In this document: in pieces, positions 1-59,076 of the stretch | Layout of the letters: every line of letters begins with the position of its first letter | How positions within the stretch are numbered: position 1 is the first letter of the stretch | Assembly (NCBI GenBank): GCA_024277855.1 | Contig: JAJRUJ010000104.1 | Location: 1 to 59,076 of the forward strand | Direction: 5' to 3' | Origin: Candidatus Zixiibacteriota bacterium | GTDB taxonomy: Bacteria > Zixibacteria > MSB-5A5 > WJJR01 > JAJRUJ01 | Length of the DNA stretch: 59,076 nucleotides | Translations under genes and position numbers: made by a program | The notes under the pieces: model-generated | What the model saw: only the letters and a program-made list of their open reading frames with translations | Databases searched by the model: none | Told to the model about the DNA's origin: nothing

Positions 1-897
<897 letters not shown>

Positions 898-924
898 AAA
901 TAATCTCTTATTCTCTGCGTAAGC

Positions 925-947
925 GAAGCGATTTTAGTGATCGCTTC
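925..947 (-). other. Hairpin in 16S leader
   Basis: An 8-bp inverted repeat (GAAGCGAT / ATCGCTTC) with a 7-nt loop lies about 30 nt upstream of the mature 16S 5' end. Its position fits a structured rRNA leader, perhaps near a processing site. There is no T-tract, so it is not a terminator. The role is inferred from position only. Confidence 0.45.
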
Positions 948-1031
948 TGACATTGACATGGCTGGTTGCTTCCACAAACGTGAAAACACCAAGCCCGCAC
1001 CAATCGATCCGAACACGCACGCGCTATTTCG

Positions 1032-1043
1032 TTTTCAAAGAGC
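1032..1043 (-). promoter_or_regulatory. boxA-like rRNA antitermination element
   Basis: The minus strand reads GCTCTTTGAAAA, a close match to the boxA element bound by NusB/S10 in rRNA leaders, in a form common in FCB-group bacteria. It lies between the rRNA promoter (1077-1104) and the 16S gene, as expected for antitermination of the rrn operon. Assigned by motif and position. Confidence 0.7.
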
Positions 1044-1070
1044 AAAAAATACCTGCCACTTTAATGGCAG
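1044..1070 (-). terminator. Hairpin plus T6 at the start of the rrn leader (attenuator candidate)
   Basis: On the minus strand a 6-bp hairpin (CTGCCA / TGGCAG, loop TTAAAG) is followed three bases later by six T residues and then by boxA. It would form at the very 5' end of the transcript from the promoter at 1077-1104. The shape is that of a weak intrinsic terminator placed directly before an antitermination signal. A 5' stabilising stem is the alternative. Confidence 0.4.
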
Positions 1071-1076
1071 ACGCAC

Positions 1077-1104
1077 AATTTACTTAAAGACTTATTAAAG
1101 TCAA
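1077..1104 (-). promoter_or_regulatory. rRNA operon promoter
   Basis: The minus strand carries TTGACT (1104-1099) and TAAATT (1082-1077) with a 16-bp spacer. The surrounding DNA is AT-rich, as in a strong rrn promoter with upstream activation. Predicted start is near 1070, giving a leader of about 170 nt containing boxA. This places the tRNA pair upstream in a separate transcription unit. Confidence 0.65.
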
Positions 1105-1294
1105 GCGTTTTATTTTTAATCTGACGATATTTTTTAACTATCTCTCCAACTTATGCTTATATTCTTTGCCGGGTCTTCGACCCCGGCCCACCATCAAATC
1201 CGCTACAAGTACGCTTGCCTCACGGGTCTGTTTGCTGTCGCTTGTCAGGATTTGCCGATTTTTTGCTTTTTTCATGGTCTTCCGGAAAGGCAAA

Positions 1295-1367
1295 AGCCAC
1301 CGAGCGGGATCGAACCGCTGACCTGTCAATTACGAATCGACTGCTCTACCATCTGAGCTACGGTGGC
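1295..1367 (-). tRNA. tRNA-Thr (anticodon CGT)
   Basis: The reverse complement folds as a complete cloverleaf: 7-bp acceptor GCCACCG/CGGTGGC, D arm with GCTC...GAGC, anticodon stem GTCGA/TTGAC around loop TTCGTAA (anticodon CGT, reads ACG), and T arm AGCGG-TTCGATC-CCGCT. The anticodon stem includes a G-T pair. The discriminator base would be U and CCA is not encoded. It is the second gene of a tRNA-Phe/tRNA-Thr unit ahead of the rRNA promoter. Confidence 0.95.
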
Positions 1368-1398
1368 CGGTAATCAGTATTTCACATTTCGTGGATCA

Positions 1399-1418
1399 GA
1401 GCTGGAGCGAACCAGCTC
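1399..1418 (-). other. Hairpin between tRNA-Phe and tRNA-Thr
   Basis: A 7-bp inverted repeat (GAGCTGG / CCAGCTC, 6-nt loop) sits in the 170-nt spacer between the two tRNAs. No T-run follows, so it is more likely a processing or structural stem in the precursor than a terminator. Function unknown. Confidence 0.35.
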
Positions 1419-1537
1419 CGCCCCTTTACGGTCGACCGCAATGTAATTTATTATCGTTCCTCTACTTGCGAATCCCTCTCCGTCGTAACTCTCCTGGAGG
1501 TATCGGCCGATTTTTTTTAAATCCCCCACAAAAAAAG

Positions 1538-1610
<73 letters not shown>

Positions 1611-1638
1611 AATTCTCAGGCCTGCGCCTTGAGGCCTG

Positions 1639-1667
1639 TTTGTACGAATTTTTTTTGGTGAAGTCAA
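1639..1667 (-). promoter_or_regulatory. Promoter of the tRNA-Phe/tRNA-Thr unit
   Basis: Minus strand TTGACT (1667-1662), 17-bp spacer containing an A8 run, then TACAAA (1644-1639). The start would fall near 1632, just before tRNA-Phe. A hairpin CAGGCCT/AGGCCTG (1617-1638) overlaps the start region. Confidence 0.6.
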
Positions 1668-1718
1668 TAACAAATGGGACGTTCACCGCATTTTGCGACA
1701 GACGCTTCACCGTTGGGT

Positions 1719-2297
1719 CTATTTCCCTTTTTTCAAGGGTTTCGGCGCCACTTTCTTCCCCGCAACTCGGTAAACAAAGGAAGGGTTTACCCGCCCGAAT
1801 CCATTCGTGACGAACATCAGTTTATTATTCGGCGGGAGATTCACCGGTTTGACGGCAAAGGATTTGGTCGGGAAGGTATTTTTGCCGGATAGATAGAGCT
1901 TGACCACTTCACCGGTCCCCGGTGATAAATCGACGTATTTTTTATCTTTCTGGCCGGAGAGAACCATCAACATCACTGCGTTACTGTCGGGAAAGAGTTT
2001 GAATTGTTTGCGGCCATAATCCGCGCAACGGGTTCCGACATAAGAGAGTGAGTCGATTTTCACGGAGGCGTCATCGCAGGTAAATCCCAGCGGGAGCGAG
2101 AGTGAACGGATGACGTCTTTGTTGGTCACGGAGACCACGGCAACTCCGGAATTCTCAGTTGCCCCGGGATACAGGACAACTTCCACCAAATCTTTGACTA
2201 CTTCTGTTTTTGGTTTTTCCGCAACTTTTTCCTGGGCAACGGCAGTCGCCGCAAACGCCAGGCAAAGCAACAAAACAATCGTGAACCCTCGTCGCAT
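1719..2297 (-). CDS. Secreted protein of unknown function
   Basis: A 192-residue protein starting at the ATG at 2297, where an AGGAGG Shine-Dalgarno sits six bases upstream; an earlier in-frame start lacks one. The N-terminus MRRGFTIVLLLCLAFAATAVAQ is a clear Sec signal peptide with an AxA-type cleavage site near residue 20. The mature part (EKVAEKPKTEVVKDLVEVVLYPG...) is predicted beta-rich with four cysteines or fewer and ends in a basic KPLKKGK tail. It contains a stretch like those of secreted proteins with a cohesin-type or Ig-like fold, but no family is recognised. It stands alone between the tRNA unit and a GNAT gene. Function not assigned. Confidence 0.75.
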   Translation of the reverse strand: MRRGFTIVLLLCLAFAATAVAQEKVAEKPKTEVVKDLVEVVLYPGATENSGVAVVSVTNKDVIRSLSLPLGFTCDDASVKIDSLSYVGTRCADYGRKQFKLFPDSNAVMLMVLSGQKDKKYVDLSPGTGEVVKLYLSGKNTFPTKSFAVKPVNLPPNNKLMFVTNGFGRVNPSFVYRVAGKKVAPKPLKKGK

Positions 2298-2450
2298 GTA
2301 ACCTCCTGGACTAACCAACATATTTCATTTTATCTGTATCGGACATCGACAGTCGATATCTTACCGGCCGCCGCAACCGCTAACCCGTCACATTCTTTAT
2401 ACTCATATGGTGGTAAATCTGCCGACGCCGGTCAACAGGATTCGGCGAAA

Positions 2451-2894
2451 TTAGACATCAGGATGTTTGCGTTTGGAGAAGTAGTACATACCCTCCCAAA
2501 TTTTATAATCGCATTTCATGAAAAGGTTTTTGGAGGCGATATTCTCCGGCTCGACTAAAGCGACCGTGATTTCGGCGCCGAAATGGTCCGCGAGCACCCG
2601 CTCGGCCTCGCCGACCATCTGTATGGCCAACCCTCTCCCCCGATAATCCGGATCGACCGCCAACCGGTTGATCCAGCCCTTGCGGCCGTCGAAATTGGCC
2701 AGAACAAACGCGATCAGCCGGTCGCCGTCGAACATCCCGATCCAGCCGGCATTATCGACAGCCATTTCCCCCGCGATATGTTCACGCGTGTCACGGCCCT
2801 TCGGGCGGTAGGAGAGTTTAGCGCGATCCCAGAGGACAATCAGATCGTCAAAGTCCTCGATAGTCAGCGGTCGGATGTGGTATGTATTTCCCAT
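2451..2894 (-). CDS. GNAT-family N-acetyltransferase
   Basis: A 147-residue acetyl-CoA-dependent acetyltransferase of the GNAT superfamily, cytoplasmic. The protein begins MGNTYHIRPLTIEDFDDLIVL (strand 1/helix 1) and contains the motif A segment INRLAVDPDYRGRGLAIQMV, whose RGRGLA forms the pyrophosphate-binding loop. It ends with the motif B region ENIASKNLFMKCDYKI. An upstream in-frame start would add 22 residues outside the fold, so the ATG at 2894 is preferred even though its ribosome site is weak. The substrate cannot be told from sequence. RimI/YpeA-like architecture suggests a protein or small-molecule amine. It is divergent from the merR gene. Confidence 0.85.
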   Translation of the reverse strand: MGNTYHIRPLTIEDFDDLIVLWDRAKLSYRPKGRDTREHIAGEMAVDNAGWIGMFDGDRLIAFVLANFDGRKGWINRLAVDPDYRGRGLAIQMVGEAERVLADHFGAEITVALVEPENIASKNLFMKCDYKIWEGMYYFSKRKHPDV

Positions 2895-3045
2895 GCGTTG
2901 GTTTCCGGTCCGGTGAGAATAAAGGAGATTTGCCGAGAATGAGCAAGTGATCGCTGGCAATCAATGATGTCATTCCCGACGCCGGCGTTACGAGGGACTC
3001 GGCCCACCTCGTCGAAATTTTTTGTCGCCGGTGAGGATTCTGGCA

Positions 3046-3067
3046 ACTCCATACCATGGTATGGAGT
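3046..3067 (+). promoter_or_regulatory. MerR-type operator/promoter dyad
   Basis: A perfect 22-bp palindrome (half-site ACTCCATACCA) lies 28 bp before the merR start. Its CCATAC-CATG-GTATGG core has the same layout as the mer operator core (CCGTAC, four bases, GTACGG), which sits in the long 19-bp spacer of the mer promoter. Here GCAACT and CGTATC occupy the -35 and -10 places. This suggests autoregulation by the adjacent MerR. Confidence 0.75.
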
Positions 3068-3094
3068 CGTATCAGGTGGTGTAAGGAGAGAATC

Positions 3095-3553
3095 GTGGCT
3101 GGGAATAAAAGAAAATTGTTGGTTGGCGAGGTCGCTCGCCGAGCCGGAGTAAATGTGCAAACCGTCCTGTATTATGAACGCCGGGGGATTATACCCCAAG
3201 CCGAGCGCCGAACTTCGGGGTACCGCGAATTCGACCCGCAAACGGTCGACCTGATCGGATTCATCCAGCGCGCCCAGGAACTGGGTTTCACCCTGACGGA
3301 GATAACGGGACTTCTGGAACTCCGCAGCTCCACGGGAGCAAAGTGCAAAGAGGTAAGGGAAAAAGCGGTCGAAAAACTTGATCTTATCGAGATAAAAATC
3401 GGGCGGTTAGACGCAATGCGGACGGTGCTGCGACAGCTTGTACGATCCTGCTCGGGCCGGGGGCCTGTCCGCGATTGTCCGATCATTGAGGCAATACAAC
3501 AAACAGGTAAACCGGAACCGGAATTAAAAACTTCAATGAGGAGGAAACGATGA
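3095..3553 (+). CDS. merR: MerR-family regulator with the Hg(II)-type cysteine triad
   Basis: A 152-residue metal-responsive activator/repressor. The GTG start at 3095 is chosen because AAGGAGA lies four bases upstream. Residues 8-76 form the winged HTH (LVGEVARRAGVNVQTVLYYERRGI...TSGYREF), followed by the dimer helix. Cysteines fall at 84, 119 and 128, with spacings of 35 and 9. These are the spacings of the Hg-binding C82, C117 and C126 of Tn501/Tn21 MerR, and the CPIIEAIQ tail resembles MerR's CPLIASLQ. It overlaps the next gene by four bases (ATGA), and a palindromic operator lies directly upstream. No merT, merP or merA follows, so the regulon is unusual. Hg(II) sensing is inferred from the triad; another thiophilic metal is possible. 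Confidence 0.9.
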   Translation: MAGNKRKLLVGEVARRAGVNVQTVLYYERRGIIPQAERRTSGYREFDPQTVDLIGFIQRAQELGFTLTEITGLLELRSSTGAKCKEVREKAVEKLDLIEIKIGRLDAMRTVLRQLVRSCSGRGPVRDCPIIEAIQQTGKPEPELKTSMRRKR

Positions 3554-3813
3554 AACGGCAAATCGAAGTGTTTGTTGCCGGATGCCCGCTTTGTAGCGAC
3601 GCAGTCGCGGTGGTCAAAGAGATTGCCTGTGACGATTGTGACATTACCGTCCTCAACATGCAGGATGGAGACACGGCAGAGCAAGCCCGCCGATATGGCA
3701 TCCATGCGGTTCCTGCGGTTGTCGTCGACGGGAAACTCGCTGATTGTTGTTCGCGTGGTCCAATCAACCCGGAAACGCTCAAAGCGGCGGATATCGGGCG
3801 GCCGCGTAGCTGA
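3550..3813 (+). CDS. Cysteine-rich thioredoxin-fold protein (CPLC) in the merR operon
   Basis: An 87-residue cytoplasmic protein translated from the ATGA overlap with merR, with GAGGAGG just upstream. It has a thioredoxin/glutaredoxin-like layout: strand VFVAG, active-site CPLC at 12-15, and the cis-proline loop HAVPAVVVDGK with P55. It also carries a second CDDC pair (27-30) and a vicinal CC (66-67), so six of 87 residues are cysteine. The fold family resembles the small thioredoxin-like proteins of the TM0996/MTH895 type. Being the only gene coupled to a mercury-type MerR suggests a role in thiol-metal binding or reduction. That is inference; a plain redox role is the alternative. Confidence 0.85.
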   Translation: MKRQIEVFVAGCPLCSDAVAVVKEIACDDCDITVLNMQDGDTAEQARRYGIHAVPAVVVDGKLADCCSRGPINPETLKAADIGRPRS

Positions 3814-3824
3814 AAACTGAAAAC

Positions 3825-3845
3825 GGCGGGTGAAAATCACCCGCC
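3825..3845 (+). terminator. Hairpin after the merR operon
   Basis: A perfect 9-bp stem (GGCGGGTGA / TCACCCGCC) with an AAA loop lies 11 bp after the stop of the thioredoxin-fold gene. It lacks a T-tract, so it may act as a weak or Rho-assisted terminator or as an mRNA 3' stabiliser. Confidence 0.5.
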
Positions 3846-4039
3846 CTGCACAATTGCGGATTCCTACCGTGTCGGCGCATGCCCCAAAGAGCACACGTGG
3901 GACATACGCCACGCACGAAACGCTTTGCACCACCGCTTTGAAAGCGGGTGCTTTACATCCACCTTTTTTTGTGCTACATCAATGCAATTGATAGATATAT
4001 TTGGTGTACTGTTGCGCAAGAGGATTAGGAGTATCTGTC

Positions 4040-4597
4040 ATGGCGCTGCCGATAAAGCCGGTAATATTTGTGATTGTGACCGCCGCTATGTGTTTCTGGT
4101 CACGCGCATCACTGTTTCGACCTCGCTCGCATGGGTTTTACCGCCTGTTTGCCTGGATAGCGATTCTACTGTTGGTGCTGGCCAATATTGAACATTGGTT
4201 TGCCAATCCATTCCGGATTGCTCAATTGATCTCCTGGTTCTTGTTGATCGTCTCAGGGGTCCTCGTTCTTTGTGGGGTCCGGCAGTTGAAAGTTGTCGGG
4301 AAAGTCGACCCCTCCCGGAAGGACAAATCGTTGTTTAGTATCGAGAAAACCACCGAGCTTGTCACCAGCGGCGTTTATGGCTATATCCGGCATCCGCTAT
4401 ATAGCTCACTATTATTCCTTACTTGGGGAGTTTTTCTTAAACATCCTACATGGATTAGCCTCATATTTGCATCTATCTCCACCGGGTTACTGATTATCAC
4501 TGCGAAGATCGAGGAAGTTGAGAATATCCGATATTTCGGCGATGATTATCGTAAGTACAAACAACACAACAGGATGTTTATCCCCTTTGTTTGGTGA
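4040..4597 (+). CDS. Integral-membrane methyltransferase (ICMT/PEMT-like)
   Basis: A 185-residue polytopic membrane protein. The ATG at 4040 follows an AGGAG at eight bases and begins directly at the first membrane helix. Hydrophobic segments appear at about 5-22, 33-50, 60-80 and 130-152. The segment GVYGYIRHPLYSSLLFLTWG (about 112-131) is the signature of isoprenylcysteine carboxyl methyltransferase/phospholipid methyltransferase-like proteins, and the C-terminal EVENIRYFGDDYRKYKQ carries the conserved cofactor-site Glu and Tyr. These enzymes methylate membrane-bound substrates with S-adenosylmethionine; the bacterial substrate is unknown. A 15-bp dyad ATCAAT-GCA-ATTGAT lies upstream at 3978-3992. 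Confidence 0.82.
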   Translation: MALPIKPVIFVIVTAAMCFWSRASLFRPRSHGFYRLFAWIAILLLVLANIEHWFANPFRIAQLISWFLLIVSGVLVLCGVRQLKVVGKVDPSRKDKSLFSIEKTTELVTSGVYGYIRHPLYSSLLFLTWGVFLKHPTWISLIFASISTGLLIITAKIEEVENIRYFGDDYRKYKQHNRMFIPFVW

Positions 4598-4761
4598 TAT
4601 TACGGGCCGACGTGGCCGCCGCGGCGAACCTGTACCCACATGGGTTGGCCCACCGAACGTAGGGCGGGTGATTCTCCACCCACCGATTCTTTCACGCGGA
4701 GGATGACGAGCCCTCCATAGGCGGGCGGGCATCCGCCCCACTACATCTCCAATATCCAGAA

Positions 4762-5463
4762 TTATTTCTTTGCGCCGAGGTAAAGTCCCCGTTCATTCAG
4801 GCCTTTGGAGTCGTAAGTGACAGATAGTCCGGCGGCGGTGAAAGCCGCCTCCATTTCGGCGCGGTCGAACAGGCCCAGTTCGTGACGCTCGACAAAATGC
4901 TCGGTGCCCTCGGGTGTGCCGATTAAGTAATGCAGGTCAAAATACGAAAGCCGTCCCCGCGACAGGCTGGTGCCGACGCGGGCGATCTTGAGGTCAGGTT
5001 CGTCAATCTGGAGTGAGTGCACTTTTCCGAAAATCCAGGTGTCCGGGGTGAACCAGGGTTCGACGATCAGTATGCCGCCGGGGGCGAGATGACGGGCCAT
5101 GCACGCTATTGCTTTGTTGAGATTTTCGATGGTTTTGACATAACCGATCGAGCTGAACAGGGAGACAACGATCTCGTATTGTCGACCGAGATCGAAATCG
5201 ATCATGTCGGCCTCGTAGAATTCCAAATCGGGGAAACGCTCGCGAGTAATATTCACGAATTCGGCTGAGAGATCCAGCCCCGCGCAAGTGAAATGTTCCC
5301 GCAGGTAGTTTAGATGCGTGCCGGTGCCGCAGGCGACATCGAGCAGACGAGACGATTTTGACCGCAACCGCTCGGGGATAAATGTCAGAAGTTTTTCGAC
5401 TTCGGCCGGATAATCTTTGAAAGAATAAATCCGGTCGTAGTACTTGGCGGTCTTGGTAAACAT
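4762..5463 (-). CDS. Class I SAM-dependent methyltransferase
   Basis: A 233-residue cytoplasmic methyltransferase. LLDVACGTGTHLNYL (about 40-54) is motif I, the glycine-rich SAM-binding loop. AGLDLS (about 61-66) supplies the acidic residue that binds the ribose. YEADMIDFDL is the post-II region and GGILIVEPWFTPDTW is motif III/post-III. The C-terminal DRAEMEAAFTAAGLSVTYDSKGL is the usual last alpha/beta unit. The N-terminal YYDRIYSFKDYPAEV resembles small-molecule N- or O-methyltransferases. The start has an AGGA six bases upstream. It is separated from the exonuclease gene by 48 bp on the same strand. Substrate unknown. Confidence 0.88.
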   Translation of the reverse strand: MFTKTAKYYDRIYSFKDYPAEVEKLLTFIPERLRSKSSRLLDVACGTGTHLNYLREHFTCAGLDLSAEFVNITRERFPDLEFYEADMIDFDLGRQYEIVVSLFSSIGYVKTIENLNKAIACMARHLAPGGILIVEPWFTPDTWIFGKVHSLQIDEPDLKIARVGTSLSRGRLSYFDLHYLIGTPEGTEHFVERHELGLFDRAEMEAAFTAAGLSVTYDSKGLNERGLYLGAKK

Positions 5464-5511
5464 CGTAAATCCTGCTCACCCTACCCCATGCGTAGCGAAC
5501 GGCCGAATCGG

Positions 5512-6399
5512 TTAGTTGTTCCTGTCGCCCAGGTCGACACCGATACCGAATGGTGAGTCCTCATCAGGAACACTCTCCCATTTGACAATGCGGTCGAGAC
5601 GGAAATGCCGCTCGGCCTTTTTGCTGTAGCAGTAGGCAACAAGATAGATATAGTCCTGCTGGGCAATGACTTCCTTGAGGCGAATTTTACGCTGCGAGTG
5701 GAAACCGGACGCATCGACATACTCGATGGCAATTGGCTCACGCCGCTTGACCGGCCCGCGCAGTGACGGCGGGAGCAGCAACAGGGGATCGGTGCGCTCG
5801 CCCTCAACGGTCCAGCCGGAGACTTTATCGATAAACTGCCCGACATTTGGTTGGTCATCGGGGAATAGGACTTTGAGAAAATTCATCAACACCCGATGAG
5901 TGGTGCGGCAGTCGCCGAGAGCGCGGTGAGCGTCGGGGGTCTTGATCTTATAATGCCGGGCCAGCGAGCCGAGCGAATTGGAGCCATGCTGGAAATAACG
6001 CCGGGCAATCTGCAAAGTGTCGACGATCTGGTTGCGGGGCAGCGACAGGCCTGCCAGTCGGAGTTCGGCGGTCAGGAACCCGAAATCAAACGGGGCGTTA
6101 TGCGCCACCAAAATTGCGCCGTTGATAAATTCGGCAAATCGGCCGGCCAACTCGGCAAAAGTCGGGCGACCCACCAGCATCTCGGCGGTAATCCCATTGA
6201 CCGCGGCCGCACCGGGAGAAATCGAACGTTGCGGATCGATCAATTCGGCGAAGGTATCGATTTCGGTCTCACCCCGGGTTTTCAGGGCGCCGAGTTCGAC
6301 AACCCGGTCACCAAAGGCCGGATACAGCCCGGTCGTTTCGACATCGATAAAAACCAAGTCGACCGCGGCCAGGGGGAGTGTGTGGTCGGGAATAGTCAT
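5512..6399 (-). CDS. DnaQ-type 3'-5' exonuclease fused to a WYL-like domain
   Basis: A 295-residue fusion. Residues 12-180 are a DEDDh exonuclease: FIDVETTG (Exo I Asp and Glu), HNAPFDFGFL (Exo II Asp) and DAHRALGDC (Exo III His and Asp) are all intact, as in the epsilon subunit of DNA polymerase III and the PolC exonuclease. Residues about 215-275 (EPIAIEYVDASG...RKIRLKEVI...YIYLVAYCYSKKAERHFRLDRIVKWE) match the WYL domain pattern, ending in the FRLDRI signature. WYL domains sense ligands or nucleic acid ends and are common in defence and repair regulators. The pair suggests a regulated nuclease in repair or degradation. No polymerase gene is nearby. The start is in a weak ribosome-site context. 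Confidence 0.88.
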   Translation of the reverse strand: MTIPDHTLPLAAVDLVFIDVETTGLYPAFGDRVVELGALKTRGETEIDTFAELIDPQRSISPGAAAVNGITAEMLVGRPTFAELAGRFAEFINGAILVAHNAPFDFGFLTAELRLAGLSLPRNQIVDTLQIARRYFQHGSNSLGSLARHYKIKTPDAHRALGDCRTTHRVLMNFLKVLFPDDQPNVGQFIDKVSGWTVEGERTDPLLLLPPSLRGPVKRREPIAIEYVDASGFHSQRKIRLKEVIAQQDYIYLVAYCYSKKAERHFRLDRIVKWESVPDEDSPFGIGVDLGDRNN

Positions 6400-6469
6400 T
6401 TTGGGGTGATCCGTGGCGGGGGCGATGATTTGGGCTGATTCAAAAAACTCGCCGACCGAAAATTGACCC

Positions 6470-6937
6470 TCAGAGTTGGGTCTTGAAAGAAACGATCATC
6501 CATGTGTTGCCGTTGAAAACCAAGGCCATCTTGTTATAAAACTGAACCCGAGTAGTCCGGTCGATAAAGGAGACCTCAACAGTTGCGGAATCGCCGAATT
6601 CTTCGGTATCACCGATGACGATCTGGGTTTTTAACCAGCGATCACGGAGTTTACCGTCGCCGGTCAATGAGGTCACCAACCGGCCCGGCCAGTCAATTTC
6701 CGCCCCGGTGGTGTCACTTTTCTCCCGGAGATCGTTCTGCACCGCTACCCAGGCGCGGTCGAAATCGATATTTTTTTAAACGATAGTGGTATCATCGCTG
6801 TAAAGCGCGGAAAAAAGATCCATCACCGTCGATTTGGGAGTGGGCCGATCCGCACATCCACCAATTGAAAGCGCCAGGATAAACCCTGCACAGACGAGCG
6901 CGGTTCCCCAAATCCTGCCATTATGTCGTTTACTCAT
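6470..6937 (-). pseudogene. Lipoprotein gene interrupted by an in-frame TAA
   Basis: Translating from the ATG at 6937 gives a lipoprotein signal peptide with lipobox IGGC at about residues 26-29, then PTPKSTVMDLFSALYSDDTTIV. A TAA follows at codon 54 (6778-6776). The same frame then stays open and continues KNIDFDRAWVAVQNDLREK...WMIVSFKTQL to 6470, with no shift in frame. The distal part resembles small NTF2-like/DUF4878-type lipoproteins, whose fold would need both halves. The TAA lies at an A7 tract; a GAA codon would restore a 155-residue protein. The 3' piece on its own could start only at GTG 6742 without a ribosome site. It is a nonsense mutation, an assembly error or, less likely, readthrough. 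Confidence 0.72.
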
Positions 6938-6980
6938 CGCGGTCAAAATACCTCCGTGTCGGACAGTCTGTCAAGTCAAC

Positions 6981-7011
6981 AAAAAGACGTCCGCCTATAA
7001 GAACGGACGTC
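6981..7011 (-). terminator. Intrinsic terminator after the PorV-like gene
   Basis: On the minus strand an 8-bp stem (GACGTCCG / CGGACGTC) with a 10-nt loop is followed by TTTTT. It lies 26 bp after the stop of the PorV-like gene and separates it from the interrupted lipoprotein gene. Confidence 0.8.
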
Positions 7012-7036
7012 GGATATATTCGTTTACGCGAAAATA

Positions 7037-8017
7037 TTATAGCCGGGCAGTCAGACCGATCCGATGGACCGTACCCAAATCGGAGAGTCGCCCGAGTGCA
7101 TAGTCAATCCGGATTTGATTGTAAAGCACACCGAGTCCACCGGAAAACCCCGACCAATCATCTGAGGACGAGCCGGTTTCGATATCGTGACGCCGGGAAG
7201 AAAACCCTGCCCGGAAATAAAACGGAGCGAGTGAGACCAGTTCGGAGCCGAGGGAAAAGCGGACGCCGTCATCGGTGGCTTTATTGATTTCGGCGGCCAA
7301 AATCAGGGGCAGTCCCTCCAACCGGTGCGACGCGCCCACGGCGATTTTGAGCGGGAGTTCGTCTTTGTGCGATTCGGTCAGTCCTTTCATCTGGGCGCCA
7401 AGGTTGGTCGCGGCGAGGCCTATCTGTGTCCGCCCATCATCGAGATGGTACATCAGGCCGATATCAGCGGCCAAACCCCAGGAGGTGGAGTCCTGGATCG
7501 ACTCCATAATCAGCCGACCGGTCAGACCAAGCGAGACGTTATCGGAAAACCGTTTGGCCCCGGTGAGGGCGAAGGCAAAATCGGAAGCATTGAATTCGCC
7601 GAGGACGGTACCGTCGATGTCGGTTTCGGTCAGATTGCCGAAACTGAGATACTGGATCGAAGCGCCGAGCCATGATTCTTCGCCAATCGGTTTGGTCAAT
7701 GCAAGAAATCCCGACTGAAGATCGGAAACCCAGGAATTATACGAGGCCGCGACATAGGTAGCCCGCACGGCCGGGGTAGCGGCTCCCCAGTCCGGGGCAA
7801 GACGCATACCGGTGATCCCCGCGGGATTGTGGTACAACGCGGCGTGATCGTCGGCAAGAGCCACATAGGCATTCCCCATCGCCGCTGCACGTGCGCCGAC
7901 ACCGATTTTGAGGAATGAGTAGCCGGCAGTACCGGCATTATCATCAATCGCCCCGGCCGGAGTGGCGGCAAGGATGAGCACAGAGATCGCAACAAGGGCA
8001 AACAACATTCTTTTCAT
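7037..8017 (-). CDS. PorV/PorQ-family outer-membrane protein (UPF0164-like)
   Basis: A 326-residue beta-barrel protein. The ATG at 8017 is used because GGAAGG sits six bases upstream and MKRMLFALVAISVLILAATPAGA is a clean signal peptide. The N-terminal mature segment AGYSFLKIGVGARAAAMG, followed by YVALADDHAALYHNPAGI, is the hallmark of PorV/PorQ proteins. In type IX secretion PorV carries exported cargo to the attachment machinery. Alternating hydrophobic strands run to the C-terminus, with GLGVLYNQIRIDYAL near the end as the last barrel strands. It has its own promoter (8137-8165) and terminator. The family is clear; a role in exporting the sorting-domain proteins of this window is inference. 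Confidence 0.88.
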   Translation of the reverse strand: MKRMLFALVAISVLILAATPAGAIDDNAGTAGYSFLKIGVGARAAAMGNAYVALADDHAALYHNPAGITGMRLAPDWGAATPAVRATYVAASYNSWVSDLQSGFLALTKPIGEESWLGASIQYLSFGNLTETDIDGTVLGEFNASDFAFALTGAKRFSDNVSLGLTGRLIMESIQDSTSWGLAADIGLMYHLDDGRTQIGLAATNLGAQMKGLTESHKDELPLKIAVGASHRLEGLPLILAAEINKATDDGVRFSLGSELVSLAPFYFRAGFSSRRHDIETGSSSDDWSGFSGGLGVLYNQIRIDYALGRLSDLGTVHRIGLTARL

Positions 8018-8136
8018 CGGATACCTTCCGTCAGCATCACTATCACACATGACCTGCCGTCATCGTTGTCGGTGGCCGGTCGGTTGTTATCGGGTTTATA
8101 CGGTCGAGTAAAGGCCTTGTGCCCGATTTGTCTTCC

Positions 8137-8165
8137 TTTCTAACGTTCATCGGCAGGTTTGTCAA
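8137..8165 (-). promoter_or_regulatory. Promoter of the PorV-like gene
   Basis: Minus strand TTGACA (8165-8160), 17-bp spacer, TAGAAA (8142-8137). The predicted start near 8130 gives a leader of about 113 nt before the ATG at 8017. Confidence 0.6.
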
Positions 8166-8272
8166 CTTCCCCGCCCTTTTACATACTCCGTAAGTAAGGC
8201 AATCTTCCCCAATATTGGTGCCGGCCACCGCAAACCGGCGGTTTATCGGCAAAAAATGTACCCAACGGCAAG

Positions 8273-8770
8273 TTACCAGCCCTTGACCGTGCGGTCAACG
8301 ATCTCCTCGGTCAATTTGGCAATTGCCCGCGTCTGGCCGTCCAGTTCAATCTCGGTGTCGGCGGAATAGACGCCCCAGCCCCGCAACGCGGCTTCGCTCC
8401 AAAGTGGTTCCCCCCCGTCCCTCCGCACGAGTTCGGCCTTGATCGTGATCTCGACGAGGTACTCCTGAACCGACTCGTCGGCCTGATACGTATACGCCGA
8501 GCGCTTATAGGTCAAAACATCCCCTTTGAGCAGGCCCTCAGCGCGGGAGGGATCGGTCACGTCGATGATATTTTCGGCAACCAGGCCGTTAGTTATCCCT
8601 TCGGTAAGTTGTTCGGCCAGCCCAAATTCGGGCGTCTGGTTTTTAAATAGCGGGATACCAATCGATTTGACCAGCGGCTGCCGACCGGACTTGAACGAAT
8701 AAGGCGAACAGCCCGCCAGGATGAAAAATACCAGGAGAGCGGCACAAAGTGGCCGCGACGGAAGCTTCAT
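8273..8770 (-). CDS. lptE: LptE-like LPS-assembly lipoprotein
   Basis: A 165-residue outer-membrane lipoprotein. The signal peptide ends in lipobox LAGC (Cys about 21), followed by SPYSFKSG. The segment SIGIPLFKNQTPEFGLAEQLTEGITNGLVAEN is the conserved LptE core, in which a strand is followed by the long helix. The later ADESVQEYLVEITIKAELVRRDG gives the paired strands. LptE plugs the LptD barrel and inserts lipopolysaccharide into the outer leaflet, so it implies an LPS-type outer membrane. Its ATG overlaps the hutI stop (ATGA), so it is translationally coupled to an unrelated catabolic gene, an odd pairing. LptD is not in the window. Confidence 0.88.
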   Translation of the reverse strand: MKLPSRPLCAALLVFFILAGCSPYSFKSGRQPLVKSIGIPLFKNQTPEFGLAEQLTEGITNGLVAENIIDVTDPSRAEGLLKGDVLTYKRSAYTYQADESVQEYLVEITIKAELVRRDGGEPLWSEAALRGWGVYSADTEIELDGQTRAIAKLTEEIVDRTVKGW

Positions 8771-10029
8771 GCGACAACCCTCCCCTTTTTGATTACCCGC
8801 CGCACCAGGTTGACGCCAAAATGGTACGGCACCTGGCGGTAGTTATCGGCGTCCCAGACGACCAGATCGGCCTGTTGGCCGATTTCGACCGAACCGAGCC
8901 GGTCGCCACGGCCAATCGACCAGGCGGCGTTGGTGGTGGCGGCGCAGAATGCTTCCGCGGGTGTCATTTTATAGGTCACGCAGGCCAGGTTCATCATCAG
9001 CTGCATCGACTCAGACATGCACGAGCCGGGATTACAGTCGGTCGCCAAAGCGAGCGGGACACCAGCTTCAATCATCTGCCGCACCGGCGGTCGCTGAGGC
9101 ATATCGAGGAAATATCCCGCCCCCGGCAGGAGGACACCGAATGTCCCGGCGACGGCAAGCGCGGCGATGCCATCTGAGGAGACGTATTCGAGATGGTCAG
9201 CCGATATCGCACCCATCTCGGCCGCAAGTGACGCGCCTTCCTGATTGGTCAGTTGATCGACGTGGAATTTGAGTTGTAGCCCAAGTTCGCGGGCCTTTTG
9301 CTGCACCGTGCGGGCCTGTTCCCGGTTGAACACGCCCTGTTCGTAAAAGACATCGGAAAACTCGGCCAGTTTCCGCTCGGCGACGGCGGGAAGGATTTCA
9401 GCGGTGATCAGACGGACATAGCCCCCGTGATCGTCGCGGTATTCGGGCGGAAATTCATGCCCGGCCAATACCGTCGGCACCAGGTCGAGGACATGCCGCT
9501 CAGCCAGAGCGGCAATGACCTCGAGCATCTTGATTTCATCATCAACACTGAGGCCATAACCGCTTTTGGCCTCGACAGTGGTGGTACCAAATTTGAGCAT
9601 AGTATCAAGACGGGGCAAGGCCAGATTGACTAATTGTTGGTGGTCTGCCGCGCGGAGCGCCTTGACCGAGGAGACAATTCCGCCCCCGGCGGCCGCGATT
9701 TCGGCGTATGATTTGCCTAATGCGCGCATTTCAAATTCGAGTTCACGGGTCGCGGCAAAAACCGGGTGGGTGTGCGCATCGACCAGCCCCGGACTGACCA
9801 GCCGTCCTCGGGCGGAGAGTTCGACCGAACCGGGTTGTAAGGTGACCTGCGCTTCGGGATCGGCACCGACCCAGACAATTATGCCGTCGAGCGCGGCCAC
9901 AGAGCAACCGTTGATAATCTTGAGGCGGGAAAGATCGGCGGCCCTGCGCGGGGACAACCGTCCCCCGGCCATCGTCAGGAGTTCGCCGCAGTCGGTGAGG
10001 ATAAAGTTAGCTTCGATTTTCCCCGGCAT
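8767..10029 (-). CDS. hutI: Imidazolonepropionase
   Basis: A 420-residue amidohydrolase that opens 4-imidazolone-5-propanoate to N-formimino-L-glutamate, the third step of histidine degradation. The metal-binding DAHTHPVFA (about 84-92), the substrate loop SGYGLSVDDEIKML, the histidines of VLAGHEFP and FHVDQL, and ATDCNPGSCMSESMQLMMNLAC are all in place, and length matches the family. The rest of the hut pathway (hutH, hutU, formiminoglutamate hydrolase) is absent from the window. It starts at an ATG close to a TATAAT-containing promoter and overlaps lptE by four bases at its 3' end. Confidence 0.95.
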   Translation of the reverse strand: MPGKIEANFILTDCGELLTMAGGRLSPRRAADLSRLKIINGCSVAALDGIIVWVGADPEAQVTLQPGSVELSARGRLVSPGLVDAHTHPVFAATRELEFEMRALGKSYAEIAAAGGGIVSSVKALRAADHQQLVNLALPRLDTMLKFGTTTVEAKSGYGLSVDDEIKMLEVIAALAERHVLDLVPTVLAGHEFPPEYRDDHGGYVRLITAEILPAVAERKLAEFSDVFYEQGVFNREQARTVQQKARELGLQLKFHVDQLTNQEGASLAAEMGAISADHLEYVSSDGIAALAVAGTFGVLLPGAGYFLDMPQRPPVRQMIEAGVPLALATDCNPGSCMSESMQLMMNLACVTYKMTPAEAFCAATTNAAWSIGRGDRLGSVEIGQQADLVVWDADNYRQVPYHFGVNLVRRVIKKGRVVA

Positions 10030-10055
10030 GGTTAGTCTCCGTTGCTTACTGAATG

Positions 10056-10084
10056 ATTATACCATCCGGGTGAAGATTGCGGCA
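10056..10084 (-). promoter_or_regulatory. Possible hutI promoter
   Basis: A perfect TATAAT (minus, 10061-10056) lies 26 bp before the hutI start. The hexamer at 17 bp (TGCCGC) is a poor -35, so the promoter may need an activator. Confidence 0.35.
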
Positions 10085-10104
10085 CAAAAATCCGTGAACT
10101 ATAG

Positions 10105-12372
10105 TCAACGCAGATCCAGCGGCGTCTGCCGCTTGTTCCCCTGCTGGATATAGACACCAATCCGCTCAAAAACCAGGCGGCGATGGTCGAACTCCCCGGC
10201 CAAAGCGGCAACGATTTCGGCGGGCCTCACCGTCCCCTGGCTGGTCACCAACAGTTCCATCTCAAGGCAGGGTGTATGATCCTCGGTGGTCAGCCGCAAA
10301 GTCTGCACAAATGGCCGAATATCCTTACGGGTCGTCTTCTGTTCGGTGACCCTTTCGATTTCGAAGGACGATTCGGCCAAAAACCGCGAGAGCGATTCGG
10401 CGGGCAACTCAAGGTCGGCCGGTAAGGAAACACGATAGACGATGAGATTAATTCGTTCAAAGAGAGAACTGACTTTTTCCGGAAGCGCGAGAGTATCGAC
10501 AATGGTCAGTCCCGACGGGGCATTGCGCCGCAGGGCGTCGGAGTGTCGTTGTTCGTAATCCTGATCGAGAACAATATCGAGGTATTCGGCGCGCGAGGTC
10601 GCTCCCAGCGGTAACGGCGGACCGAATGAGATTTTGGCGCGGGGATGGAACCCCGCCGAATAGGCCACCGGAATCCGGCTGCGCCGGATCGTCCGTTCGA
10701 AAGCCCGGGTCAGGTCGAGATGAGAATAAAACCGGGCGGATCGTTCCTTGGCGTAACAAACGCGCAGCCGACGCAACGGCATTTTGGTCAACCGCCGGGT
10801 AAAAGCCGCTTTCCGCCGTCGGCGGCCAAAAACATCGGCCACTGTCGGAAGATCCTCCGGTTCGTTGGTCCGGGTATCCCCCGGCTGGGACTGCCCGGGC
10901 TGGAGAAACGGCGAAAGGGCCAAGTCGATTGGCGCACCAAATTCGGGGAGTTGCATATCGTTTTCCACTGCCGCCTGCAGGAATGCCTCCAGAATATCAA
11001 CACGTTCACCCGCTTGCGGGTCGAACGGACGCGGCGGGAGTTGGGCCAATAGCGGGCCGGCGTTCGTCCCTAGGCGGGCAAATAACTGACGCGCCAGTTC
11101 GTCGCCGGGAGAAAACGACCCGGCAAGGGCATCCCCGGGGAGACGGGTGAGCACACCGTAATGGATGGCGAGGAGCGCGTCACGGATGCGCTGATCGCAC
11201 TGATACGGTCCGCGCCAGGCCAGATCCTCGGCCGGGACCCAGCGGACACGGACCGAGCGTTTGCCTTCATAGCCCCGGGCCTTTTCATTGATCGCCCCGG
11301 CAATGGCCACCAGGGAGGACAACCCGGTGCGATAGTCTTCCCAATCGGCAAAGTAGTAATTGATCTCAATGGTTTTCCAACCCAGCCCCAGGGCGTGGAT
11401 TCCGGCCTGCGTTAACGGGTGGGCGGGAACATCATCCACCCGTTCACCACCGGGAAATAAAAGCGGCAATTTTGGTTTTAAAAAGAGCGGTCGCAATCTT
11501 TCCCAACTGCTGAGAAATGCCTCCGGGGTTATCGCCGGGAAACAAAAACTGTGCCGCGCCAGGTTGGCCCGCTGTGAAAGATGCTCGAAAACTTCAGGGA
11601 TCGCGTCAGAACACGCGGCGGGCGGACTCAGGAAACTGATTGTCTCGAACCCGGTGGCTTTGATCCCCAGAAGCACATCGCGGGCCACCGCCCGCGCGGT
11701 GCGCGCCCCTCCGGGGTGCGGGGCAACAAGCGGCCCGGCGAACAGCGGGATTTTCATCTGATCGAAGGGGGTACCGACGGTCGGTACGAGTTGTTGGGTC
11801 TCACCTCGGGCAAAAAATTGCTCGCTCGAATCCGCCGGATTGACGTCGAGTTTTCGGGACACTTGTTCGATCAACGCGGAAAAAGAAGCCGCTCCAAAAT
11901 GATCGTCCGTGACACCCGCCAGAAAAGACGGAACCAATCGACCAACCGAAACGGTCGCCGTCGGCGGCACCGTCGATTCGGTCTCACGGAGTTCACGGAG
12001 AATAAACGGGATCTGCGCGGCGGCGAGGGAGTCGGGGACGTAAAAGAGAATCCGATCGAACGCGGTCCAGGGAGTTTGTGATTCGAGTGAAAACGGCGGC
12101 CGGCCAAGTTGCTTTAATTGCTCACGCGCATCGGCGGCGAACAACACACTGCGCTCGACACTAAGACCGGGCACCGCATTGAACAAAAAATACAATTGCT
12201 GAAAATCAAAATCTCCGGTGGAAAGTTCGTATTCGGCAGGATAGACCAACAGGAGCCGGCGGTCACCCTCCCCCGCCGGCGGAACAATTCCCCGCTCTAC
12301 TCCGGCATAACGGCCGGGTTTTATAATATAGGGGAAAAAGTTGATTTGCGGTATAAAGCTCGCTTCGCTCAC
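10105..12372 (-). CDS. Radical-SAM-like (TIGR03960-type) / DUF2344 fusion lacking the cluster cysteines
   Basis: A 755-residue protein. The C-terminal ~220 residues (RRLRVCYAKERSARFYSHLDL... FHPRAKISFGPPLPLG) are a DUF2344 (TIGR03936) domain. The N-terminal part starts like TIGR03960 proteins (KPGRYAGVERG..., LLLVYPAEYEL, LFNAVPG, PPFSLESQTP, FDRILFYV). In TIGR03960 a CxxxCxxC motif that binds the 4Fe-4S cluster would follow, but no such triad exists here; the few cysteines are scattered. The region after it still resembles a TIM barrel (GFETISFLSP, WVPAEDLAWRGPYQ). The start is a GTG preceded by a G-rich ribosome site. The intact family usually neighbours rng and rplU/rpmA. A loss of radical chemistry with retention of binding is inferred. 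Confidence 0.82.
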   Translation of the reverse strand: MSEASFIPQINFFPYIIKPGRYAGVERGIVPPAGEGDRRLLLVYPAEYELSTGDFDFQQLYFLFNAVPGLSVERSVLFAADAREQLKQLGRPPFSLESQTPWTAFDRILFYVPDSLAAAQIPFILRELRETESTVPPTATVSVGRLVPSFLAGVTDDHFGAASFSALIEQVSRKLDVNPADSSEQFFARGETQQLVPTVGTPFDQMKIPLFAGPLVAPHPGGARTARAVARDVLLGIKATGFETISFLSPPAACSDAIPEVFEHLSQRANLARHSFCFPAITPEAFLSSWERLRPLFLKPKLPLLFPGGERVDDVPAHPLTQAGIHALGLGWKTIEINYYFADWEDYRTGLSSLVAIAGAINEKARGYEGKRSVRVRWVPAEDLAWRGPYQCDQRIRDALLAIHYGVLTRLPGDALAGSFSPGDELARQLFARLGTNAGPLLAQLPPRPFDPQAGERVDILEAFLQAAVENDMQLPEFGAPIDLALSPFLQPGQSQPGDTRTNEPEDLPTVADVFGRRRRKAAFTRRLTKMPLRRLRVCYAKERSARFYSHLDLTRAFERTIRRSRIPVAYSAGFHPRAKISFGPPLPLGATSRAEYLDIVLDQDYEQRHSDALRRNAPSGLTIVDTLALPEKVSSLFERINLIVYRVSLPADLELPAESLSRFLAESSFEIERVTEQKTTRKDIRPFVQTLRLTTEDHTPCLEMELLVTSQGTVRPAEIVAALAGEFDHRRLVFERIGVYIQQGNKRQTPLDLR

Positions 12373-12444
12373 GAGGTTGGTTCCCCCCGATGCCCGACCC
12401 GGTGCGGGTGAGATAACGACCCCGGGAACGCGGCAAAACAGTGC

Positions 12445-12636
12445 TTATCCGTAGATTTCTTTTTGATTACACTTGCAGACACTGACAAAACGTTCGCGCA
12501 GTTTCCAGGAACCCTTCGGGTTATTATTCGTCGGTTCCATCACCAAAATGTTTTCGATGGGGGCCTCGCATGTCGGACATATTATCTCATGCTTTTTCGA
12601 ACTCATTTTGTCCGCAAACGATTTAGCTTTAGCCAT
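12445..12636 (-). CDS. Small zinc-ribbon protein
   Basis: A 63-residue basic protein with one CPTC knuckle (about 20-23) and a second CKC near the C-terminus (about 54-56), spaced like a zinc ribbon. The middle segment EPTNNNPKGSWKLRERFVSVC is polar. A strong ribosome site (AGGAGGTGAAG) and a near-consensus promoter precede it, so high expression is likely. It belongs to no family recognised here. Nucleic-acid or protein binding is the general role of such ribbons, but nothing specific can be said. Confidence 0.8.
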   Translation of the reverse strand: MAKAKSFADKMSSKKHEIICPTCEAPIENILVMEPTNNNPKGSWKLRERFVSVCKCNQKEIYG

Positions 12637-12660
12637 GGTACTTCACCTCCTCAGCCCGGT

Positions 12661-12688
12661 ATTATAGCTGAAAGTCGAAAAAAGTCAA
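12661..12688 (-). promoter_or_regulatory. Strong promoter of the zinc-ribbon gene
   Basis: Minus strand TTGACT (12688-12683), 16-bp spacer, perfect TATAAT (12666-12661). The start would fall near 12654, leaving a short leader that carries AGGAGG before the ATG at 12636. Confidence 0.75.
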
Positions 12689-12806
12689 TCGCTATATGCA
12701 GATACCACACTGTCGGCCGTTAAGTTTGTCTTTTTGTCCGGGTTGGCGCATAGATCGAAAAGACGCTTCAGGGTGAAGATTGGGTACCATTTTGCCGCAG
12801 TATGAT

Positions 12807-13442
12807 TTAGAGCAGACCTTCTTTGGTTGCCGGGGATTGTGCCGACTGCTTGAAACGGAGGGTGATTGGTTCTCCGTCGGGCACCGGGATACTGCACGCC
12901 GGCAATTCGAGGTCGACTTTTTTGCCCTCGAGTCGAACAATGCGGCCGGGTGTCCCCACGACAGTGGAATTAGGCGGGACATCCTTCATATAGATGAAGG
13001 TTTCCGCGCCGATTCGCGAATTTTCACCAACTGTCACCGCACCGAGCAGGACTGCCCCGGTCCCGATAAAAACATTGTCGCTCAGTGTCGGGTGTCGCTT
13101 ACCGCCGTGTTTGCCGGTGCCGCCAAGGGTAACATTATGAAACAGCACACAGTTGCGGCCGATTTCTGCGGTTTCACCGACAACGGTGCCGGTGCCGTGA
13201 TCGATAAAAAAACCGGGACCGATTTTCGCGCCGGGATGAATCTCCACACCGGTAAATAAACGAGCGAAAACCTGGATCAGTCTCGGAATAACCGGCAAGC
13301 CCAGCTTATACAGCGGGTGCGCCAGCCGATGGAGAAAGATGGCATGTAACGGCGTGTGGCACAACAAAGTTTCGATAATATTCCTGGCCGCCGGGTCGTT
13401 GATACGGACGGCCTTGATGTCGGCAATCATGGTCTTGAACAT
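12807..13442 (-). CDS. cysE: Serine O-acetyltransferase
   Basis: A 211-residue hexapeptide-repeat enzyme that acetylates L-serine to O-acetylserine, the precursor used by CysK. The ATG at 13442 is preferred over one ten codons upstream because AGAGGAAAG lies nine bases before it. The N-terminal helical part (to about 95) is followed by the left-handed beta-helix with DHGTGTVVGETAEIG, which bears the catalytic Asp-His, and GGTGKHGGKRHPTLSDNVFIG. The C-terminus ends in ...KEGLL instead of the usual Ile that inserts into the CysK active site, so complex formation is uncertain. It lies 119 bp downstream of cysK. Confidence 0.95.
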   Translation of the reverse strand: MFKTMIADIKAVRINDPAARNIIETLLCHTPLHAIFLHRLAHPLYKLGLPVIPRLIQVFARLFTGVEIHPGAKIGPGFFIDHGTGTVVGETAEIGRNCVLFHNVTLGGTGKHGGKRHPTLSDNVFIGTGAVLLGAVTVGENSRIGAETFIYMKDVPPNSTVVGTPGRIVRLEGKKVDLELPACSIPVPDGEPITLRFKQSAQSPATKEGLL

Positions 13443-13561
13443 GGTTGAAATCTTTCCTCTGTTTTCTCCCAAATCAGGGTAATACTTCCCGCTCTATATA
13501 TATACGTATCGGCGGGATGCCGGTCGGACTGAGGAGTGCGGAGACCGGGCCGGGACGCGAA

Positions 13562-14491
13562 CTACCGGGCAATCCCGGCAAACAAATCAGTCGTCAGATA
13601 CCGTTCGCCGGTATCCGGGAACACGACGAGTACAGTCTGCCCCTTGCCGGCTTTTTGGGCGACTTGCAGGGCGGCAAACATGTTGGCGCCGCTGGAGATA
13701 CCAGCCAGGATCCCTTCCTCGGCGGCCAGCCGCTGAGCGGTAGCCAGGGCGTCCTCATCGGTAACCGGGATAATCTGGTCAACAACGTCGCCGTTATATA
13801 CCGCCGGGACAAACCCGGCCCCGATTCCCTGGATGCGATGCGGGCCGGGCGATCCGCCGGAAAGGATCGGCGATTTGGCCGGTTCGACCGCAACAGCTTT
13901 CAGGTCGGGAAATTCTTTTTTCAATATTTCGGTAGCACCGGTAATTGTACCGCCGGTACCCACACCGACAACAAAATAGTCAAGGCCGGTATCCTTGAAA
14001 TCGGCGATGATTTCTTTCGCCGTTGTCTTGCGGTGGATTTCCGGATTCGCCGGATTGTCAAACTGTTGCGGTTGATAATATCCATGTTCCTCGGCCAGTT
14101 CGGCGGCCCGGGCAATCGCGCCCGGCATCCCCTTGGGCGCTTCGGTAAGGACCAACTCGGAACCAAAGAATTTGAGAATGGCCCGCCGTTCTCTGCTCAT
14201 CGACTCCGGCATGGTGAAGACAGTCTTGTAGCCGCGCGCGGCGGCGACCATCGCCAGGGCGATCCCGGTATTGCCCGAGGTCGGCTCGATGATGGTCATC
14301 CCCGGTTTGAGTTCGCCGGATTTTTCGGCGGCGTCGATCATGGCCAGGCCAATCCGATCTTTGACACTGGCGCAGGGATTGAACGACTCGAGCTTGGCGT
14401 ACACAACAGCGTCAGCGTTGCCGGTCAGGCGATTGATCCGCACATGCGGAGTATTGCCTATGGTTTGGAGAATGTTGTCGAATCGGGCCAT
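13562..14491 (-). CDS. cysK: Cysteine synthase A
   Basis: A 309-residue PLP enzyme of fold type II that replaces the acetyl group of O-acetylserine with sulfide to give cysteine. The PLP lysine is in SVKDRIG (about 43), the PLP-phosphate loop is GTGGTITG, the substrate loop is [12 protein letters not shown], and ISSGAN carries the serine facing the pyridine nitrogen. Length and order match CysK closely. AAGGAG precedes the ATG by about seven bases. It is the first gene of a cysK-cysE pair. Confidence 0.96.
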
Positions 14492-14621
14492 CGGATTTGC
14501 TCCTTGTTTCTTCTGGTTATCGGCAGGTATTTGTTTAGACGCTACGGACGGCCTTAATATTGATGGTTATTATCACGATTTCATTAATTCTCACTAAAAA
14601 ATAATTTATTCAAAACGGCAA

Positions 14622-14643
14622 CAGGCGCCCGAACGGGCGCCTG
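14622..14643 (-). terminator. Terminator-like hairpin after the giant PKD protein
   Basis: A perfect 9-bp stem (CAGGCGCCC / GGGCGCCTG) with a 4-nt loop lies 32 bp after the stop of the PKD gene. On the minus strand it is followed by TTGCCGTTTTG, so the T-tract is weak. Confidence 0.6.
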
Positions 14644-14674
14644 CGGCAAATGGAAATTTGCAGAGTCTCTTCCC

Positions 14675-17600
14675 TTATTTAAGCAGGATCATCTTGCGTG
14701 TTTGCAGGTTTTCGCCGGCGCGAAGACGATAAAAATACATCCCCGATGCAACAGTGCGGCCGTCGGCGGTGAGCCCATCCCAGACAATGACATGACGCCC
14801 CGCGGTCCGATATTCGGCGACCGGCGTAGCGACTTTCTCCCCTCGGGTATTAAATATGACTAACTCGACCTCAGCCGGGGCCGGCAGAATAAAAGTGATG
14901 ACGGTCCGGGCATTAAAGGGGTTCGGATAGTTTTGCATGAGTTCGAACTGTCTCGGTGGGCCATTATCGGCCAGACCGACCCAACTGCCGAGGATTTCGC
15001 GCAGTTCCGAGGCGGACTGCCGGTTGGGGCAAAAATCAATGGCGGCAAGCATCGAACCGATGATGTCACCGCTCAATGATGACAACTCATCAAAAAACGC
15101 CTGTTCGCGCGCCAGCGGCGCGGTACGAACTGCCGACCAAAATTCGAGAATCGGGCAAATATCGAGCGAGTCGATATCGCCGTCGCCGTCGGTATCAGCA
15201 TAGGTCGCGGCCGAATCCGGCCACAGGTTGGCCGGCTGTGCCGAGAACGATTCGTAGGCCAGCGGTCGCGGCGGCCCGGTGGTTGACCAAAACCGTCCGA
15301 GGGGAAGAACATCCCGCTCATCGACCTCGCCGTTGTCATCAGCATCACCGGGGAATACGCCCGGGCCGGTGACAAATTTGAAATCGTAGTCATCAACCGG
15401 AGAACCTTCCTCCAGACCGTCAGCGTCGCCGTCGAGATGGTTATAAACGGTGTCGGTAACATAGCGCGATTGGATCCGGACAAACAGCGTATCGAAAGCG
15501 GGCCAAAACTCATTACCCGAAAACGTGGCCAGCTTGCCGACGGTTTGGCATGAGCCGGCCAGATTAGCGCCGGTCCGCGCCGAGCGGACAACGACCGAGG
15601 TGTCGGTATCATCGACTCGGATCGGTTCTGAAAACTCGAACTGGAGCGGCGCGTTGATCAATACATCATTCTCCAGATTGGCCGGATCGGTACTGACCAC
15701 TACCGGTGCGTCCTGCTCGGGAATACCTCGGCCGGTGAGGAGAATCATCGTATCCCGAACGACCGGATCGTTGGTGAAAACTCGAACCGACCCGTCGTAA
15801 GTTAGACGGTCCGGCGGCCCGAAATTCACCGGGAAAGTGTAGGCGGTCGATGGGTCGACAATAACGTCGGTGACCGGAGTGATGCTGAACCCCTCACCCA
15901 CAACCCTCAGCGAATCAATCGTCAGGGTAAACCCGCTCTCGGTCGAGGCGGTGTTGACCACCCGCGCGGGGAGACTCGCCGAGAATCGGGTGTCGACTGA
16001 ATCGAAGTCAATCGTGAATGGATTCAAAGCCAGGATAGAGGTCCCCTCATGCTCGAAGACAATAAGGTTCGTGTCGGCAAAACCGAGGGTGGAATCGACG
16101 GCAAACAAACTGACCGTATACTGTCCCGACGGGAGGTCATCGGACGGCGTGAGCCATAATTGGTGGGGCACGGCGGCCAGGGCGGCAAGCGGCTCAATCA
16201 GCTCTGTTTTCAATTCGCCCCGATAGGGAGTCGGCTCGACTTTCACACTGAAGATGATCGGATTCGGATAGGGCAGTCCTTGCAACGTATCGACCGTCAG
16301 GGGGTAGATAGTTGTCTTACCCGTCTGAAAAGGTTCACCCACCCGGGCATCAAATCCGCCGACGACGACACAGCCTGACCGCTTCACTGCGATGCCCTCG
16401 CCGCAGCCGGACGAAACCGACAGGTTAACATCATATTCACCGGCAAATCGATACGTATGAACGGGGCTGGTTTCGGTGGATGTTTCACCGTCGCCAAATT
16501 CCCATAACCAGCTTGATGGTTCATTGACCGACCGGTCGACGAATTCATAAGTAAACGGAGCAAATCCGACCGATGACGGGCAATCATAATCGGCAATCGG
16601 GACATCACGAGCAACAATGGTCTCCGGCAAAGGCATCACATCGACGCCGCACTCATGGGTGATTTCCAATTCCGGTTCGTACTCACCGACAGCGGTGTAG
16701 GTATGGCTCACATTCCGGCCGCTGGCGCTGTCACCGTCGCCGAACCGCCAAAGATATTCTGAAATTTCTCCGGTCGATGTTGCGGAGAAGGCGATTTGTA
16801 ACGGGAGGCAGCCGTCGGTCAGATCGGCGGCGGGAACGGCAGACGGCCGCTGCCGAACGCCGATATAATCCTGATTGACCACCTCGCCGGTACCACAGAG
16901 GCCGGTGGCGATTAATTGGACTGAAAAGGTATCGCCATATTCGTAAGTATGAACCGGGTTCCGTTCAGTCGATTGATTGTTATCGCCAAAATCCCAACGG
17001 AATGACGTAAGTGATTCCTCCGCAACCGCATAGAAACGCACTTGAAACGGCGTACAGGCGGGTTCGCCACCCAGTGAATCCGCATCGGCCGACGAGACAA
17101 TCGACAGGACGGGAACCCTCTCGGCCTGGATGTATTCACTTTTGATTGTGGTCGTCGGGCCGCAGATATTGGTGACGGTCAGTTGGACGGTGTGATGACC
17201 GGCGGTAGTGTACGTATGGGTCGGCGCCATATCCTGCGATTGGTTACCGTCCCCGAAGTCCCAAAGATACTCGTCAGCCGTGCCGCTGACTGTCGGAGTG
17301 AAGGTGACCGCAAAAGGAACGCAGCCGAAGGTCGTGTCCGCATTGAAATCAACCTGCAGATTGCCAAACACTGAAACATAATCTTCGCGGACGAGCGTGT
17401 CGCTGTCGAAATCGCCGTCGGCGATCAGCGTGACCGAATAGACCCCGGATGTGAGATATTGGTGTGTGGGATTTTTTTCAGAGGAGAATTCACCATCGCC
17501 GAAATCCCATAACCATTGTTCGTCGATGCAACTCGATAGATTAGTGAAATCGACCGACAGCGGCCGACAGCCGGTCAGCACCGTCGCGGAAAAATCGGCC

Positions 17601-18721
17601 TGTTTGTTGTCATCGATAAATTCCAATGCCCCGAGATCGGGCAGCGAGTAGGCGTGACGGGGATTACCGTCCAAATCGCGGGTGGTCAGCGTATCGATGG
17701 CCAGGGCCAGCCCTTTATTGATCGCGGGCGAGACGCATTCGAGCCGGTAATCACCGTTCGAAAAATCGACCAGATACGGGATGTCGTTGATGATGCCGGT
17801 CCGGTCGGTGAAAGTACCCGAATAGCTGCCGCCCTGATTCCCCCAAAACAATGTATTGGACAAGATCGGGTTGTTGCTGATACTGCCGTTGGACAGTCCG
17901 TCACCGCCGCTGTTATAGGCAATGATGTTATTACGGATGACGGCGTCGCCGGCATCATAGTCCAACTCGATCCCGGCACCGCCGCCGGAGAATCCATTAG
18001 TGTTATCGATGATGGTATTATTGATAATCAACGGCTGGGCAAACCAACCGACGTAAATCCCCGCCCCGGCGGAAGCGGTATTATGAACGATGACGTTATT
18101 ATAGATTAGCGGATCGCCCGATTGAACATAGATGCCGCCCCCGGTGGTTTCGCCGGTCGGCGAAAGACGGTTGTTGATGATAATATTATTGCGGATGATC
18201 GGATCTTCGTAGGCGATGGACACCGCCCCGTCATTGGCCAGCCCCTCGCAACTCGGACAGGTGATGGTGAATCCGTCGACGACACTGCGGGTTTCCTGCT
18301 GGGTTTCCCCTGGTTTAGCGGCACCGGCGCTTTGGAAAATAATCGGCGCGCCTTTGTTCGAACCGTCGATAATCGTGACATCCGGCCCCTGTTCGGCGAG
18401 CAGGAGCACGTTCCACCAGGGCATATAGATCGATTCATTGTACGTGCCCGGCAGGACTAACACAACATTGTCCTGCTGGGAGTAATTAACACCCCATTGG
18501 ATTGTCCGATACGGGGCGATGCGCGAGGATGCCCCGCTGCGATCGGTGCCGCCGATGGAGACATAGACCGTATCGGGTCCGAATTCGGGAGCATTGAGTG
18601 GATCGGAAACCGCCAGGTTAACGTTTGTTTCGGCAACTTTGTCGGCTGCCCCGGCCAAGCCGGCCAGGCAGGCCATGACAATGGCCGACGCATAAAAAAT
18701 CCAAAATATTCGTTTCATCAT
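14675..18721 (-). CDS. Giant secreted protein: beta-helix, five PKD domains, dockerin, sorting domain
   Basis: A protein of about 1348 residues. A signal peptide (MKRIFWIFYASAIVMACLAG) leads into a right-handed beta-helix of the DUF1565 type (about 50-365; motifs PGTYNESI, DGSNKGAP and repeated NNxIxxN turns). Five PKD repeats follow, with W-D/R/E-FGDG-type motifs near 407, 490, 579, 661 and 743, then an Ig-like region. A type I dockerin-like pair of Ca-binding loops lies near 1125 (DADDNGEVDERD) and 1178 (DTDGDGDIDSLD). The C-terminal ~85 residues (QNYPNPFN... to RKMILLK) form a type IX-like sorting domain. A cohesin lipoprotein gene lies immediately upstream. It is probably a surface adhesin or scaffold. 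The exact start among three close codons is uncertain. Confidence 0.9.
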   Translation of the reverse strand: MMKRIFWIFYASAIVMACLAGLAGAADKVAETNVNLAVSDPLNAPEFGPDTVYVSIGGTDRSGASSRIAPYRTIQWGVNYSQQDNVVLVLPGTYNESIYMPWWNVLLLAEQGPDVTIIDGSNKGAPIIFQSAGAAKPGETQQETRSVVDGFTITCPSCEGLANDGAVSIAYEDPIIRNNIIINNRLSPTGETTGGGIYVQSGDPLIYNNVIVHNTASAGAGIYVGWFAQPLIINNTIIDNTNGFSGGGAGIELDYDAGDAVIRNNIIAYNSGGDGLSNGSISNNPILSNTLFWGNQGGSYSGTFTDRTGIINDIPYLVDFSNGDYRLECVSPAINKGLALAIDTLTTRDLDGNPRHAYSLPDLGALEFIDDNKQADFSATVLTGCRPLSVDFTNLSSCIDEQWLWDFGDGEFSSEKNPTHQYLTSGVYSVTLIADGDFDSDTLVREDYVSVFGNLQVDFNADTTFGCVPFAVTFTPTVSGTADEYLWDFGDGNQSQDMAPTHTYTTAGHHTVQLTVTNICGPTTTIKSEYIQAERVPVLSIVSSADADSLGGEPACTPFQVRFYAVAEESLTSFRWDFGDNNQSTERNPVHTYEYGDTFSVQLIATGLCGTGEVVNQDYIGVRQRPSAVPAADLTDGCLPLQIAFSATSTGEISEYLWRFGDGDSASGRNVSHTYTAVGEYEPELEITHECGVDVMPLPETIVARDVPIADYDCPSSVGFAPFTYEFVDRSVNEPSSWLWEFGDGETSTETSPVHTYRFAGEYDVNLSVSSGCGEGIAVKRSGCVVVGGFDARVGEPFQTGKTTIYPLTVDTLQGLPYPNPIIFSVKVEPTPYRGELKTELIEPLAALAAVPHQLWLTPSDDLPSGQYTVSLFAVDSTLGFADTNLIVFEHEGTSILALNPFTIDFDSVDTRFSASLPARVVNTASTESGFTLTIDSLRVVGEGFSITPVTDVIVDPSTAYTFPVNFGPPDRLTYDGSVRVFTNDPVVRDTMILLTGRGIPEQDAPVVVSTDPANLENDVLINAPLQFEFSEPIRVDDTDTSVVVRSARTGANLAGSCQTVGKLATFSGNEFWPAFDTLFVRIQSRYVTDTVYNHLDGDADGLEEGSPVDDYDFKFVTGPGVFPGDADDNGEVDERDVLPLGRFWSTTGPPRPLAYESFSAQPANLWPDSAATYADTDGDGDIDSLDICPILEFWSAVRTAPLAREQAFFDELSSLSGDIIGSMLAAIDFCPNRQSASELREILGSWVGLADNGPPRQFELMQNYPNPFNARTVITFILPAPAEVELVIFNTRGEKVATPVAEYRTAGRHVIVWDGLTADGRTVASGMYFYRLRAGENLQTRKMILLK

Positions 18722-18775
18722 ATTTGTCACCCGCCTCGGCGGGCGTCCATGCTAATGTTTACCGGCAGGATTATC

Positions 18776-19597
18776 TTAGGGGATAACGACGATCTCGCCC
18801 GTTTCAAAAACTAATTGCGACATTTCAGGAATTGGCTGCCCGGTCTCGTCATCGAGTCTGGCTCGTTCTGCCTCAAAATTCAGGGTGGTCGATCCGACGG
18901 AGGCGCCGGTGAATAAGAGCGTGGCCAGCCGCCCGGAACCGTCGATGCCTTCGACATTTTTCTGTTCGTTTTGGGTCAGGGTAACGCTCACCGCGACATA
19001 ACCATCTTCTGCCACGGCAACAAAAAACGCTCCATCACCCATAAAGTCACCCGCGAACGCCCCGGCGAAGTCGAGGAGATTGGCATCGTACTGAATCCGG
19101 AAAGCGGCACCGAACAGTCCGGTTACATTATAGATGTCAACTCCGACGGTGGCCTGCGCTTCGCCGGCCAGCGAAATTTCCTGATACAGCGGTGAGCAGC
19201 GCAACATCGAGACAACCGGCTCCATGAAAATCGTCGAGACAACGGTCGTTCCGGAGGCCACATCGACCGTGTCGAAGCCGACGTAGAGCGCCTGGCCGGC
19301 GGCGGAAGACGCGGTGAGGCGAAACTCAATATTCTCCCCCGGCCTCAGGCCCAGGGTGTCGATAATCATCCCCCGGGAAATTACCGGCTCTTCCCAGAGC
19401 GTATCGTTGTCATTGAGATAGACAATGCGGAGTTCGGCGTCGGTAATCAGGCCGGTTAGCGCGGTCGGCTTAAAATTAATCTCCATGGAGACCGGTACAG
19501 ACAGCGCCGGTCCGGTTGGTCCGCTCGAACAGGCAAGCAACCCGGCCGCCGCCAGGGCCAGTAGTACACCGCCAAGGATTACTCGTATTCTTATCAT
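18776..19597 (-). CDS. Cohesin-domain lipoprotein
   Basis: A 273-residue outer-membrane lipoprotein. The signal peptide ends in lipobox GLLAC (Cys about 23) and a short SSGPTGP linker. Residues 30-130 form an Ig-like beta domain. Residues about 140-273 match a cohesin: GLFGAAFRIQYDANLLDFAGAF, GYVAVSVTLTQNE, the GSGRLATLLF strand, and GSTTLNFE. Cohesins bind dockerins with calcium. The next gene downstream, 54 bp away, encodes a dockerin protein, so the two probably form an anchor and client at the cell surface. GGGGAG precedes the ATG by nine bases. The domain call rests on the conserved strand pattern, not on a search. Confidence 0.82.
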   Translation of the reverse strand: MIRIRVILGGVLLALAAAGLLACSSGPTGPALSVPVSMEINFKPTALTGLITDAELRIVYLNDNDTLWEEPVISRGMIIDTLGLRPGENIEFRLTASSAAGQALYVGFDTVDVASGTTVVSTIFMEPVVSMLRCSPLYQEISLAGEAQATVGVDIYNVTGLFGAAFRIQYDANLLDFAGAFAGDFMGDGAFFVAVAEDGYVAVSVTLTQNEQKNVEGIDGSGRLATLLFTGASVGSTTLNFEAERARLDDETGQPIPEMSQLVFETGEIVVIP

Positions 19598-19963
19598 ATG
19601 TATTGTCTCCCCAATACCGACAAAAAAATCGAGGCCGGTCGAATGTCAAGGTCTATTATCGCACTGCCGACTGCCTGGTTCCAGCCTTGTCTCACTTTCC
19701 CGATCCCGGTTAGCACGCCGGTCATTTGAGATCATAAGGTGTATTTACGATAAGCACAAGTCCGATATTCCAACCCGCCCCCCGCCGGCCGGCCAATTCT
19801 CCGATATGTGTTCATGTACGAAGTTGTCTATTTGGTTCTTTGCCCGAGATTGAAATTATGCCGACTGACACGTCAGTTAATGCTGTTTTCTTCGACCGCG
19901 GCAACGATCATTTTGTTGACAGTGCCGAGCGATCGGTGTAGGTTCTGCGGGAGGGGAAGGACC
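19598..19963 (+). other. Divergent intergenic region of 366 bp
   Basis: It separates the cohesin gene (minus) from the kinase gene (plus). The right end holds the kinase promoter. No convincing minus-strand promoter was found, apart from a TTGACA near 19650 without a matching -10. No coding signal. Confidence 0.5.
19916..19944 (+). promoter_or_regulatory. Kinase promoter
   Basis: TTGACA (19916-19921), 17-bp spacer, TAGGTT (19939-19944). The block GTTGACAGTGCCG resembles GTTGACAGTACCG at the promoter two genes on (21681), suggesting shared control. Confidence 0.6.
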
Positions 19964-21559
19964 ATGATCGGCCAAACCATCGACATCTATCAGATTCTGG
20001 AAAAAGGCGGCGAGGGCGGCATGGGTGTGTTCTATAAAGCCCTGGATACCCGTCTCGACCGGATTGTCGGCCTGAAGACCCTGCACCCGGAACTGGTTTC
20101 GGATCCGGAATTCCGTCAGAAACTGGAGCGCGAGGCCAAATCGCTGGCCCGCCTGAACCACCCCAATATTGTGACTATTTTCCAGTACCTGATCCATGAT
20201 GGCCTGCATTTCATCGTGATGGAATATGTCGACGGCCGGACACTTTCCGATGTTATCGCCGAGCAGGGGCCGTACTCGTTCGCCGAAGCCGCCCACCTGA
20301 CCCTGCAAATTTTGGACGCAATCGGTTATGCACATAAAAACGACGTCGTCCACCGCGACATCAAGCCGTCGAATATCATGGTCACCGCCGAGGGCGTCGT
20401 CAAAGTGACCGATTTCGGGATTGCCAAACTGCTCGACTCAAAACAAAAAACTCGGACCGGCCAGGGGGCGGGATCGTTGTTTTATATGTCGCCGGAGCAA
20501 ATCCAACACGGCGACATTGACGGGCGAACCGATATTTATTCGCTGGGGATCACCCTTTTTGAGATGATCACGGGAACCCGGCCGTTTACCGCCGAATCCG
20601 AGTTTTCGATCATGAAGAAGCATCTCGAAGAACAACCCCCGGCGCCGTCACATTTCGATTCATCGATCAACCGGGTCGTCGATGAACTGATCTTACACGC
20701 GATGCAGAAAAACCCGGCCGATCGCTTTCCGACCGCCGATGATTTCGCGCAGGCAATAAAAGACACCCTGACCTTTACCGACACCGGCAGTCGCGCCCCG
20801 GTTCGCCGTCGATCCAAGGATGAGGACAAGACCGCGTCGATGTCCGCAAAGCGATCGGGGTCATCGTCGCCTGCTCCCCCACCTTCCCGACCGTTCTGGA
20901 AATGGGTGGCCTACCCGTTGTTGGTGGTCCTGGTCGCGGTGGCGGCGTATGTATACTGGCCAAAAGGCGAACCGGAGCCGGTCCGGACAGTCAACCTGCC
21001 GATTGACACGGTGACCGTAGCCGATACCACTCCGGCTGCCATAGTGGATAACCCGGTGGTTGACACCCCGGTAATCGATAAGAAACCGGCAGAGGACATT
21101 ACTCCCCCACCGACCGAAGCATTGGAGATCGACGTCGATCCGTTTAACCAACGCTCGCGGGTGACCGGGGTCTGGGTTGACGGCCGGCGGGTGTCCGGCA
21201 GCATCCCGTTTAAACAAACGGGTCTCTCACGCGGCAGACATTGGGTGACCATCGAAACGACATACGGGATGCTGACCGATACAGTGACCTGGGCGGGCAA
21301 AGACCGGCGGCTGGCTTTTTTCATCAATGAGGCGAAGAGTCGCCTGTCGGTGGCCGCGAAAAATATCGAATATGCCGACATCTGGATTGATGATCGCAAA
21401 ACGGGCCATTTCACTCCCCATCAAATCAGAGAGATTGTAGTTGGGCCGCATAAAGTCGAAGTTAAACGCGAAGGTTACCGGGCGCTCGGCGGTCCGAGAA
21501 TCATCCGGGTCGATCCTTCGGGGTCGCAACGTGTCGAATTCGACATGCGGCCTGAATAG
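19964..21559 (+). CDS. Transmembrane Ser/Thr protein kinase with PEGA domain
   Basis: A 531-residue Hanks-type kinase. The ATG at 19964 is chosen because GAGGGGAAGG precedes it and the kinase fold begins at once. The kinase has the P-loop GGEGGMG, catalytic Lys38 (VGLK), HRDIKPSN (Asp about 131), DFG (about 149) and the MSPEQ activation end. A proline-rich juxtamembrane segment leads to one TM helix (about 309-329, WVAYPLLVVLVAVAAYVYW). The outer part has a Pro/Thr/Asp-rich linker and about 180 residues ending in a PEGA-like beta region (IWIDDRKTGHFTPHQI, GPHKVEVKREGYR). It would sense the envelope and phosphorylate cytoplasmic targets. It heads the lipoprotein and barrel cluster. Confidence 0.93.
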   Translation: MIGQTIDIYQILEKGGEGGMGVFYKALDTRLDRIVGLKTLHPELVSDPEFRQKLEREAKSLARLNHPNIVTIFQYLIHDGLHFIVMEYVDGRTLSDVIAEQGPYSFAEAAHLTLQILDAIGYAHKNDVVHRDIKPSNIMVTAEGVVKVTDFGIAKLLDSKQKTRTGQGAGSLFYMSPEQIQHGDIDGRTDIYSLGITLFEMITGTRPFTAESEFSIMKKHLEEQPPAPSHFDSSINRVVDELILHAMQKNPADRFPTADDFAQAIKDTLTFTDTGSRAPVRRRSKDEDKTASMSAKRSGSSSPAPPPSRPFWKWVAYPLLVVLVAVAAYVYWPKGEPEPVRTVNLPIDTVTVADTTPAAIVDNPVVDTPVIDKKPAEDITPPPTEALEIDVDPFNQRSRVTGVWVDGRRVSGSIPFKQTGLSRGRHWVTIETTYGMLTDTVTWAGKDRRLAFFINEAKSRLSVAAKNIEYADIWIDDRKTGHFTPHQIREIVVGPHKVEVKREGYRALGGPRIIRVDPSGSQRVEFDMRPE

Positions 21560-21681
21560 TTCCTACATCGTTGGGGCCGCAACCGACGCGAAATCTCACA
21601 ATATCCTGCTCCGGCAGTTGGTGCAGGCCAACAGTTTCCCGGACCGGCGGGTATAACCCATATTGACCGGCGGAAAAGTAG

Positions 21682-21710
21682 TTGACAGTACCGTACTGTC
21701 GGCCTAATTA
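21682..21710 (+). promoter_or_regulatory. Promoter with internal dyad before the TPR/CsgG-like gene
   Basis: TTGACA (21682-21687), 17-bp spacer, TAATTA (21705-21710). An inverted repeat GACAGTA-CCG-TACTGTC overlaps the -35 and fills most of the spacer, so a repressor or activator site is likely. Confidence 0.65.
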
Positions 21711-21735
21711 CGAGCAAATCACTGGAGGACAGAAT

Positions 21736-23073
21736 ATGCCGAGTGACGTAAAGATAAAATTAGTCGCATTGTTGTTGCCTGCCTCGATGATGCTCGGGTG
21801 TGCCGCGACCGGCGGTGGACCGGGCGGCGCCCAGGAAATGATTAATCGGGGAAACTACGATCAGGCCGCCGCGACGCTGTTGGTGCATACGACACAAAAT
21901 CCAACGGATGCCGCCGGTTTCCGCCTGTTGGGCATCGCCTACTATCATCTGCAAGATTATGTGAAAGCCGGTGAAAACCTGGCCCGGGCGATCGAGTTGA
22001 ATCCAGACGACGCGGTCGCGCACTTCTATTCGGGTTTGCAGGCCGAACGAACCGGGGACATCGCCCGCGCAATGTATGAGTATCGGAGTTTTATCACATT
22101 GCGCGGGAAGGGCAAGCTGGCCCAACGGGCCGAGCGCCGGATCGAAGACCTCCGCGCACAGGATGCGGCGGAGTTTGCCCGGACGGCGATTGCCGGTGAG
22201 CGAAACATCGCCCCGGGTGAATTCTCGGATTCCACCATCGGGGTCGTGTATTTCAACGGCCGTTTTTTATCCGATGCCCTGCGACCGCTGAGCACCGGGC
22301 TGGCCGAGTTGATGGCCGCCGATCTCTCGAAGGTCGGAGCATTGCGAGTCGTCGAACGGATGCGGCTGAACCAGATCCTCACCGAATTGCGATTGTCGCA
22401 TACGGGGGCCTTCGATACGTCGACTGCTCCACGCCTGGGAAAACTACTCGGCGCAGCGCATGTACTGGGCGGCGACATTACCGAACTACCCGGTGAGAAA
22501 CTGCGGATCGACCCCAACCTGGTGGACACCAAAAGTGGCGAGGTCGACACGCCCGACGAGGCAGTCGGCGAATTCGCCCGGGTGATCGAGCTGGAAAAAC
22601 AGGTAGTTTTCGCCACATTGGAAAAACTCGGGATAACACTGACGCAAGCCCAGCGGGATTCGATTGCGGTCCCGCCGACGTCGTCATTTATGGCGTTTTT
22701 AATGTACTCGCGGGGGTTGGAATTTTTGGACCAGGGGAAATTGAAGGAGGCCGCTGCTGAATTCGAGCACGCGGTACAAACCGATCCGACCTTCAACGAG
22801 GCAAAACAGCAGGCGATGGTGACCGGTGTACTGCTGGAGACACCGCCTACCGGGACACTCGGTGAATTTGAAACCCGGGCTGAGGCCGATTCTTTCATGC
22901 GCGGCCGCACCAACAACACGACGGGCGCGTTGGCGGCAACCGAGCAACGGCTGGGGTTTCTGCCCGAGGCCCAGCCAGAGCGCGATGAACCATATACCGC
23001 ACCATTCGGCAGTCAGGCAACGACCGGTTCGGTCATAATCGAGGGGAGATTCGACGATGACGGTACAAAATAA
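21736..23073 (+). CDS. TPR lipoprotein with CsgG/FlgO-like domain
   Basis: A 445-residue outer-membrane lipoprotein. The ATG at 21736 follows GGAGG; the signal peptide ends in lipobox MLGC (Cys about 22). TPR repeats span about 35-140 (YDQAAATLL...AAGFRLLGIAYYHLQDY...). A CsgG-like alpha/beta domain follows: IGVVYFNG, LSTGLAELMAADLSKVGALRVVERMRLNQILTELRLSHTG, LGKLLGAAHVLGGDIT. One more TPR unit lies at about 330-365 (FLDQGKLKEAAAEFEHAVQTDP). The CsgG fold forms secretion channels or binds envelope partners. It overlaps the next gene by 17 bp, so the two are co-translated. It may be the outer-membrane partner of the kinase; this is inference. Confidence 0.82.
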   Translation: MPSDVKIKLVALLLPASMMLGCAATGGGPGGAQEMINRGNYDQAAATLLVHTTQNPTDAAGFRLLGIAYYHLQDYVKAGENLARAIELNPDDAVAHFYSGLQAERTGDIARAMYEYRSFITLRGKGKLAQRAERRIEDLRAQDAAEFARTAIAGERNIAPGEFSDSTIGVVYFNGRFLSDALRPLSTGLAELMAADLSKVGALRVVERMRLNQILTELRLSHTGAFDTSTAPRLGKLLGAAHVLGGDITELPGEKLRIDPNLVDTKSGEVDTPDEAVGEFARVIELEKQVVFATLEKLGITLTQAQRDSIAVPPTSSFMAFLMYSRGLEFLDQGKLKEAAAEFEHAVQTDPTFNEAKQQAMVTGVLLETPPTGTLGEFETRAEADSFMRGRTNNTTGALAATEQRLGFLPEAQPERDEPYTAPFGSQATTGSVIIEGRFDDDGTK

Positions 23074-24232
23074 GCTTACGGTAGTGAGCGGCCGTTTATT
23101 GATCGGCACTCTTCTGGTATTAGTGCTGGTTTTCGGCAACCAGGCAGTGGCGCAGGTGATCCCCGATGCTCCGGCACGGGTCCGACAATCGCTGGTCTAT
23201 TTGACCTGGGACCTCGACGGCGACTCGACGACCGCCTCGATTTCTGAGTGGATTATGCCGGTTTCCGGGATGATACCCTTAAGCCCCGAAATGGAACTGC
23301 GGTTTTTTACCGCGCTGGCCGGCGCAACATCATCAGACGACGAATTTGAGCGTGACCTTTCCGGGCTGACCGACACGCGCTTCCAACTGGTGCGGGCGTT
23401 GGCCGATCAGCGGTTTTTGGTTTCGGTCGGCATAAATCTGCCGACCGGCAAGAAAAAACTCAATACCGATCAATTCGAGGTCTTGCGGGTTCTCTCCGCC
23501 GAACAGTTTAATTTCCCGATCAAGACATTTGGTGAAGGATTCGGGGCCTTTGGTGAATTCCTCGGTGCCGCCCCTGCCGGTAATTGGGTATTGACCGGCG
23601 GTATCGGGGCGTTTCTGAACGGCTCGTATGAACCAGGCAATAATGGCATTTCATATCGTCCGGGATCGCGGATTTACCTCACCGGTGCGGCCGATCGGCC
23701 GTTGGGTGCCGACGGACGATTTCGGATTGACGGGGTCGTTGTTATTGCCGGCACCGACCAGGCCGAGGTGAACGATGTATTCAAAGACGGTGCGCAAATC
23801 GACTTTTCCGCGGTCGCCACACAACGCTGGGGAATCTGGCAGGGCGCGGCGCGGGCCCGGACGATCCTGCGCGGTAAAGACGAGCGGTTGACCGAGGACG
23901 GGGTGATGGCCGGAGAATTACACTCCTCATCGGGCAGTGAACTCCGCCTGTTCGGTCAACTGGGCCGGGAACTTTCTGATAAACTCACCGGTTTTGTCGA
24001 CCTGAGCGGGAAATTTTCAGCGGCAAACGATTATCCGGTCGGCGATCCGGGCTATGAGGGGGCGGTCTCTTTGTTTGGCCTCGGCGGAAAAATCGCCGGG
24101 ACATTGTCCGAACGCACAACCGCCTCGTTGGGAGTACGGAAGTGGTTTGGCTCAGCCGACGAGGGCGGACAAAACGAAGCACTCGATCTGGGCGGTTGGG
24201 AAATCATGCAGAGTCTGACCATTTCATTTTGA
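23057..24232 (+). CDS. Outer-membrane beta-barrel protein
   Basis: A 391-residue protein. The signal peptide is MTVQNKLTVVSGRLLIGTLLVLVLVFGNQAVAQ, with cleavage about residue 33. The mature part is made of short amphipathic strands with aromatic ends (FLVSVGINLPTGKKKL, WVLTGGIGAFLNGSYE, RIYLTGAADRPLG, ELRLFGQLGREL). It ends in LTISF, whose terminal Phe is the usual signal for barrel insertion by BamA. The segment resembles transporter or putative-porin barrels, but no named family is assigned. It overlaps the CsgG-like gene by 17 bp, so it is likely a partner of it. Confidence 0.8.
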   Translation: MTVQNKLTVVSGRLLIGTLLVLVLVFGNQAVAQVIPDAPARVRQSLVYLTWDLDGDSTTASISEWIMPVSGMIPLSPEMELRFFTALAGATSSDDEFERDLSGLTDTRFQLVRALADQRFLVSVGINLPTGKKKLNTDQFEVLRVLSAEQFNFPIKTFGEGFGAFGEFLGAAPAGNWVLTGGIGAFLNGSYEPGNNGISYRPGSRIYLTGAADRPLGADGRFRIDGVVVIAGTDQAEVNDVFKDGAQIDFSAVATQRWGIWQGAARARTILRGKDERLTEDGVMAGELHSSSGSELRLFGQLGRELSDKLTGFVDLSGKFSAANDYPVGDPGYEGAVSLFGLGGKIAGTLSERTTASLGVRKWFGSADEGGQNEALDLGGWEIMQSLTISF

Positions 24233-24285
24233 AGCCGTCTGATTTCGACGAAAACGACCGATAGTAAAAGACGAATATCAGCACG

Positions 24286-24963
24286 ATGGGATCGGCGCAA
24301 AGACAACGATATTTTGCAATCTTTTCTTTTTGCATCTGTTTATTGTTGTCGAAAAGCATATCGGCCGCGGAGTTCACCGATTCCGTCCGGTTTTTCTATC
24401 TGGACAATTGGGCCACCGGAGTCGTCGCCCCGGATTCGGCGACGGTGGTTGTGGAGCCGCCGGAGGCAGTGGCCCGCGCCCTGGCCTGGTATTTTGCGGT
24501 CGACAACAGCCGCCTGAATGATTTTGCCGCGCTCGATACTCCGCTACAAATAATCAACCCCTACGACTTGACCACGTCGCGTGGTGTGCAACTTTATGAC
24601 CGGACTGTCGCACGGTTGCGACAGTATGGTATCGCCTTTACGGTGTCCTATCCGGAGAGTTTCGAGGAGGCCGAACAAACCGTCGCGCGGCATATCGCCG
24701 CGGGATTTCCGGTAATCGCACTGCATCCCAATCCGTATTTGCTGCTGGGATTCGATTATCGAGAACCGGATCCCTGGTGGTACCTGGCCCGGTTTGTACC
24801 TGAACAACAACTTGAGTTTGTCACGCGCAGTGAATGGCGCGCGGGTTGGTGGTTGTGGGAGGCGGACCCGACGGCCATGGCCCTGCTGGAAATTACGGGA
24901 GTTGATTCGACAGCCGCCGCCAGACCTGCCCCCATAGAAGTTTTCAAAAAGATCCTGATCTAA
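24286..24963 (+). CDS. Secreted protein, 5' part of a gene cut by in-frame TAA
   Basis: A 225-residue product with a signal peptide (to about residue 28, SISAA) and no recognised domain. Residues about 60-130 are alpha/beta; the later HPNPYLLLGFDYREPDPWWYLARF is rich in aromatics and may be a substrate-facing segment. The TAA at 24961-24963 is followed in the same frame by AKTDSTAGIVSYIRPLLDLIDSLKE... with no break up to 25449. The full protein would have about 387 residues. It is the last gene of the kinase cluster. A C39-like cysteine peptidase fold was considered but the catalytic Cys is not evident. Confidence 0.7.
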   Translation: MGSAQRQRYFAIFSFCICLLLSKSISAAEFTDSVRFFYLDNWATGVVAPDSATVVVEPPEAVARALAWYFAVDNSRLNDFAALDTPLQIINPYDLTTSRGVQLYDRTVARLRQYGIAFTVSYPESFEEAEQTVARHIAAGFPVIALHPNPYLLLGFDYREPDPWWYLARFVPEQQLEFVTRSEWRAGWWLWEADPTAMALLEITGVDSTAAARPAPIEVFKKILI

Positions 24964-25008
24964 GCCAAAACCGACAGTACCGCCGGGATAGTTTCCTATA
25001 TCCGTCCG

Positions 25009-25449
25009 TTGCTGGATTTGATCGATTCGCTTAAAGAAGCGATTGCTCCGCCGCAAATTGTCGAACCACCTGAAAACGGCCGCTACCCACTGGGGCTGTT
25101 GCGCGGAGCCGAGCAGCGTCATCGGCTCCGGGATTATCTTGATAGTTTGGTCGAGCGGGCGCGCGACACTTCGGTCAAGCGCAGCCTGCGATTGGCGGTA
25201 TTTTCTGCCGGCAAAGCGGCGGATGAATTTGGCCGGGCGGCCGACGAGTTGTATACGGCGGAAAACATCACCGATATCCGCGACACCACTGACACCGGCC
25301 CCGCAAACACCATAGAAATCGTCAGCCGCCGCTGGGTGGAACATCGGCTGGAGGCAGCCGACCGGCTGTTCGAAGTCATCCGCTGGGACCGGCAAATGCT
25401 CGCGGCGTTGCGTGAGATTACAACTGCTCGTCACCCGTTTCGCAAGTGA
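25009..25449 (+). CDS. 3' part of the interrupted secreted protein
   Basis: This piece is in the same frame as the preceding gene, and the frame is open from 24964. The only early start codon is a TTG at 25009 without a ribosome site, so it is better read as the C-terminal half of one protein. It is mainly helical (LRDYLDSLVERARDTSVKRSLRLAVFSAGKAADEFGRAADELY) and would form a helical bundle. It ends in RHPFRK. Function unknown; not a free-standing gene in my view. Confidence 0.55.
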   Translation: MLDLIDSLKEAIAPPQIVEPPENGRYPLGLLRGAEQRHRLRDYLDSLVERARDTSVKRSLRLAVFSAGKAADEFGRAADELYTAENITDIRDTTDTGPANTIEIVSRRWVEHRLEAADRLFEVIRWDRQMLAALREITTARHPFRK

Positions 25450-25502
25450 TCCACCTCTCCCCACTCTGCTGACGGCAGCGGTCTCTCTCCCAAAAGAAGT
25501 TT

Positions 25503-25886
25503 TTACGTATTCTTTTCGGCGATGACTGCGGCCATCGCCAGATCGTCGTCGTGAGTGATGCTGAGATGGAAAGCGTTGACACCCATTTCGCGGGCAATCA
25601 GGGCAACCCGGCCGTGCAATTCGATACCGGGTTTTCCGTTTGGATCCCGGACGACCTCGATGTCGACAAACCGCACACCACCACGCCAGCCGGTACCCAG
25701 TGCCTTCATTAGGGCCTCCTTGGCGGCAAACCGCCCGGCCAATGACTGGGCGGGATCGGCCCTGCCCCGACAATAGGCCAATTCGGCCGGTGTGAAGATT
25801 TTCTTCCCGATACGTTGGGGGTAGCGCCCGGCCACACCACGCACCCGTGAAATGCGAATCAGGTCAGTGCCGAAACCGACTATCAT
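25503..25886 (-). CDS. acpS: Holo-[acyl-carrier-protein] synthase
   Basis: A 127-residue 4'-phosphopantetheinyl transferase that loads the CoA arm onto acyl carrier protein. The metal-binding GFGTDLIRISRV (Asp8) and RFAAKEALMKALGTG (Glu about 57) motifs are intact, with the C-terminal LSITHDDDLAMAAVI strand. Length is normal. It is the last gene of the minus-strand GldA/F/G-like operon, 45 bp after the DUF4340 gene; the placement is probably a chance operon. Confidence 0.95.
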   Translation of the reverse strand: MIVGFGTDLIRISRVRGVAGRYPQRIGKKIFTPAELAYCRGRADPAQSLAGRFAAKEALMKALGTGWRGGVRFVDIEVVRDPNGKPGIELHGRVALIAREMGVNAFHLSITHDDDLAMAAVIAEKNT

Positions 25887-25931
25887 AACAGGTGATACGC
25901 TGGTGGCGAGTGGTTCGTGATTGAGGTCCGT

Positions 25932-26888
25932 TTATTTTTCGTCGGGTTTCCGGGGCAACATGGCCTTGTAATCGGCAGTCAAACGGTCGTAGGATGATTT
26001 AAAAAAGATGCCGACGGGCCGAGTGTCACCCCTGCGGATGGCAAACACACGGTTGGCCGCGGAGGTATCCTGGGCGAAAACCAGCTCGGTGGTCTTTCCG
26101 GAACTGTCAATTACGGTCAACTTGAGAATCGGCTGGTCGAAGGAGGCCTCATGTTCACGTGCCGCCGGGAGAAAGGCCGAATAGGTCAGATTGGAGATAA
26201 AGCTGTACTTGAATGCTCCCTCGGCCGAATCGGCGGGCGTTGGCTCAAAATTGGGGCCGCGCGAGACAACAAACCCGGACTTGCCGTCGGGGGCCAGGCG
26301 CGTTTCGCGGTCAGGATAACGCCAGCGGATTTCGGTAATTTCCCCGGGGGTATAGGTAAAAATCTGTCGGTCGAGCCATAACGGCGGGGCCTTGGAGTAA
26401 ATACTGGCAAAGCGCCCCTTGGCCAGCCAAACCGAATCCGAACCGCTGCGCTGCACATAGGTATGGGTGAAATCCTGACCGACCCGCCCGAGTATAAAGT
26501 GGGAAAGTTGTTTGCCGTTACCGAAGAATTTGATGATCGTCCCCTGGCTGGTGTCGACTTTAAACCTGTCCCGCTTTTCCGGGTTGACCGAAATCAGATC
26601 GGTGAGAACCATTTCATTGGTTGCGCGAACCATCGTGGCCACATCGGCCTCGGCAGCCGGATAAGTCAGGGTCGAATCGACGACCATCTGCCAGCGGCCG
26701 TCCTTACGGTAGAGGTATGTCCAGGTGGCAAACTTGACCGCAATACTGTCGATAAGATTCGAATCGGCCCAGAAAAATTCGTGGAGGTTTTCGGGGGCGA
26801 GGCGTTTTTTCTCTGCCGACTGGTAAACAAAAAAGGCAACCAGCAGGATCACAACGATTCCCATGACAGCCAAAAGTTTTTTTGCCAT
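25932..26888 (-). CDS. DUF4340 membrane-anchored protein
   Basis: A 318-residue protein with one N-terminal membrane anchor (LLAVMGIVVILLVAFFVY, about 4-21). The periplasmic part shows DUF4340 features: IDSIAVKF, DGRWQMVVDS, repeats of short beta strands, and WLAKGRFASIYSKAPPLWLDRQIFTYTPGEITEIRWRYPD. DUF4340 genes commonly follow GldG-type genes in FCB and other Gram-negative groups, as here (3 bp gap). It probably works with the ABC system; molecular role unknown. GGGAGG-like ribosome site just upstream of the ATG. Confidence 0.85.
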   Translation of the reverse strand: MAKKLLAVMGIVVILLVAFFVYQSAEKKRLAPENLHEFFWADSNLIDSIAVKFATWTYLYRKDGRWQMVVDSTLTYPAAEADVATMVRATNEMVLTDLISVNPEKRDRFKVDTSQGTIIKFFGNGKQLSHFILGRVGQDFTHTYVQRSGSDSVWLAKGRFASIYSKAPPLWLDRQIFTYTPGEITEIRWRYPDRETRLAPDGKSGFVVSRGPNFEPTPADSAEGAFKYSFISNLTYSAFLPAAREHEASFDQPILKLTVIDSSGKTTELVFAQDTSAANRVFAIRRGDTRPVGIFFKSSYDRLTADYKAMLPRKPDEK

Positions 26889-26891
26889 CGA

Positions 26892-28511
26892 CTACCTCCC
26901 CCCGGCCTGGCGGTTTTGCCGCGCGGCGACTGACCGGCGACGGGCCAAGCGGATGCGCCAGCGTATGACGCCAAATAAGACAACCAGCAATGCCGGTCCA
27001 AAGATGTTGGTATATTTGATCCACCAGCGGGCACTGTCAGAAATATTCGGGTCGAGTGGCCGTGAGGTGTTCGTGCGCGAGCGGATTGAAATCAACCCCT
27101 CATCCTGTGACAACCAGTCAATGGTGTTCAAAAATAACGCCGCATTTTCAGGATTGCGCGCACCCTGATCGCGCATAAAATCAGAATCGCCGAAGACGAC
27201 CATCCGGTTGACCGGACTGCGACCGATGAAATCGGGCAACTTGCCGAGGCCGCTGTCGGGTACAGGATGCGCGGTATAGTAACTTTGGAAAGTGCCGACG
27301 ACCGTAGCGGCCAACGGCAAATATGCCTCCGGAAAATCATCAATCGTAAATTTTTGCATCGGTTGAATGTCATACGGCTCGTGCTTCCGTCCGGAACGCT
27401 CCGAGGAGTAGACAATTGGCTTGAACAGCAAATTCAGTCCCTCGGCCAGTGTGGTATCAAGTGTGCTGACGAACGGGAGATTAACCGCGCCAATGTCTTT
27501 GGTGATCAGATTATCTTCAGAGAAGGTGACAGCTTCCGGGATAAACGGATACTCGACCACGCTCTGATAGGAAATCTGTCCTTGCCGCTGCATGACGCCG
27601 ATCCGGCTGTTGCGGGTATCGATGACCAGGTCCTTGTTGATTTTGATCCCGTAGGCCAGGAGAAACTCATCGAGGTTGGTTACCCGGTTTTGCGCGCCCT
27701 GACCGCTGATATCGGCAATCACCCCGTCTACAAACCAGCCGACTTTACCGCCGCGCATGATGAACTGATCGATGGCATATTTTTCAAACTCGGTCAGGTC
27801 CTGCGTTGGGCCGACAACGATGAGGGTCTGAATGTTCTCGTCGATAAGCTGACCGGGAGTAATTGACACCGGCGTGACCACATACTGCTTTTCGAGCATC
27901 TGGGAGACCAGACGGAGGTCGGTTTGCGGGTCCGGTTCGCCGTGGCCGGTGAGAAAACCAACGGTACTCATCTGTTCGGAGGTAAGCCGTTTGATCGCCG
28001 AGGTGATTTCATATTCAAGGTTATTGGTACTCTGGATCAACGGCAGGACCTCGCGCTTGTCCTCGAACAGGATGGCCATCCCCATGTAGACCCGCTTGAG
28101 TTCAATCTTGTCTTTTTCGATGGCGTTAACCTGCACCGCCGGAATACCGAGGCCACGGGCTTCGTCTTCCTTGTGGTCCTTGACCGGGTCGATGATCTCA
28201 ACTTTCATTTTCCCGTGCCCGTACTCTTTATATTCATACAACTGGTCTTTGATGTAACGCGCATTGGCGTTATACGGCGCCGGGAGGTCATCGGTAAAAT
28301 ATAATTTGACCAGGATGACGTCGTCAAGGTCGTTCATTACCTTTTCGGAGAAATCGGAGAGCGAATAGATCTTACCGTCAGTGAGATCCCACCGGGCAAA
28401 AAACGCGAGACCGAGCAGATTGACAATCACAATGGCGGCGATAACCAGGATGACGAAGGTCAGCGACCCCGCGCCAAACTTAAGTTTCTTTCTTGTCTGC
28501 TGGACGGCCAT
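26892..28511 (-). CDS. GldG-like ABC-transporter auxiliary protein
   Basis: A 539-residue inner-membrane protein. It has an N-terminal TM helix (about 13-35), a large periplasmic ABC_transp_aux (PF09822-type) domain (SLSDFSEKVMNDLDD...VKLYFTDDLP, VGFLTGHGEPD, RGGKVGWFVDG, VVFGDSDFM) and a C-terminal TM helix (WWIKYTNIFGPALLVVLFGVI). Together with the permease and ATPase this is the GldA-GldF-GldG set known from gliding Bacteroidetes, although homologues also occur in non-gliding bacteria. The start lies 10 bp after the permease stop. Substrate unknown. Confidence 0.88.
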   Translation of the reverse strand: MAVQQTRKKLKFGAGSLTFVILVIAAIVIVNLLGLAFFARWDLTDGKIYSLSDFSEKVMNDLDDVILVKLYFTDDLPAPYNANARYIKDQLYEYKEYGHGKMKVEIIDPVKDHKEDEARGLGIPAVQVNAIEKDKIELKRVYMGMAILFEDKREVLPLIQSTNNLEYEITSAIKRLTSEQMSTVGFLTGHGEPDPQTDLRLVSQMLEKQYVVTPVSITPGQLIDENIQTLIVVGPTQDLTEFEKYAIDQFIMRGGKVGWFVDGVIADISGQGAQNRVTNLDEFLLAYGIKINKDLVIDTRNSRIGVMQRQGQISYQSVVEYPFIPEAVTFSEDNLITKDIGAVNLPFVSTLDTTLAEGLNLLFKPIVYSSERSGRKHEPYDIQPMQKFTIDDFPEAYLPLAATVVGTFQSYYTAHPVPDSGLGKLPDFIGRSPVNRMVVFGDSDFMRDQGARNPENAALFLNTIDWLSQDEGLISIRSRTNTSRPLDPNISDSARWWIKYTNIFGPALLVVLFGVIRWRIRLARRRSVAARQNRQAGGR

Positions 28512-28521
28512 CGGTGAACCC

Positions 28522-29238
28522 TTATTTCCATTTCCGGCTCTCGAGAGAGCGCACCGCCAGGAATAAGAACAAGAAAATCATCCCGGCATAGTAGACTAAG
28601 TCTTTCGTGTCAATCACGCCGCGCGCCAGGTTCTGGAAATGATAATTTACGCCAATATATTCCAGGACCGAGGCGAGCGGGCCGGGGAAAAACACGACAA
28701 AATTACCAACAAGGTAAAATGCGGCAATCAAGACGATCGCCGTTAAGAAAGCAACGATCTGATTGGCGGTGATCCCCGAGGCAAACAGGCCGATTGCCAG
28801 ATAGGTCGCACCCAGAAGAAACAATCCCAGGTACTGACCGGCCACCGCCCCACCGTCGGGGTCGCCAAGCATGCCAATCGTAATCGGGTAGGTGAAAGTC
28901 ATTATGATCGTAATGGTAAGCAAAACCAGTGCGGCAAGGTATTTGCCGAGGACGATTTCCCAATCGGTAACCGGAAGGGTGACGACCAACTCGATCGTAC
29001 CGGACTTTTTTTCCTCGGCAATCAGGCGCATCGTGATCGCCGGAACGAAAATCATAAACACCAACGGCATCGATCCGGTGAGCAGACCCCGAATAGTGGC
29101 CTGACCGCTTATAAAGAAATTAAGGAAAAACAGCCAGCCGGAGATAACCAGGGCGAGCACAATAACGATATAGGCGATCGGCGAGTTAAAATAAGACTTT
29201 AACTCCCGTCCGGCAAATGTCATCGTGTTACTGAACAT
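28522..29238 (-). CDS. ABC-2 type permease (GldF-like)
   Basis: A 238-residue inner-membrane protein with six predicted TM helices and a start typical of GldF-type permeases (MTFAGRELKSYFNSPIAYIVIV). The AEEKKSGTIELVVTLPVTDWEIVLGKYLAAL segment is the conserved coupling helix region that meets the ATPase. Its start overlaps the ATPase gene by 11 bp, indicating translational coupling. An alternative ATG five codons in (29223) is possible. Confidence 0.9.
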   Translation of the reverse strand: MFSNTMTFAGRELKSYFNSPIAYIVIVLALVISGWLFFLNFFISGQATIRGLLTGSMPLVFMIFVPAITMRLIAEEKKSGTIELVVTLPVTDWEIVLGKYLAALVLLTITIIMTFTYPITIGMLGDPDGGAVAGQYLGLFLLGATYLAIGLFASGITANQIVAFLTAIVLIAAFYLVGNFVVFFPGPLASVLEYIGVNYHFQNLARGVIDTKDLVYYAGMIFLFLFLAVRSLESRKWK

Positions 29239-30187
29239 TATCGGCCCTTTCGCCGCCCTGGGTCAGATCGCGGAAAACATCCTCAAGCGACTGGACTTCC
29301 CGCCGCATCTCGAGCAGGACCCAGCCGGCATCGGCGACGGCACGGAAAATATTTTCCCGCAAGTCGCCGTTTACCCCCCCGGTGATTTCAAACTCAAGCG
29401 TTTCCGGCTCGGCGGCGGGTAGTTCCTCGACCGAGACGCCCTCGTGTACCGCCAACGTTTGCCTGAGTTGCCCGATGTCGGCACCCGCTTTGAGCCGCAC
29501 GAGCAGCCGTTGACGTCCCTCCAACCCCGCGCGCAGGGTATCGGGTGAGCCGTCGGCGACCAATTGCCCGTGATTGATAATCAGCACACGGCTGCAGACC
29601 GCCTCGACCTCGGAGAGAATATGAGTACAGAGGATCAAGGTCTTCTCGCGGCCAAGCGCGGCAATCAGCGAACGGATTTCGACGACCTGGTTGGGATCGA
29701 GACCGATGGTCGGCTCGTCGAGAATGAGGATTTCAGGGTCATGGATAATCGCTTGCGCCAACCCCACCCGTTGGCGATACCCCTTGGAAAGCTCGCCGAT
29801 GTCCTTGTGGATGACCTCACCCAACCCGCAAAGGTCGATCATGTCCGCCAGCCGCGATTCTCGCCCGGACCGGGGCATCGACCGCAACGCCTGAACAAAC
29901 CGGAGGTATTCGCGGACATTCATTTCGGGATAGAGCGGGGTGGTTTCGGGAAGATACCCGATTTTGCGCCGGATCTCAAGCGAGTGGTCAAACACGTCCA
30001 ACCCGTCAACCTCGACTCGTCCGGAACTGGCGGGCATAAAACAGGTGATGATTTTCATCGTGGTGGTTTTGCCCGCGCCATTGGGGCCGAGAAAACCAAT
30101 GATCTCACCGGTTTCGATGGAGAACGATATATTGTCGACGGCCCGTTGATCGCCGTAGCGTTTTGTCAGGTTCTCGACATTAATCAT
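29228..30187 (-). CDS. ABC transporter ATP-binding protein (GldA-like)
   Basis: A 319-residue ATPase. Walker A is GPNGAGKTTT (about 34-43), the Q-loop region lies near GYLPETTPLYPEM, the signature is LSKGYRQRVGLAQAI, Walker B is ILILDEPTIGLDP and the H-loop is LCTHILSEVE. The C-terminal ~90 residues form the extra domain of GldA/DrrA-type proteins. It heads the operon gldA-gldF-gldG-DUF4340-acpS. A terminator of the OmpA gene precedes it. Confidence 0.93.
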   Translation of the reverse strand: MINVENLTKRYGDQRAVDNISFSIETGEIIGFLGPNGAGKTTTMKIITCFMPASSGRVEVDGLDVFDHSLEIRRKIGYLPETTPLYPEMNVREYLRFVQALRSMPRSGRESRLADMIDLCGLGEVIHKDIGELSKGYRQRVGLAQAIIHDPEILILDEPTIGLDPNQVVEIRSLIAALGREKTLILCTHILSEVEAVCSRVLIINHGQLVADGSPDTLRAGLEGRQRLLVRLKAGADIGQLRQTLAVHEGVSVEELPAAEPETLEFEITGGVNGDLRENIFRAVADAGWVLLEMRREVQSLEDVFRDLTQGGERADNVQ

Positions 30188-30304
30188 AACTCAATATTAC
30201 CCGCCACATTCTCCCAGGTTTCAGGCCTTGGCCGAATTTTTCATTTTATTCTCACGACGACAAGAAATCAAGTGCTTTTCCGGGGTTTCTCATGCGTAAA
30301 GGCC

Positions 30305-30336
30305 TAAAAAAACCGGGCCCAGTCAATGGGCCCGGT
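30305..30336 (-). terminator. Intrinsic terminator after the OmpA-like gene
   Basis: On the minus strand a 10-bp stem (ACCGGGCCCA / TGGGCCCGGT) with a TTGAC loop is followed by a run of T residues. It lies 24 bp after the OmpA-like stop codon and shields the gldA-like operon. Confidence 0.88.
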
Positions 30337-30359
30337 AACTTTTTCGCTGGGGGAAATAA

Positions 30360-30989
30360 CTATTCGAGAGAATAACCGAGAACCGAGACAGTGGCGCGGC
30401 GGTTCTTGGCGCGACCGGCGTCGTCATCGTTCGTGGCGACAGGTTCATCTTCCCCACCCGAGCGAATGGCGATCCGGGCGTAGTCGATTTTATGCTTGTC
30501 GGCCAGGTACGAACGCACTGCGCTGGCGCGTTTTTGGCCAAGGACAATATTGTAATCGCTGTTGCCGATTGCGTCGGTAAACCCGGCAATCTCGATAATA
30601 TAATCGGGATCCATTTTCAGTTTTTCGGCAACCCGATCGAGTTTAGCCCTCGATTCGGCATCGAGTTCCGCAGAGTTGAACGCAAAATAAACTTCTTCAG
30701 AGAGAATGACCACAAATTCCTTGCGGCAGCATTTGAGCGCCTTTTCAGCGGTGTCCATCGCATCGGCCGCCAGTTTTTCATTGACAGTCACGCGCTCTTC
30801 CAAGCCGGTCACCCGCTTGTCAAGATCATCAACCGAGACCTTAGTCGCCCATTCGGTATCTTCGGTGACGACCTTTTTTTCGTCACAGCCGGCCGGCCAT
30901 TCGCCCCGGAAGGCACAACCGGACATCATAGTGACCAGCGCGACAATCAGGACAAAAGCGCCGAGTGTTCCAATCTTAATCCCCTTCAT
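30360..30989 (-). CDS. OmpA/Pal-type peptidoglycan-binding lipoprotein
   Basis: A 209-residue lipoprotein starting at the ATG at 30989 (AAGGAGG seven bases upstream). The signal peptide ends in lipobox MSGC (Cys about 25). A coiled-coil-like stretch at about 45-90 (VDDLDKRVTGLEERVTVNEKLAADAMDTAEKAL) acts as spacer or trimerisation element. The C-terminal OmpA domain has the peptidoglycan-binding loops AGFTDAIGNSDYNIVLGQKRASAVRSYL and GRAKNRRATV, with the Asp and Arg that bind diaminopimelate. It links the outer membrane to the cell wall. A CC pair precedes the OmpA domain. No tol genes are nearby. Confidence 0.9.
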   Translation of the reverse strand: MKGIKIGTLGAFVLIVALVTMMSGCAFRGEWPAGCDEKKVVTEDTEWATKVSVDDLDKRVTGLEERVTVNEKLAADAMDTAEKALKCCRKEFVVILSEEVYFAFNSAELDAESRAKLDRVAEKLKMDPDYIIEIAGFTDAIGNSDYNIVLGQKRASAVRSYLADKHKIDYARIAIRSGGEDEPVATNDDDAGRAKNRRATVSVLGYSLE

Positions 30990-31243
30990 CGATCCTCCTT
31001 CACCGGAAAGACACATACGTTAATTTCATGCAATATACGAACCAACCTATCCCCCCTTGCAGATCATACTAATCCGAACCATGTATCGGCACAAAGGGCC
31101 GGACTTTTAAGACCCTCCCGAACTTCGCGGCCAAGTTATCTGGCTCGAAAGCCGGCGTCAAGTAAAATATTCAGTTCAATCGATCTAAATGTCGACACAA
31201 GACACGGTGGCAAGCTCAACTATTTCAGCGACTTGACTGCGTT

Positions 31244-32932
31244 TTACTCGCAGGGAGCATCACCGCTTTTATACACATAATTCACCAATAACACTACATC
31301 AATCGGATTGTTCTGGCCGTCGCAGTTACAATCACCGAAAGCATCAATCGGCGTGATAGAATCATGACCTTTATAGACGAAATTCACCAGCAGGACAACA
31401 TCGAGAGGATTAATGTTATTGTCCTCATTAACATCACCCGGAGTCAAAGCGGTTGCGGTGTAGACATAATTCGAACCGGCCGTGGATCGCCGTAAACTCG
31501 TGGCCACACCGACGATATAATCGAGGTCGGGAAAAAACGGGAGATAGAGCGCACCGTCACCGGTGACCGGATCGATATCCGCGACGGAAATCAGGCACTC
31601 CTGGCCGGCACGATAACCGATTCCCGTATAGCCCCATTCGACGTCATTCTGGCCATTGAATTCCACTTTGAGGATTTTGTTGGCGAACGTCCCGGGATTA
31701 AACCGCGAATAATTCGCCGCCCAGCCCTGCGGCCGGGTACTGCCGGTCTGCGACCGTGACACCGGATAAGTATTCTCGGTATAGTTGACATTCAAATAAG
31801 GATAATCGGCGGCTTCTTCATGGTGGAATCCATCATCACGGAAACTGGTGAGATAATTCCAGTCGGTGAATAATGACATTTCTTTCGCCGCGGTCGTTCC
31901 CCGGGCGACCAGGGCGGTGTCATGCCCGTCATAAACATTGTGGTAGCGCATGACTTCCCAGATATCGGGCATTACCTGAGTGTCATAATTCTGGTAAAGG
32001 TACAGCGCCCAGATAAATGTCGAATAGGCATGATTGCTGTATTCGGCAAGAGAGATATACGGATAGTCGAAAAACGAGTCGAGATAATTGTAGGCGTCGT
32101 TGACGATATCAAAAACCTCTTCCTCCATAGATACAGCAGTAAGTTCATAAATGAAAAACTCATCAAAAGCATCATAGGCATACTGACAGGCATGATTGAA
32201 TTCATGGGCAACAGTGACTTTTGCCGCACCGGCCTGATTGCCGTCCGGGTCATCGTTAGGGGGAAAACCGATAAAATTGTTGTGGACGACGATATAGGAC
32301 GAGTAGTCGGCCCAGGGTTCGGGGCCGGCCGTTTCGGACTGGGTATAACCGTAATACGCAATGCTCTGCGCATAAATGTCATAGCGGCTGTCACCCCCGG
32401 ACAATCCGTCGGAGGGGGGTTCGCGCCAGCCGATTGTGAGGATTTCGTGTTCCCATGACGAGTCGGCATAAAGAGCAAGGTTTTCGACATAGTCGGGGAT
32501 GCCGTTAGAGTTACCGTCGGCGGTCGGCACCGCATGGGTACCGACTATATCATAGTGGATCTTGTAGTACTGACCGGGAGAGTCATAAGTGTTGGTCGTC
32601 GTTGGCCGCGACTGCGCCTCGGTGATTGACGCCTGGATTGACGGCGAAAGATTGGGCATCTCGCGCAATGCTTCGAGGAGTACCGGTGTGCCGCAACGGG
32701 CGATTATTTCGGTTTCCGGACGGTATTCCATCGGGAGTTTTTCGGGCGCGTGGACGGAGTAAACTTTATAGAGAGTCGCCAGATCGCGCGAAAGTCGACC
32801 CGCGCTCAGGGCCTGGTCTATTTTGTCGAGGGTAGACGGTGGTGACACACCGGCCGAAACAACAGCAAATGACGAGGTAACAATACACAGCGTAACCGCA
32901 GTTCGCAGAAGCCAACTCAAGATGGATTTCAT
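31244..32932 (-). CDS. Secreted MXAN_6640-like metalloprotease with C-terminal dockerin
   Basis: A protein of about 562 residues. The signal peptide MKSILSWLLRTAVTLCIVTSSFAVVSA favours the ATG at 32932; a GTG at 32971 with AAGGAGA is an alternative start, but the promoter would place the transcript start inside that ribosome site. The HEFNH motif in VTVAHEFNHACQYAYDAF is a zinc-metalloprotease signature of the MXAN_6640 type. The last ~65 residues (GDVNEDNNINPLDVVLLVNFVYK, GDCNCDGQNNPIDVVLLVNYVYK) are a duplicated dockerin, with no sorting domain behind it. Surface retention is therefore probably through cohesin binding. It is monocistronic behind its own promoter. Confidence 0.88.
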   Translation of the reverse strand: MKSILSWLLRTAVTLCIVTSSFAVVSAGVSPPSTLDKIDQALSAGRLSRDLATLYKVYSVHAPEKLPMEYRPETEIIARCGTPVLLEALREMPNLSPSIQASITEAQSRPTTTNTYDSPGQYYKIHYDIVGTHAVPTADGNSNGIPDYVENLALYADSSWEHEILTIGWREPPSDGLSGGDSRYDIYAQSIAYYGYTQSETAGPEPWADYSSYIVVHNNFIGFPPNDDPDGNQAGAAKVTVAHEFNHACQYAYDAFDEFFIYELTAVSMEEEVFDIVNDAYNYLDSFFDYPYISLAEYSNHAYSTFIWALYLYQNYDTQVMPDIWEVMRYHNVYDGHDTALVARGTTAAKEMSLFTDWNYLTSFRDDGFHHEEAADYPYLNVNYTENTYPVSRSQTGSTRPQGWAANYSRFNPGTFANKILKVEFNGQNDVEWGYTGIGYRAGQECLISVADIDPVTGDGALYLPFFPDLDYIVGVATSLRRSTAGSNYVYTATALTPGDVNEDNNINPLDVVLLVNFVYKGHDSITPIDAFGDCNCDGQNNPIDVVLLVNYVYKSGDAPCE

Positions 32933-32989
32933 TGTCTTACCGCCGCTTAGGGTCCAGATTGGTACATTCACGACCAGTACTCTCCTTAT

Positions 32990-33017
32990 AAGATACTGCC
33001 GTTTCGGCTTTTGTCAA
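32990..33017 (-). promoter_or_regulatory. Promoter of the dockerin metalloprotease
   Basis: Minus strand TTGACA (33017-33012), 16-bp spacer, TATCTT (32995-32990). The transcript start would fall near 32983, 51 bases before the preferred ATG. Confidence 0.7.
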
Positions 33018-33156
33018 GAAAACCGAGACGACGAATTAGGCCCCACACGCAGTTACCTGGCGCCTCGTCCTATTTATCGGCATACACGCCAGTTAGTTGT
33101 ACTATTGGATCGCGGGAAATAATTGACGGCACCGGGAAGGATGGTCGTCAGGATGA

Positions 33157-33987
33157 TTACCAGCCGCCCGGCGGGTCGAACAGGCGGTCCGGCAGATCGG
33201 GATTGTATTTTTGCTGGAGGATTTCCCAGCGATACATCCCGGGACCGTTGCGGTTTTCCCAACTGGCGGATTTTAACTGCCAAAAAGGATATGTGTCAGA
33301 ATATTTACCAAAAGTGATGTTGAGGTCCCAGGCACTAAGCGAATCGCGATATTCCCATTCGATTTTTTTCGGCCGGGCATTGCGCCAGTCGAGCGTGAAA
33401 GAACGACCCTGCCGATCGCGAAAAACCAACTCACGCGTAGTAATTTTATCCCACGAGGAATAAAACGGATCGAGAGTATCCGGTAAGACTACGCCACAGC
33501 CACCACTGAACAGTTCCAGAAACCCGGAGAATGAACGGGCATCGACCATAAAATCCTCCAGGGCGAGGTCATCCAGATGACCCCGGAAATACCGATCCTC
33601 ACGATGCGCCAGCAGGACAAATTGCGAATCAGCCGCCCAGGCGGTGAAAACCGGGATATCCATCGGACCTTTACCGACGATGTGGAAACGGTCGGGGGCC
33701 CGGTAGTCGATGCGCAGAATGAGGTCGCTGTGCGGTTGAATTTCGCGCACTTGCCAGCGAACACGGTAGGAGGCACTGCGGGTCGAATCGGCGCGCTGCG
33801 CCAGCCGCTCGCGCAGACGTCGGTAGTCCGCCTGTTGTCCGGGGATAAGAGTCAGCCCGGCACGAGACGCGGCACAACCGGAGGATAGGACCGCGGGGAG
33901 AAGTAATAACCAACCAACCGACAGCAGAACGAATAGGCGATAACCTCGGACCGAAAGACACCGTGTTTTGTTACTCATGGTGGACAT
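33157..33987 (-). CDS. DUF4292/LolB-like outer-membrane lipoprotein
   Basis: A 276-residue lipoprotein. The signal peptide has lipobox LSSGC (Cys about 38). The mature part is a curved sheet of beta strands (ASYRVRWQVREIQPHSDLILRIDYRAPDRFHIVGKGPMDIPVFTAWA), as in DUF4292 and LolB/LolA folds that bind lipid or lipoprotein. The C-terminal DLNITFGKYSDTYPFWQLKSASWENRN continues the sheet. It lies 13 bp after the M50 protease gene, so the two share an operon. A LolA-like chaperone role is possible, not shown. Three start codons lie within the first four residues; MSTMSNK is used. Confidence 0.8.
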   Translation of the reverse strand: MSTMSNKTRCLSVRGYRLFVLLSVGWLLLLPAVLSSGCAASRAGLTLIPGQQADYRRLRERLAQRADSTRSASYRVRWQVREIQPHSDLILRIDYRAPDRFHIVGKGPMDIPVFTAWAADSQFVLLAHREDRYFRGHLDDLALEDFMVDARSFSGFLELFSGGCGVVLPDTLDPFYSSWDKITTRELVFRDRQGRSFTLDWRNARPKKIEWEYRDSLSAWDLNITFGKYSDTYPFWQLKSASWENRNGPGMYRWEILQQKYNPDLPDRLFDPPGGW

Positions 33988-34000
33988 AAGACGGCTTGTT

Positions 34001-34654
34001 TCAGAAGCCGAGAGTTATCCCGGAAAACAACCAGACAAACAGTTTGACCGGCGGGCCGATAAACATCCAGAGGATGGGCACATGGGCAATGAAACCGATG
34101 GCGATGATCCCGATCAGGATCATCGGACCAACTTGCTGGAGCCGAAGCAGAGGTACTTCCCATTGAGCCGGTGCGAGCCCCATCAGGATTTTCGACCCAT
34201 CAAGCGGCGGCAGGGGGATCAGGTTAAAAAAGGCCAGCGAGAGATTCATCATCAAGCCCACGAAAAAAACCTGGTAAATTGCCATGCCCAGACCGCCCCC
34301 TCCCCCGGAGATTGGCGGGCCCAGCCAGCGCAGGATGAGACCACAGCCAAAAGCCAGCAGGATATTCGCTGCCGGACCGGCGGCGGCCGAGAGAAACATA
34401 CCGAATTTGGGATCGCGGAAATTATAGGGATTGACCGGAACGGGCTTGGCCCAGCCAAAACGAAAACCGGATATCACCAGGACAATCGTGCCAAAAAGGT
34501 CGAGGTGACGAATGGGGTTCAAAGTCAGTCGTCCCATCGCCGCCGCAGTCGGATCACCCAACCGGTAAGCCGACCAGGCATGGGCAAACTCATGGAACGT
34601 CAGGGAAAAAAGCAATACCGGTACAAATGAGATAAGGAATGCCGGATCCCACAT
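34001..34654 (-). CDS. Site-2-protease family metalloprotease (M50)
   Basis: A 217-residue inner-membrane peptidase with five or six TM helices. The zinc motif HEFAH lies in TM1 (about 21-25), and NLIPLPPLDGSKIL carries the distal Asp (about 173). Compact size and the GRLTLNPIRHLDLFGTI segment fit the YwhC/Rip3-like M50 group that lacks a PDZ domain. Such proteases cleave membrane-bound anti-sigma factors and remnant signal peptides. Substrate unknown. It heads a small operon with the DUF4292-like lipoprotein. Confidence 0.92.
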   Translation of the reverse strand: MWDPAFLISFVPVLLFSLTFHEFAHAWSAYRLGDPTAAAMGRLTLNPIRHLDLFGTIVLVISGFRFGWAKPVPVNPYNFRDPKFGMFLSAAAGPAANILLAFGCGLILRWLGPPISGGGGGLGMAIYQVFFVGLMMNLSLAFFNLIPLPPLDGSKILMGLAPAQWEVPLLRLQQVGPMILIGIIAIGFIAHVPILWMFIGPPVKLFVWLFSGITLGF

Positions 34655-34756
34655 TTTCGCTGTTCCCCTCTTCCGATAGACGTTTCGCCGCCGCGCGGCA
34701 GTTGTTATACGCTTCAGCGCCCGGCCCGGCCAACCCGGACGGGCAAAGTTTTGACG

Positions 34757-35422
34757 TTATCCGTTGTTCAACTCCGGCAGACGTTTCCGTCCGGCGGCGG
34801 TCCCCTTGCGATAAACCGATACACCGGGATGGTCGCGAAAGAAAAATCGCCAGGGTTTTTCCCAACCCTCATTCACCCCAACTCGCCCCCCGGTCGCAAT
34901 CGGCGGACGCCGATTTTCATTTTTATGTACGGCAATTTTGGGTCCGAAAAGCGGCAACCCGTTATGGGTGCGGTCGATGCCGAGCGCGGCGGTCAGGTTG
35001 CCCGGCCCGCGACAGAGTTTGTGCAGATCATCGGTTCTTCGGCGGGCGATCATTCGCTCAATCCCGGCGACCGGTTCCAGGGCGCGAATCAAAACGGCGG
35101 CCGGGTAGCTCTCCCGCATCGTGACGAAATTAAGCATGAAGTGGTTGCCATAAGTGAAATAGACATAGGCGTGGCCGGGCGGGCCATACATGACGGCATT
35201 GCGTTTGGTCCGGCCGACGGCCGCATGGCAGGCCGGGTCATTCTCGCCGATATAGGCCTCGGTTTCGACAATTTTGGCAAGCAAACGGGCACGACCATCT
35301 TTGACCACCAAGTACTGGCCCAACAAATCGCGGGCAACTTTGAGCGTAGAGCGGGCATAAAACTCCGCCGGGTAGATGTGCCCGACCTCATCACTGCGCG
35401 ACTTACTTTCTCCCCTTTTCAT
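34757..35422 (-). CDS. mpg: DNA-3-methyladenine glycosylase (AAG/MPG)
   Basis: A 221-residue base-excision repair enzyme that removes 3-methyladenine and other alkylated purines. YPAEFYARSTLKVARDLLGQYL starts the fold, VETEAYIGENDPACHA holds the catalytic Glu, MYGPPGHAYVYFTYGNHFMLN is the intercalating and base-flipping region, and CRGPGNLTAALGID is a conserved C-terminal motif. The ATG at 35422 is used; a TTG overlapping the uvrC stop (35458) is possible. It follows uvrC, giving two repair genes in a row, within the long housekeeping run. Confidence 0.92.
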   Translation of the reverse strand: MKRGESKSRSDEVGHIYPAEFYARSTLKVARDLLGQYLVVKDGRARLLAKIVETEAYIGENDPACHAAVGRTKRNAVMYGPPGHAYVYFTYGNHFMLNFVTMRESYPAAVLIRALEPVAGIERMIARRRTDDLHKLCRGPGNLTAALGIDRTHNGLPLFGPKIAVHKNENRRPPIATGGRVGVNEGWEKPWRFFFRDHPGVSVYRKGTAAGRKRLPELNNG

Positions 35423-35454
35423 CGGGCACAACGTGCGGTTATCATTTGGGATAA

Positions 35455-37299
35455 TCAAGTGGATTTATCCGGCGATCTTGGTGGATGATAATAATCATAG
35501 ATACGGCGGGCGGTTTTCTTGTCGACCCCGTCTACAGCTTCGAGTTCAGCAAGTGACGATTTCTTGACACCCTCCACCGAACCCAGCGCTGAGAGTAAGG
35601 CCTTCCGGCGGACCGGACCGACACCGGGGATGTTGTCGAGATCGGATTTAAGGGTGCGTTTTTTCCGCTTGGCACGCTGAAAGGTTATAGCGAAACGGTG
35701 GGCTTCATCCCGCGCGCGCTGCAACAGATGCAAAGACGGCGACGAACGTGGAATACTAAGCGCCGCCCCTTCGCCGGGGAGAACGATTTCTTCCAACCGT
35801 TTGGCCAGGCCGATGATCGGCTGGTCGGTGATATTCAGCGATGCCAGCGCGGCCAGCGCGGCCGAAAGCTGGCCCTTACCGCCGTCAACCAAGACCAAAT
35901 CAGGATAATCTTTTCCTTCCTCGGTCAGGCGGGCAAAATAGCGCGTGACGATTTCCTGCATCATTGCGAAATCATCCTGCCCGGCAACAGTCTTGATTTT
36001 AAATTTGCGATATTCGCGCTTAAGCGGCTTGCCGTCACGGAAATACACCAGTGAACCGACAGGATCGGAAGTGCCAAGGTTGGAAATATCAAAAGCCCCG
36101 ACGGTGCGCGGCGGGGATTTGAGTTGGAGGTCTTTCTGGAGGAGGAAGACGCTCTCGGGAATGCGTCCTGCGATCTGAGCTTTTTGGGCGACGATTTCAC
36201 TGAGTGACAACTTGGCATTGGCCGAAGCCATTTCGAGCAGTTTGTGTTTTTCACCCCGCCGGGGGAAAATCAACCGAACCTTTGCGCCGCGCTGACGGGA
36301 AAGCCAGCGGGCAGTCAGGCCTTTCTCCGGAATTGAACCCGGCAGGAGAATTTCCTCGGGAATCATCGGCGAATTAAGATAATATTGTTTGACAAAACCC
36401 GCGAGGATTTCCGGTTCCTCGGCAATGGCTTCGACCGCCAACTGGAAATTCTGGCGGCCGATCAGCAGACCCTCGCGGACCTGGAGAGCGACAGCGGAGA
36501 CCACGGTACCGGCGCGGGCGACGGTAAGGATGTCGCGGTCGATTACCTGTCCGGCGGCAACTTTTTGCCGCTCCTGCACCGACTGAACGGCCTTGATTTT
36601 GTCGCGGAGTTCGGCGGCCAATTCGTATTTGAGCGCGGCCGAGGCCTCTTTCATCTGTCCGGCCATCTCGTCGACGAGTTTTTTACCCTGCCCGGAGAGT
36701 AAGCGGCAAGCCGCTTCAATCGATTGGCGGTATTCGTCCTGGCCGATCTTATGTTCGCAAGGCCCCGGACAGCGTTTGATATAAAAATCGAGGCAGACAC
36801 GGTGTTTGGCCTTGCCGGGCGCGGGAATAGTCAGGCTGCAATCGCGAATTTTGAAAGTGCGCCCGAGCATTTTGAGCGTGTCGCGCATTCCTTTGGCGTT
36901 AGTATATGGTCCAAAATACCGTGCGCCGTCTTTCTGCATCCGGCGGACGACCAATAACCGGGGGAATGGCTCATTGACCGTGACTTTGATGTAGGGATAT
37001 CGTTTGTCATCTTTGAGATTAACATTGTAACGCGGCTTATGCTCTTTGATCAGATTGGCTTCCAAAATCAGCGATTCGAGCTCATTGTCGGTGGTGAGGA
37101 TTTCAAAATCGGCGATTTTGCCGATCAAGGCGGCGGTGCGCGGATGTTCGACCGGTCGCTTCTGAAAATAGGTCCGGACACGGTTTTTCAGGATTTTCGC
37201 TTTGCCGACATAAATGATTTTACCGTCGGCGTCTTTCATCAGATAGACACCCGGCCGGTCGGGCAACAAAGTGAGCTTTTTGGCGATCGTCTCATTCAT
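35455..37299 (-). CDS. uvrC: UvrABC excinuclease subunit C
   Basis: A 614-residue nuclease that makes the 3' and 5' incisions in nucleotide excision repair. It has an N-terminal GIY-YIG domain (GVYLMKDADGKIIYVGKAKILKNRV, about 16-45), a UVR domain (about 205-240, MKEASAALKYELAAELRDKIKAV), an RNase H-like endonuclease half (VGAFDISNLGTSDPVGSLVYFRDG, LVLVDGGKGQLSAA) and tandem HhH motifs (NIPGVGPVRRKALLSALGSVEGV, AVDGVDKKTARRIYDYY). GGAGGG lies seven bases before the ATG. UvrA and UvrB are not in the window. Confidence 0.97.
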   Translation of the reverse strand: MNETIAKKLTLLPDRPGVYLMKDADGKIIYVGKAKILKNRVRTYFQKRPVEHPRTAALIGKIADFEILTTDNELESLILEANLIKEHKPRYNVNLKDDKRYPYIKVTVNEPFPRLLVVRRMQKDGARYFGPYTNAKGMRDTLKMLGRTFKIRDCSLTIPAPGKAKHRVCLDFYIKRCPGPCEHKIGQDEYRQSIEAACRLLSGQGKKLVDEMAGQMKEASAALKYELAAELRDKIKAVQSVQERQKVAAGQVIDRDILTVARAGTVVSAVALQVREGLLIGRQNFQLAVEAIAEEPEILAGFVKQYYLNSPMIPEEILLPGSIPEKGLTARWLSRQRGAKVRLIFPRRGEKHKLLEMASANAKLSLSEIVAQKAQIAGRIPESVFLLQKDLQLKSPPRTVGAFDISNLGTSDPVGSLVYFRDGKPLKREYRKFKIKTVAGQDDFAMMQEIVTRYFARLTEEGKDYPDLVLVDGGKGQLSAALAALASLNITDQPIIGLAKRLEEIVLPGEGAALSIPRSSPSLHLLQRARDEAHRFAITFQRAKRKKRTLKSDLDNIPGVGPVRRKALLSALGSVEGVKKSSLAELEAVDGVDKKTARRIYDYYHPPRSPDKST

Positions 37300-37406
37300 A
37301 TGTGCGCCCTCCGGTCAGCCGGCAGGCGAACCACCGGACTGCGCATAGTATACAAAAAACGGAGATGAAAACCAGCGTGGAGCGAAGCGTGCGGAACGAC
37401 CCGATA

Positions 37407-37952
37407 TTACTTAAGCCGTCGGGCGCCGCGGTAACCGGAACGATAGATTTCCTCGTCCAGTGAGGAGACAATCACCCCGCGTGATTCAGAGGCGTGGACA
37501 AACTTGCCGTTACCGATATACATCCCGACGTGCGAGGGACTGCGTGTATTGAAAGCAAAAAAGACCAGATCACCGAAGGCCAGGTTCGGCCGTTCGACCG
37601 GGTCACCGGTACGGTACATGCGGCGGACATCGGGCGGCAGCGAACGGCCGTCAAGTTCGTAGTAGATGTTGCGGATCAACCCCGAACAATCGATGCCGCC
37701 GATTGTCGTGCCGCCCTTTTGATAGGGCGTACCGAGATAGTCGTCGATGATCCGCGCCATCAACGATTCATTGATCTGGCGGGATGCCGGCTGTTTGACC
37801 GGGGGGCGGTCGTCTTGCGCATCGGGAAGCGGTTTTTCATAGCCGGGGGAATTGGAATAACGCGGATATGGCTGGCAACCCACCAAAACAGTCAGACAAG
37901 CACATCCCAGAATAATCACCGTCCGGAAAAACCAGGTGCGTTGGCGATCCAT
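37407..37952 (-). CDS. NlpC/P60 family lipoprotein peptidase
   Basis: A 181-residue lipoprotein with lipobox VLVGC (Cys about 26), then a short proline-rich linker and a C-terminal NlpC/P60 domain. IDCSGLIRN carries the catalytic Cys, SHVGMYIGNGKFVHASES the catalytic His and the third polar residue, and FGDLVFF is the typical strand. These enzymes cut D-glutamyl-diaminopimelate bonds in peptidoglycan. It starts 13 bp after ubiA on the same strand, with GAGGGG as ribosome site. Confidence 0.92.
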   Translation of the reverse strand: MDRQRTWFFRTVIILGCACLTVLVGCQPYPRYSNSPGYEKPLPDAQDDRPPVKQPASRQINESLMARIIDDYLGTPYQKGGTTIGGIDCSGLIRNIYYELDGRSLPPDVRRMYRTGDPVERPNLAFGDLVFFAFNTRSPSHVGMYIGNGKFVHASESRGVIVSSLDEEIYRSGYRGARRLK

Positions 37953-37965
37953 CACACTTTTCCCC

Positions 37966-38934
37966 TCAATTCAGCCGGGGATATGTTTCCCCGAACCGGC
38001 GACGGTAGTACCATCGCGTGGAGACAAATATCAACACTATTACAAGTAAGTAGGGCGGAAAGATCAGGCAAGCGAAAAAGGTGAGTAAGAGGAGGGCAAT
38101 CCTGATCGCCGGCGCACCGGATTTCGGTGAGACAGTCGCCAGGATGAAAAACGGCAGCGAGGCAGCGGCGGAAACGACCAGCGGCCATTGCGAATAAGAG
38201 ATGCTGGTCGCCAGCGCCCCGGCGACACAAAGCGCCGCAATGACCGAGGCAAGGCGGGGGCCGTATCGCACACTGATTGTTCGTTTGCCGGTTGCCCTGT
38301 CCCCCGCGCAATCGGGTACCGTCGTCAACAGATAGACCCCGGCCACGGCCAGGGCATAGCTGCCGGACGGCCCCCAGGTCGGAGGCGTACCCGGCGAGTG
38401 GAGGGCATACCCCAGATAGTAGACAAGAGTGCCATGACCGACCGCGTTGGCGAGTAACCCGGCCAGCGGCCGATCCTTGAGCCGAATCACCGGGATCGAA
38501 TAGAGGACACCCAGGATCACAATTATGCCGGAAACAGCAAACCAAACCCGCCCCAGATACCAACCGCCAATCAACGCGACAGCGGTGAAGAGGACATATT
38601 GAATTGTCGCGGCGGTCGGTGAGATGACTCGGCGCGGGAGAAAATAGAGCTTATCGTTGAGCCGATCGGATTCGATATCGAAAATTTGATTGAGAACATA
38701 AACTCCGCCATAAAGAAAATAACAGAGGATGATTCCGGCACACGTGCGCCAAAACCACCAGTCGGCCGGATCGAGTGAGATAATCCTTCCACTGTCCACG
38801 GCAGCGAGCAGGAGGATGGTCCAAACCGGAGGCATCAGCACCGGCCGCGCAAAAAACCAGTGATCGAAAAGTGTACGTATTGCCGCAGGCGGCAGCCCGG
38901 GAAGGAAATCTTCGTGTGAATCTGAGCCACTCAT
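37966..38934 (-). CDS. UbiA-family prenyltransferase
   Basis: A 322-residue membrane enzyme with about eight TM helices. The two Asp-rich motifs are NQIFDIESDRLNDK (about 97-110; NxxxDxxxD) and DCAGDRATGKRT (about 207-218), both binding Mg-pyrophosphate of a prenyl donor. The acceptor cannot be read from the sequence; quinone, lipid-ether and decaprenyl-ribose enzymes belong to this family. It lies three bases after the cdsA stop in a phospholipid and cell-wall gene run, which favours a lipid substrate. That is inference. Confidence 0.9.
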   Translation of the reverse strand: MSGSDSHEDFLPGLPPAAIRTLFDHWFFARPVLMPPVWTILLLAAVDSGRIISLDPADWWFWRTCAGIILCYFLYGGVYVLNQIFDIESDRLNDKLYFLPRRVISPTAATIQYVLFTAVALIGGWYLGRVWFAVSGIIVILGVLYSIPVIRLKDRPLAGLLANAVGHGTLVYYLGYALHSPGTPPTWGPSGSYALAVAGVYLLTTVPDCAGDRATGKRTISVRYGPRLASVIAALCVAGALATSISYSQWPLVVSAAASLPFFILATVSPKSGAPAIRIALLLLTFFACLIFPPYLLVIVLIFVSTRWYYRRRFGETYPRLN

Positions 38935-38937
38935 CGG

Positions 38938-39762
38938 CTAAAAATATACAAAGGCCTTAAGGAACCAGTATAAGACCGGCGCGGCGAACAATGCCGAATC
39001 GAAACGGTCAAGGACTCCGCCGTGGCCGGGAATGATCCCGGAGATATCTTTGATTTTGGCCCGTCGTTTGAGCAGCGACTCGAACAGATCGCCCAATTGA
39101 CCCACGGCAGAAATTAATACTGCGCCAAGCACGACAACCGGCCAGGATGCCGGCAACCAGCCGCCATAGGCGAACACACCGCCGACCAGCCCCCCGCCGA
39201 TCAAGCCTGAATAGAAACCAACCCAGGTCTTGTTGGGCGAGACAATCGGCGCAAATTTCTTTTTTCCCCAGGCCGCGCCGCAAAACATGGCAAAAGTATC
39301 GGCAATCCAGAGATTGGCGAACAAAAACATCAGCCAGCGACCACCTTCGACATCGGAACCGATCTGGCGGACGCCGACGAAAAAACCAAACCCCAGACCT
39401 GTATAGATCGCAACGGCGATCGGGGCGGCATAGTCATTCGCTTCACCAAGCGGATCGGGGCGGCGGATAACGGTGAAAGCCGCCATGATGATTACGGCAA
39501 AAGCCCAGGGCCCCAGCCAGTCGGTACGATAGAAGTGGAAAAGAACCGGCGGAAACAAACACCAGAACATGAAACCCCAGCGGGGGAAATATCGTCCGGA
39601 GAGTTGGAACAACCGCGAGGCCTCCCAGATAGAGAGCACCACCAGAAGCTCCACAAAGCCGGTCCACCACCAGCCGCCCCGAATAAACAGGTAGACCAGC
39701 GCCGGAATGGCGACAACGGCCACGGCGATCCGGATGAGGAGATTTTTGGTTTTGAGGCCCAC
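38938..39762 (-). CDS. cdsA: Phosphatidate cytidylyltransferase
   Basis: A 274-residue polytopic membrane enzyme that makes CDP-diacylglycerol from phosphatidic acid and CTP. The family signature is spread over SPNKTWVGFYSGLIGGGLVGG (about 177-197) and ISGIIPGHGGVLDRFDSALFAAPVLYWFL (about 240-268). The start is a GTG. It follows uppS, the usual order in bacteria. Confidence 0.95.
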   Translation of the reverse strand: MGLKTKNLLIRIAVAVVAIPALVYLFIRGGWWWTGFVELLVVLSIWEASRLFQLSGRYFPRWGFMFWCLFPPVLFHFYRTDWLGPWAFAVIIMAAFTVIRRPDPLGEANDYAAPIAVAIYTGLGFGFFVGVRQIGSDVEGGRWLMFLFANLWIADTFAMFCGAAWGKKKFAPIVSPNKTWVGFYSGLIGGGLVGGVFAYGGWLPASWPVVVLGAVLISAVGQLGDLFESLLKRRAKIKDISGIIPGHGGVLDRFDSALFAAPVLYWFLKAFVYF

Positions 39763-39804
39763 GGGGTTTTTCGCGCACTTATCCGAATGAGCGTTTGCCG
39801 ATGG

Positions 39805-40581
39805 TCAGGACTTTCGGGGTCGACCCTCTCTGTCGAGCACCCGGCCGAAACGCCGCTCGCGTTTTTGATAATCCTCCAGCGCGGCAAAAAAATGCGCACG
39901 ATCGAAATCGGGCCAGAAAGTATCGGTGATATAAAGTTCGGTGTATGATGTCTGCCATAGCAGGAAGTTTGAGAGGCGGTATTCGCCCGAGGTGCGGATC
40001 AGGAGGTCGGGATCGGGCAAGCCGTCAGTTTGCAGGTACCCGGCAAACATGGTCTCGTCAATGTCTTCAAGCGCGAGTTTACGCCGGGAAACTTCAGCGG
40101 CGATCTTCCTGACCGCCTCCAAAATTTCAGCCCGGCCGCTGTAATTGAGTGCAAGGTTCAGCGTCAGACCGGTGTTGTTTTTTGTTTTTTCGATAGCTTT
40201 GAGCAGGATCTGACGGCGGCGCGGCGAGAGACCGTCGAGATCGCCGGCGGCGGTCAGTCGAATATTTTTTTCGACCATCTCACGCATCTCACGTTTGGTC
40301 GTCTCATACAACAGATGCATAATCGCAGCGACTTCGATTCGGGGACGCCGCCAGTTCTCGACGGAGAAAGCATAAAGCGTCAGGGCCTCGACGTGGGCCT
40401 CAACTGCGGCCTCGACAATCCGTTTGACCGCTTTGACCCCTTCCTTGTGGCCGGCGGTACGGGGCAGGCCGCGCTTCTTGGCCCAGCGGCCGTTGCCGTC
40501 CATGATAATGGCCACATGCCGGGCCTGATTATCCCGAGAGAGGATCCGTTTGAGGGCACGGTCGGCGGCCGAGGCGGGCAT
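39805..40581 (-). CDS. uppS: Undecaprenyl diphosphate synthase
   Basis: A 258-residue cis-prenyltransferase that makes the C55 carrier for peptidoglycan and other glycans. HVAIIMDGNGRWAKKRGLPRTAGHKEGV (about 23-50) holds the catalytic Asp and the pyrophosphate-binding residues; TLYAFSVENWRRP and LLIRTSGEYRLSNFLLWQTSYTELYITDTFWPDF complete the family motifs. The ATG at 40581 has GGAGG seven bases upstream and follows the frr stop after two bases. Confidence 0.96.
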   Translation of the reverse strand: MPASAADRALKRILSRDNQARHVAIIMDGNGRWAKKRGLPRTAGHKEGVKAVKRIVEAAVEAHVEALTLYAFSVENWRRPRIEVAAIMHLLYETTKREMREMVEKNIRLTAAGDLDGLSPRRRQILLKAIEKTKNNTGLTLNLALNYSGRAEILEAVRKIAAEVSRRKLALEDIDETMFAGYLQTDGLPDPDLLIRTSGEYRLSNFLLWQTSYTELYITDTFWPDFDRAHFFAALEDYQKRERRFGRVLDREGRPRKS

Positions 40582-40583
40582 GA

Positions 40584-41141
40584 TCAAACCTCCATGATCT
40601 CCTGCTCTTTGGCCTGCAACATGTCGTCGAGCTTTTCGACAAATTTGTCGGTCAAATCCTGGACCTTCTCGGCGGTGCGATGGTGATCGTCCTCGGAAAT
40701 CTCTTTGGCTTTCTCGGCTTTTTTGAGCAAATCGTTGGCATCGCGCCGGATATTGCGCACAGCGATTTTGCCGTCCTCAATCAGGTTTTTGACGATTTTA
40801 ACCAGATCGCGACGACGTTCCTCGTTGAGCGGAGGAATCGGCAGGCGGATGATGTTGCCCTCGGCAATCGGATTGAGTCCGAGATCGGATTTCACAATTT
40901 GTTTGGTGATTTCGGGAATCATGCTCTTTTCCCAGGGCTGGACGACAATCAGCCGTGGCTCGGGAACCGAGATCGTTGCGGCCTGATTGATTGGGACCAT
41001 ATTGGTATAGTAGTCGACTTTGATTCCGTCAAGTAAATTGGGCGTGGCTTTACCCGTGCGAATTCTCAGCAGTTCACGCCCGGTGGCTTCCACCGATTTT
41101 ATCATCCGTTCTTCAGTCTGGCCTAATATATCCTCCGCCAT
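40584..41141 (-). CDS. frr: Ribosome recycling factor
   Basis: A 185-residue protein that splits the post-termination ribosome with EF-G. The three-helix bundle and small beta domain are easily seen: GRELLRIRTGKATPNLLDGIKVDYY, INQAATISVPEPRLIVVQPWEKSMIPEITKQIVKSDLGLNP, and LNEERRRDLVKIVKNLIEDGKIAVRNIRRDAN. Length is typical. It follows pyrH after 168 bp, as in most bacteria. Confidence 0.97.
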   Translation of the reverse strand: MAEDILGQTEERMIKSVEATGRELLRIRTGKATPNLLDGIKVDYYTNMVPINQAATISVPEPRLIVVQPWEKSMIPEITKQIVKSDLGLNPIAEGNIIRLPIPPLNEERRRDLVKIVKNLIEDGKIAVRNIRRDANDLLKKAEKAKEISEDDHHRTAEKVQDLTDKFVEKLDDMLQAKEQEIMEV

Positions 41142-41309
41142 AGTCTCTCCCTTCGATCAGGTCCGCGGCCGAATACCGAAAATACCGCTCAGGCAAAATG
41201 GACGCCCATACACCCGGCGTCAAGCAAAATGTCCGGCCCTACCTCTTGCCGATATGGTTTATACACGCAAAGAGAGAAACAAACGACAGACAGAGGAAAC
41301 GAGGTGAGG

Positions 41310-42029
41310 TCAGGGAGAGGTGACCAGGGTGCCGATCGATTCGCCCTGGGCTGCCCGTAACAGGTTTCCCTCGGCAAAGATATCAAAAACAAGGATCGGA
41401 ATGTTGTTGTCCATACACAGTGAGATGGCGGTGGCATCCATGACTTTCAGCCCCCGGTTGAGGACCTCCTGATGAGTCAGGCGGTCGAACCGCTCGGCCG
41501 CGGGATTTGTCACCGGATCGGCTGAATAGACGCCGTCGACTTTGGTGGCTTTCATCACGATTTCGCAGCCAATTTCGGCCGCCCGCAGGGCCGCGGCGGT
41601 GTCGGTGGTAAAAAAGGGCTGGCCGGTACCGGCAGCCAGCACAATCACCCGACCTTTTTCGAGATGACGGACGGCCCGTCGACGCAGATACGGTTCGGCA
41701 ACCTCCTCCACCCGGATCGCCGAGAGAACACGAGCCGGGATACCTTTATTCTCCAGCGCTCCCTGCATGGTCAGGGCGTTAATAATCGTCCCCAGCATCC
41801 CCATATAATCGGCTGTGGCCCGGTCGGCGCCTTCCTCGGAGGCGGTAACGCCACGGACGATATTACCTCCGCCGACAACCAAGGCAACCTGAACACCGAG
41901 CCGGTGAACCTGGGCAATTTCGCCGGCCACGGCGGCAAGGATCGAGTTGTCGATTCCGAACCCCGCCGCTCCGGCAAGCCCCTCACCGGAGATTTTCAGG
42001 CAAATACGGGAATATGCTGATTTGGCCAT
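41310..42029 (-). CDS. pyrH: Uridylate kinase
   Basis: A 239-residue amino-acid-kinase-fold enzyme converting UMP to [23 protein letters not shown] is the N-terminal ATP/UMP loop, VGGGNIVRG the conserved glycine motif, [37 protein letters not shown] the acidic ATP-binding part, and [23 protein letters not shown] the C-terminus. It follows tsf after 18 bp. Confidence 0.97.
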
Positions 42030-42047
42030 GTTGGTCGCCTTCGCGAA

Positions 42048-42641
42048 TCAGCCGCCGATCTGGAAGCGCACAAAACGCCGGATCGACATATTTTCACCCA
42101 GTTTGGCGATCATCGCATTAAGCAGGTCGCTGATTGTCTGATCCGGGTCTTTGACAAATGCCTGTTCGAGCAGGCAAGTTTCCGCATAATACTTGTCGAT
42201 CCGCCCCTCGATGATGCGGTCGATGACTTTCTCCGGTTTCCCGTCGTTGAGCGCCTGGGTCCGGTAAATATCTTTTTCCTTTTCGATCAGATCGGCAGGA
42301 ACATCTTCCCGGCTGAGGGCGACTGGATTGGCGGCGGCCACGTGCATCGCGATATCCTTGGCCATCGTCCGGAAATCATCGGTGCGGGCCACAAAGTCTG
42401 TTTCGCAGGCGATCTCGACCATCGTGCCGAGTTTATCGCCGGGGTGAATATAGGAAACGATTAACCCCTCACGGGTTTCGCGGCCGGCTTTTTTGGCCGC
42501 CTTGGCGATGCCCTTTTCGCGCAAATAGACAATTGCTTTTTCTATGTCGCCGTCGGTCTCGGTCAGGGCTTTTTTGCAGTCCATCATACCGGCCCCGGTC
42601 TTGTCGCGCAACTCTTTGACTAATGCGGCGGTGATGCCCAT
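42048..42641 (-). CDS. tsf: Elongation factor Ts
   Basis: A 197-residue guanine-nucleotide exchange factor for EF-Tu. [38 protein letters not shown] (about 6-43) holds the UBA-like N-terminal domain with the TGAGMMDCK motif, and [13 protein letters not shown] gives the core contact. The protein is of the short form. The ATG at 42641 is preceded by AAAGGA. It follows rpsB after 48 bp. Confidence 0.97.
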
Positions 42642-42689
42642 CACTTGCTATCCTTTCATCCCAAAGCGGGAATGTTGACTAAATGCTGC

Positions 42690-43442
42690 TCAGCCCTGTT
42701 TTTCCTCGACTGTTGCGGCAGGCGGGGCCGGTTTTTCTTCGGCTTCCCCGTCTTTCTTGGCCTGTGTACCCGCACCTTCACTGACCGCATTAGCCACCGC
42801 CTGGGTCAGGACACGGATCGACTTGATCGCATCATCATTGCCAGCAACCGGAAAGGTGATTTTTTCCGGATCGGCATTAGTGTCGACGATAGCGATAGTG
42901 GGGATACCGAGAATGGAGGCCTCGGCGACAGCAATATTCTCTTTTTTGGCGTCGACGACGAAAACCAGACCGGGGAGTCGGCCCATTTCCTTGATCCCAC
43001 CGAGCGCGTTGTTAAGCTTGGCGATCTCGCGGTCCAATTTCAACCGCTCTTTCTTGGTGAGTTTGTCGTAAGTCCCGTCCTCTTTCATATTCTCAAAATC
43101 TTTGAGACGCTTGATCGACTGACGGATAGTCTGGTAGTTGGTCAACATCCCACCGAGCCAGCGCTCGGTAACGTAATACTGGCCGCAACGCAAAGCTTCG
43201 GCTTTGACCACGTCCTTGGCTTGCATTTTTGTCCCAACAAAGAGAACCGGCTTACCCTCGGCGGCCACTTCACGGGCCTTACGGCAGGCAACATTGAGGG
43301 ACTTGAGAGTTTTTTGCAGATCGATGATGTAGATGCCGTTACGCGCGGCAAAAATAAAGGGCTTCATTTTCGGGTTCCAGCGTCGTGTCTGGTGGCCGAA
43401 ATGAACGCCCGCTTCCAACAACTGACGGATTTCTAAAGCCAA
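42690..43442 (-). CDS. rpsB: 30S ribosomal protein S2
   Basis: A 250-residue S2. RQLLEAGVHFGHQTRRWNPKMKPFIFAARNGIYIIDLQKTL is the conserved N-terminus. The GTKMQAKDVV, TERWLGGMLTNYQTIRQSIKRL and GLVFVVDAKKENIAVAEASILGIPTIAIVDTNADP motifs are intact. It ends in an Ala/Pro/Glu-rich low-complexity tail (EEKPAPPAATVEEKQG). Confidence 0.97.
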   Translation of the reverse strand: MALEIRQLLEAGVHFGHQTRRWNPKMKPFIFAARNGIYIIDLQKTLKSLNVACRKAREVAAEGKPVLFVGTKMQAKDVVKAEALRCGQYYVTERWLGGMLTNYQTIRQSIKRLKDFENMKEDGTYDKLTKKERLKLDREIAKLNNALGGIKEMGRLPGLVFVVDAKKENIAVAEASILGIPTIAIVDTNADPEKITFPVAGNDDAIKSIRVLTQAVANAVSEGAGTQAKKDGEAEEKPAPPAATVEEKQG

Positions 43443-43605
43443 GAAAGACTCCTTCCGGTTTTTCCTCCACCGGCTTCGTCCTCGGCGGTACGGGCTACTG
43501 TGGCACCCGACCGACCGCCTCGTCCACCGATGTGTGATCTACCCCATGCCGTCACAAACGACGGCCGAGGGCGCGGACTCTATCATACTCACCCGGTCGG
43601 CTGGG

Positions 43606-43998
43606 TTAACGCTTCGAGTACTGGAAGCGTTTCCGCGCTTTGACCAGGCCGTATTTCTTGCGTTCCACTTTGCGGGCGTCGCGGGTTAAGAACCCCGCTT
43701 TTTTCAACCGGCCACGAAATGTCTGGTCGAGCTCGAGCAAGGCCCGAGAAAGCCCGTGGCGGATCGCCCCGGCCTGACCCGAAAGCCCGCCACCCACGGC
43801 TTTGCACTCGATATCGAGCTTGCCGATCATCTCCACCAAACGCAACGGCTGCTCGACGAGCATCACCAGCGTTTCGCGGCAGAGATATTCACCCAGCGGT
43901 TTACCATTGACGTTGAACTTACCGTCGCCATCTTTGATGCCCACGCGTGCGGTGGCTTCTTTGCGACGACCGGTCGCCCAGTATACTTCTGCGGCCAA
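43606..43998 (-). CDS. rpsI: 30S ribosomal protein S9
   Basis: A 130-residue S9, with the N-terminal [16 protein letters not shown] and the middle [23 protein letters not shown]. It ends in the ...[11 protein letters not shown] tail, whose last Arg contacts the P-site tRNA. It starts 37 bp after rplM, as in the standard rplM-rpsI pair. Confidence 0.97.
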
Positions 43999-44035
43999 AG
44001 GCCCTTCTCCTTGTATAAAACGAAACTCTTTTTTT

Positions 44036-44488
44036 CTAACTCCACGAACGTTTCACCGGAGTGATATCGAGCGGTTCCGGTTTTTGCGCGGCATGGGGAT
44101 GGTCCGGACCGGCGTAGACTTTCAGCTTCTTGAACAGCGAGCGGCCAAGCCGGTTTTTGGGCAACATCCCTTTGACGGCGTGACGGATGATCTGCTCGGG
44201 TTTGCGCTGACGCATCCGGCGCAACGTGTCAAAGCGGGCGCCGCCCGGGTAGCCGGTATAATGGAAATACGTCTTATCTTCTTCCTTGGTGCCGGTGACT
44301 TTCACTTTTGCGGCATTGACCACGATCACGAAATCGCCGGTATCCATATGCGGAGTGAATATGGGTTTTTCCTTGCCCCGCAGGATCCGGGCAATACGGG
44401 CGGCGGCGCGACCCAACACCTGGCCGTCGACGTCGACCAGATACCAGCGTCGGTCGATCTCATCTACTTTCGGTACAAACGTCTTCAT
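44036..44488 (-). CDS. rplM: 50S ribosomal protein L13
   Basis: A 150-residue L13. The ATG at 44488 ([36 protein letters not shown]) is used; the frame extends 33 codons upstream, but those residues are outside the family and overlap the promoter. [23 protein letters not shown] and [31 protein letters not shown] are typical. It heads the ribosomal run from a clear promoter. Confidence 0.97.
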
Positions 44489-44531
44489 TGCCCATACTCT
44501 TGGGACACGGACTCTATTTACACCACATACT

Positions 44532-44546
44532 CCGGCACCCTGCCGG
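44532..44546 (-). other. Hairpin in rplM leader
   Basis: A 6-bp hairpin (CCGGCA / TGCCGG, 3-nt loop) about 45 nt upstream of rplM within the leader. L13 leaders in other phyla carry autoregulatory structures; the similarity here is only positional. Confidence 0.3.
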
Positions 44547-44559
44547 AAAGCAATCTTAC

Positions 44560-44588
44560 AATCTACCCACTCATACGCGAAAGTCAAG
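44560..44588 (-). promoter_or_regulatory. rplM-rpsI promoter
   Basis: Minus strand TTGACT (44588-44583), 17-bp spacer, TAGATT (44565-44560). The start would be near 44553, giving a leader of about 65 nt. Confidence 0.7.
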
Positions 44589-44674
44589 AATCAAATTGCC
44601 TTTCCGCGGCAATTTCCGTCAGTAATCGAATACTCCTTCTCAGACAAAATCAAACGGCGCTGCAATGGTCTCCA

Positions 44675-45523
44675 TCAGGGGGCGGGCCACAGGTCACCAG
44701 TGAGGCAGGAGTCGATAAACTCTTGCAGAGACTCAAGATATGTAATACCCCCGGTCTCGAAAATGTCGTTATGCGTCGCCTTGTTGACCGGGTAGAATCG
44801 TTTCGGTTCGGCGGCGGCGGCGAATAATTTTTCGCCCTGGGTAAACGGGACGGTTTCGTCATTGTTTCCGTGGACGATTAATTTCGGACAGGCAATTCGA
44901 CCGACGCGACCGATATTATCAAATTTATAGGTCATCAACAACCAGAGCGGCAAAACCGGAATGACTCGCCTGGCCATCGCGTCAGCCGAAGTGAAAGTTG
45001 ATTCCAGGACCATCCCGCCGACCGGCCGTTCGGCCGCCACTTTTGTCGCCACCGTCCCGCCCAGCGATTGTCCGTAGGCGATGACCGTCCGTGGTTCGAC
45101 CGAGAGCGTATCAGTGAGGTAGTCGAATGCCGAAAGGCCGTCGAGGTAAATCCCCTTTTCCGACGGTGAACCGGTCGAGCCCCCGTATCCCCGATAGTTG
45201 ACTGCCAGGATGCCATAGCCGCTGCCGGTCAGGGCTTCCAGAAAAATGCGGCGGTCGGCAACTGTGCCGGCATTCCCGCCAAAATAAAGAATGGTCGCGC
45301 GCCCATCATCGGGCGGCCGCCACCAGCAGACAAGTTTCTGTCCGTCCGTGGTGGGAATTTCCAGTTCGCAGATGCCGAAGGCCTCTCCACCGGCTAAGTT
45401 GGCCCGTGTTGAAGTAGGAAAGAAACTCATCCATTTCTGCGCCCAAAGCACCCAGAGTTGGATGGCAACAACCAGTAATATACCAACAACAATCCACCAG
45501 ACCATCGTGCGCAACGCCTTCAT
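44675..45523 (-). CDS. Membrane-anchored alpha/beta hydrolase (ABHD13/BEM46-like)
   Basis: A 282-residue protein with an N-terminal TM helix (VWWIVVGILLVVAIQLWVLWA) and an alpha/beta hydrolase fold. The nucleophile elbow is GQSLGG, the acid lies in HGNNDETVPF and the His in NKATHNDIF; ILYFGGNAGTVADRR is the oxyanion strand and loop. The ABHD12/13-BEM46 group hydrolyses lipids or thioesters. The ATG at 45523 follows GAGG by eight bases; an upstream frame extension lacks signals. Substrate unknown. Confidence 0.9.
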   Translation of the reverse strand: MKALRTMVWWIVVGILLVVAIQLWVLWAQKWMSFFPTSTRANLAGGEAFGICELEIPTTDGQKLVCWWRPPDDGRATILYFGGNAGTVADRRIFLEALTGSGYGILAVNYRGYGGSTGSPSEKGIYLDGLSAFDYLTDTLSVEPRTVIAYGQSLGGTVATKVAAERPVGGMVLESTFTSADAMARRVIPVLPLWLLMTYKFDNIGRVGRIACPKLIVHGNNDETVPFTQGEKLFAAAAEPKRFYPVNKATHNDIFETGGITYLESLQEFIDSCLTGDLWPAP

Positions 45524-45635
45524 TTGTCCGGCCTCACCGGGATTTCCGTTCGGGAGATAGATAGGTCGACAACCGACCAAAAAGCAACGAGAATTCCGGG
45601 TTTGGTTCAGGGGAATGTCGGCGCACAGAGAACAA

Positions 45636-45662
45636 AAAACGGCGTCCGGTGGACGCCGTTTT
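45636..45662 (-). terminator. Intrinsic terminator after the M6 protease gene
   Basis: A perfect 12-bp stem (AAAACGGCGTCC / GGACGCCGTTTT) with a 3-nt loop lies 28 bp after the stop at 45691. On the minus strand it is followed by more T residues (TTTTTT in all). Confidence 0.88.
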
Positions 45663-45690
45663 GAAGACCCTTGTCGGACCCGCAAAAAAG

Positions 45691-46656
45691 TTATTTGAGA
45701 TATACCATCCGGCGACTATCGACAAATCCGTCGTCGGTGATTACGCGATAGAGATAGACACCCGAGGCAACGGCGCGGCCGTTTTGGTCGTCACCGTTCC
45801 AGACAACCCGATGCAGTCCCGGACCGGCTGTTCCGGAAAATACCGTCTTGACCCGACGGCCGAGGATATCGTAGACGTCGATGCTGACCTTGCGCTGGCC
45901 GCCACGGTGAATCGCAAATTCGATCACTGTCCGACCATTGAACGGGTTGGGGTAATTCTGCGCCAAAGTAAAGTTATTGGGAACCGCGCCAGTCTGATTA
46001 TCGGTGAACTCATCTTCCTCAAAAACGTCGACCGTCAAATCTACCAGCCAGTTAAGGACCCGCGCCATTGCGTTTTCACGCGTCTCGTCGTAGCCGGGAA
46101 CGACTCCTGCCGCGATTGCTTCGAGTCCGAAACCCCAGAAGACGGTCTTGGAATTGCCGTTAATCCAAGTTACCCCGCCGGTCGCACCGCTGACCGGTGG
46201 ATATGCTGTTGAATAGGTAAAACTGGCTTGGGCGCCATTCGTGGGTATGAGATTATCGGGACTATTCTGGTTGGCGGCACCGCCGCTGCCCATAAGCACG
46301 AGGTCCATACCGTCGGAAACAGGATCACCGTCAATACCCAGGGCAAAAATCGGCTCGATTGTGCTGCCGTCATAATTTACCCCGAGATAATCAGGCAAAA
46401 ATAACGCATCAACCGTCTGGGAGAGGTGCTCAGCGATGTCCTGCCCAGTGAGAAATAGATTGCCGCCACCGTCGAGATAAGCCTGCAAAGCGACGACATC
46501 GTCATGCACCAAAAGCGAATCGCCAGCGCCAAGTGGCTGTGCACGATGCCGGCCGGTAAACCACATGACCATTGGATATCCCGCTAACTTGGCGGCGGAC
46601 GGTGAACCCTGCGTCAGCTTGTCATGAACGTCGTAGGGCACACGAAGGTTTTCCAA
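45691..46656 (-). CDS. C-terminal part of the M6 protease gene (after frameshift) with sorting domain
   Basis: The frame is open back to about 46764 and reads CRTLRVDIGPKQVLLVDGDANYQDNN before the TTG at 46656, continuing the upstream M6 protease protein one base out of phase. The TTG has no ribosome site, so this is the 3' half of a split gene. It contains a GATase1-like alpha/beta domain (KLAGYPMVMWFTGRH, YLDGGGNLFLTGQDIAEHL) and ends in the type IX-like sorting domain (LAQNYPNPFNGRTVIEFAI...VYDILGRRVKTV...SGVYLYRV...RRMVYLK). The sorting domain would direct surface export of the whole protein if the frame is restored. Confidence 0.75.
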   Translation of the reverse strand: MENLRVPYDVHDKLTQGSPSAAKLAGYPMVMWFTGRHRAQPLGAGDSLLVHDDVVALQAYLDGGGNLFLTGQDIAEHLSQTVDALFLPDYLGVNYDGSTIEPIFALGIDGDPVSDGMDLVLMGSGGAANQNSPDNLIPTNGAQASFTYSTAYPPVSGATGGVTWINGNSKTVFWGFGLEAIAAGVVPGYDETRENAMARVLNWLVDLTVDVFEEDEFTDNQTGAVPNNFTLAQNYPNPFNGRTVIEFAIHRGGQRKVSIDVYDILGRRVKTVFSGTAGPGLHRVVWNGDDQNGRAVASGVYLYRVITDDGFVDSRRMVYLK

Positions 46657-48503
46657 CGCCGGGATATAATAGGTGGCGGCGTAATTGTTATCCTGATAAT
46701 TGGCATCGCCATCGACCAGGAGAACCTGTTTTGGTCCAATGTCAACCCGCAGTGTTCGGCAAAAGCGAACGCGCCGCCCTCGGAAGTCCAGTTGACATAG
46801 AAGTCGGTGATTGTCGGCTCGGCGCCCTGAGCAACGGTAAACTGCACCGGGTCGGCATAGTTGGTGGCAAACCAGCCGGTCTCCAATAATGAAATATGAG
46901 AAGTGGAATTAGTAAAAGAGATAGCCGGATTGGGGCAGGTAACTGTCAGTTCAATATCGGTCGTACTTTTCCAGACATTTAGTGTCGTCAAATAGAAATC
47001 GATACTCTCCCCCGGATCGGGGACTTCGTCCATATCGCCGGTCGGATCATCGAAGTAATACGCGTCAAGGGTGAGCAGCGGCCGCGAGAAACTGACATCG
47101 AGGTTGGCGGTCATTGTCTCGCCGGGAGCCGAGATATTCCAAACAGCGACTTGCGTGACCAACCCCCCGTAGGCGCGCGAACTCGGAGTAGTCAGATCGT
47201 CGAATGCGCCGGTCTGGTCGGTATAGAGGTCGCCGGCATCGCCGGGATTACCGGCGTCCATTTTTTCCAGGTCGTAATTGCCGTCGGCCTGGACCAGGCT
47301 AACACGGTAATGCTGTGAAGGCGATCCGACCTCACCGGGGATATATTCATTATCGTTGCTGAGGGTTAAATCATCGACATGGAAAATCTGCAGACCGGAG
47401 CCGGGCAGACCCGAATCAAACCCGGTCTGTTGACGATTAACCAACAGGTAATATTCATTGCCTGAAATTCCGCTCAGCCAAAGGCGATAGACAGTCGAGG
47501 TGGTTGCGTAGTCGCCAATGACCTGGTCGGTACGGTTGGCGGACAGGGTGTCGACATCGACCCAGCCGAGTTGAATCTTGCACCAGGGATCAAAATGTGC
47601 CGGGGTGGCGGAGTTATTGTTGTAGTTTCCGCTGGCCATTAACGACCAGTCGCCAAGCCCCCACGACGAACCATCCAGATCGTACAAATCGGGCAGGCCG
47701 AGGATATGGCCCCACTCGTGGCAGACAACACCGACGTCGTTCGAGCCGCCACCTCCATAGATCCCGTGCTCTTCGGGCTGGATGGTGTATTCAGAAACGA
47801 AGACACCGTCGTGAGTGGACGGCGAGGGAAGGTACCACTGATGTGACTGGATGCGGTCCTCATCGCCGGACTCTTCGAATCCCCAACCCGAGAAGATAAT
47901 AATTACCCCATCAACGTTTAGGTCGCCGTCACCATCGTATAAAGAAAAATCGATATCACCGTCGGCGGCCGCAAACGCGTCGCGGGCAATCGTCCGGGTG
48001 TTGGGTTCGGTGACTGAGACACCATGACTACCGGCGGCATAATAGGCGTAAGTCTGAGGCAGAGTATACGGGCCGTAAACATCACCATCTATATCATAGG
48101 CGCCGTAGGAGGCCTCCTGATAATAGTCGCGCATACTGCCGGTGGGGAAAACCCCGTCGGTGAAAATCATCGAGTCGATCAGGCCGTTGGAAGTATTAGC
48201 CGAGCCGCCATCCCAGGGCATATCGGTGAAATCCACGAGGATGACCGGAATCCGGGTACCGAACCCGGCGGCGGTGTTGGCGGCAACGGTCGGCCGCGCC
48301 AACGACAGGTTGTCGGTCGACTGGAGAGTCTGCATCATCTGCCGGACCTCACCCCAGCGGCCGTCGGCGACCAACTCTTTTTTTAATTGGGGATGGATAC
48401 TGACTGCCGCGGCCACAGCGACCAACAACAACGACAGAGATAACCCAATGCCGCAAAGACACGCCCACCGCCTCAGACCTGCATATGTTCTGTTTTGTAT
48501 CAT
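46614..48503 (-). CDS. M6-family metalloprotease, N-terminal part (frameshifted)
   Basis: About 629 residues from the second ATG at 48503, which AGGGGA precedes by seven bases. A signal peptide (GIGLSLSLLLVAVAAAVS) is followed by an M6/immune-inhibitor-A-like peptidase: PVILVDFTDMPW, the zinc motif HEWGHILGLPDLYDLDG (about 263) and WGLGDWSLMASGNYNN. A beta-rich region follows. The last ~28 residues (LDQNRFSWSMAMPIIRITITPPP...) are out of frame; in the alternative frame they read as normal protein that continues into the sorting-domain piece. The switch maps to a TTTT run (46761-46764). Confidence 0.85.
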   Translation of the reverse strand: MIQNRTYAGLRRWACLCGIGLSLSLLLVAVAAAVSIHPQLKKELVADGRWGEVRQMMQTLQSTDNLSLARPTVAANTAAGFGTRIPVILVDFTDMPWDGGSANTSNGLIDSMIFTDGVFPTGSMRDYYQEASYGAYDIDGDVYGPYTLPQTYAYYAAGSHGVSVTEPNTRTIARDAFAAADGDIDFSLYDGDGDLNVDGVIIIFSGWGFEESGDEDRIQSHQWYLPSPSTHDGVFVSEYTIQPEEHGIYGGGGSNDVGVVCHEWGHILGLPDLYDLDGSSWGLGDWSLMASGNYNNNSATPAHFDPWCKIQLGWVDVDTLSANRTDQVIGDYATTSTVYRLWLSGISGNEYYLLVNRQQTGFDSGLPGSGLQIFHVDDLTLSNDNEYIPGEVGSPSQHYRVSLVQADGNYDLEKMDAGNPGDAGDLYTDQTGAFDDLTTPSSRAYGGLVTQVAVWNISAPGETMTANLDVSFSRPLLTLDAYYFDDPTGDMDEVPDPGESIDFYLTTLNVWKSTTDIELTVTCPNPAISFTNSTSHISLLETGWFATNYADPVQFTVAQGAEPTITDFYVNWTSEGGAFAFAEHCGLTLDQNRFSWSMAMPIIRITITPPPIISRRWKTFVCPTTFMTS

Positions 48504-48524
48504 CATCAACTCCCCTGCCAGACC

Positions 48525-51482
48525 CTACCGCAGCAAAACCATTTTGCGGGTCTTCGACTGTGTTGCTGTCGAGACGCGGTAGAGATAAATACCGGAGGCG
48601 ACTCTTTCGCCGGCATCGTTTTGGCCGGTCCAGACAACCGCATGATCGCCGGCGGTCAGAAAGCCGGAATGTATCGTCGTCACCCGTTGGCCGATCATAT
48701 TAAACACCGCGATATTGACGTCGCCCGGTTCGGCCAACGAAAACTCAATACGTGTCTCGGGATTGAACGGGTTGGGATAATTCTGTTTCAGATCGATCTC
48801 ATGGTCGCGGGGCAAGATAGTTTCGTCCTCGACTACTCCGGTGCTGAGGAGATAGCGGTTACGAACCTCGATCACGGCCTCATAAAATTCACCGACCGTG
48901 GCGCCCGAACAAACGGCAAAGGCAATGGTAACCGAATCACCGTCGGAGAGATCGTACGGTCCCGCGCCGACAAAGCCGCACCAGTCGGCCGCCTGCGCCG
49001 GATCGGGGGCGCTGATCGGAGCGGTGAGTGCCTGATATTTTTCAAACTCGGTGAAACCCCGTTTGGACGGGCCATTATCGAAAAACGTCGCGGTGGTCAT
49101 CGTGACATTTAACAACGCCACCCCAACGACTGCCCCGGCGGATGTCCGGTGCTGGTAATAGAGGTCTTCATCGGCATCGACGACAATGCGGTCGGCCGAC
49201 GGCGTGTCTGGAAGGTCCCAATCGGTGAACAGCGCTACGCAAACATCATTGAGATCGGCACCACTGTTGTTATGAACATTCCATTCCAGTAAAAGGCCAT
49301 CGGCACCGGGTGACGCGGTGAAGGCCGCCACCCGCTGTTCGATTGTGACCCCGAGTGGAACATTGGCGCCGGAATCGTCAAAAGTAGTCAGCATTTCTTC
49401 ATCACCAACCGTCCCCGGAATAATGCGGTCGAAGTCCGCCGCCGAAGCCGGCCGAAAATCACCGTCGTATGTGCCGAGGCCGTCGCGACGGACTTCATCA
49501 GAAACCGGCCCGGAACCGGCTTTAACCAGCAACCCCGCCTCATAGAGATAGTTGCCGTCCAGTGCCGGGATGTCATACCCTCTCCCCCCGAGCGGGACAT
49601 ATGAATTGTCATGCAGACCAAACGTCCCGAAATTGGAGACAGTCATCGCCACCGCGTTCGAGTTCAACGTGGTCCAGCGGCCATTATATGGTACCCCCAA
49701 AACGAGGGTACATTCCCGTTGCAGGTAGGTCGGGATTGTATCGCCAACCAGCGTCAGGATAAAGGTGATCGTATCACCGATCGACATCGACGAGGCGGTA
49801 GTAACCACGAACGGGTCGGCGGCGTTGTCCGCCTCGCCACCCTGCGGAACAGTACCGAAGAAACTCGTGTCTTTGTCGATTTGCACACCGGGGGTCGTGG
49901 TAAACAGGTAGCCGACCAGGTTGAATGCGTCGGTAACTTCCCCCTGCAGCGTGACGATCAATTCAGCTGATTCACCGGGGTCGAGCAGGTTATTCTCCGC
50001 ATCGCTGCAGGCAATATCGGTCACCTGCGGTGCGGGGATTGTCGGTGCGGGCAGTAAAGCCAGCGCGGCGGCCAGGTCGATAAAACCCATGCCCGATTCA
50101 TTGTCCTCACCGGGATCGCCGATATCGATTGCCGAAAGGAGGATGGCAGACTTGATCTGCTCGGGGGTGAGGCCCGGGTTATACTGACGGAAGAGAGCAA
50201 CCGCCCCGGCCACCAGCGGCGCGGACATCGAAGTGCCGCTGATTAGTTTGTAACCGCCGTCTTTATATGTAGACCGTATCCCGACTCCGGGAGCAACGAC
50301 CTCGGGCTTTTTGGAAACCAGGTCACAACTCGAGGGGCCGCGCGACGAGAACGACGCCACGGCCAGGGACGGATCACGATGATCGACGGACCCGACCGAG
50401 AAATTGTTGGTCGGCGAGGTCGCCCGGTCGGCCGGATTGCGCATCGTCGCCGAACTGGGACCTTCGTTGCCAGCGGCAAAAATACAGACAATTCCCAGCG
50501 ATTCGAGGTTGTCGATGGCGTTCCAAAAAGTTTCGCTGCACTGGTCCATAAACCCTTTGGGAATCCCCCAGGAGTTGCAGACGACATCAGGGACATCGTC
50601 GCTGGTCTCGGGATCGCCGTCGGGATTGGCGGCCCACTGGAAAGCGTCAAGGATATCGGAGATTGTCTTGCTCAACGGTTCTCCACGGTCGACCACGGCG
50701 GCACAAATCCACTGGGCCTGCGGAGCGATGCCAACGGTATCGGCGCCGTCGCTGCCAACCATCAAGCCCATGACGTGCGTGCCATGTCCGGCGAGGTCGT
50801 CAGGCACCTGGGTGCCAAATGGATCGAACCAGCAAGCCGACGAATCGGCGACGTACTTGCCCCGCCAGTTGTCGGCTAATGCCGGATGACTACCCATTAC
50901 ACCGGTATCGAAACTGCAAACGAGCCGTCCTTCACCGGTGAGACCGAAATCCCAGAGAGCACGAGCACCGATGGCAACCAGATGGTCGGCCGCACCAACA
51001 TCTTCAGCGGCGGCGGCGGTCTGCGAAACCGGCTCGATCAACCCGACGCGGAGGTCGGCCTGGATCCGACTAATATCGTCACGAGCCGCGAGGGCCTCGA
51101 TTTCGGTCGGAGTAGCGCGAACATAAACCGCGTTGGTGATCCAATATGCCTTGAATTCGGCGATGGTTCCGGATTGCCTACGGGTTTGCAGATGGGCCAA
51201 AAGCGATGCCTGCGAGTTGACGCTGCGACGCTGCAACTCGGCATATACGACCTGATAGCGGTCGGTCAAATTCGTCTGGCGTCGAGCAAGCAAACCGACG
51301 TCGGTGCTGATGTCTGTGTTGTCGGCCAAAACCAGCAGGGCGTCGACAAATTGGTCGTGGGGGGTGACTGCCAGAGTCGTTTGCAGTTGTTGATCGATTT
51401 TTTCCGCAACCTCTGCCCCGGCGGTCGATAGACATACAACGGTGAAAATGGCGATTGCGACGATTGTCTGGCGAAGTCTCAT
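48525..51482 (-). CDS. Subtilisin-family (S8) serine protease with sorting domain
   Basis: A 985-residue secreted protease. The ATG at 51482 (MRLRQTIVAIAIFTVVCLSTAGA) gives proper spacing from GGGAGG; an ATG two codons earlier would sit only three bases from it. An I9-like prodomain is followed by the catalytic triad: Asp in CSFDTGVMGSHP (about 192), His in AGHGTHVMGLMVG (about 233) and Ser in SGTSMSAPLVAGAVALF (about 416). Beta-sandwich domains follow, then a type IX-like sorting domain (LKQNYPNPFNPETRIEFSL...SGIYLYRV...RKMVLLR). It stands beside the M6 protease, 21 bp apart on the same strand, suggesting a surface proteolysis operon. Confidence 0.93.
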   Translation of the reverse strand: MRLRQTIVAIAIFTVVCLSTAGAEVAEKIDQQLQTTLAVTPHDQFVDALLVLADNTDISTDVGLLARRQTNLTDRYQVVYAELQRRSVNSQASLLAHLQTRRQSGTIAEFKAYWITNAVYVRATPTEIEALAARDDISRIQADLRVGLIEPVSQTAAAAEDVGAADHLVAIGARALWDFGLTGEGRLVCSFDTGVMGSHPALADNWRGKYVADSSACWFDPFGTQVPDDLAGHGTHVMGLMVGSDGADTVGIAPQAQWICAAVVDRGEPLSKTISDILDAFQWAANPDGDPETSDDVPDVVCNSWGIPKGFMDQCSETFWNAIDNLESLGIVCIFAAGNEGPSSATMRNPADRATSPTNNFSVGSVDHRDPSLAVASFSSRGPSSCDLVSKKPEVVAPGVGIRSTYKDGGYKLISGTSMSAPLVAGAVALFRQYNPGLTPEQIKSAILLSAIDIGDPGEDNESGMGFIDLAAALALLPAPTIPAPQVTDIACSDAENNLLDPGESAELIVTLQGEVTDAFNLVGYLFTTTPGVQIDKDTSFFGTVPQGGEADNAADPFVVTTASSMSIGDTITFILTLVGDTIPTYLQRECTLVLGVPYNGRWTTLNSNAVAMTVSNFGTFGLHDNSYVPLGGRGYDIPALDGNYLYEAGLLVKAGSGPVSDEVRRDGLGTYDGDFRPASAADFDRIIPGTVGDEEMLTTFDDSGANVPLGVTIEQRVAAFTASPGADGLLLEWNVHNNSGADLNDVCVALFTDWDLPDTPSADRIVVDADEDLYYQHRTSAGAVVGVALLNVTMTTATFFDNGPSKRGFTEFEKYQALTAPISAPDPAQAADWCGFVGAGPYDLSDGDSVTIAFAVCSGATVGEFYEAVIEVRNRYLLSTGVVEDETILPRDHEIDLKQNYPNPFNPETRIEFSLAEPGDVNIAVFNMIGQRVTTIHSGFLTAGDHAVVWTGQNDAGERVASGIYLYRVSTATQSKTRKMVLLR

Positions 51483-51975
51483 TGACATGTGCCTCCCGAT
51501 GCCAAGCCAATTGCGCAAATGGGATGCCGCTGATCCTCACCGAGGATAAAAAAGACGGAATTGGGTCCCGCAGAGGGAGCCGAGGAAACGCCGCATTGTA
51601 TGATGTTGACTATCATATTGTTGCGTCAGCGCCTAATGTTTGCCCCAGAAGTCGTTTTCCCGGTTGTCGCGACCTTTGCCCGTTGTTTTCGTTTCCCCCG
51701 TTATGCAATGGAATGCAACCTCCATCCCGCCTGCCGTCGATTGTGCATGGCGTTGCACGTGCCCGGAGCGATCGGTCACCGACAATATTGCTCGGAAATC
51801 GGCCCTGTCTCCCATCAGACCGGGGATATCATGTCAAAGGTAAGATAATAAACAGGATAGAAGAAAACAAGAGAGCGGGACTGCACGTTCAGCAAATGTC
51901 CGGACAAGTTGACTAAACCTTCCCCAACGCACCCGGTTTCCATATCGGAGCATCGGATCGGAGTCGTGGGTCAAG
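51483..51975 (-). other. Intergenic region of about 490 bp upstream of the subtilisin gene
   Basis: No coding signal. A short dyad (TATGAT-7-ATCATA, 51599-51617) lies about 120 bp upstream of the subtilisin start and could be an operator. No confident promoter was identified. Confidence 0.45.
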
Positions 51976-52019
51976 AAAAAAAGAGCGGCCCAGCCGAATC
52001 GTACCGGGCCAGGCCGCTC
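51976..52019 (-). terminator. Intrinsic terminator after the sorting-domain protein
   Basis: On the minus strand an 8-bp stem (GAGCGGCC / GGCCGCTC) around a 21-nt inner part is followed by seven T residues. It lies 16 bp after the stop of the gene at 52035. Confidence 0.85.
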
Positions 52020-52034
52020 ACATTGAGAAGCCGC

Positions 52035-53753
52035 TTATTTCATCAAGACCATCTTGTGCGATTTTGAGTATTCACCGGCCTGCAGACGGTAATAGTAGAT
52101 ACCGCTGGCCACGCGTTGCCCTTGATCATCACGACCATCCCACCAATAGAGATGCGTGCCGACAGTTTGAACGCCGAAATCTTCGCGACGGATTTTTTGA
52201 CCTTTTACATTGTAAATTGCCAGGGAAACGCTATTAGGTTGAACGAGGGCATACTCGATTGTCGTACCGGGGTTAAACGGATTCGGGTAATTCTGCGCAA
52301 GCGAGAACCGCTGGGGCACCGAGCCGGTTTCTTCTTCCAGCACACCGGTGGATGTGCTGTAGACCGCTCGCATGATCCAATCGCCGCCGGCATAGGTACT
52401 CCACCCGAAGCCATTGTCGTACCACATCGACCGACCGTCCGCGCTAAGTGTATCGGTTCCCACGCCGGGATATTCCGGGGAAGTGGACAACCATTCGAAC
52501 ACGACAAAGAAATGCCCTGCGGTGATAACCGGCTGGTCAATATCGGGAATTGTAACTTCGGCCCAACCGGGTGATTCCGCCGAATTGATCGTGTACGGAC
52601 CGGCCATCACCGCGCCGGGTTCGCCGGTTGGCGCGGTGTAGACAGATATCCTGAAGGGCGAGGTATCGGAAACGAAAACACGCAATTCCTTCAGCGTGAT
52701 CGGATAACTCGTCGGCGTGAACAATACGGCGAATTTGTTGTCGTCAAACACATCGCTTTCAATGAAGAAAAAAGCCGGCCAGCCGTCGTCATACTTCAAT
52801 TGCCGACCGGCAAACGTGGTAAATTCGTGGGGGCTGAGCGCACCGGAAGCCGGCTCGAGCATGATATTATGATTGTCAGAATTATCGACCGCTTCGATAT
52901 AATACTGCACGGTCGAGCCCGGCGCCTGGACCGGGATGGTTGCGCGGTATAACCCCGAATTGAGGGACATTGGGATATCATAGTATGACACGCCAATATT
53001 GGTCGAATAATGGAGACGGACTTTCTGCAAGCCGCTGGCATCTTCCACCTGCGCGGTAATGAGCATCTGCCCGTCACCGGAGTATGCGGCATGGTCGCCA
53101 TAGTGAATGATTGTCGGCGCAACCACGTCATTGCCATAGGGAATAACATATGCGCGAATATTCATGTCGACATCTTCCACCCAATCCCAACCCTGAGTCG
53201 GACCACGATACCAGGTTCGTCCGGTCCCGTTGCCGTCGCCGTCCGAGGTAACATGAGGCGAGGCGGCGCTGAGGGTCTTGATGGCGATGAAAAAATCACC
53301 GTCGCCGACATCCACCGGCGGATCGAGGGTGATTTGCTGACGCGAACCGTCGGCCGACGCCTCGAAGGAAATATCAGAAAAGATCGGCGTTCCCGGACCG
53401 GTGGTTTCGTCACCTTGATACAACGACACGGCTACCTCACCCGGTGTCCAGGTCTCGTTGTATGTCGTAACTTCAAAATAAGACAACTCACAGGTCTGCG
53501 GGGGAGTGAAACGCACAGCCCACTGGACGCCCACTGAATCAAAATCGGGGTAGAAATAATATGGGTCGCCATCATAGGCCAAGAGGATCTCACCATCCTC
53601 AGCCGCGGCCGTAAGTACCACGACACCATCATCTGAGGATTTTGGCGAATCATACTTACTTATCTTTGGTAAGGTTACGCCAGTCGGAAGATCAAGCGCG
53701 AAGGCCGGTACGGTCACCAGCAACGAAAAGATAAGACTCATCACATACTTCAT
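52035..53753 (-). CDS. Secreted beta-rich protein with type IX-like sorting domain
   Basis: A 572-residue protein. The ATG at 53753 follows AGGGGG by seven bases and opens a signal peptide (MKYVMSLIFSLLVTVPAFA); the frame extends further upstream without a start signal. The mature part holds jelly-roll or Ig-like repeats (AVRFTPPQTCELSYFEVTTYN...VAVSLYQGDETTGPG; VRLHYSTNIGVSYYDIPMSLNSGLYRATIP). The tail is a sorting domain (LAQNYPNPFNPGTTIEYAL...YNVKGQKIRRE...SGIYYYRLQ...HKMVLMK). No enzyme motif was found. Probably a surface adhesin or structural protein. Confidence 0.85.
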   Translation of the reverse strand: MKYVMSLIFSLLVTVPAFALDLPTGVTLPKISKYDSPKSSDDGVVVLTAAAEDGEILLAYDGDPYYFYPDFDSVGVQWAVRFTPPQTCELSYFEVTTYNETWTPGEVAVSLYQGDETTGPGTPIFSDISFEASADGSRQQITLDPPVDVGDGDFFIAIKTLSAASPHVTSDGDGNGTGRTWYRGPTQGWDWVEDVDMNIRAYVIPYGNDVVAPTIIHYGDHAAYSGDGQMLITAQVEDASGLQKVRLHYSTNIGVSYYDIPMSLNSGLYRATIPVQAPGSTVQYYIEAVDNSDNHNIMLEPASGALSPHEFTTFAGRQLKYDDGWPAFFFIESDVFDDNKFAVLFTPTSYPITLKELRVFVSDTSPFRISVYTAPTGEPGAVMAGPYTINSAESPGWAEVTIPDIDQPVITAGHFFVVFEWLSTSPEYPGVGTDTLSADGRSMWYDNGFGWSTYAGGDWIMRAVYSTSTGVLEEETGSVPQRFSLAQNYPNPFNPGTTIEYALVQPNSVSLAIYNVKGQKIRREDFGVQTVGTHLYWWDGRDDQGQRVASGIYYYRLQAGEYSKSHKMVLMK

Positions 53754-54151
53754 AAATATACCCCCTGGGCATAAGGAATTTTCACTACCGGGATCAACGC
53801 AAGCATTGTGCCATCCGATTATGCCCGATATTTCGGCGACCATTTCACCGCCGATTTCCAACTAAGGTATTGCGGGAGGGGAGTTTTATTCCCAGTTCCG
53901 CCTGCCGCCAACCCGTGAGACACTGCACATATTAATACACATTACACTGCAGAATCTTGCATATTCAGGACGGGCCAATGATGATGCGATAGCAACAGGA
54001 TTTTATTCCAGATTGCGGGCAAACGAGGAAAGCATCTGGTTTAGTTGGAGTTGAGTACGTAAGGAGTCGTCGATAATAAGGTCAAACGGACAAAAAAGTT
54101 GTCGAACGGGACAATCGGGGGTATCATAAAAAAAAGGTAAACAAATCCGGT
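53754..54151 (+). other. Divergent intergenic region of 398 bp
   Basis: Between the sorting-domain gene (minus) and the GT39-TPR gene (plus). The right end holds a clear plus-strand promoter. An AT-rich stretch with a CTGCA...TGCAG dyad (about 53925-53954) may serve the minus gene. No coding signal seen. Confidence 0.5.
54098..54126 (+). promoter_or_regulatory. Promoter of the GT39-TPR gene
   Basis: TTGTCG (54098-54103), 17-bp spacer, TATCAT (54121-54126), followed by an A-rich leader of about 20 nt before the ATG at 54152. Confidence 0.6.
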
Positions 54152-56488
54152 ATGGCAAAAAAACATCCGACAAAAAAATCTCCCGTAAAAGACAAAACAA
54201 GCTGGTGGGCTGCGCCGTCTCGCAATTTTGAATTTGGACTGGTTTTATTGGCATTAATCCTGCGGTTGATTTACCTGTTACAAGTCCGTGACAACCCCCA
54301 TTTCTATCAGCCGACAATGGATCCGGAATTCCACCTCCGTTGGGCGCAAAGCATCCTTGCCGGGGGATTCTGGGGCAGTGAAGTATTTTTTCGCGCCCCG
54401 CTCTATCCGTATCTCCTGGCCTTGTTTCATGTGGTAAGCGGGGGCGATTTGTTTTATGTCCGTCTGCTCCAGCATGGCCTCGGTGTCGTCGCGGTCTGGG
54501 GGCTGTATCGTCTGGGACGAGCGACAATCTCCGAACCGGCGGGCAAGATCGCGGGGATATTGGCCGCGTGTTATGCGCCGCTTATCTATTTTGAGGACGA
54601 ACTGCTGCTGGATTTTCTGCTGGTCGGTTTCACCGTCCTTTTATTTTATGGCCTGTTGCAGTGCAGTCGACTCCGGCAGACACGATGGCTGTGGGTCACT
54701 GGTCTAACGATCGGATTGTTTGCAATTACGCGGCCGACGATCCTGGTTTGTGTGCCCATTTTTGTCTGGTGGGTCTGGAAGGAGGCACCGGTTGAATCTG
54801 CGACCGCCGGGCGATTGAGACGTGTCACCCTTATCCTGGCCGGCATACTGATTCCGATCCTGCCGGTAACCGTCCGCAATGCGGTGGTCGGTAATGACTT
54901 TGTCCTGATCTCTTCCCAGGGCGGAATCAACTTTTTCATCGGCAATAATGCCGAGGCCGACGGGCTTTCGGCGGCGATGCCCGAACCCTGGGGCCACACC
55001 TGGCAGTTGGCTGACGTGCGGGCCTATGCCGACAAACAAGCCGGCAGGTCGCTCAAGCCCTCCGAACTTTCAGATTTCTGGCTCGGGCGCGCCATAGACT
55101 GGTGGGGTAACGATCCCCAAGCGGCCCTGCAACTGACTGGGAAAAAAGCCATACTGCTTTTGACCAATCGCGAAGTATCGAACAATCAAAACATCGACTA
55201 TTTCTGGAGAAACTATGCCCCTATCGTCAGTTTTTTGCCGTTGTCGTTTGGTATTGTCGCGGCTTTCGGCCTTGTCGGACTGTTTGTCTCGATTCGACGA
55301 AACCGGCTGGTGGGCCTCATGTTGGTTTTCCTGGGTATCTATGGTTTGACCGTTGTGGCCTTCTTTGTGCCGGGGCGATTCCGGCTCCCGCTGATACCTA
55401 TACTCTTACTTGGTTGCGGAGGATTTATTGACATGGCAACTACCTCGTTGCGCAGGAAAGTTTTTAAATGGATCGGACTGGCGGCAATCCCGCTGGCGGT
55501 TATCCTGGTTATCTCATTTGGCTCATGGTACCAAACCGCGCCGCAAACCGACGCACAGGCTTTATACCAGCAGGGGAATGCCGCGTTGCGCGAGCAGAAT
55601 TACACCGAGGCGATCCGGCTATTCAAAGAGACACTGGCCGCCCATCCCGGTTATCCCGAGGCCCATCTAAACCTCGGCGTGGCCTATTTCCACAAGCGAA
55701 TGGTCCGGGACGCCGAAGAACAATTCCAGCAAGAGCTCGAGGTGAATCCCCGGTCGGCTAAAGCGTACGCCAATCTGGCCGGCCTCAAGGATGTACAGGG
55801 AGACCCGGTCAACGCCGAAAAATATGCCCTTAAGGCGCGACAGTATGACCCGGAAAATGCGGCGGCAATCCTGACCCTCTGCAATGTCTATGGACAAATG
55901 CATAAATATGACCAGGCGATCGCATTGATGGACGAAGCGCCCGAGTGGATCGTCAACTCCCCGGCGGGACTCAACGCCCTGGGGGGGGCCTACCTGAACA
56001 AGGGTCAATATGACAAGGCCGAAAAATACCTGCTGGTTTTGGCTGAAGGGCGGGCACGCCGCGATCCGAAAGATTTTCGCGTCGAGCAGAGAACCTTTAC
56101 CAATGATCTGGGGTATGCCAATATCACTACACTCGAAGCCCGGGCGAATTATAACCTGGGATGGTCGTGGGCCAGACGCGGCGATGTGCCAAAATCCATT
56201 GAGTTCTTTAGTAAAGCGATCGAACTGGACAGCAAATTCCATGAAGCGCTGGCCAATATCGGGGCCGCCTATATCAGTTTGAAACGACCAGACACGGCGT
56301 TGGTTGTCTTTGAACGAGCGCTGAAACTCCAGCCCAACAATGCCGGATATCTGCATAATGTCGGGATCGCCAAGCTCGAACTCGGCGACACCACAGGGGC
56401 GATTGCCGAATTCCAGCGGGCCTTAAAGATCGATCCAAACTTCGGCCCGTCCGGCCGCAAGCTGAAAGCACTGGGTATGGCCCCGTAA
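54152..56488 (+). CDS. GT-C glycosyltransferase (GT39/PMT-like) fused to TPR repeats
   Basis: A 778-residue inner-membrane protein. After a basic N-terminus, about eleven TM helices span residues 28-460. The first outer loop (QPTMDPEFHLRWAQSILAG) carries the acidic residue typical of PMT_2/ArnT-type GT-C enzymes, which transfer sugars from polyprenyl-phosphate donors; RAPLYPYLLALF is the second family motif. The soluble C-terminus (about 468-778) has at least eight TPR units (ALYQQGNAALREQNYTEAIRLFKETLAAHP and later ELDSKFHEALANIGAAY). TPR tails suggest binding of a protein substrate or partner. Acceptor unknown. It is monocistronic, ending at a hairpin terminator. Confidence 0.9.
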   Translation: MAKKHPTKKSPVKDKTSWWAAPSRNFEFGLVLLALILRLIYLLQVRDNPHFYQPTMDPEFHLRWAQSILAGGFWGSEVFFRAPLYPYLLALFHVVSGGDLFYVRLLQHGLGVVAVWGLYRLGRATISEPAGKIAGILAACYAPLIYFEDELLLDFLLVGFTVLLFYGLLQCSRLRQTRWLWVTGLTIGLFAITRPTILVCVPIFVWWVWKEAPVESATAGRLRRVTLILAGILIPILPVTVRNAVVGNDFVLISSQGGINFFIGNNAEADGLSAAMPEPWGHTWQLADVRAYADKQAGRSLKPSELSDFWLGRAIDWWGNDPQAALQLTGKKAILLLTNREVSNNQNIDYFWRNYAPIVSFLPLSFGIVAAFGLVGLFVSIRRNRLVGLMLVFLGIYGLTVVAFFVPGRFRLPLIPILLLGCGGFIDMATTSLRRKVFKWIGLAAIPLAVILVISFGSWYQTAPQTDAQALYQQGNAALREQNYTEAIRLFKETLAAHPGYPEAHLNLGVAYFHKRMVRDAEEQFQQELEVNPRSAKAYANLAGLKDVQGDPVNAEKYALKARQYDPENAAAILTLCNVYGQMHKYDQAIALMDEAPEWIVNSPAGLNALGGAYLNKGQYDKAEKYLLVLAEGRARRDPKDFRVEQRTFTNDLGYANITTLEARANYNLGWSWARRGDVPKSIEFFSKAIELDSKFHEALANIGAAYISLKRPDTALVVFERALKLQPNNAGYLHNVGIAKLELGDTTGAIAEFQRALKIDPNFGPSGRKLKALGMAP

Positions 56489-56642
56489 CGTCAAGATTGC
56501 CAATGCAGTCCCGACCGGATGACACATCGAAAAATCACGGAAAGGTCAAATGCGCCAATCCTGGTCATAGCTCAACCGAGGTTTGATAGTTACAAATCTT
56601 TTATTGGTGCCTGTGGACATCTACGCTAACCACCAAATAATA

Positions 56643-56667
56643 AAGGGGACTCGTTCCGAGTCCCCTT
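56643..56667. terminator. Bidirectional terminator
   Basis: A perfect 11-bp stem (AAGGGGACTCG / CGAGTCCCCTT) with a 3-nt loop between convergent genes (54152-56488 plus, 56704-58689 minus). T-rich tails follow on both strands. Confidence 0.8.
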
Positions 56668-56703
56668 CTCTATATTCAGCATTACCTCTGAATGATCCAG
56701 AGT

Positions 56704-58689
56704 TTACTCGTTGAACCACGTCAGCATCGTCCGGAACACCTCCACCATTTGCTCGTGCTTAATGCCATATGGTGAGAACGAGAACCAAGCCGATTTAAAG
56801 ACCGGATCAAACTCACTCGGGCCGATATATCGAACGGCACAGACTTTGTCATTCGGATAGGCAGTGCTGGAATACCGGCTGACATAGGTATAGATCGGTT
56901 CGGCGGCGCTTCCCCGCTGAATAAAGTTCGCGTCGGGAATCGTTTTGAAGCGGAAATCAACAATTCCGGCCAATACACGAACCTGGTCGTTAATGTAGTA
57001 GTCCTTTGTCAACGCGGTATCGACATTCAACGGCGTAAAGACGCCGACCATATCTCCGACCGGCTTGGCCCCGATAAAATCGTCGATTCCCGGGATGAAG
57101 TGGAAGACCAGATTGGAATCGACCGTGATACTGCGTTTGGTCCAGAGGGGTAGATAGATGGCCTCAATATCGAAATAGAAATCGGCCACACCGCCAGCCG
57201 GGAACACAGTCGGTTCGCCGATACGCAACGGCTCCTCATTGAGAAAACAGTTGCGTCCAAAGACCCAGACATTGCCGCCGACATTCATATATTCGGCCAG
57301 TATCTCGGCATTGTCATCAGAAATCTTACTGACATCGTCATCATCGACGATCAGGACGAGAGGATAACGAGTGACTTGCTCGAGGGTCAACGATGGATTC
57401 GGCCTGGGTGTGTTCCACAACCGATAGAAATCAGGCGAATCGGCATCCATATCGATGGCGCCGTCAGTGGCATCATACAAGATATCGAATATCCGATCAT
57501 GCAACAAATCGTAGTTGACGACTCCGTCAGCACCGGAGCCCATCGGGGACAACGGTTGTAACGCACTGCTGTAGTTGACGTCATCGACGAAGAAGATTTG
57601 TTTTTCAAATTTGGGATCGATGACTTTAAAGGTCACGCAAGCGGGTGACGGATCAGCGGCGAAGGCATCATCGCGTGCGCGAACCTCAAAGAGGAAATAC
57701 GCCTCGCGGGTAGTATCGACACTGCCATTTTGATCCACGACACGCCAGAAGTCAAACAATGTCGCCGATTTACTTAAAACCCAGACACCATAAGGCCGAC
57801 GCACCCATTCGCCGTCGGCGGTCAACGAATCGCCGGAATCGAAGACCAGCATATCCGGGTCAGTGGTATCGGCTTCCTCCGGTGAAGCGAACGGCCCGAA
57901 TACCCGATACCAGAATTCAAAGTCGGGCTGAGTACGCGGGTAGTCGGCAGAATCCGAGCCGGTCCAGGACAAGGGGATGCCCGCAAAAGTCGGCAGCGGC
58001 CGCCGGACATTCAGATACGATACCGCGCTGAACGGGATCGCATTTTCAATCTTGGTCTGCGGCCAGTGATTGTTGCGAAGGTATTCCCGGAATTTAATTT
58101 CCGAGGCGGCATTGTCATCATCGATGGCCCGAATAAACATGTACTGCTGAATTGACTCAGATACACAGTTCAGGGTATCGTAGACAACTTGCCCATCGAC
58201 GAAGCCGACCGAGTCCTGTTCACAGTCCATCACATAAGTCGTGCAGGGCGGTGTGCAGGTTTCATCGACCTGCACAACATAGTTTGTATCAAACGAGGCA
58301 AACAGGCGGATATTGTCACGCGTGGCCGTCTGGACCGAATCCACCCAGATTGTCAACCAATCGAAGTCATTTTCGCTGTCGGCATATTCCAGATAGAGCA
58401 CCGGCGGAAGTGTGTCGATGGCGACTCCTCGGCTTTCCAGATAATCGACAACGTCGACCTGCCGTAAGACGGCGTATTGGTATTGTTCAATGGTGCCGTC
58501 ATTGTCGGTACCGTACCAGAACAGCGTTGGGTTGACAGAAAAAGTGGTGCCATCAACCGGGATATTGGCGAAAAACACTCGCGGGGGATTATTCGGCGGC
58601 GCCGAGCCCTGATTCGTCTGATCACAGCCGGCCAGAGCAAAAACCATGATCACGCCCACGACCGCTGCCAGTTTCCACATCCGGAACAT
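56704..58689 (-). CDS. Large lipoprotein of unknown function with GATase-like segment
   Basis: A 661-residue lipoprotein. The ATG at 58689 follows AAGGAG; lipobox ALAGC (Cys about 22). The N-terminal half has fibronectin-like beta strands (NPPRVFFANIPVDGTTFSVNPTLFWYGTDNDGTIEQYQYAVL), typical of FCB surface lipoproteins. The later LVLIVDDDDVSKISDDNAEILAEYMNVGGNVWVFGRN resembles the GATase1-like fold found in GldG-type and ThuA-like proteins, without a visible catalytic Cys. Its C-terminus (WFSFSPYGIKHEQMVEVFRTMLTWFNE) also fits that fold. It follows the PorV-like gene at the window edge. Function unknown. Confidence 0.8.
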   Translation of the reverse strand: MFRMWKLAAVVGVIMVFALAGCDQTNQGSAPPNNPPRVFFANIPVDGTTFSVNPTLFWYGTDNDGTIEQYQYAVLRQVDVVDYLESRGVAIDTLPPVLYLEYADSENDFDWLTIWVDSVQTATRDNIRLFASFDTNYVVQVDETCTPPCTTYVMDCEQDSVGFVDGQVVYDTLNCVSESIQQYMFIRAIDDDNAASEIKFREYLRNNHWPQTKIENAIPFSAVSYLNVRRPLPTFAGIPLSWTGSDSADYPRTQPDFEFWYRVFGPFASPEEADTTDPDMLVFDSGDSLTADGEWVRRPYGVWVLSKSATLFDFWRVVDQNGSVDTTREAYFLFEVRARDDAFAADPSPACVTFKVIDPKFEKQIFFVDDVNYSSALQPLSPMGSGADGVVNYDLLHDRIFDILYDATDGAIDMDADSPDFYRLWNTPRPNPSLTLEQVTRYPLVLIVDDDDVSKISDDNAEILAEYMNVGGNVWVFGRNCFLNEEPLRIGEPTVFPAGGVADFYFDIEAIYLPLWTKRSITVDSNLVFHFIPGIDDFIGAKPVGDMVGVFTPLNVDTALTKDYYINDQVRVLAGIVDFRFKTIPDANFIQRGSAAEPIYTYVSRYSSTAYPNDKVCAVRYIGPSEFDPVFKSAWFSFSPYGIKHEQMVEVFRTMLTWFNE

Positions 58690-58772
58690 TCGGTTTACTC
58701 CTTCTACTAAATGGTGCAACGAATTTTTTCTATCCCTGAGGTCTGAGCGACCTTTTTGTTGTTTCTTCGCGA

Positions 58773-59076
58773 TTAGAATGTCAGGTTAAGGGTATATCGG
58801 TCGATATTGCCCAGGACATCAAAGTCCTGACGCGCGTAATCGATCGACAGTTTCCGCTCATTGCCCACCGGCAGACGAAAACCCAAACCCCAGGTCACTC
58901 CCGACAAATCATGCTCAAAACGATCACCGACCCGGAACGCAATCATGTCGTTGTACCAGTATTCCAGGCCCGCATTATACTTCTCCAAATTGTCCGACGG
59001 ATGAGCGCCCTCCATCGCAAAAGTCGCCCGATGATTCGAACCGTCCAAAACGTCGATCGCCGCACCAAAATGAAAG
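58773..59076 (-). CDS. PorV/PorQ-like outer-membrane protein, C-terminal part (5' end beyond window)
   Basis: Only the last ~100 residues are visible; the frame is open to the edge and reads FHFGAAIDVLDGSNHRATFAMEG, then AGLEYWYNDMIAFRVGDRFEHDLSGVTWGLGFRLP and VGNERKLSIDYARQDFDV, closing with LGNIDRYTLNLTF. The strand pattern, GAEY-like hairpin and C-terminal Phe match the last strands of PorV/UPF0164 barrels, as in the complete paralogue at 7037-8017. It lies 83 bp upstream of the large lipoprotein gene on the same strand. Confidence 0.78.
   Translation of the reverse strand, partial: FHFGAAIDVLDGSNHRATFAMEGAHPSDNLEKYNAGLEYWYNDMIAFRVGDRFEHDLSGVTWGLGFRLPVGNERKLSIDYARQDFDVLGNIDRYTLNLTF

Follow-up and report, generated by a model that had tools for sequence, protein, structure and literature searches.

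The cohesin–dockerin interaction is best known for holding cellulosomes together, and the non-cellulosomal cohesins catalogued so far mostly lack an assigned partner. What, then, is the role of a single-cohesin lipoprotein whose gene adjoins that of a protein carrying both a dockerin and a type IX sorting tail? We addressed this question in a stretch of DNA of 59,076 nucleotides (the window), which is contig C94 of an assembly of 3.07 Mb and which is most closely related, among named genomes, to ‘Candidatus Zixiibacteriota’ MAGs (MAG DeMMO3_3, locus L133, ranks first, with 74% identity over the dockerin region in a scan of named genomes). Here, we report the domain identities of the two proteins, the type IX genes that accompany them, and the conserved linkage of the pair together with its specificity for one dockerin class. 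The analysis suggests that the two proteins probably form a dedicated cohesin–dockerin anchoring pair, in which a lipid-anchored cohesin would hold cargo exported by the type IX system on the cell surface.

Domain architecture of the two adjoining proteins

The cohesin lipoprotein (LIPO) is encoded on the minus strand at positions 18776–19597 and comprises 273 amino acids, as delineated by Pfam, a fold model and an alignment of homologues. Its N-terminus is a hydrophobic leader ending in LLAC-S (lipobox LLAC; 19529–19597, minus strand), of which Cys23 is nearly invariant in the homologue alignment. Two domains follow on the same strand, namely an N-terminal β domain (residues 33–127; 19217–19501), recognizable by its strands in the model and without a Pfam family, and a cohesin domain (residues 131–272; 18782–19207). 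The latter is identified concordantly by the Pfam Cohesin family PF00963 (28.6 bits against a cut-off of 24.1, residues 149–251), which is the only family retrieved in LIPO by the Pfam scan, by a profile of 26 LIPO homologues that matches Acetivibrio scaffoldin cohesins among PDB sequences at 3e-12 over the whole C-terminal domain, and by the predicted fold. Indeed, all matches listed by Foldseek for the AlphaFold2 model (pLDDT 89) against the PDB are cohesins, the best at 2.9e-9 and with TM-scores by target of up to 0.80, and the non-cellulosomal Archaeoglobus cohesin 2xdh ranks near the top (target-normalized TM 0.80). Pfam delimits one cohesin stretch in LIPO, and the only protein of this genome with two cohesin matches is encoded on contig C16. 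Because there is a single cohesin per lipoprotein, one-to-one anchoring is favored over a scaffold; the ‘surface scaffold’ put forward in the first-pass annotation is thus not supported, and LIPO looks like a one-socket anchor rather than a multi-cohesin scaffoldin.

The PKD/dockerin/tail protein (PKDDOC) is encoded at 14675–18721, also on the minus strand, and counts 1348 amino acids from an ATG at 18721, leaving exactly 54 bp between the two genes. Pfam and NCBIfam searches resolved it, from the N-terminus and always on the minus strand, into a DUF1565/right-handed β-helix region (residues 57–299; 17825–18553; PF07602 and PF13229), five PKD repeats (residues about 371–789; 16355–17611; five stretches of PF18911) whose W-x-FGD motifs are found at 405, 487, 576, 658 and 740, a Big_5 Ig-like domain (15428–15715; PF13205), a dockerin of the ‘DERDVLPLG’ class (15158–15352; PF00404, with loop residues conserved in alignments), and a type IX type A sorting tail (14687–14929; TIGR04183). 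A helical linker, visible both in the model and in the alignment, joins the dockerin to the tail (residues about 1201–1262; 14936–15121). FlgD_ig was also matched in PKDDOC by Pfam, and no match was obtained there for a cohesin. The reading of the locus made initially from the DNA letters, a C-terminal cohesin in a lipoprotein encoded 54 bp from a gene for five PKD repeats, two dockerin loops and a sorting domain, is therefore borne out in its coordinates and features, both the Cohesin and the Dockerin families that it proposed to search for scoring over their cut-offs.

The sorting tail obtained 37.2 bits with TIGR04183 (cut-off 23) and 22.4 bits with Pfam PF18962, below the cut-off of 27, and Por_Secre_tail was matched in 26 of the 29 dockerin-tail relatives scanned. 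The type IX machinery was assessed via the SprA family, the C25 peptidases and the PorV/PorQ family: genes for the first two were found in the genome of the window and in the eight relatives examined, while a PorV/PorQ-family component is encoded in the window itself (7037–8050, minus strand; NF033709, 169.7 bits against 90). Three more type IX sorting-tail matches occur in the window (45907–45987, 48693–48803 and 52200–52322, minus strand), without a dockerin of the PKDDOC class.

Type IX cargo has its sorting tail removed after export, and cohesins bind dockerins with calcium, tight binding being typical of the known pairs. Most likely, the type IX system would export the PKD/β-helix protein through its C-terminal tail, after which the tail would be cut off and the dockerin kept, placing the latter near the new C-terminus. 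There, the dockerin would bind the single cohesin of LIPO with calcium, and LIPO, presumably a surface-exposed, lipid-anchored lipoprotein of the outer membrane, would retain the cargo on the cell. It is plausible that PKDDOC has the two retention routes initially proposed for it, dockerin and sorting tail; as the tail is cleaved after export, it may in fact be the dockerin that retains the protein.

A dockerin class distinct from the common one

The Pfam match of the PKDDOC dockerin is modest (PF00404, 24.1 bits against a cut-off of 22.9), and the same family was matched by Pfam in all 29 dockerin-tail relatives scanned. Its two calcium loops, DADDNGEVDERD (15311–15346, minus strand) and DTDGDGDIDSLD (15161–15196, minus strand), start 50 residues apart, versus about 35 in the other dockerins of the genome, and both are conserved at the calcium positions in two alignments, with the consensus GDxNNDGxVDExDVLPxG ... 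YADADGDGxVDxxD; D1126, D1137, D1176 and D1187 of PKDDOC belong to the loops. When the dockerin profile was compared with PDB sequences, the best match was dockerin 2y3n_B (2.4e-6), and the weaker matches included calmodulins, in keeping with the EF-hand-like nature of the loops. The dockerin part of the PKDDOC model has a pLDDT of mostly 93–98 and consists of a helix, a short helix and a helix; a fold search of this small, loop-rich domain with its enlarged spacer against the PDB gave a best E-value of 1.1 and no dockerin among the matches listed.

A second dockerin type is found in the genome, namely the common C-terminal ‘NPVDVVLLVNYVYK’ (NPVDVV) class, which is distinct from that of PKDDOC, the profiles of the two classes matching each other weakly or not at all. 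None of the 36 ORFs of the genome with an NPVDVV-class dockerin adjoins a separate cohesin lipoprotein gene. The pairing is therefore restricted to one dockerin class rather than common to the dockerins of this genome, and the idea that a dockerin of whichever class sits by a cohesin here was rejected. In the window, an ordinary C-terminal NPVDVV-type dockerin is carried by a putative metalloprotease of the MXAN_6640 family (31244–32971, minus strand), again without an adjoining cohesin gene. The first-pass annotation had also proposed the absence of carbohydrate-active enzymes. This part agrees with the other dockerin proteins of the genome as far as the top-25 Pfam families among the 33 proteins of the dockerin set are concerned (eight further families lie outside that list), which include no glycoside hydrolase and whose enzyme domains are peptidases, although according to Pfam CBM26 modules occur in some relatives from other phyla.

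Linkage of the pair in Zixibacteria and in other phyla

Conservation of the gene pair had been suggested as a check, and the pairing is strongly kept both in Zixibacteria and across phyla. LIPO homologues were found in 56 of 118 Zixibacteria relatives (E ≤ 1e-3), and, on every contig of sufficient length, the strong single-domain homologues are followed by a gene for a PKD/dockerin/tail protein. The dockerin neighbor of LIPO is convergent in one family (f8), its similarity being limited to the C-terminal dockerin/tail part. A dockerin-plus-tail query in six genomes retrieved one or two copies of the dockerin part in each, and only a single copy overall did not adjoin LIPO; the remaining, numerous matches correspond to the sorting tail alone.

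In the whole set, the dockerin class is represented by 48 copies in 36 of the 118 Zixibacteria genomes. A LIPO match lies within 6.5 kb of 26 of these copies, and six further copies adjoin divergent cohesin lipoprotein genes detected with a broader local profile. For five others we infer linkage because both genes run into contig ends, bringing to 37 of 48 the copies beside a cohesin lipoprotein gene, including these five across contig breaks. About nine copies are orphans without an adjoining cohesin gene, which counts against the anchoring reading, and two more cannot be judged. Most orphans occur in genomes with a LIPO elsewhere, of which they could be further clients. At the genome level, the dockerin class co-occurs with LIPO in 30 of 36 genomes (P = 2e-7, relatedness of the genomes being ignored). 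At one locus (L222, G024:C1:3292632-3292859), an in-frame TAG breaks the gene for a PKDDOC-class dockerin while the adjoining cohesin lipoprotein gene is intact; the broken frame is possibly a pseudogene or an assembly error.

In named genomes, LIPO alone as query gave no matches, and the dockerin alignment retrieved 79 loci, distributed over Zixibacteria, Poribacteria, Latescibacterota, KSB1, Marinimicrobia, Calditrichaeota and Electryonea, as well as Ignavibacteria, Eisenbacteria, Balneolia/Salinivenus and other Bacteroidota records. Cohesins were sought around the dockerin genes with a profile built on Zixibacteria LIPO homologues that had been gathered by similarity and not by position. 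Of 78 loci, 16 have a cohesin in the dockerin ORF itself, 22 have one among the genes that follow and 10 among those that precede, these categories overlapping. The LIPO profile found none in 34 loci, 13 of which are cut by contig ends; three of the 34 (L136, L177 and L194) have a LIPO nearby, behind a split frame or a CsgG/barrel gene pair, and a broader profile recovered a few more cohesins among them. Genes adjacent to the dockerin gene encode a cohesin in 32 of 134 cases versus 4 of 446 for genes farther away (odds ratio 35, P = 5e-18), a P value that is optimistic because several loci share one genome, which leaves the spread over phyla unaffected.

Pfam recognizes a cohesin in only 21 of the 37 cohesin proteins selected with the local profile, a further point against the anchoring reading. 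Most of the cohesin proteins of other phyla that are separate and encoded in an adjacent gene have a lipobox-like leader, as judged by eye, and the partners in Calditrichaeota, Electryonea and related loci are lipoproteins of 160–175 amino acids that contain little besides a cohesin. The N-terminal cargo of the dockerin proteins varies between lineages. In most of the loci that can be tested, which span about ten phyla, a cohesin is thus predicted at the sequence level either in the adjacent gene or in the dockerin protein itself. Under the anchoring reading, lineages would retain the dockerin, the tail and the cohesin lipoprotein and exchange the N-terminal cargo.

The occurrence of a cohesin in the same protein, observed in 17 of 82 dockerin ORFs, also invites another reading, in which copies assemble into surface fibers or sheets through cohesins and dockerins present on one protein or on linked proteins, LIPO being only the first, anchoring unit. 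The genome of the window encodes one protein with both Pfam domains (C93:3874-4854), Salinivenus lutea (L171) partly combines the two domains in a single protein, and fused proteins would permit within-chain contact or chain-to-chain polymerization. In Zixibacteria, however, cohesin and dockerin reside on separate proteins, and PKDDOC, which has no cohesin match, could only cap a chain; we consider such self-assembly very unlikely as the role of the pair.

Conserved neighbors and comparison with known systems

Upstream of LIPO, the plus strand of the window encodes a divergently oriented Ser/Thr protein kinase with a PEGA domain (19808–21559), identified with Pfam and found near the pair in several relatives, followed by a CsgG-TPR lipoprotein (21682–23073; PF03783) and a putative outer-membrane β-barrel (23057–24232). 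The last two are conserved neighbors by synteny. The CsgG-TPR lipoprotein matches about half of the CsgG profile, and no curli subunit gene was recognized near its gene. The barrel-like protein has a C-terminal Phe and a signal-like N-terminus and retrieved neither a Pfam family nor a PDB relative. The same neighbor families lie by the pair in other Zixibacteria, often as an operon-like run of CsgG, CsgG, barrel, LIPO and dockerin protein, and homologues of the barrel-like gene stand next to a CsgG-TPR lipoprotein gene at loci L144, L149, L152, L153, L158, L159, L170, L176, L177 and L194. Gene order thus indicates that both genes (21682–24232) belong to the conserved neighborhood of the pair, a feature missed in the first-pass annotation. 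Outside Zixibacteria, the CsgG/barrel pair accompanies cohesin and dockerin in only one Poribacteria locus (contig L170), in the order dockerin protein, cohesin lipoprotein, CsgG-TPR and barrel. In Zixibacteria and on this contig, the CsgG-TPR lipoprotein and the barrel-like protein may help to place the pair. Equating either of them with a known lipoprotein-flipping factor is unsupported, the TPR_Slam match being weak (E-value 0.0044) and the barrel having no relative in the PDB. A second CsgG-TPR/barrel/LIPO-like cluster is found elsewhere in the genome (L132, C20:20000-37584, genes at positions 2380–9656 of the locus), with a LIPO-like head fused into a protein of 1609 residues and no PKDDOC-class dockerin nearby.

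The neighborhood bears on two further explanations. Cohesin and dockerin might not bind each other and be merely calcium-linked structural modules, the dockerin acting as a rigid spacer before the tail, with genes kept together because they serve the same surface structure as the CsgG-TPR and barrel proteins. The conservation of the latter and the lack of a significant PDB fold match for the dockerin model are consistent with this view, but the cohesin–dockerin linkage persists outside Zixibacteria, where the CsgG/barrel genes flank it in the single Poribacteria locus, and the second dockerin class of the genome shows no pairing; we regard the absence of mutual binding as unlikely. Alternatively, LIPO could be a transient assembly or export helper, capturing the dockerin while type IX export is under way or immediately afterwards and later letting the cargo go, a scheme compatible with one gene pair, one socket and neighbors that could be export parts. 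Known cohesin–dockerin pairs, however, bind tightly and with calcium as a rule, and in several genomes additional putative dockerin clients are encoded at a distance from the LIPO gene, for which a receptor role fits better, making a helper function quite improbable.

The anchoring pair can be compared with several known systems. With the clostridial cellulosomes (Acetivibrio, Clostridium and Ruminococcus scaffoldins), it shares the two domain families, as judged from the cohesin fold match and the dockerin Pfam match. However, their scaffoldins carry tandem cohesins, whereas here a single cohesin resides on a lipoprotein, the cargo is a non-enzymatic PKD/β-helix protein of the Gram-negative type IX kind, and the dockerin, whose loops are far apart, lies inside the protein ahead of a sorting tail. 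An ordinary cellulosome was rejected as a reading in view of the single cohesin per anchor, the peptidase-type enzymes on the other dockerin proteins and the lack of a tandem scaffoldin beside the pair. The Archaeoglobus fulgidus cohesin (PDB 2xdh) likewise lies outside a cellulosome and is among the closest folds but is archaeal, and neither a type IX tail nor pairing with a lipoprotein is known to us for it. The curli secretion channel CsgG shares its domain with the neighbor at 21682–23073, which differs by being a TPR-CsgG lipoprotein with about half the profile and without a recognized curli subunit gene nearby. In the Cloacimonadota, a cellulosome-like system has been proposed for Ca. 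Stygibacter, in which a scaffoldin of 3,755 residues bears tandem cohesins together with the sorting domain, and enzymes carry the dockerins (PMC8542988). That system, from a diderm lineage that is likewise uncultured, also brings together cohesin, dockerin and C-terminal sorting domain, whereas in the present pair a single protein has both the dockerin and the sorting tail, and a small lipoprotein provides the cohesin. It is the only close precedent that we found in the open-access literature, where we encountered no description of dedicated cargo with a dockerin and a type IX tail paired with a cohesin lipoprotein. The cohesin and dockerin families themselves are known.

One dockerin class has a clear, genetically linked partner in many phyla, which makes the partner assignment testable by in vitro binding. 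If the anchoring reading holds, type IX cargo would have, besides attachment via the sorting tail, a second route to stay on the cell in mostly uncultured lineages. We give about an even chance to the broader proposal of a display system common to about ten phyla (the Fibrobacteres-Chlorobi-Bacteroidetes group and neighbors), combining varied type IX cargos bearing this special dockerin class with lipid-anchored cohesins and, in Zixibacteria and Poribacteria, with a CsgG-TPR/barrel placing machinery. The small single-cohesin lipoproteins (about 170 residues) would suit protein display work. Finally, the small protein encoded at C93:3874-4854 (L018) has a cohesin and a C-terminal dockerin that each exceed the Pfam cut-off, and similar dockerin proteins of roughly 280 residues, with cohesin-looking N-terminal parts that gave no cohesin match, are encoded on C128 and C129; these proteins are possible self-assembling surface subunits.
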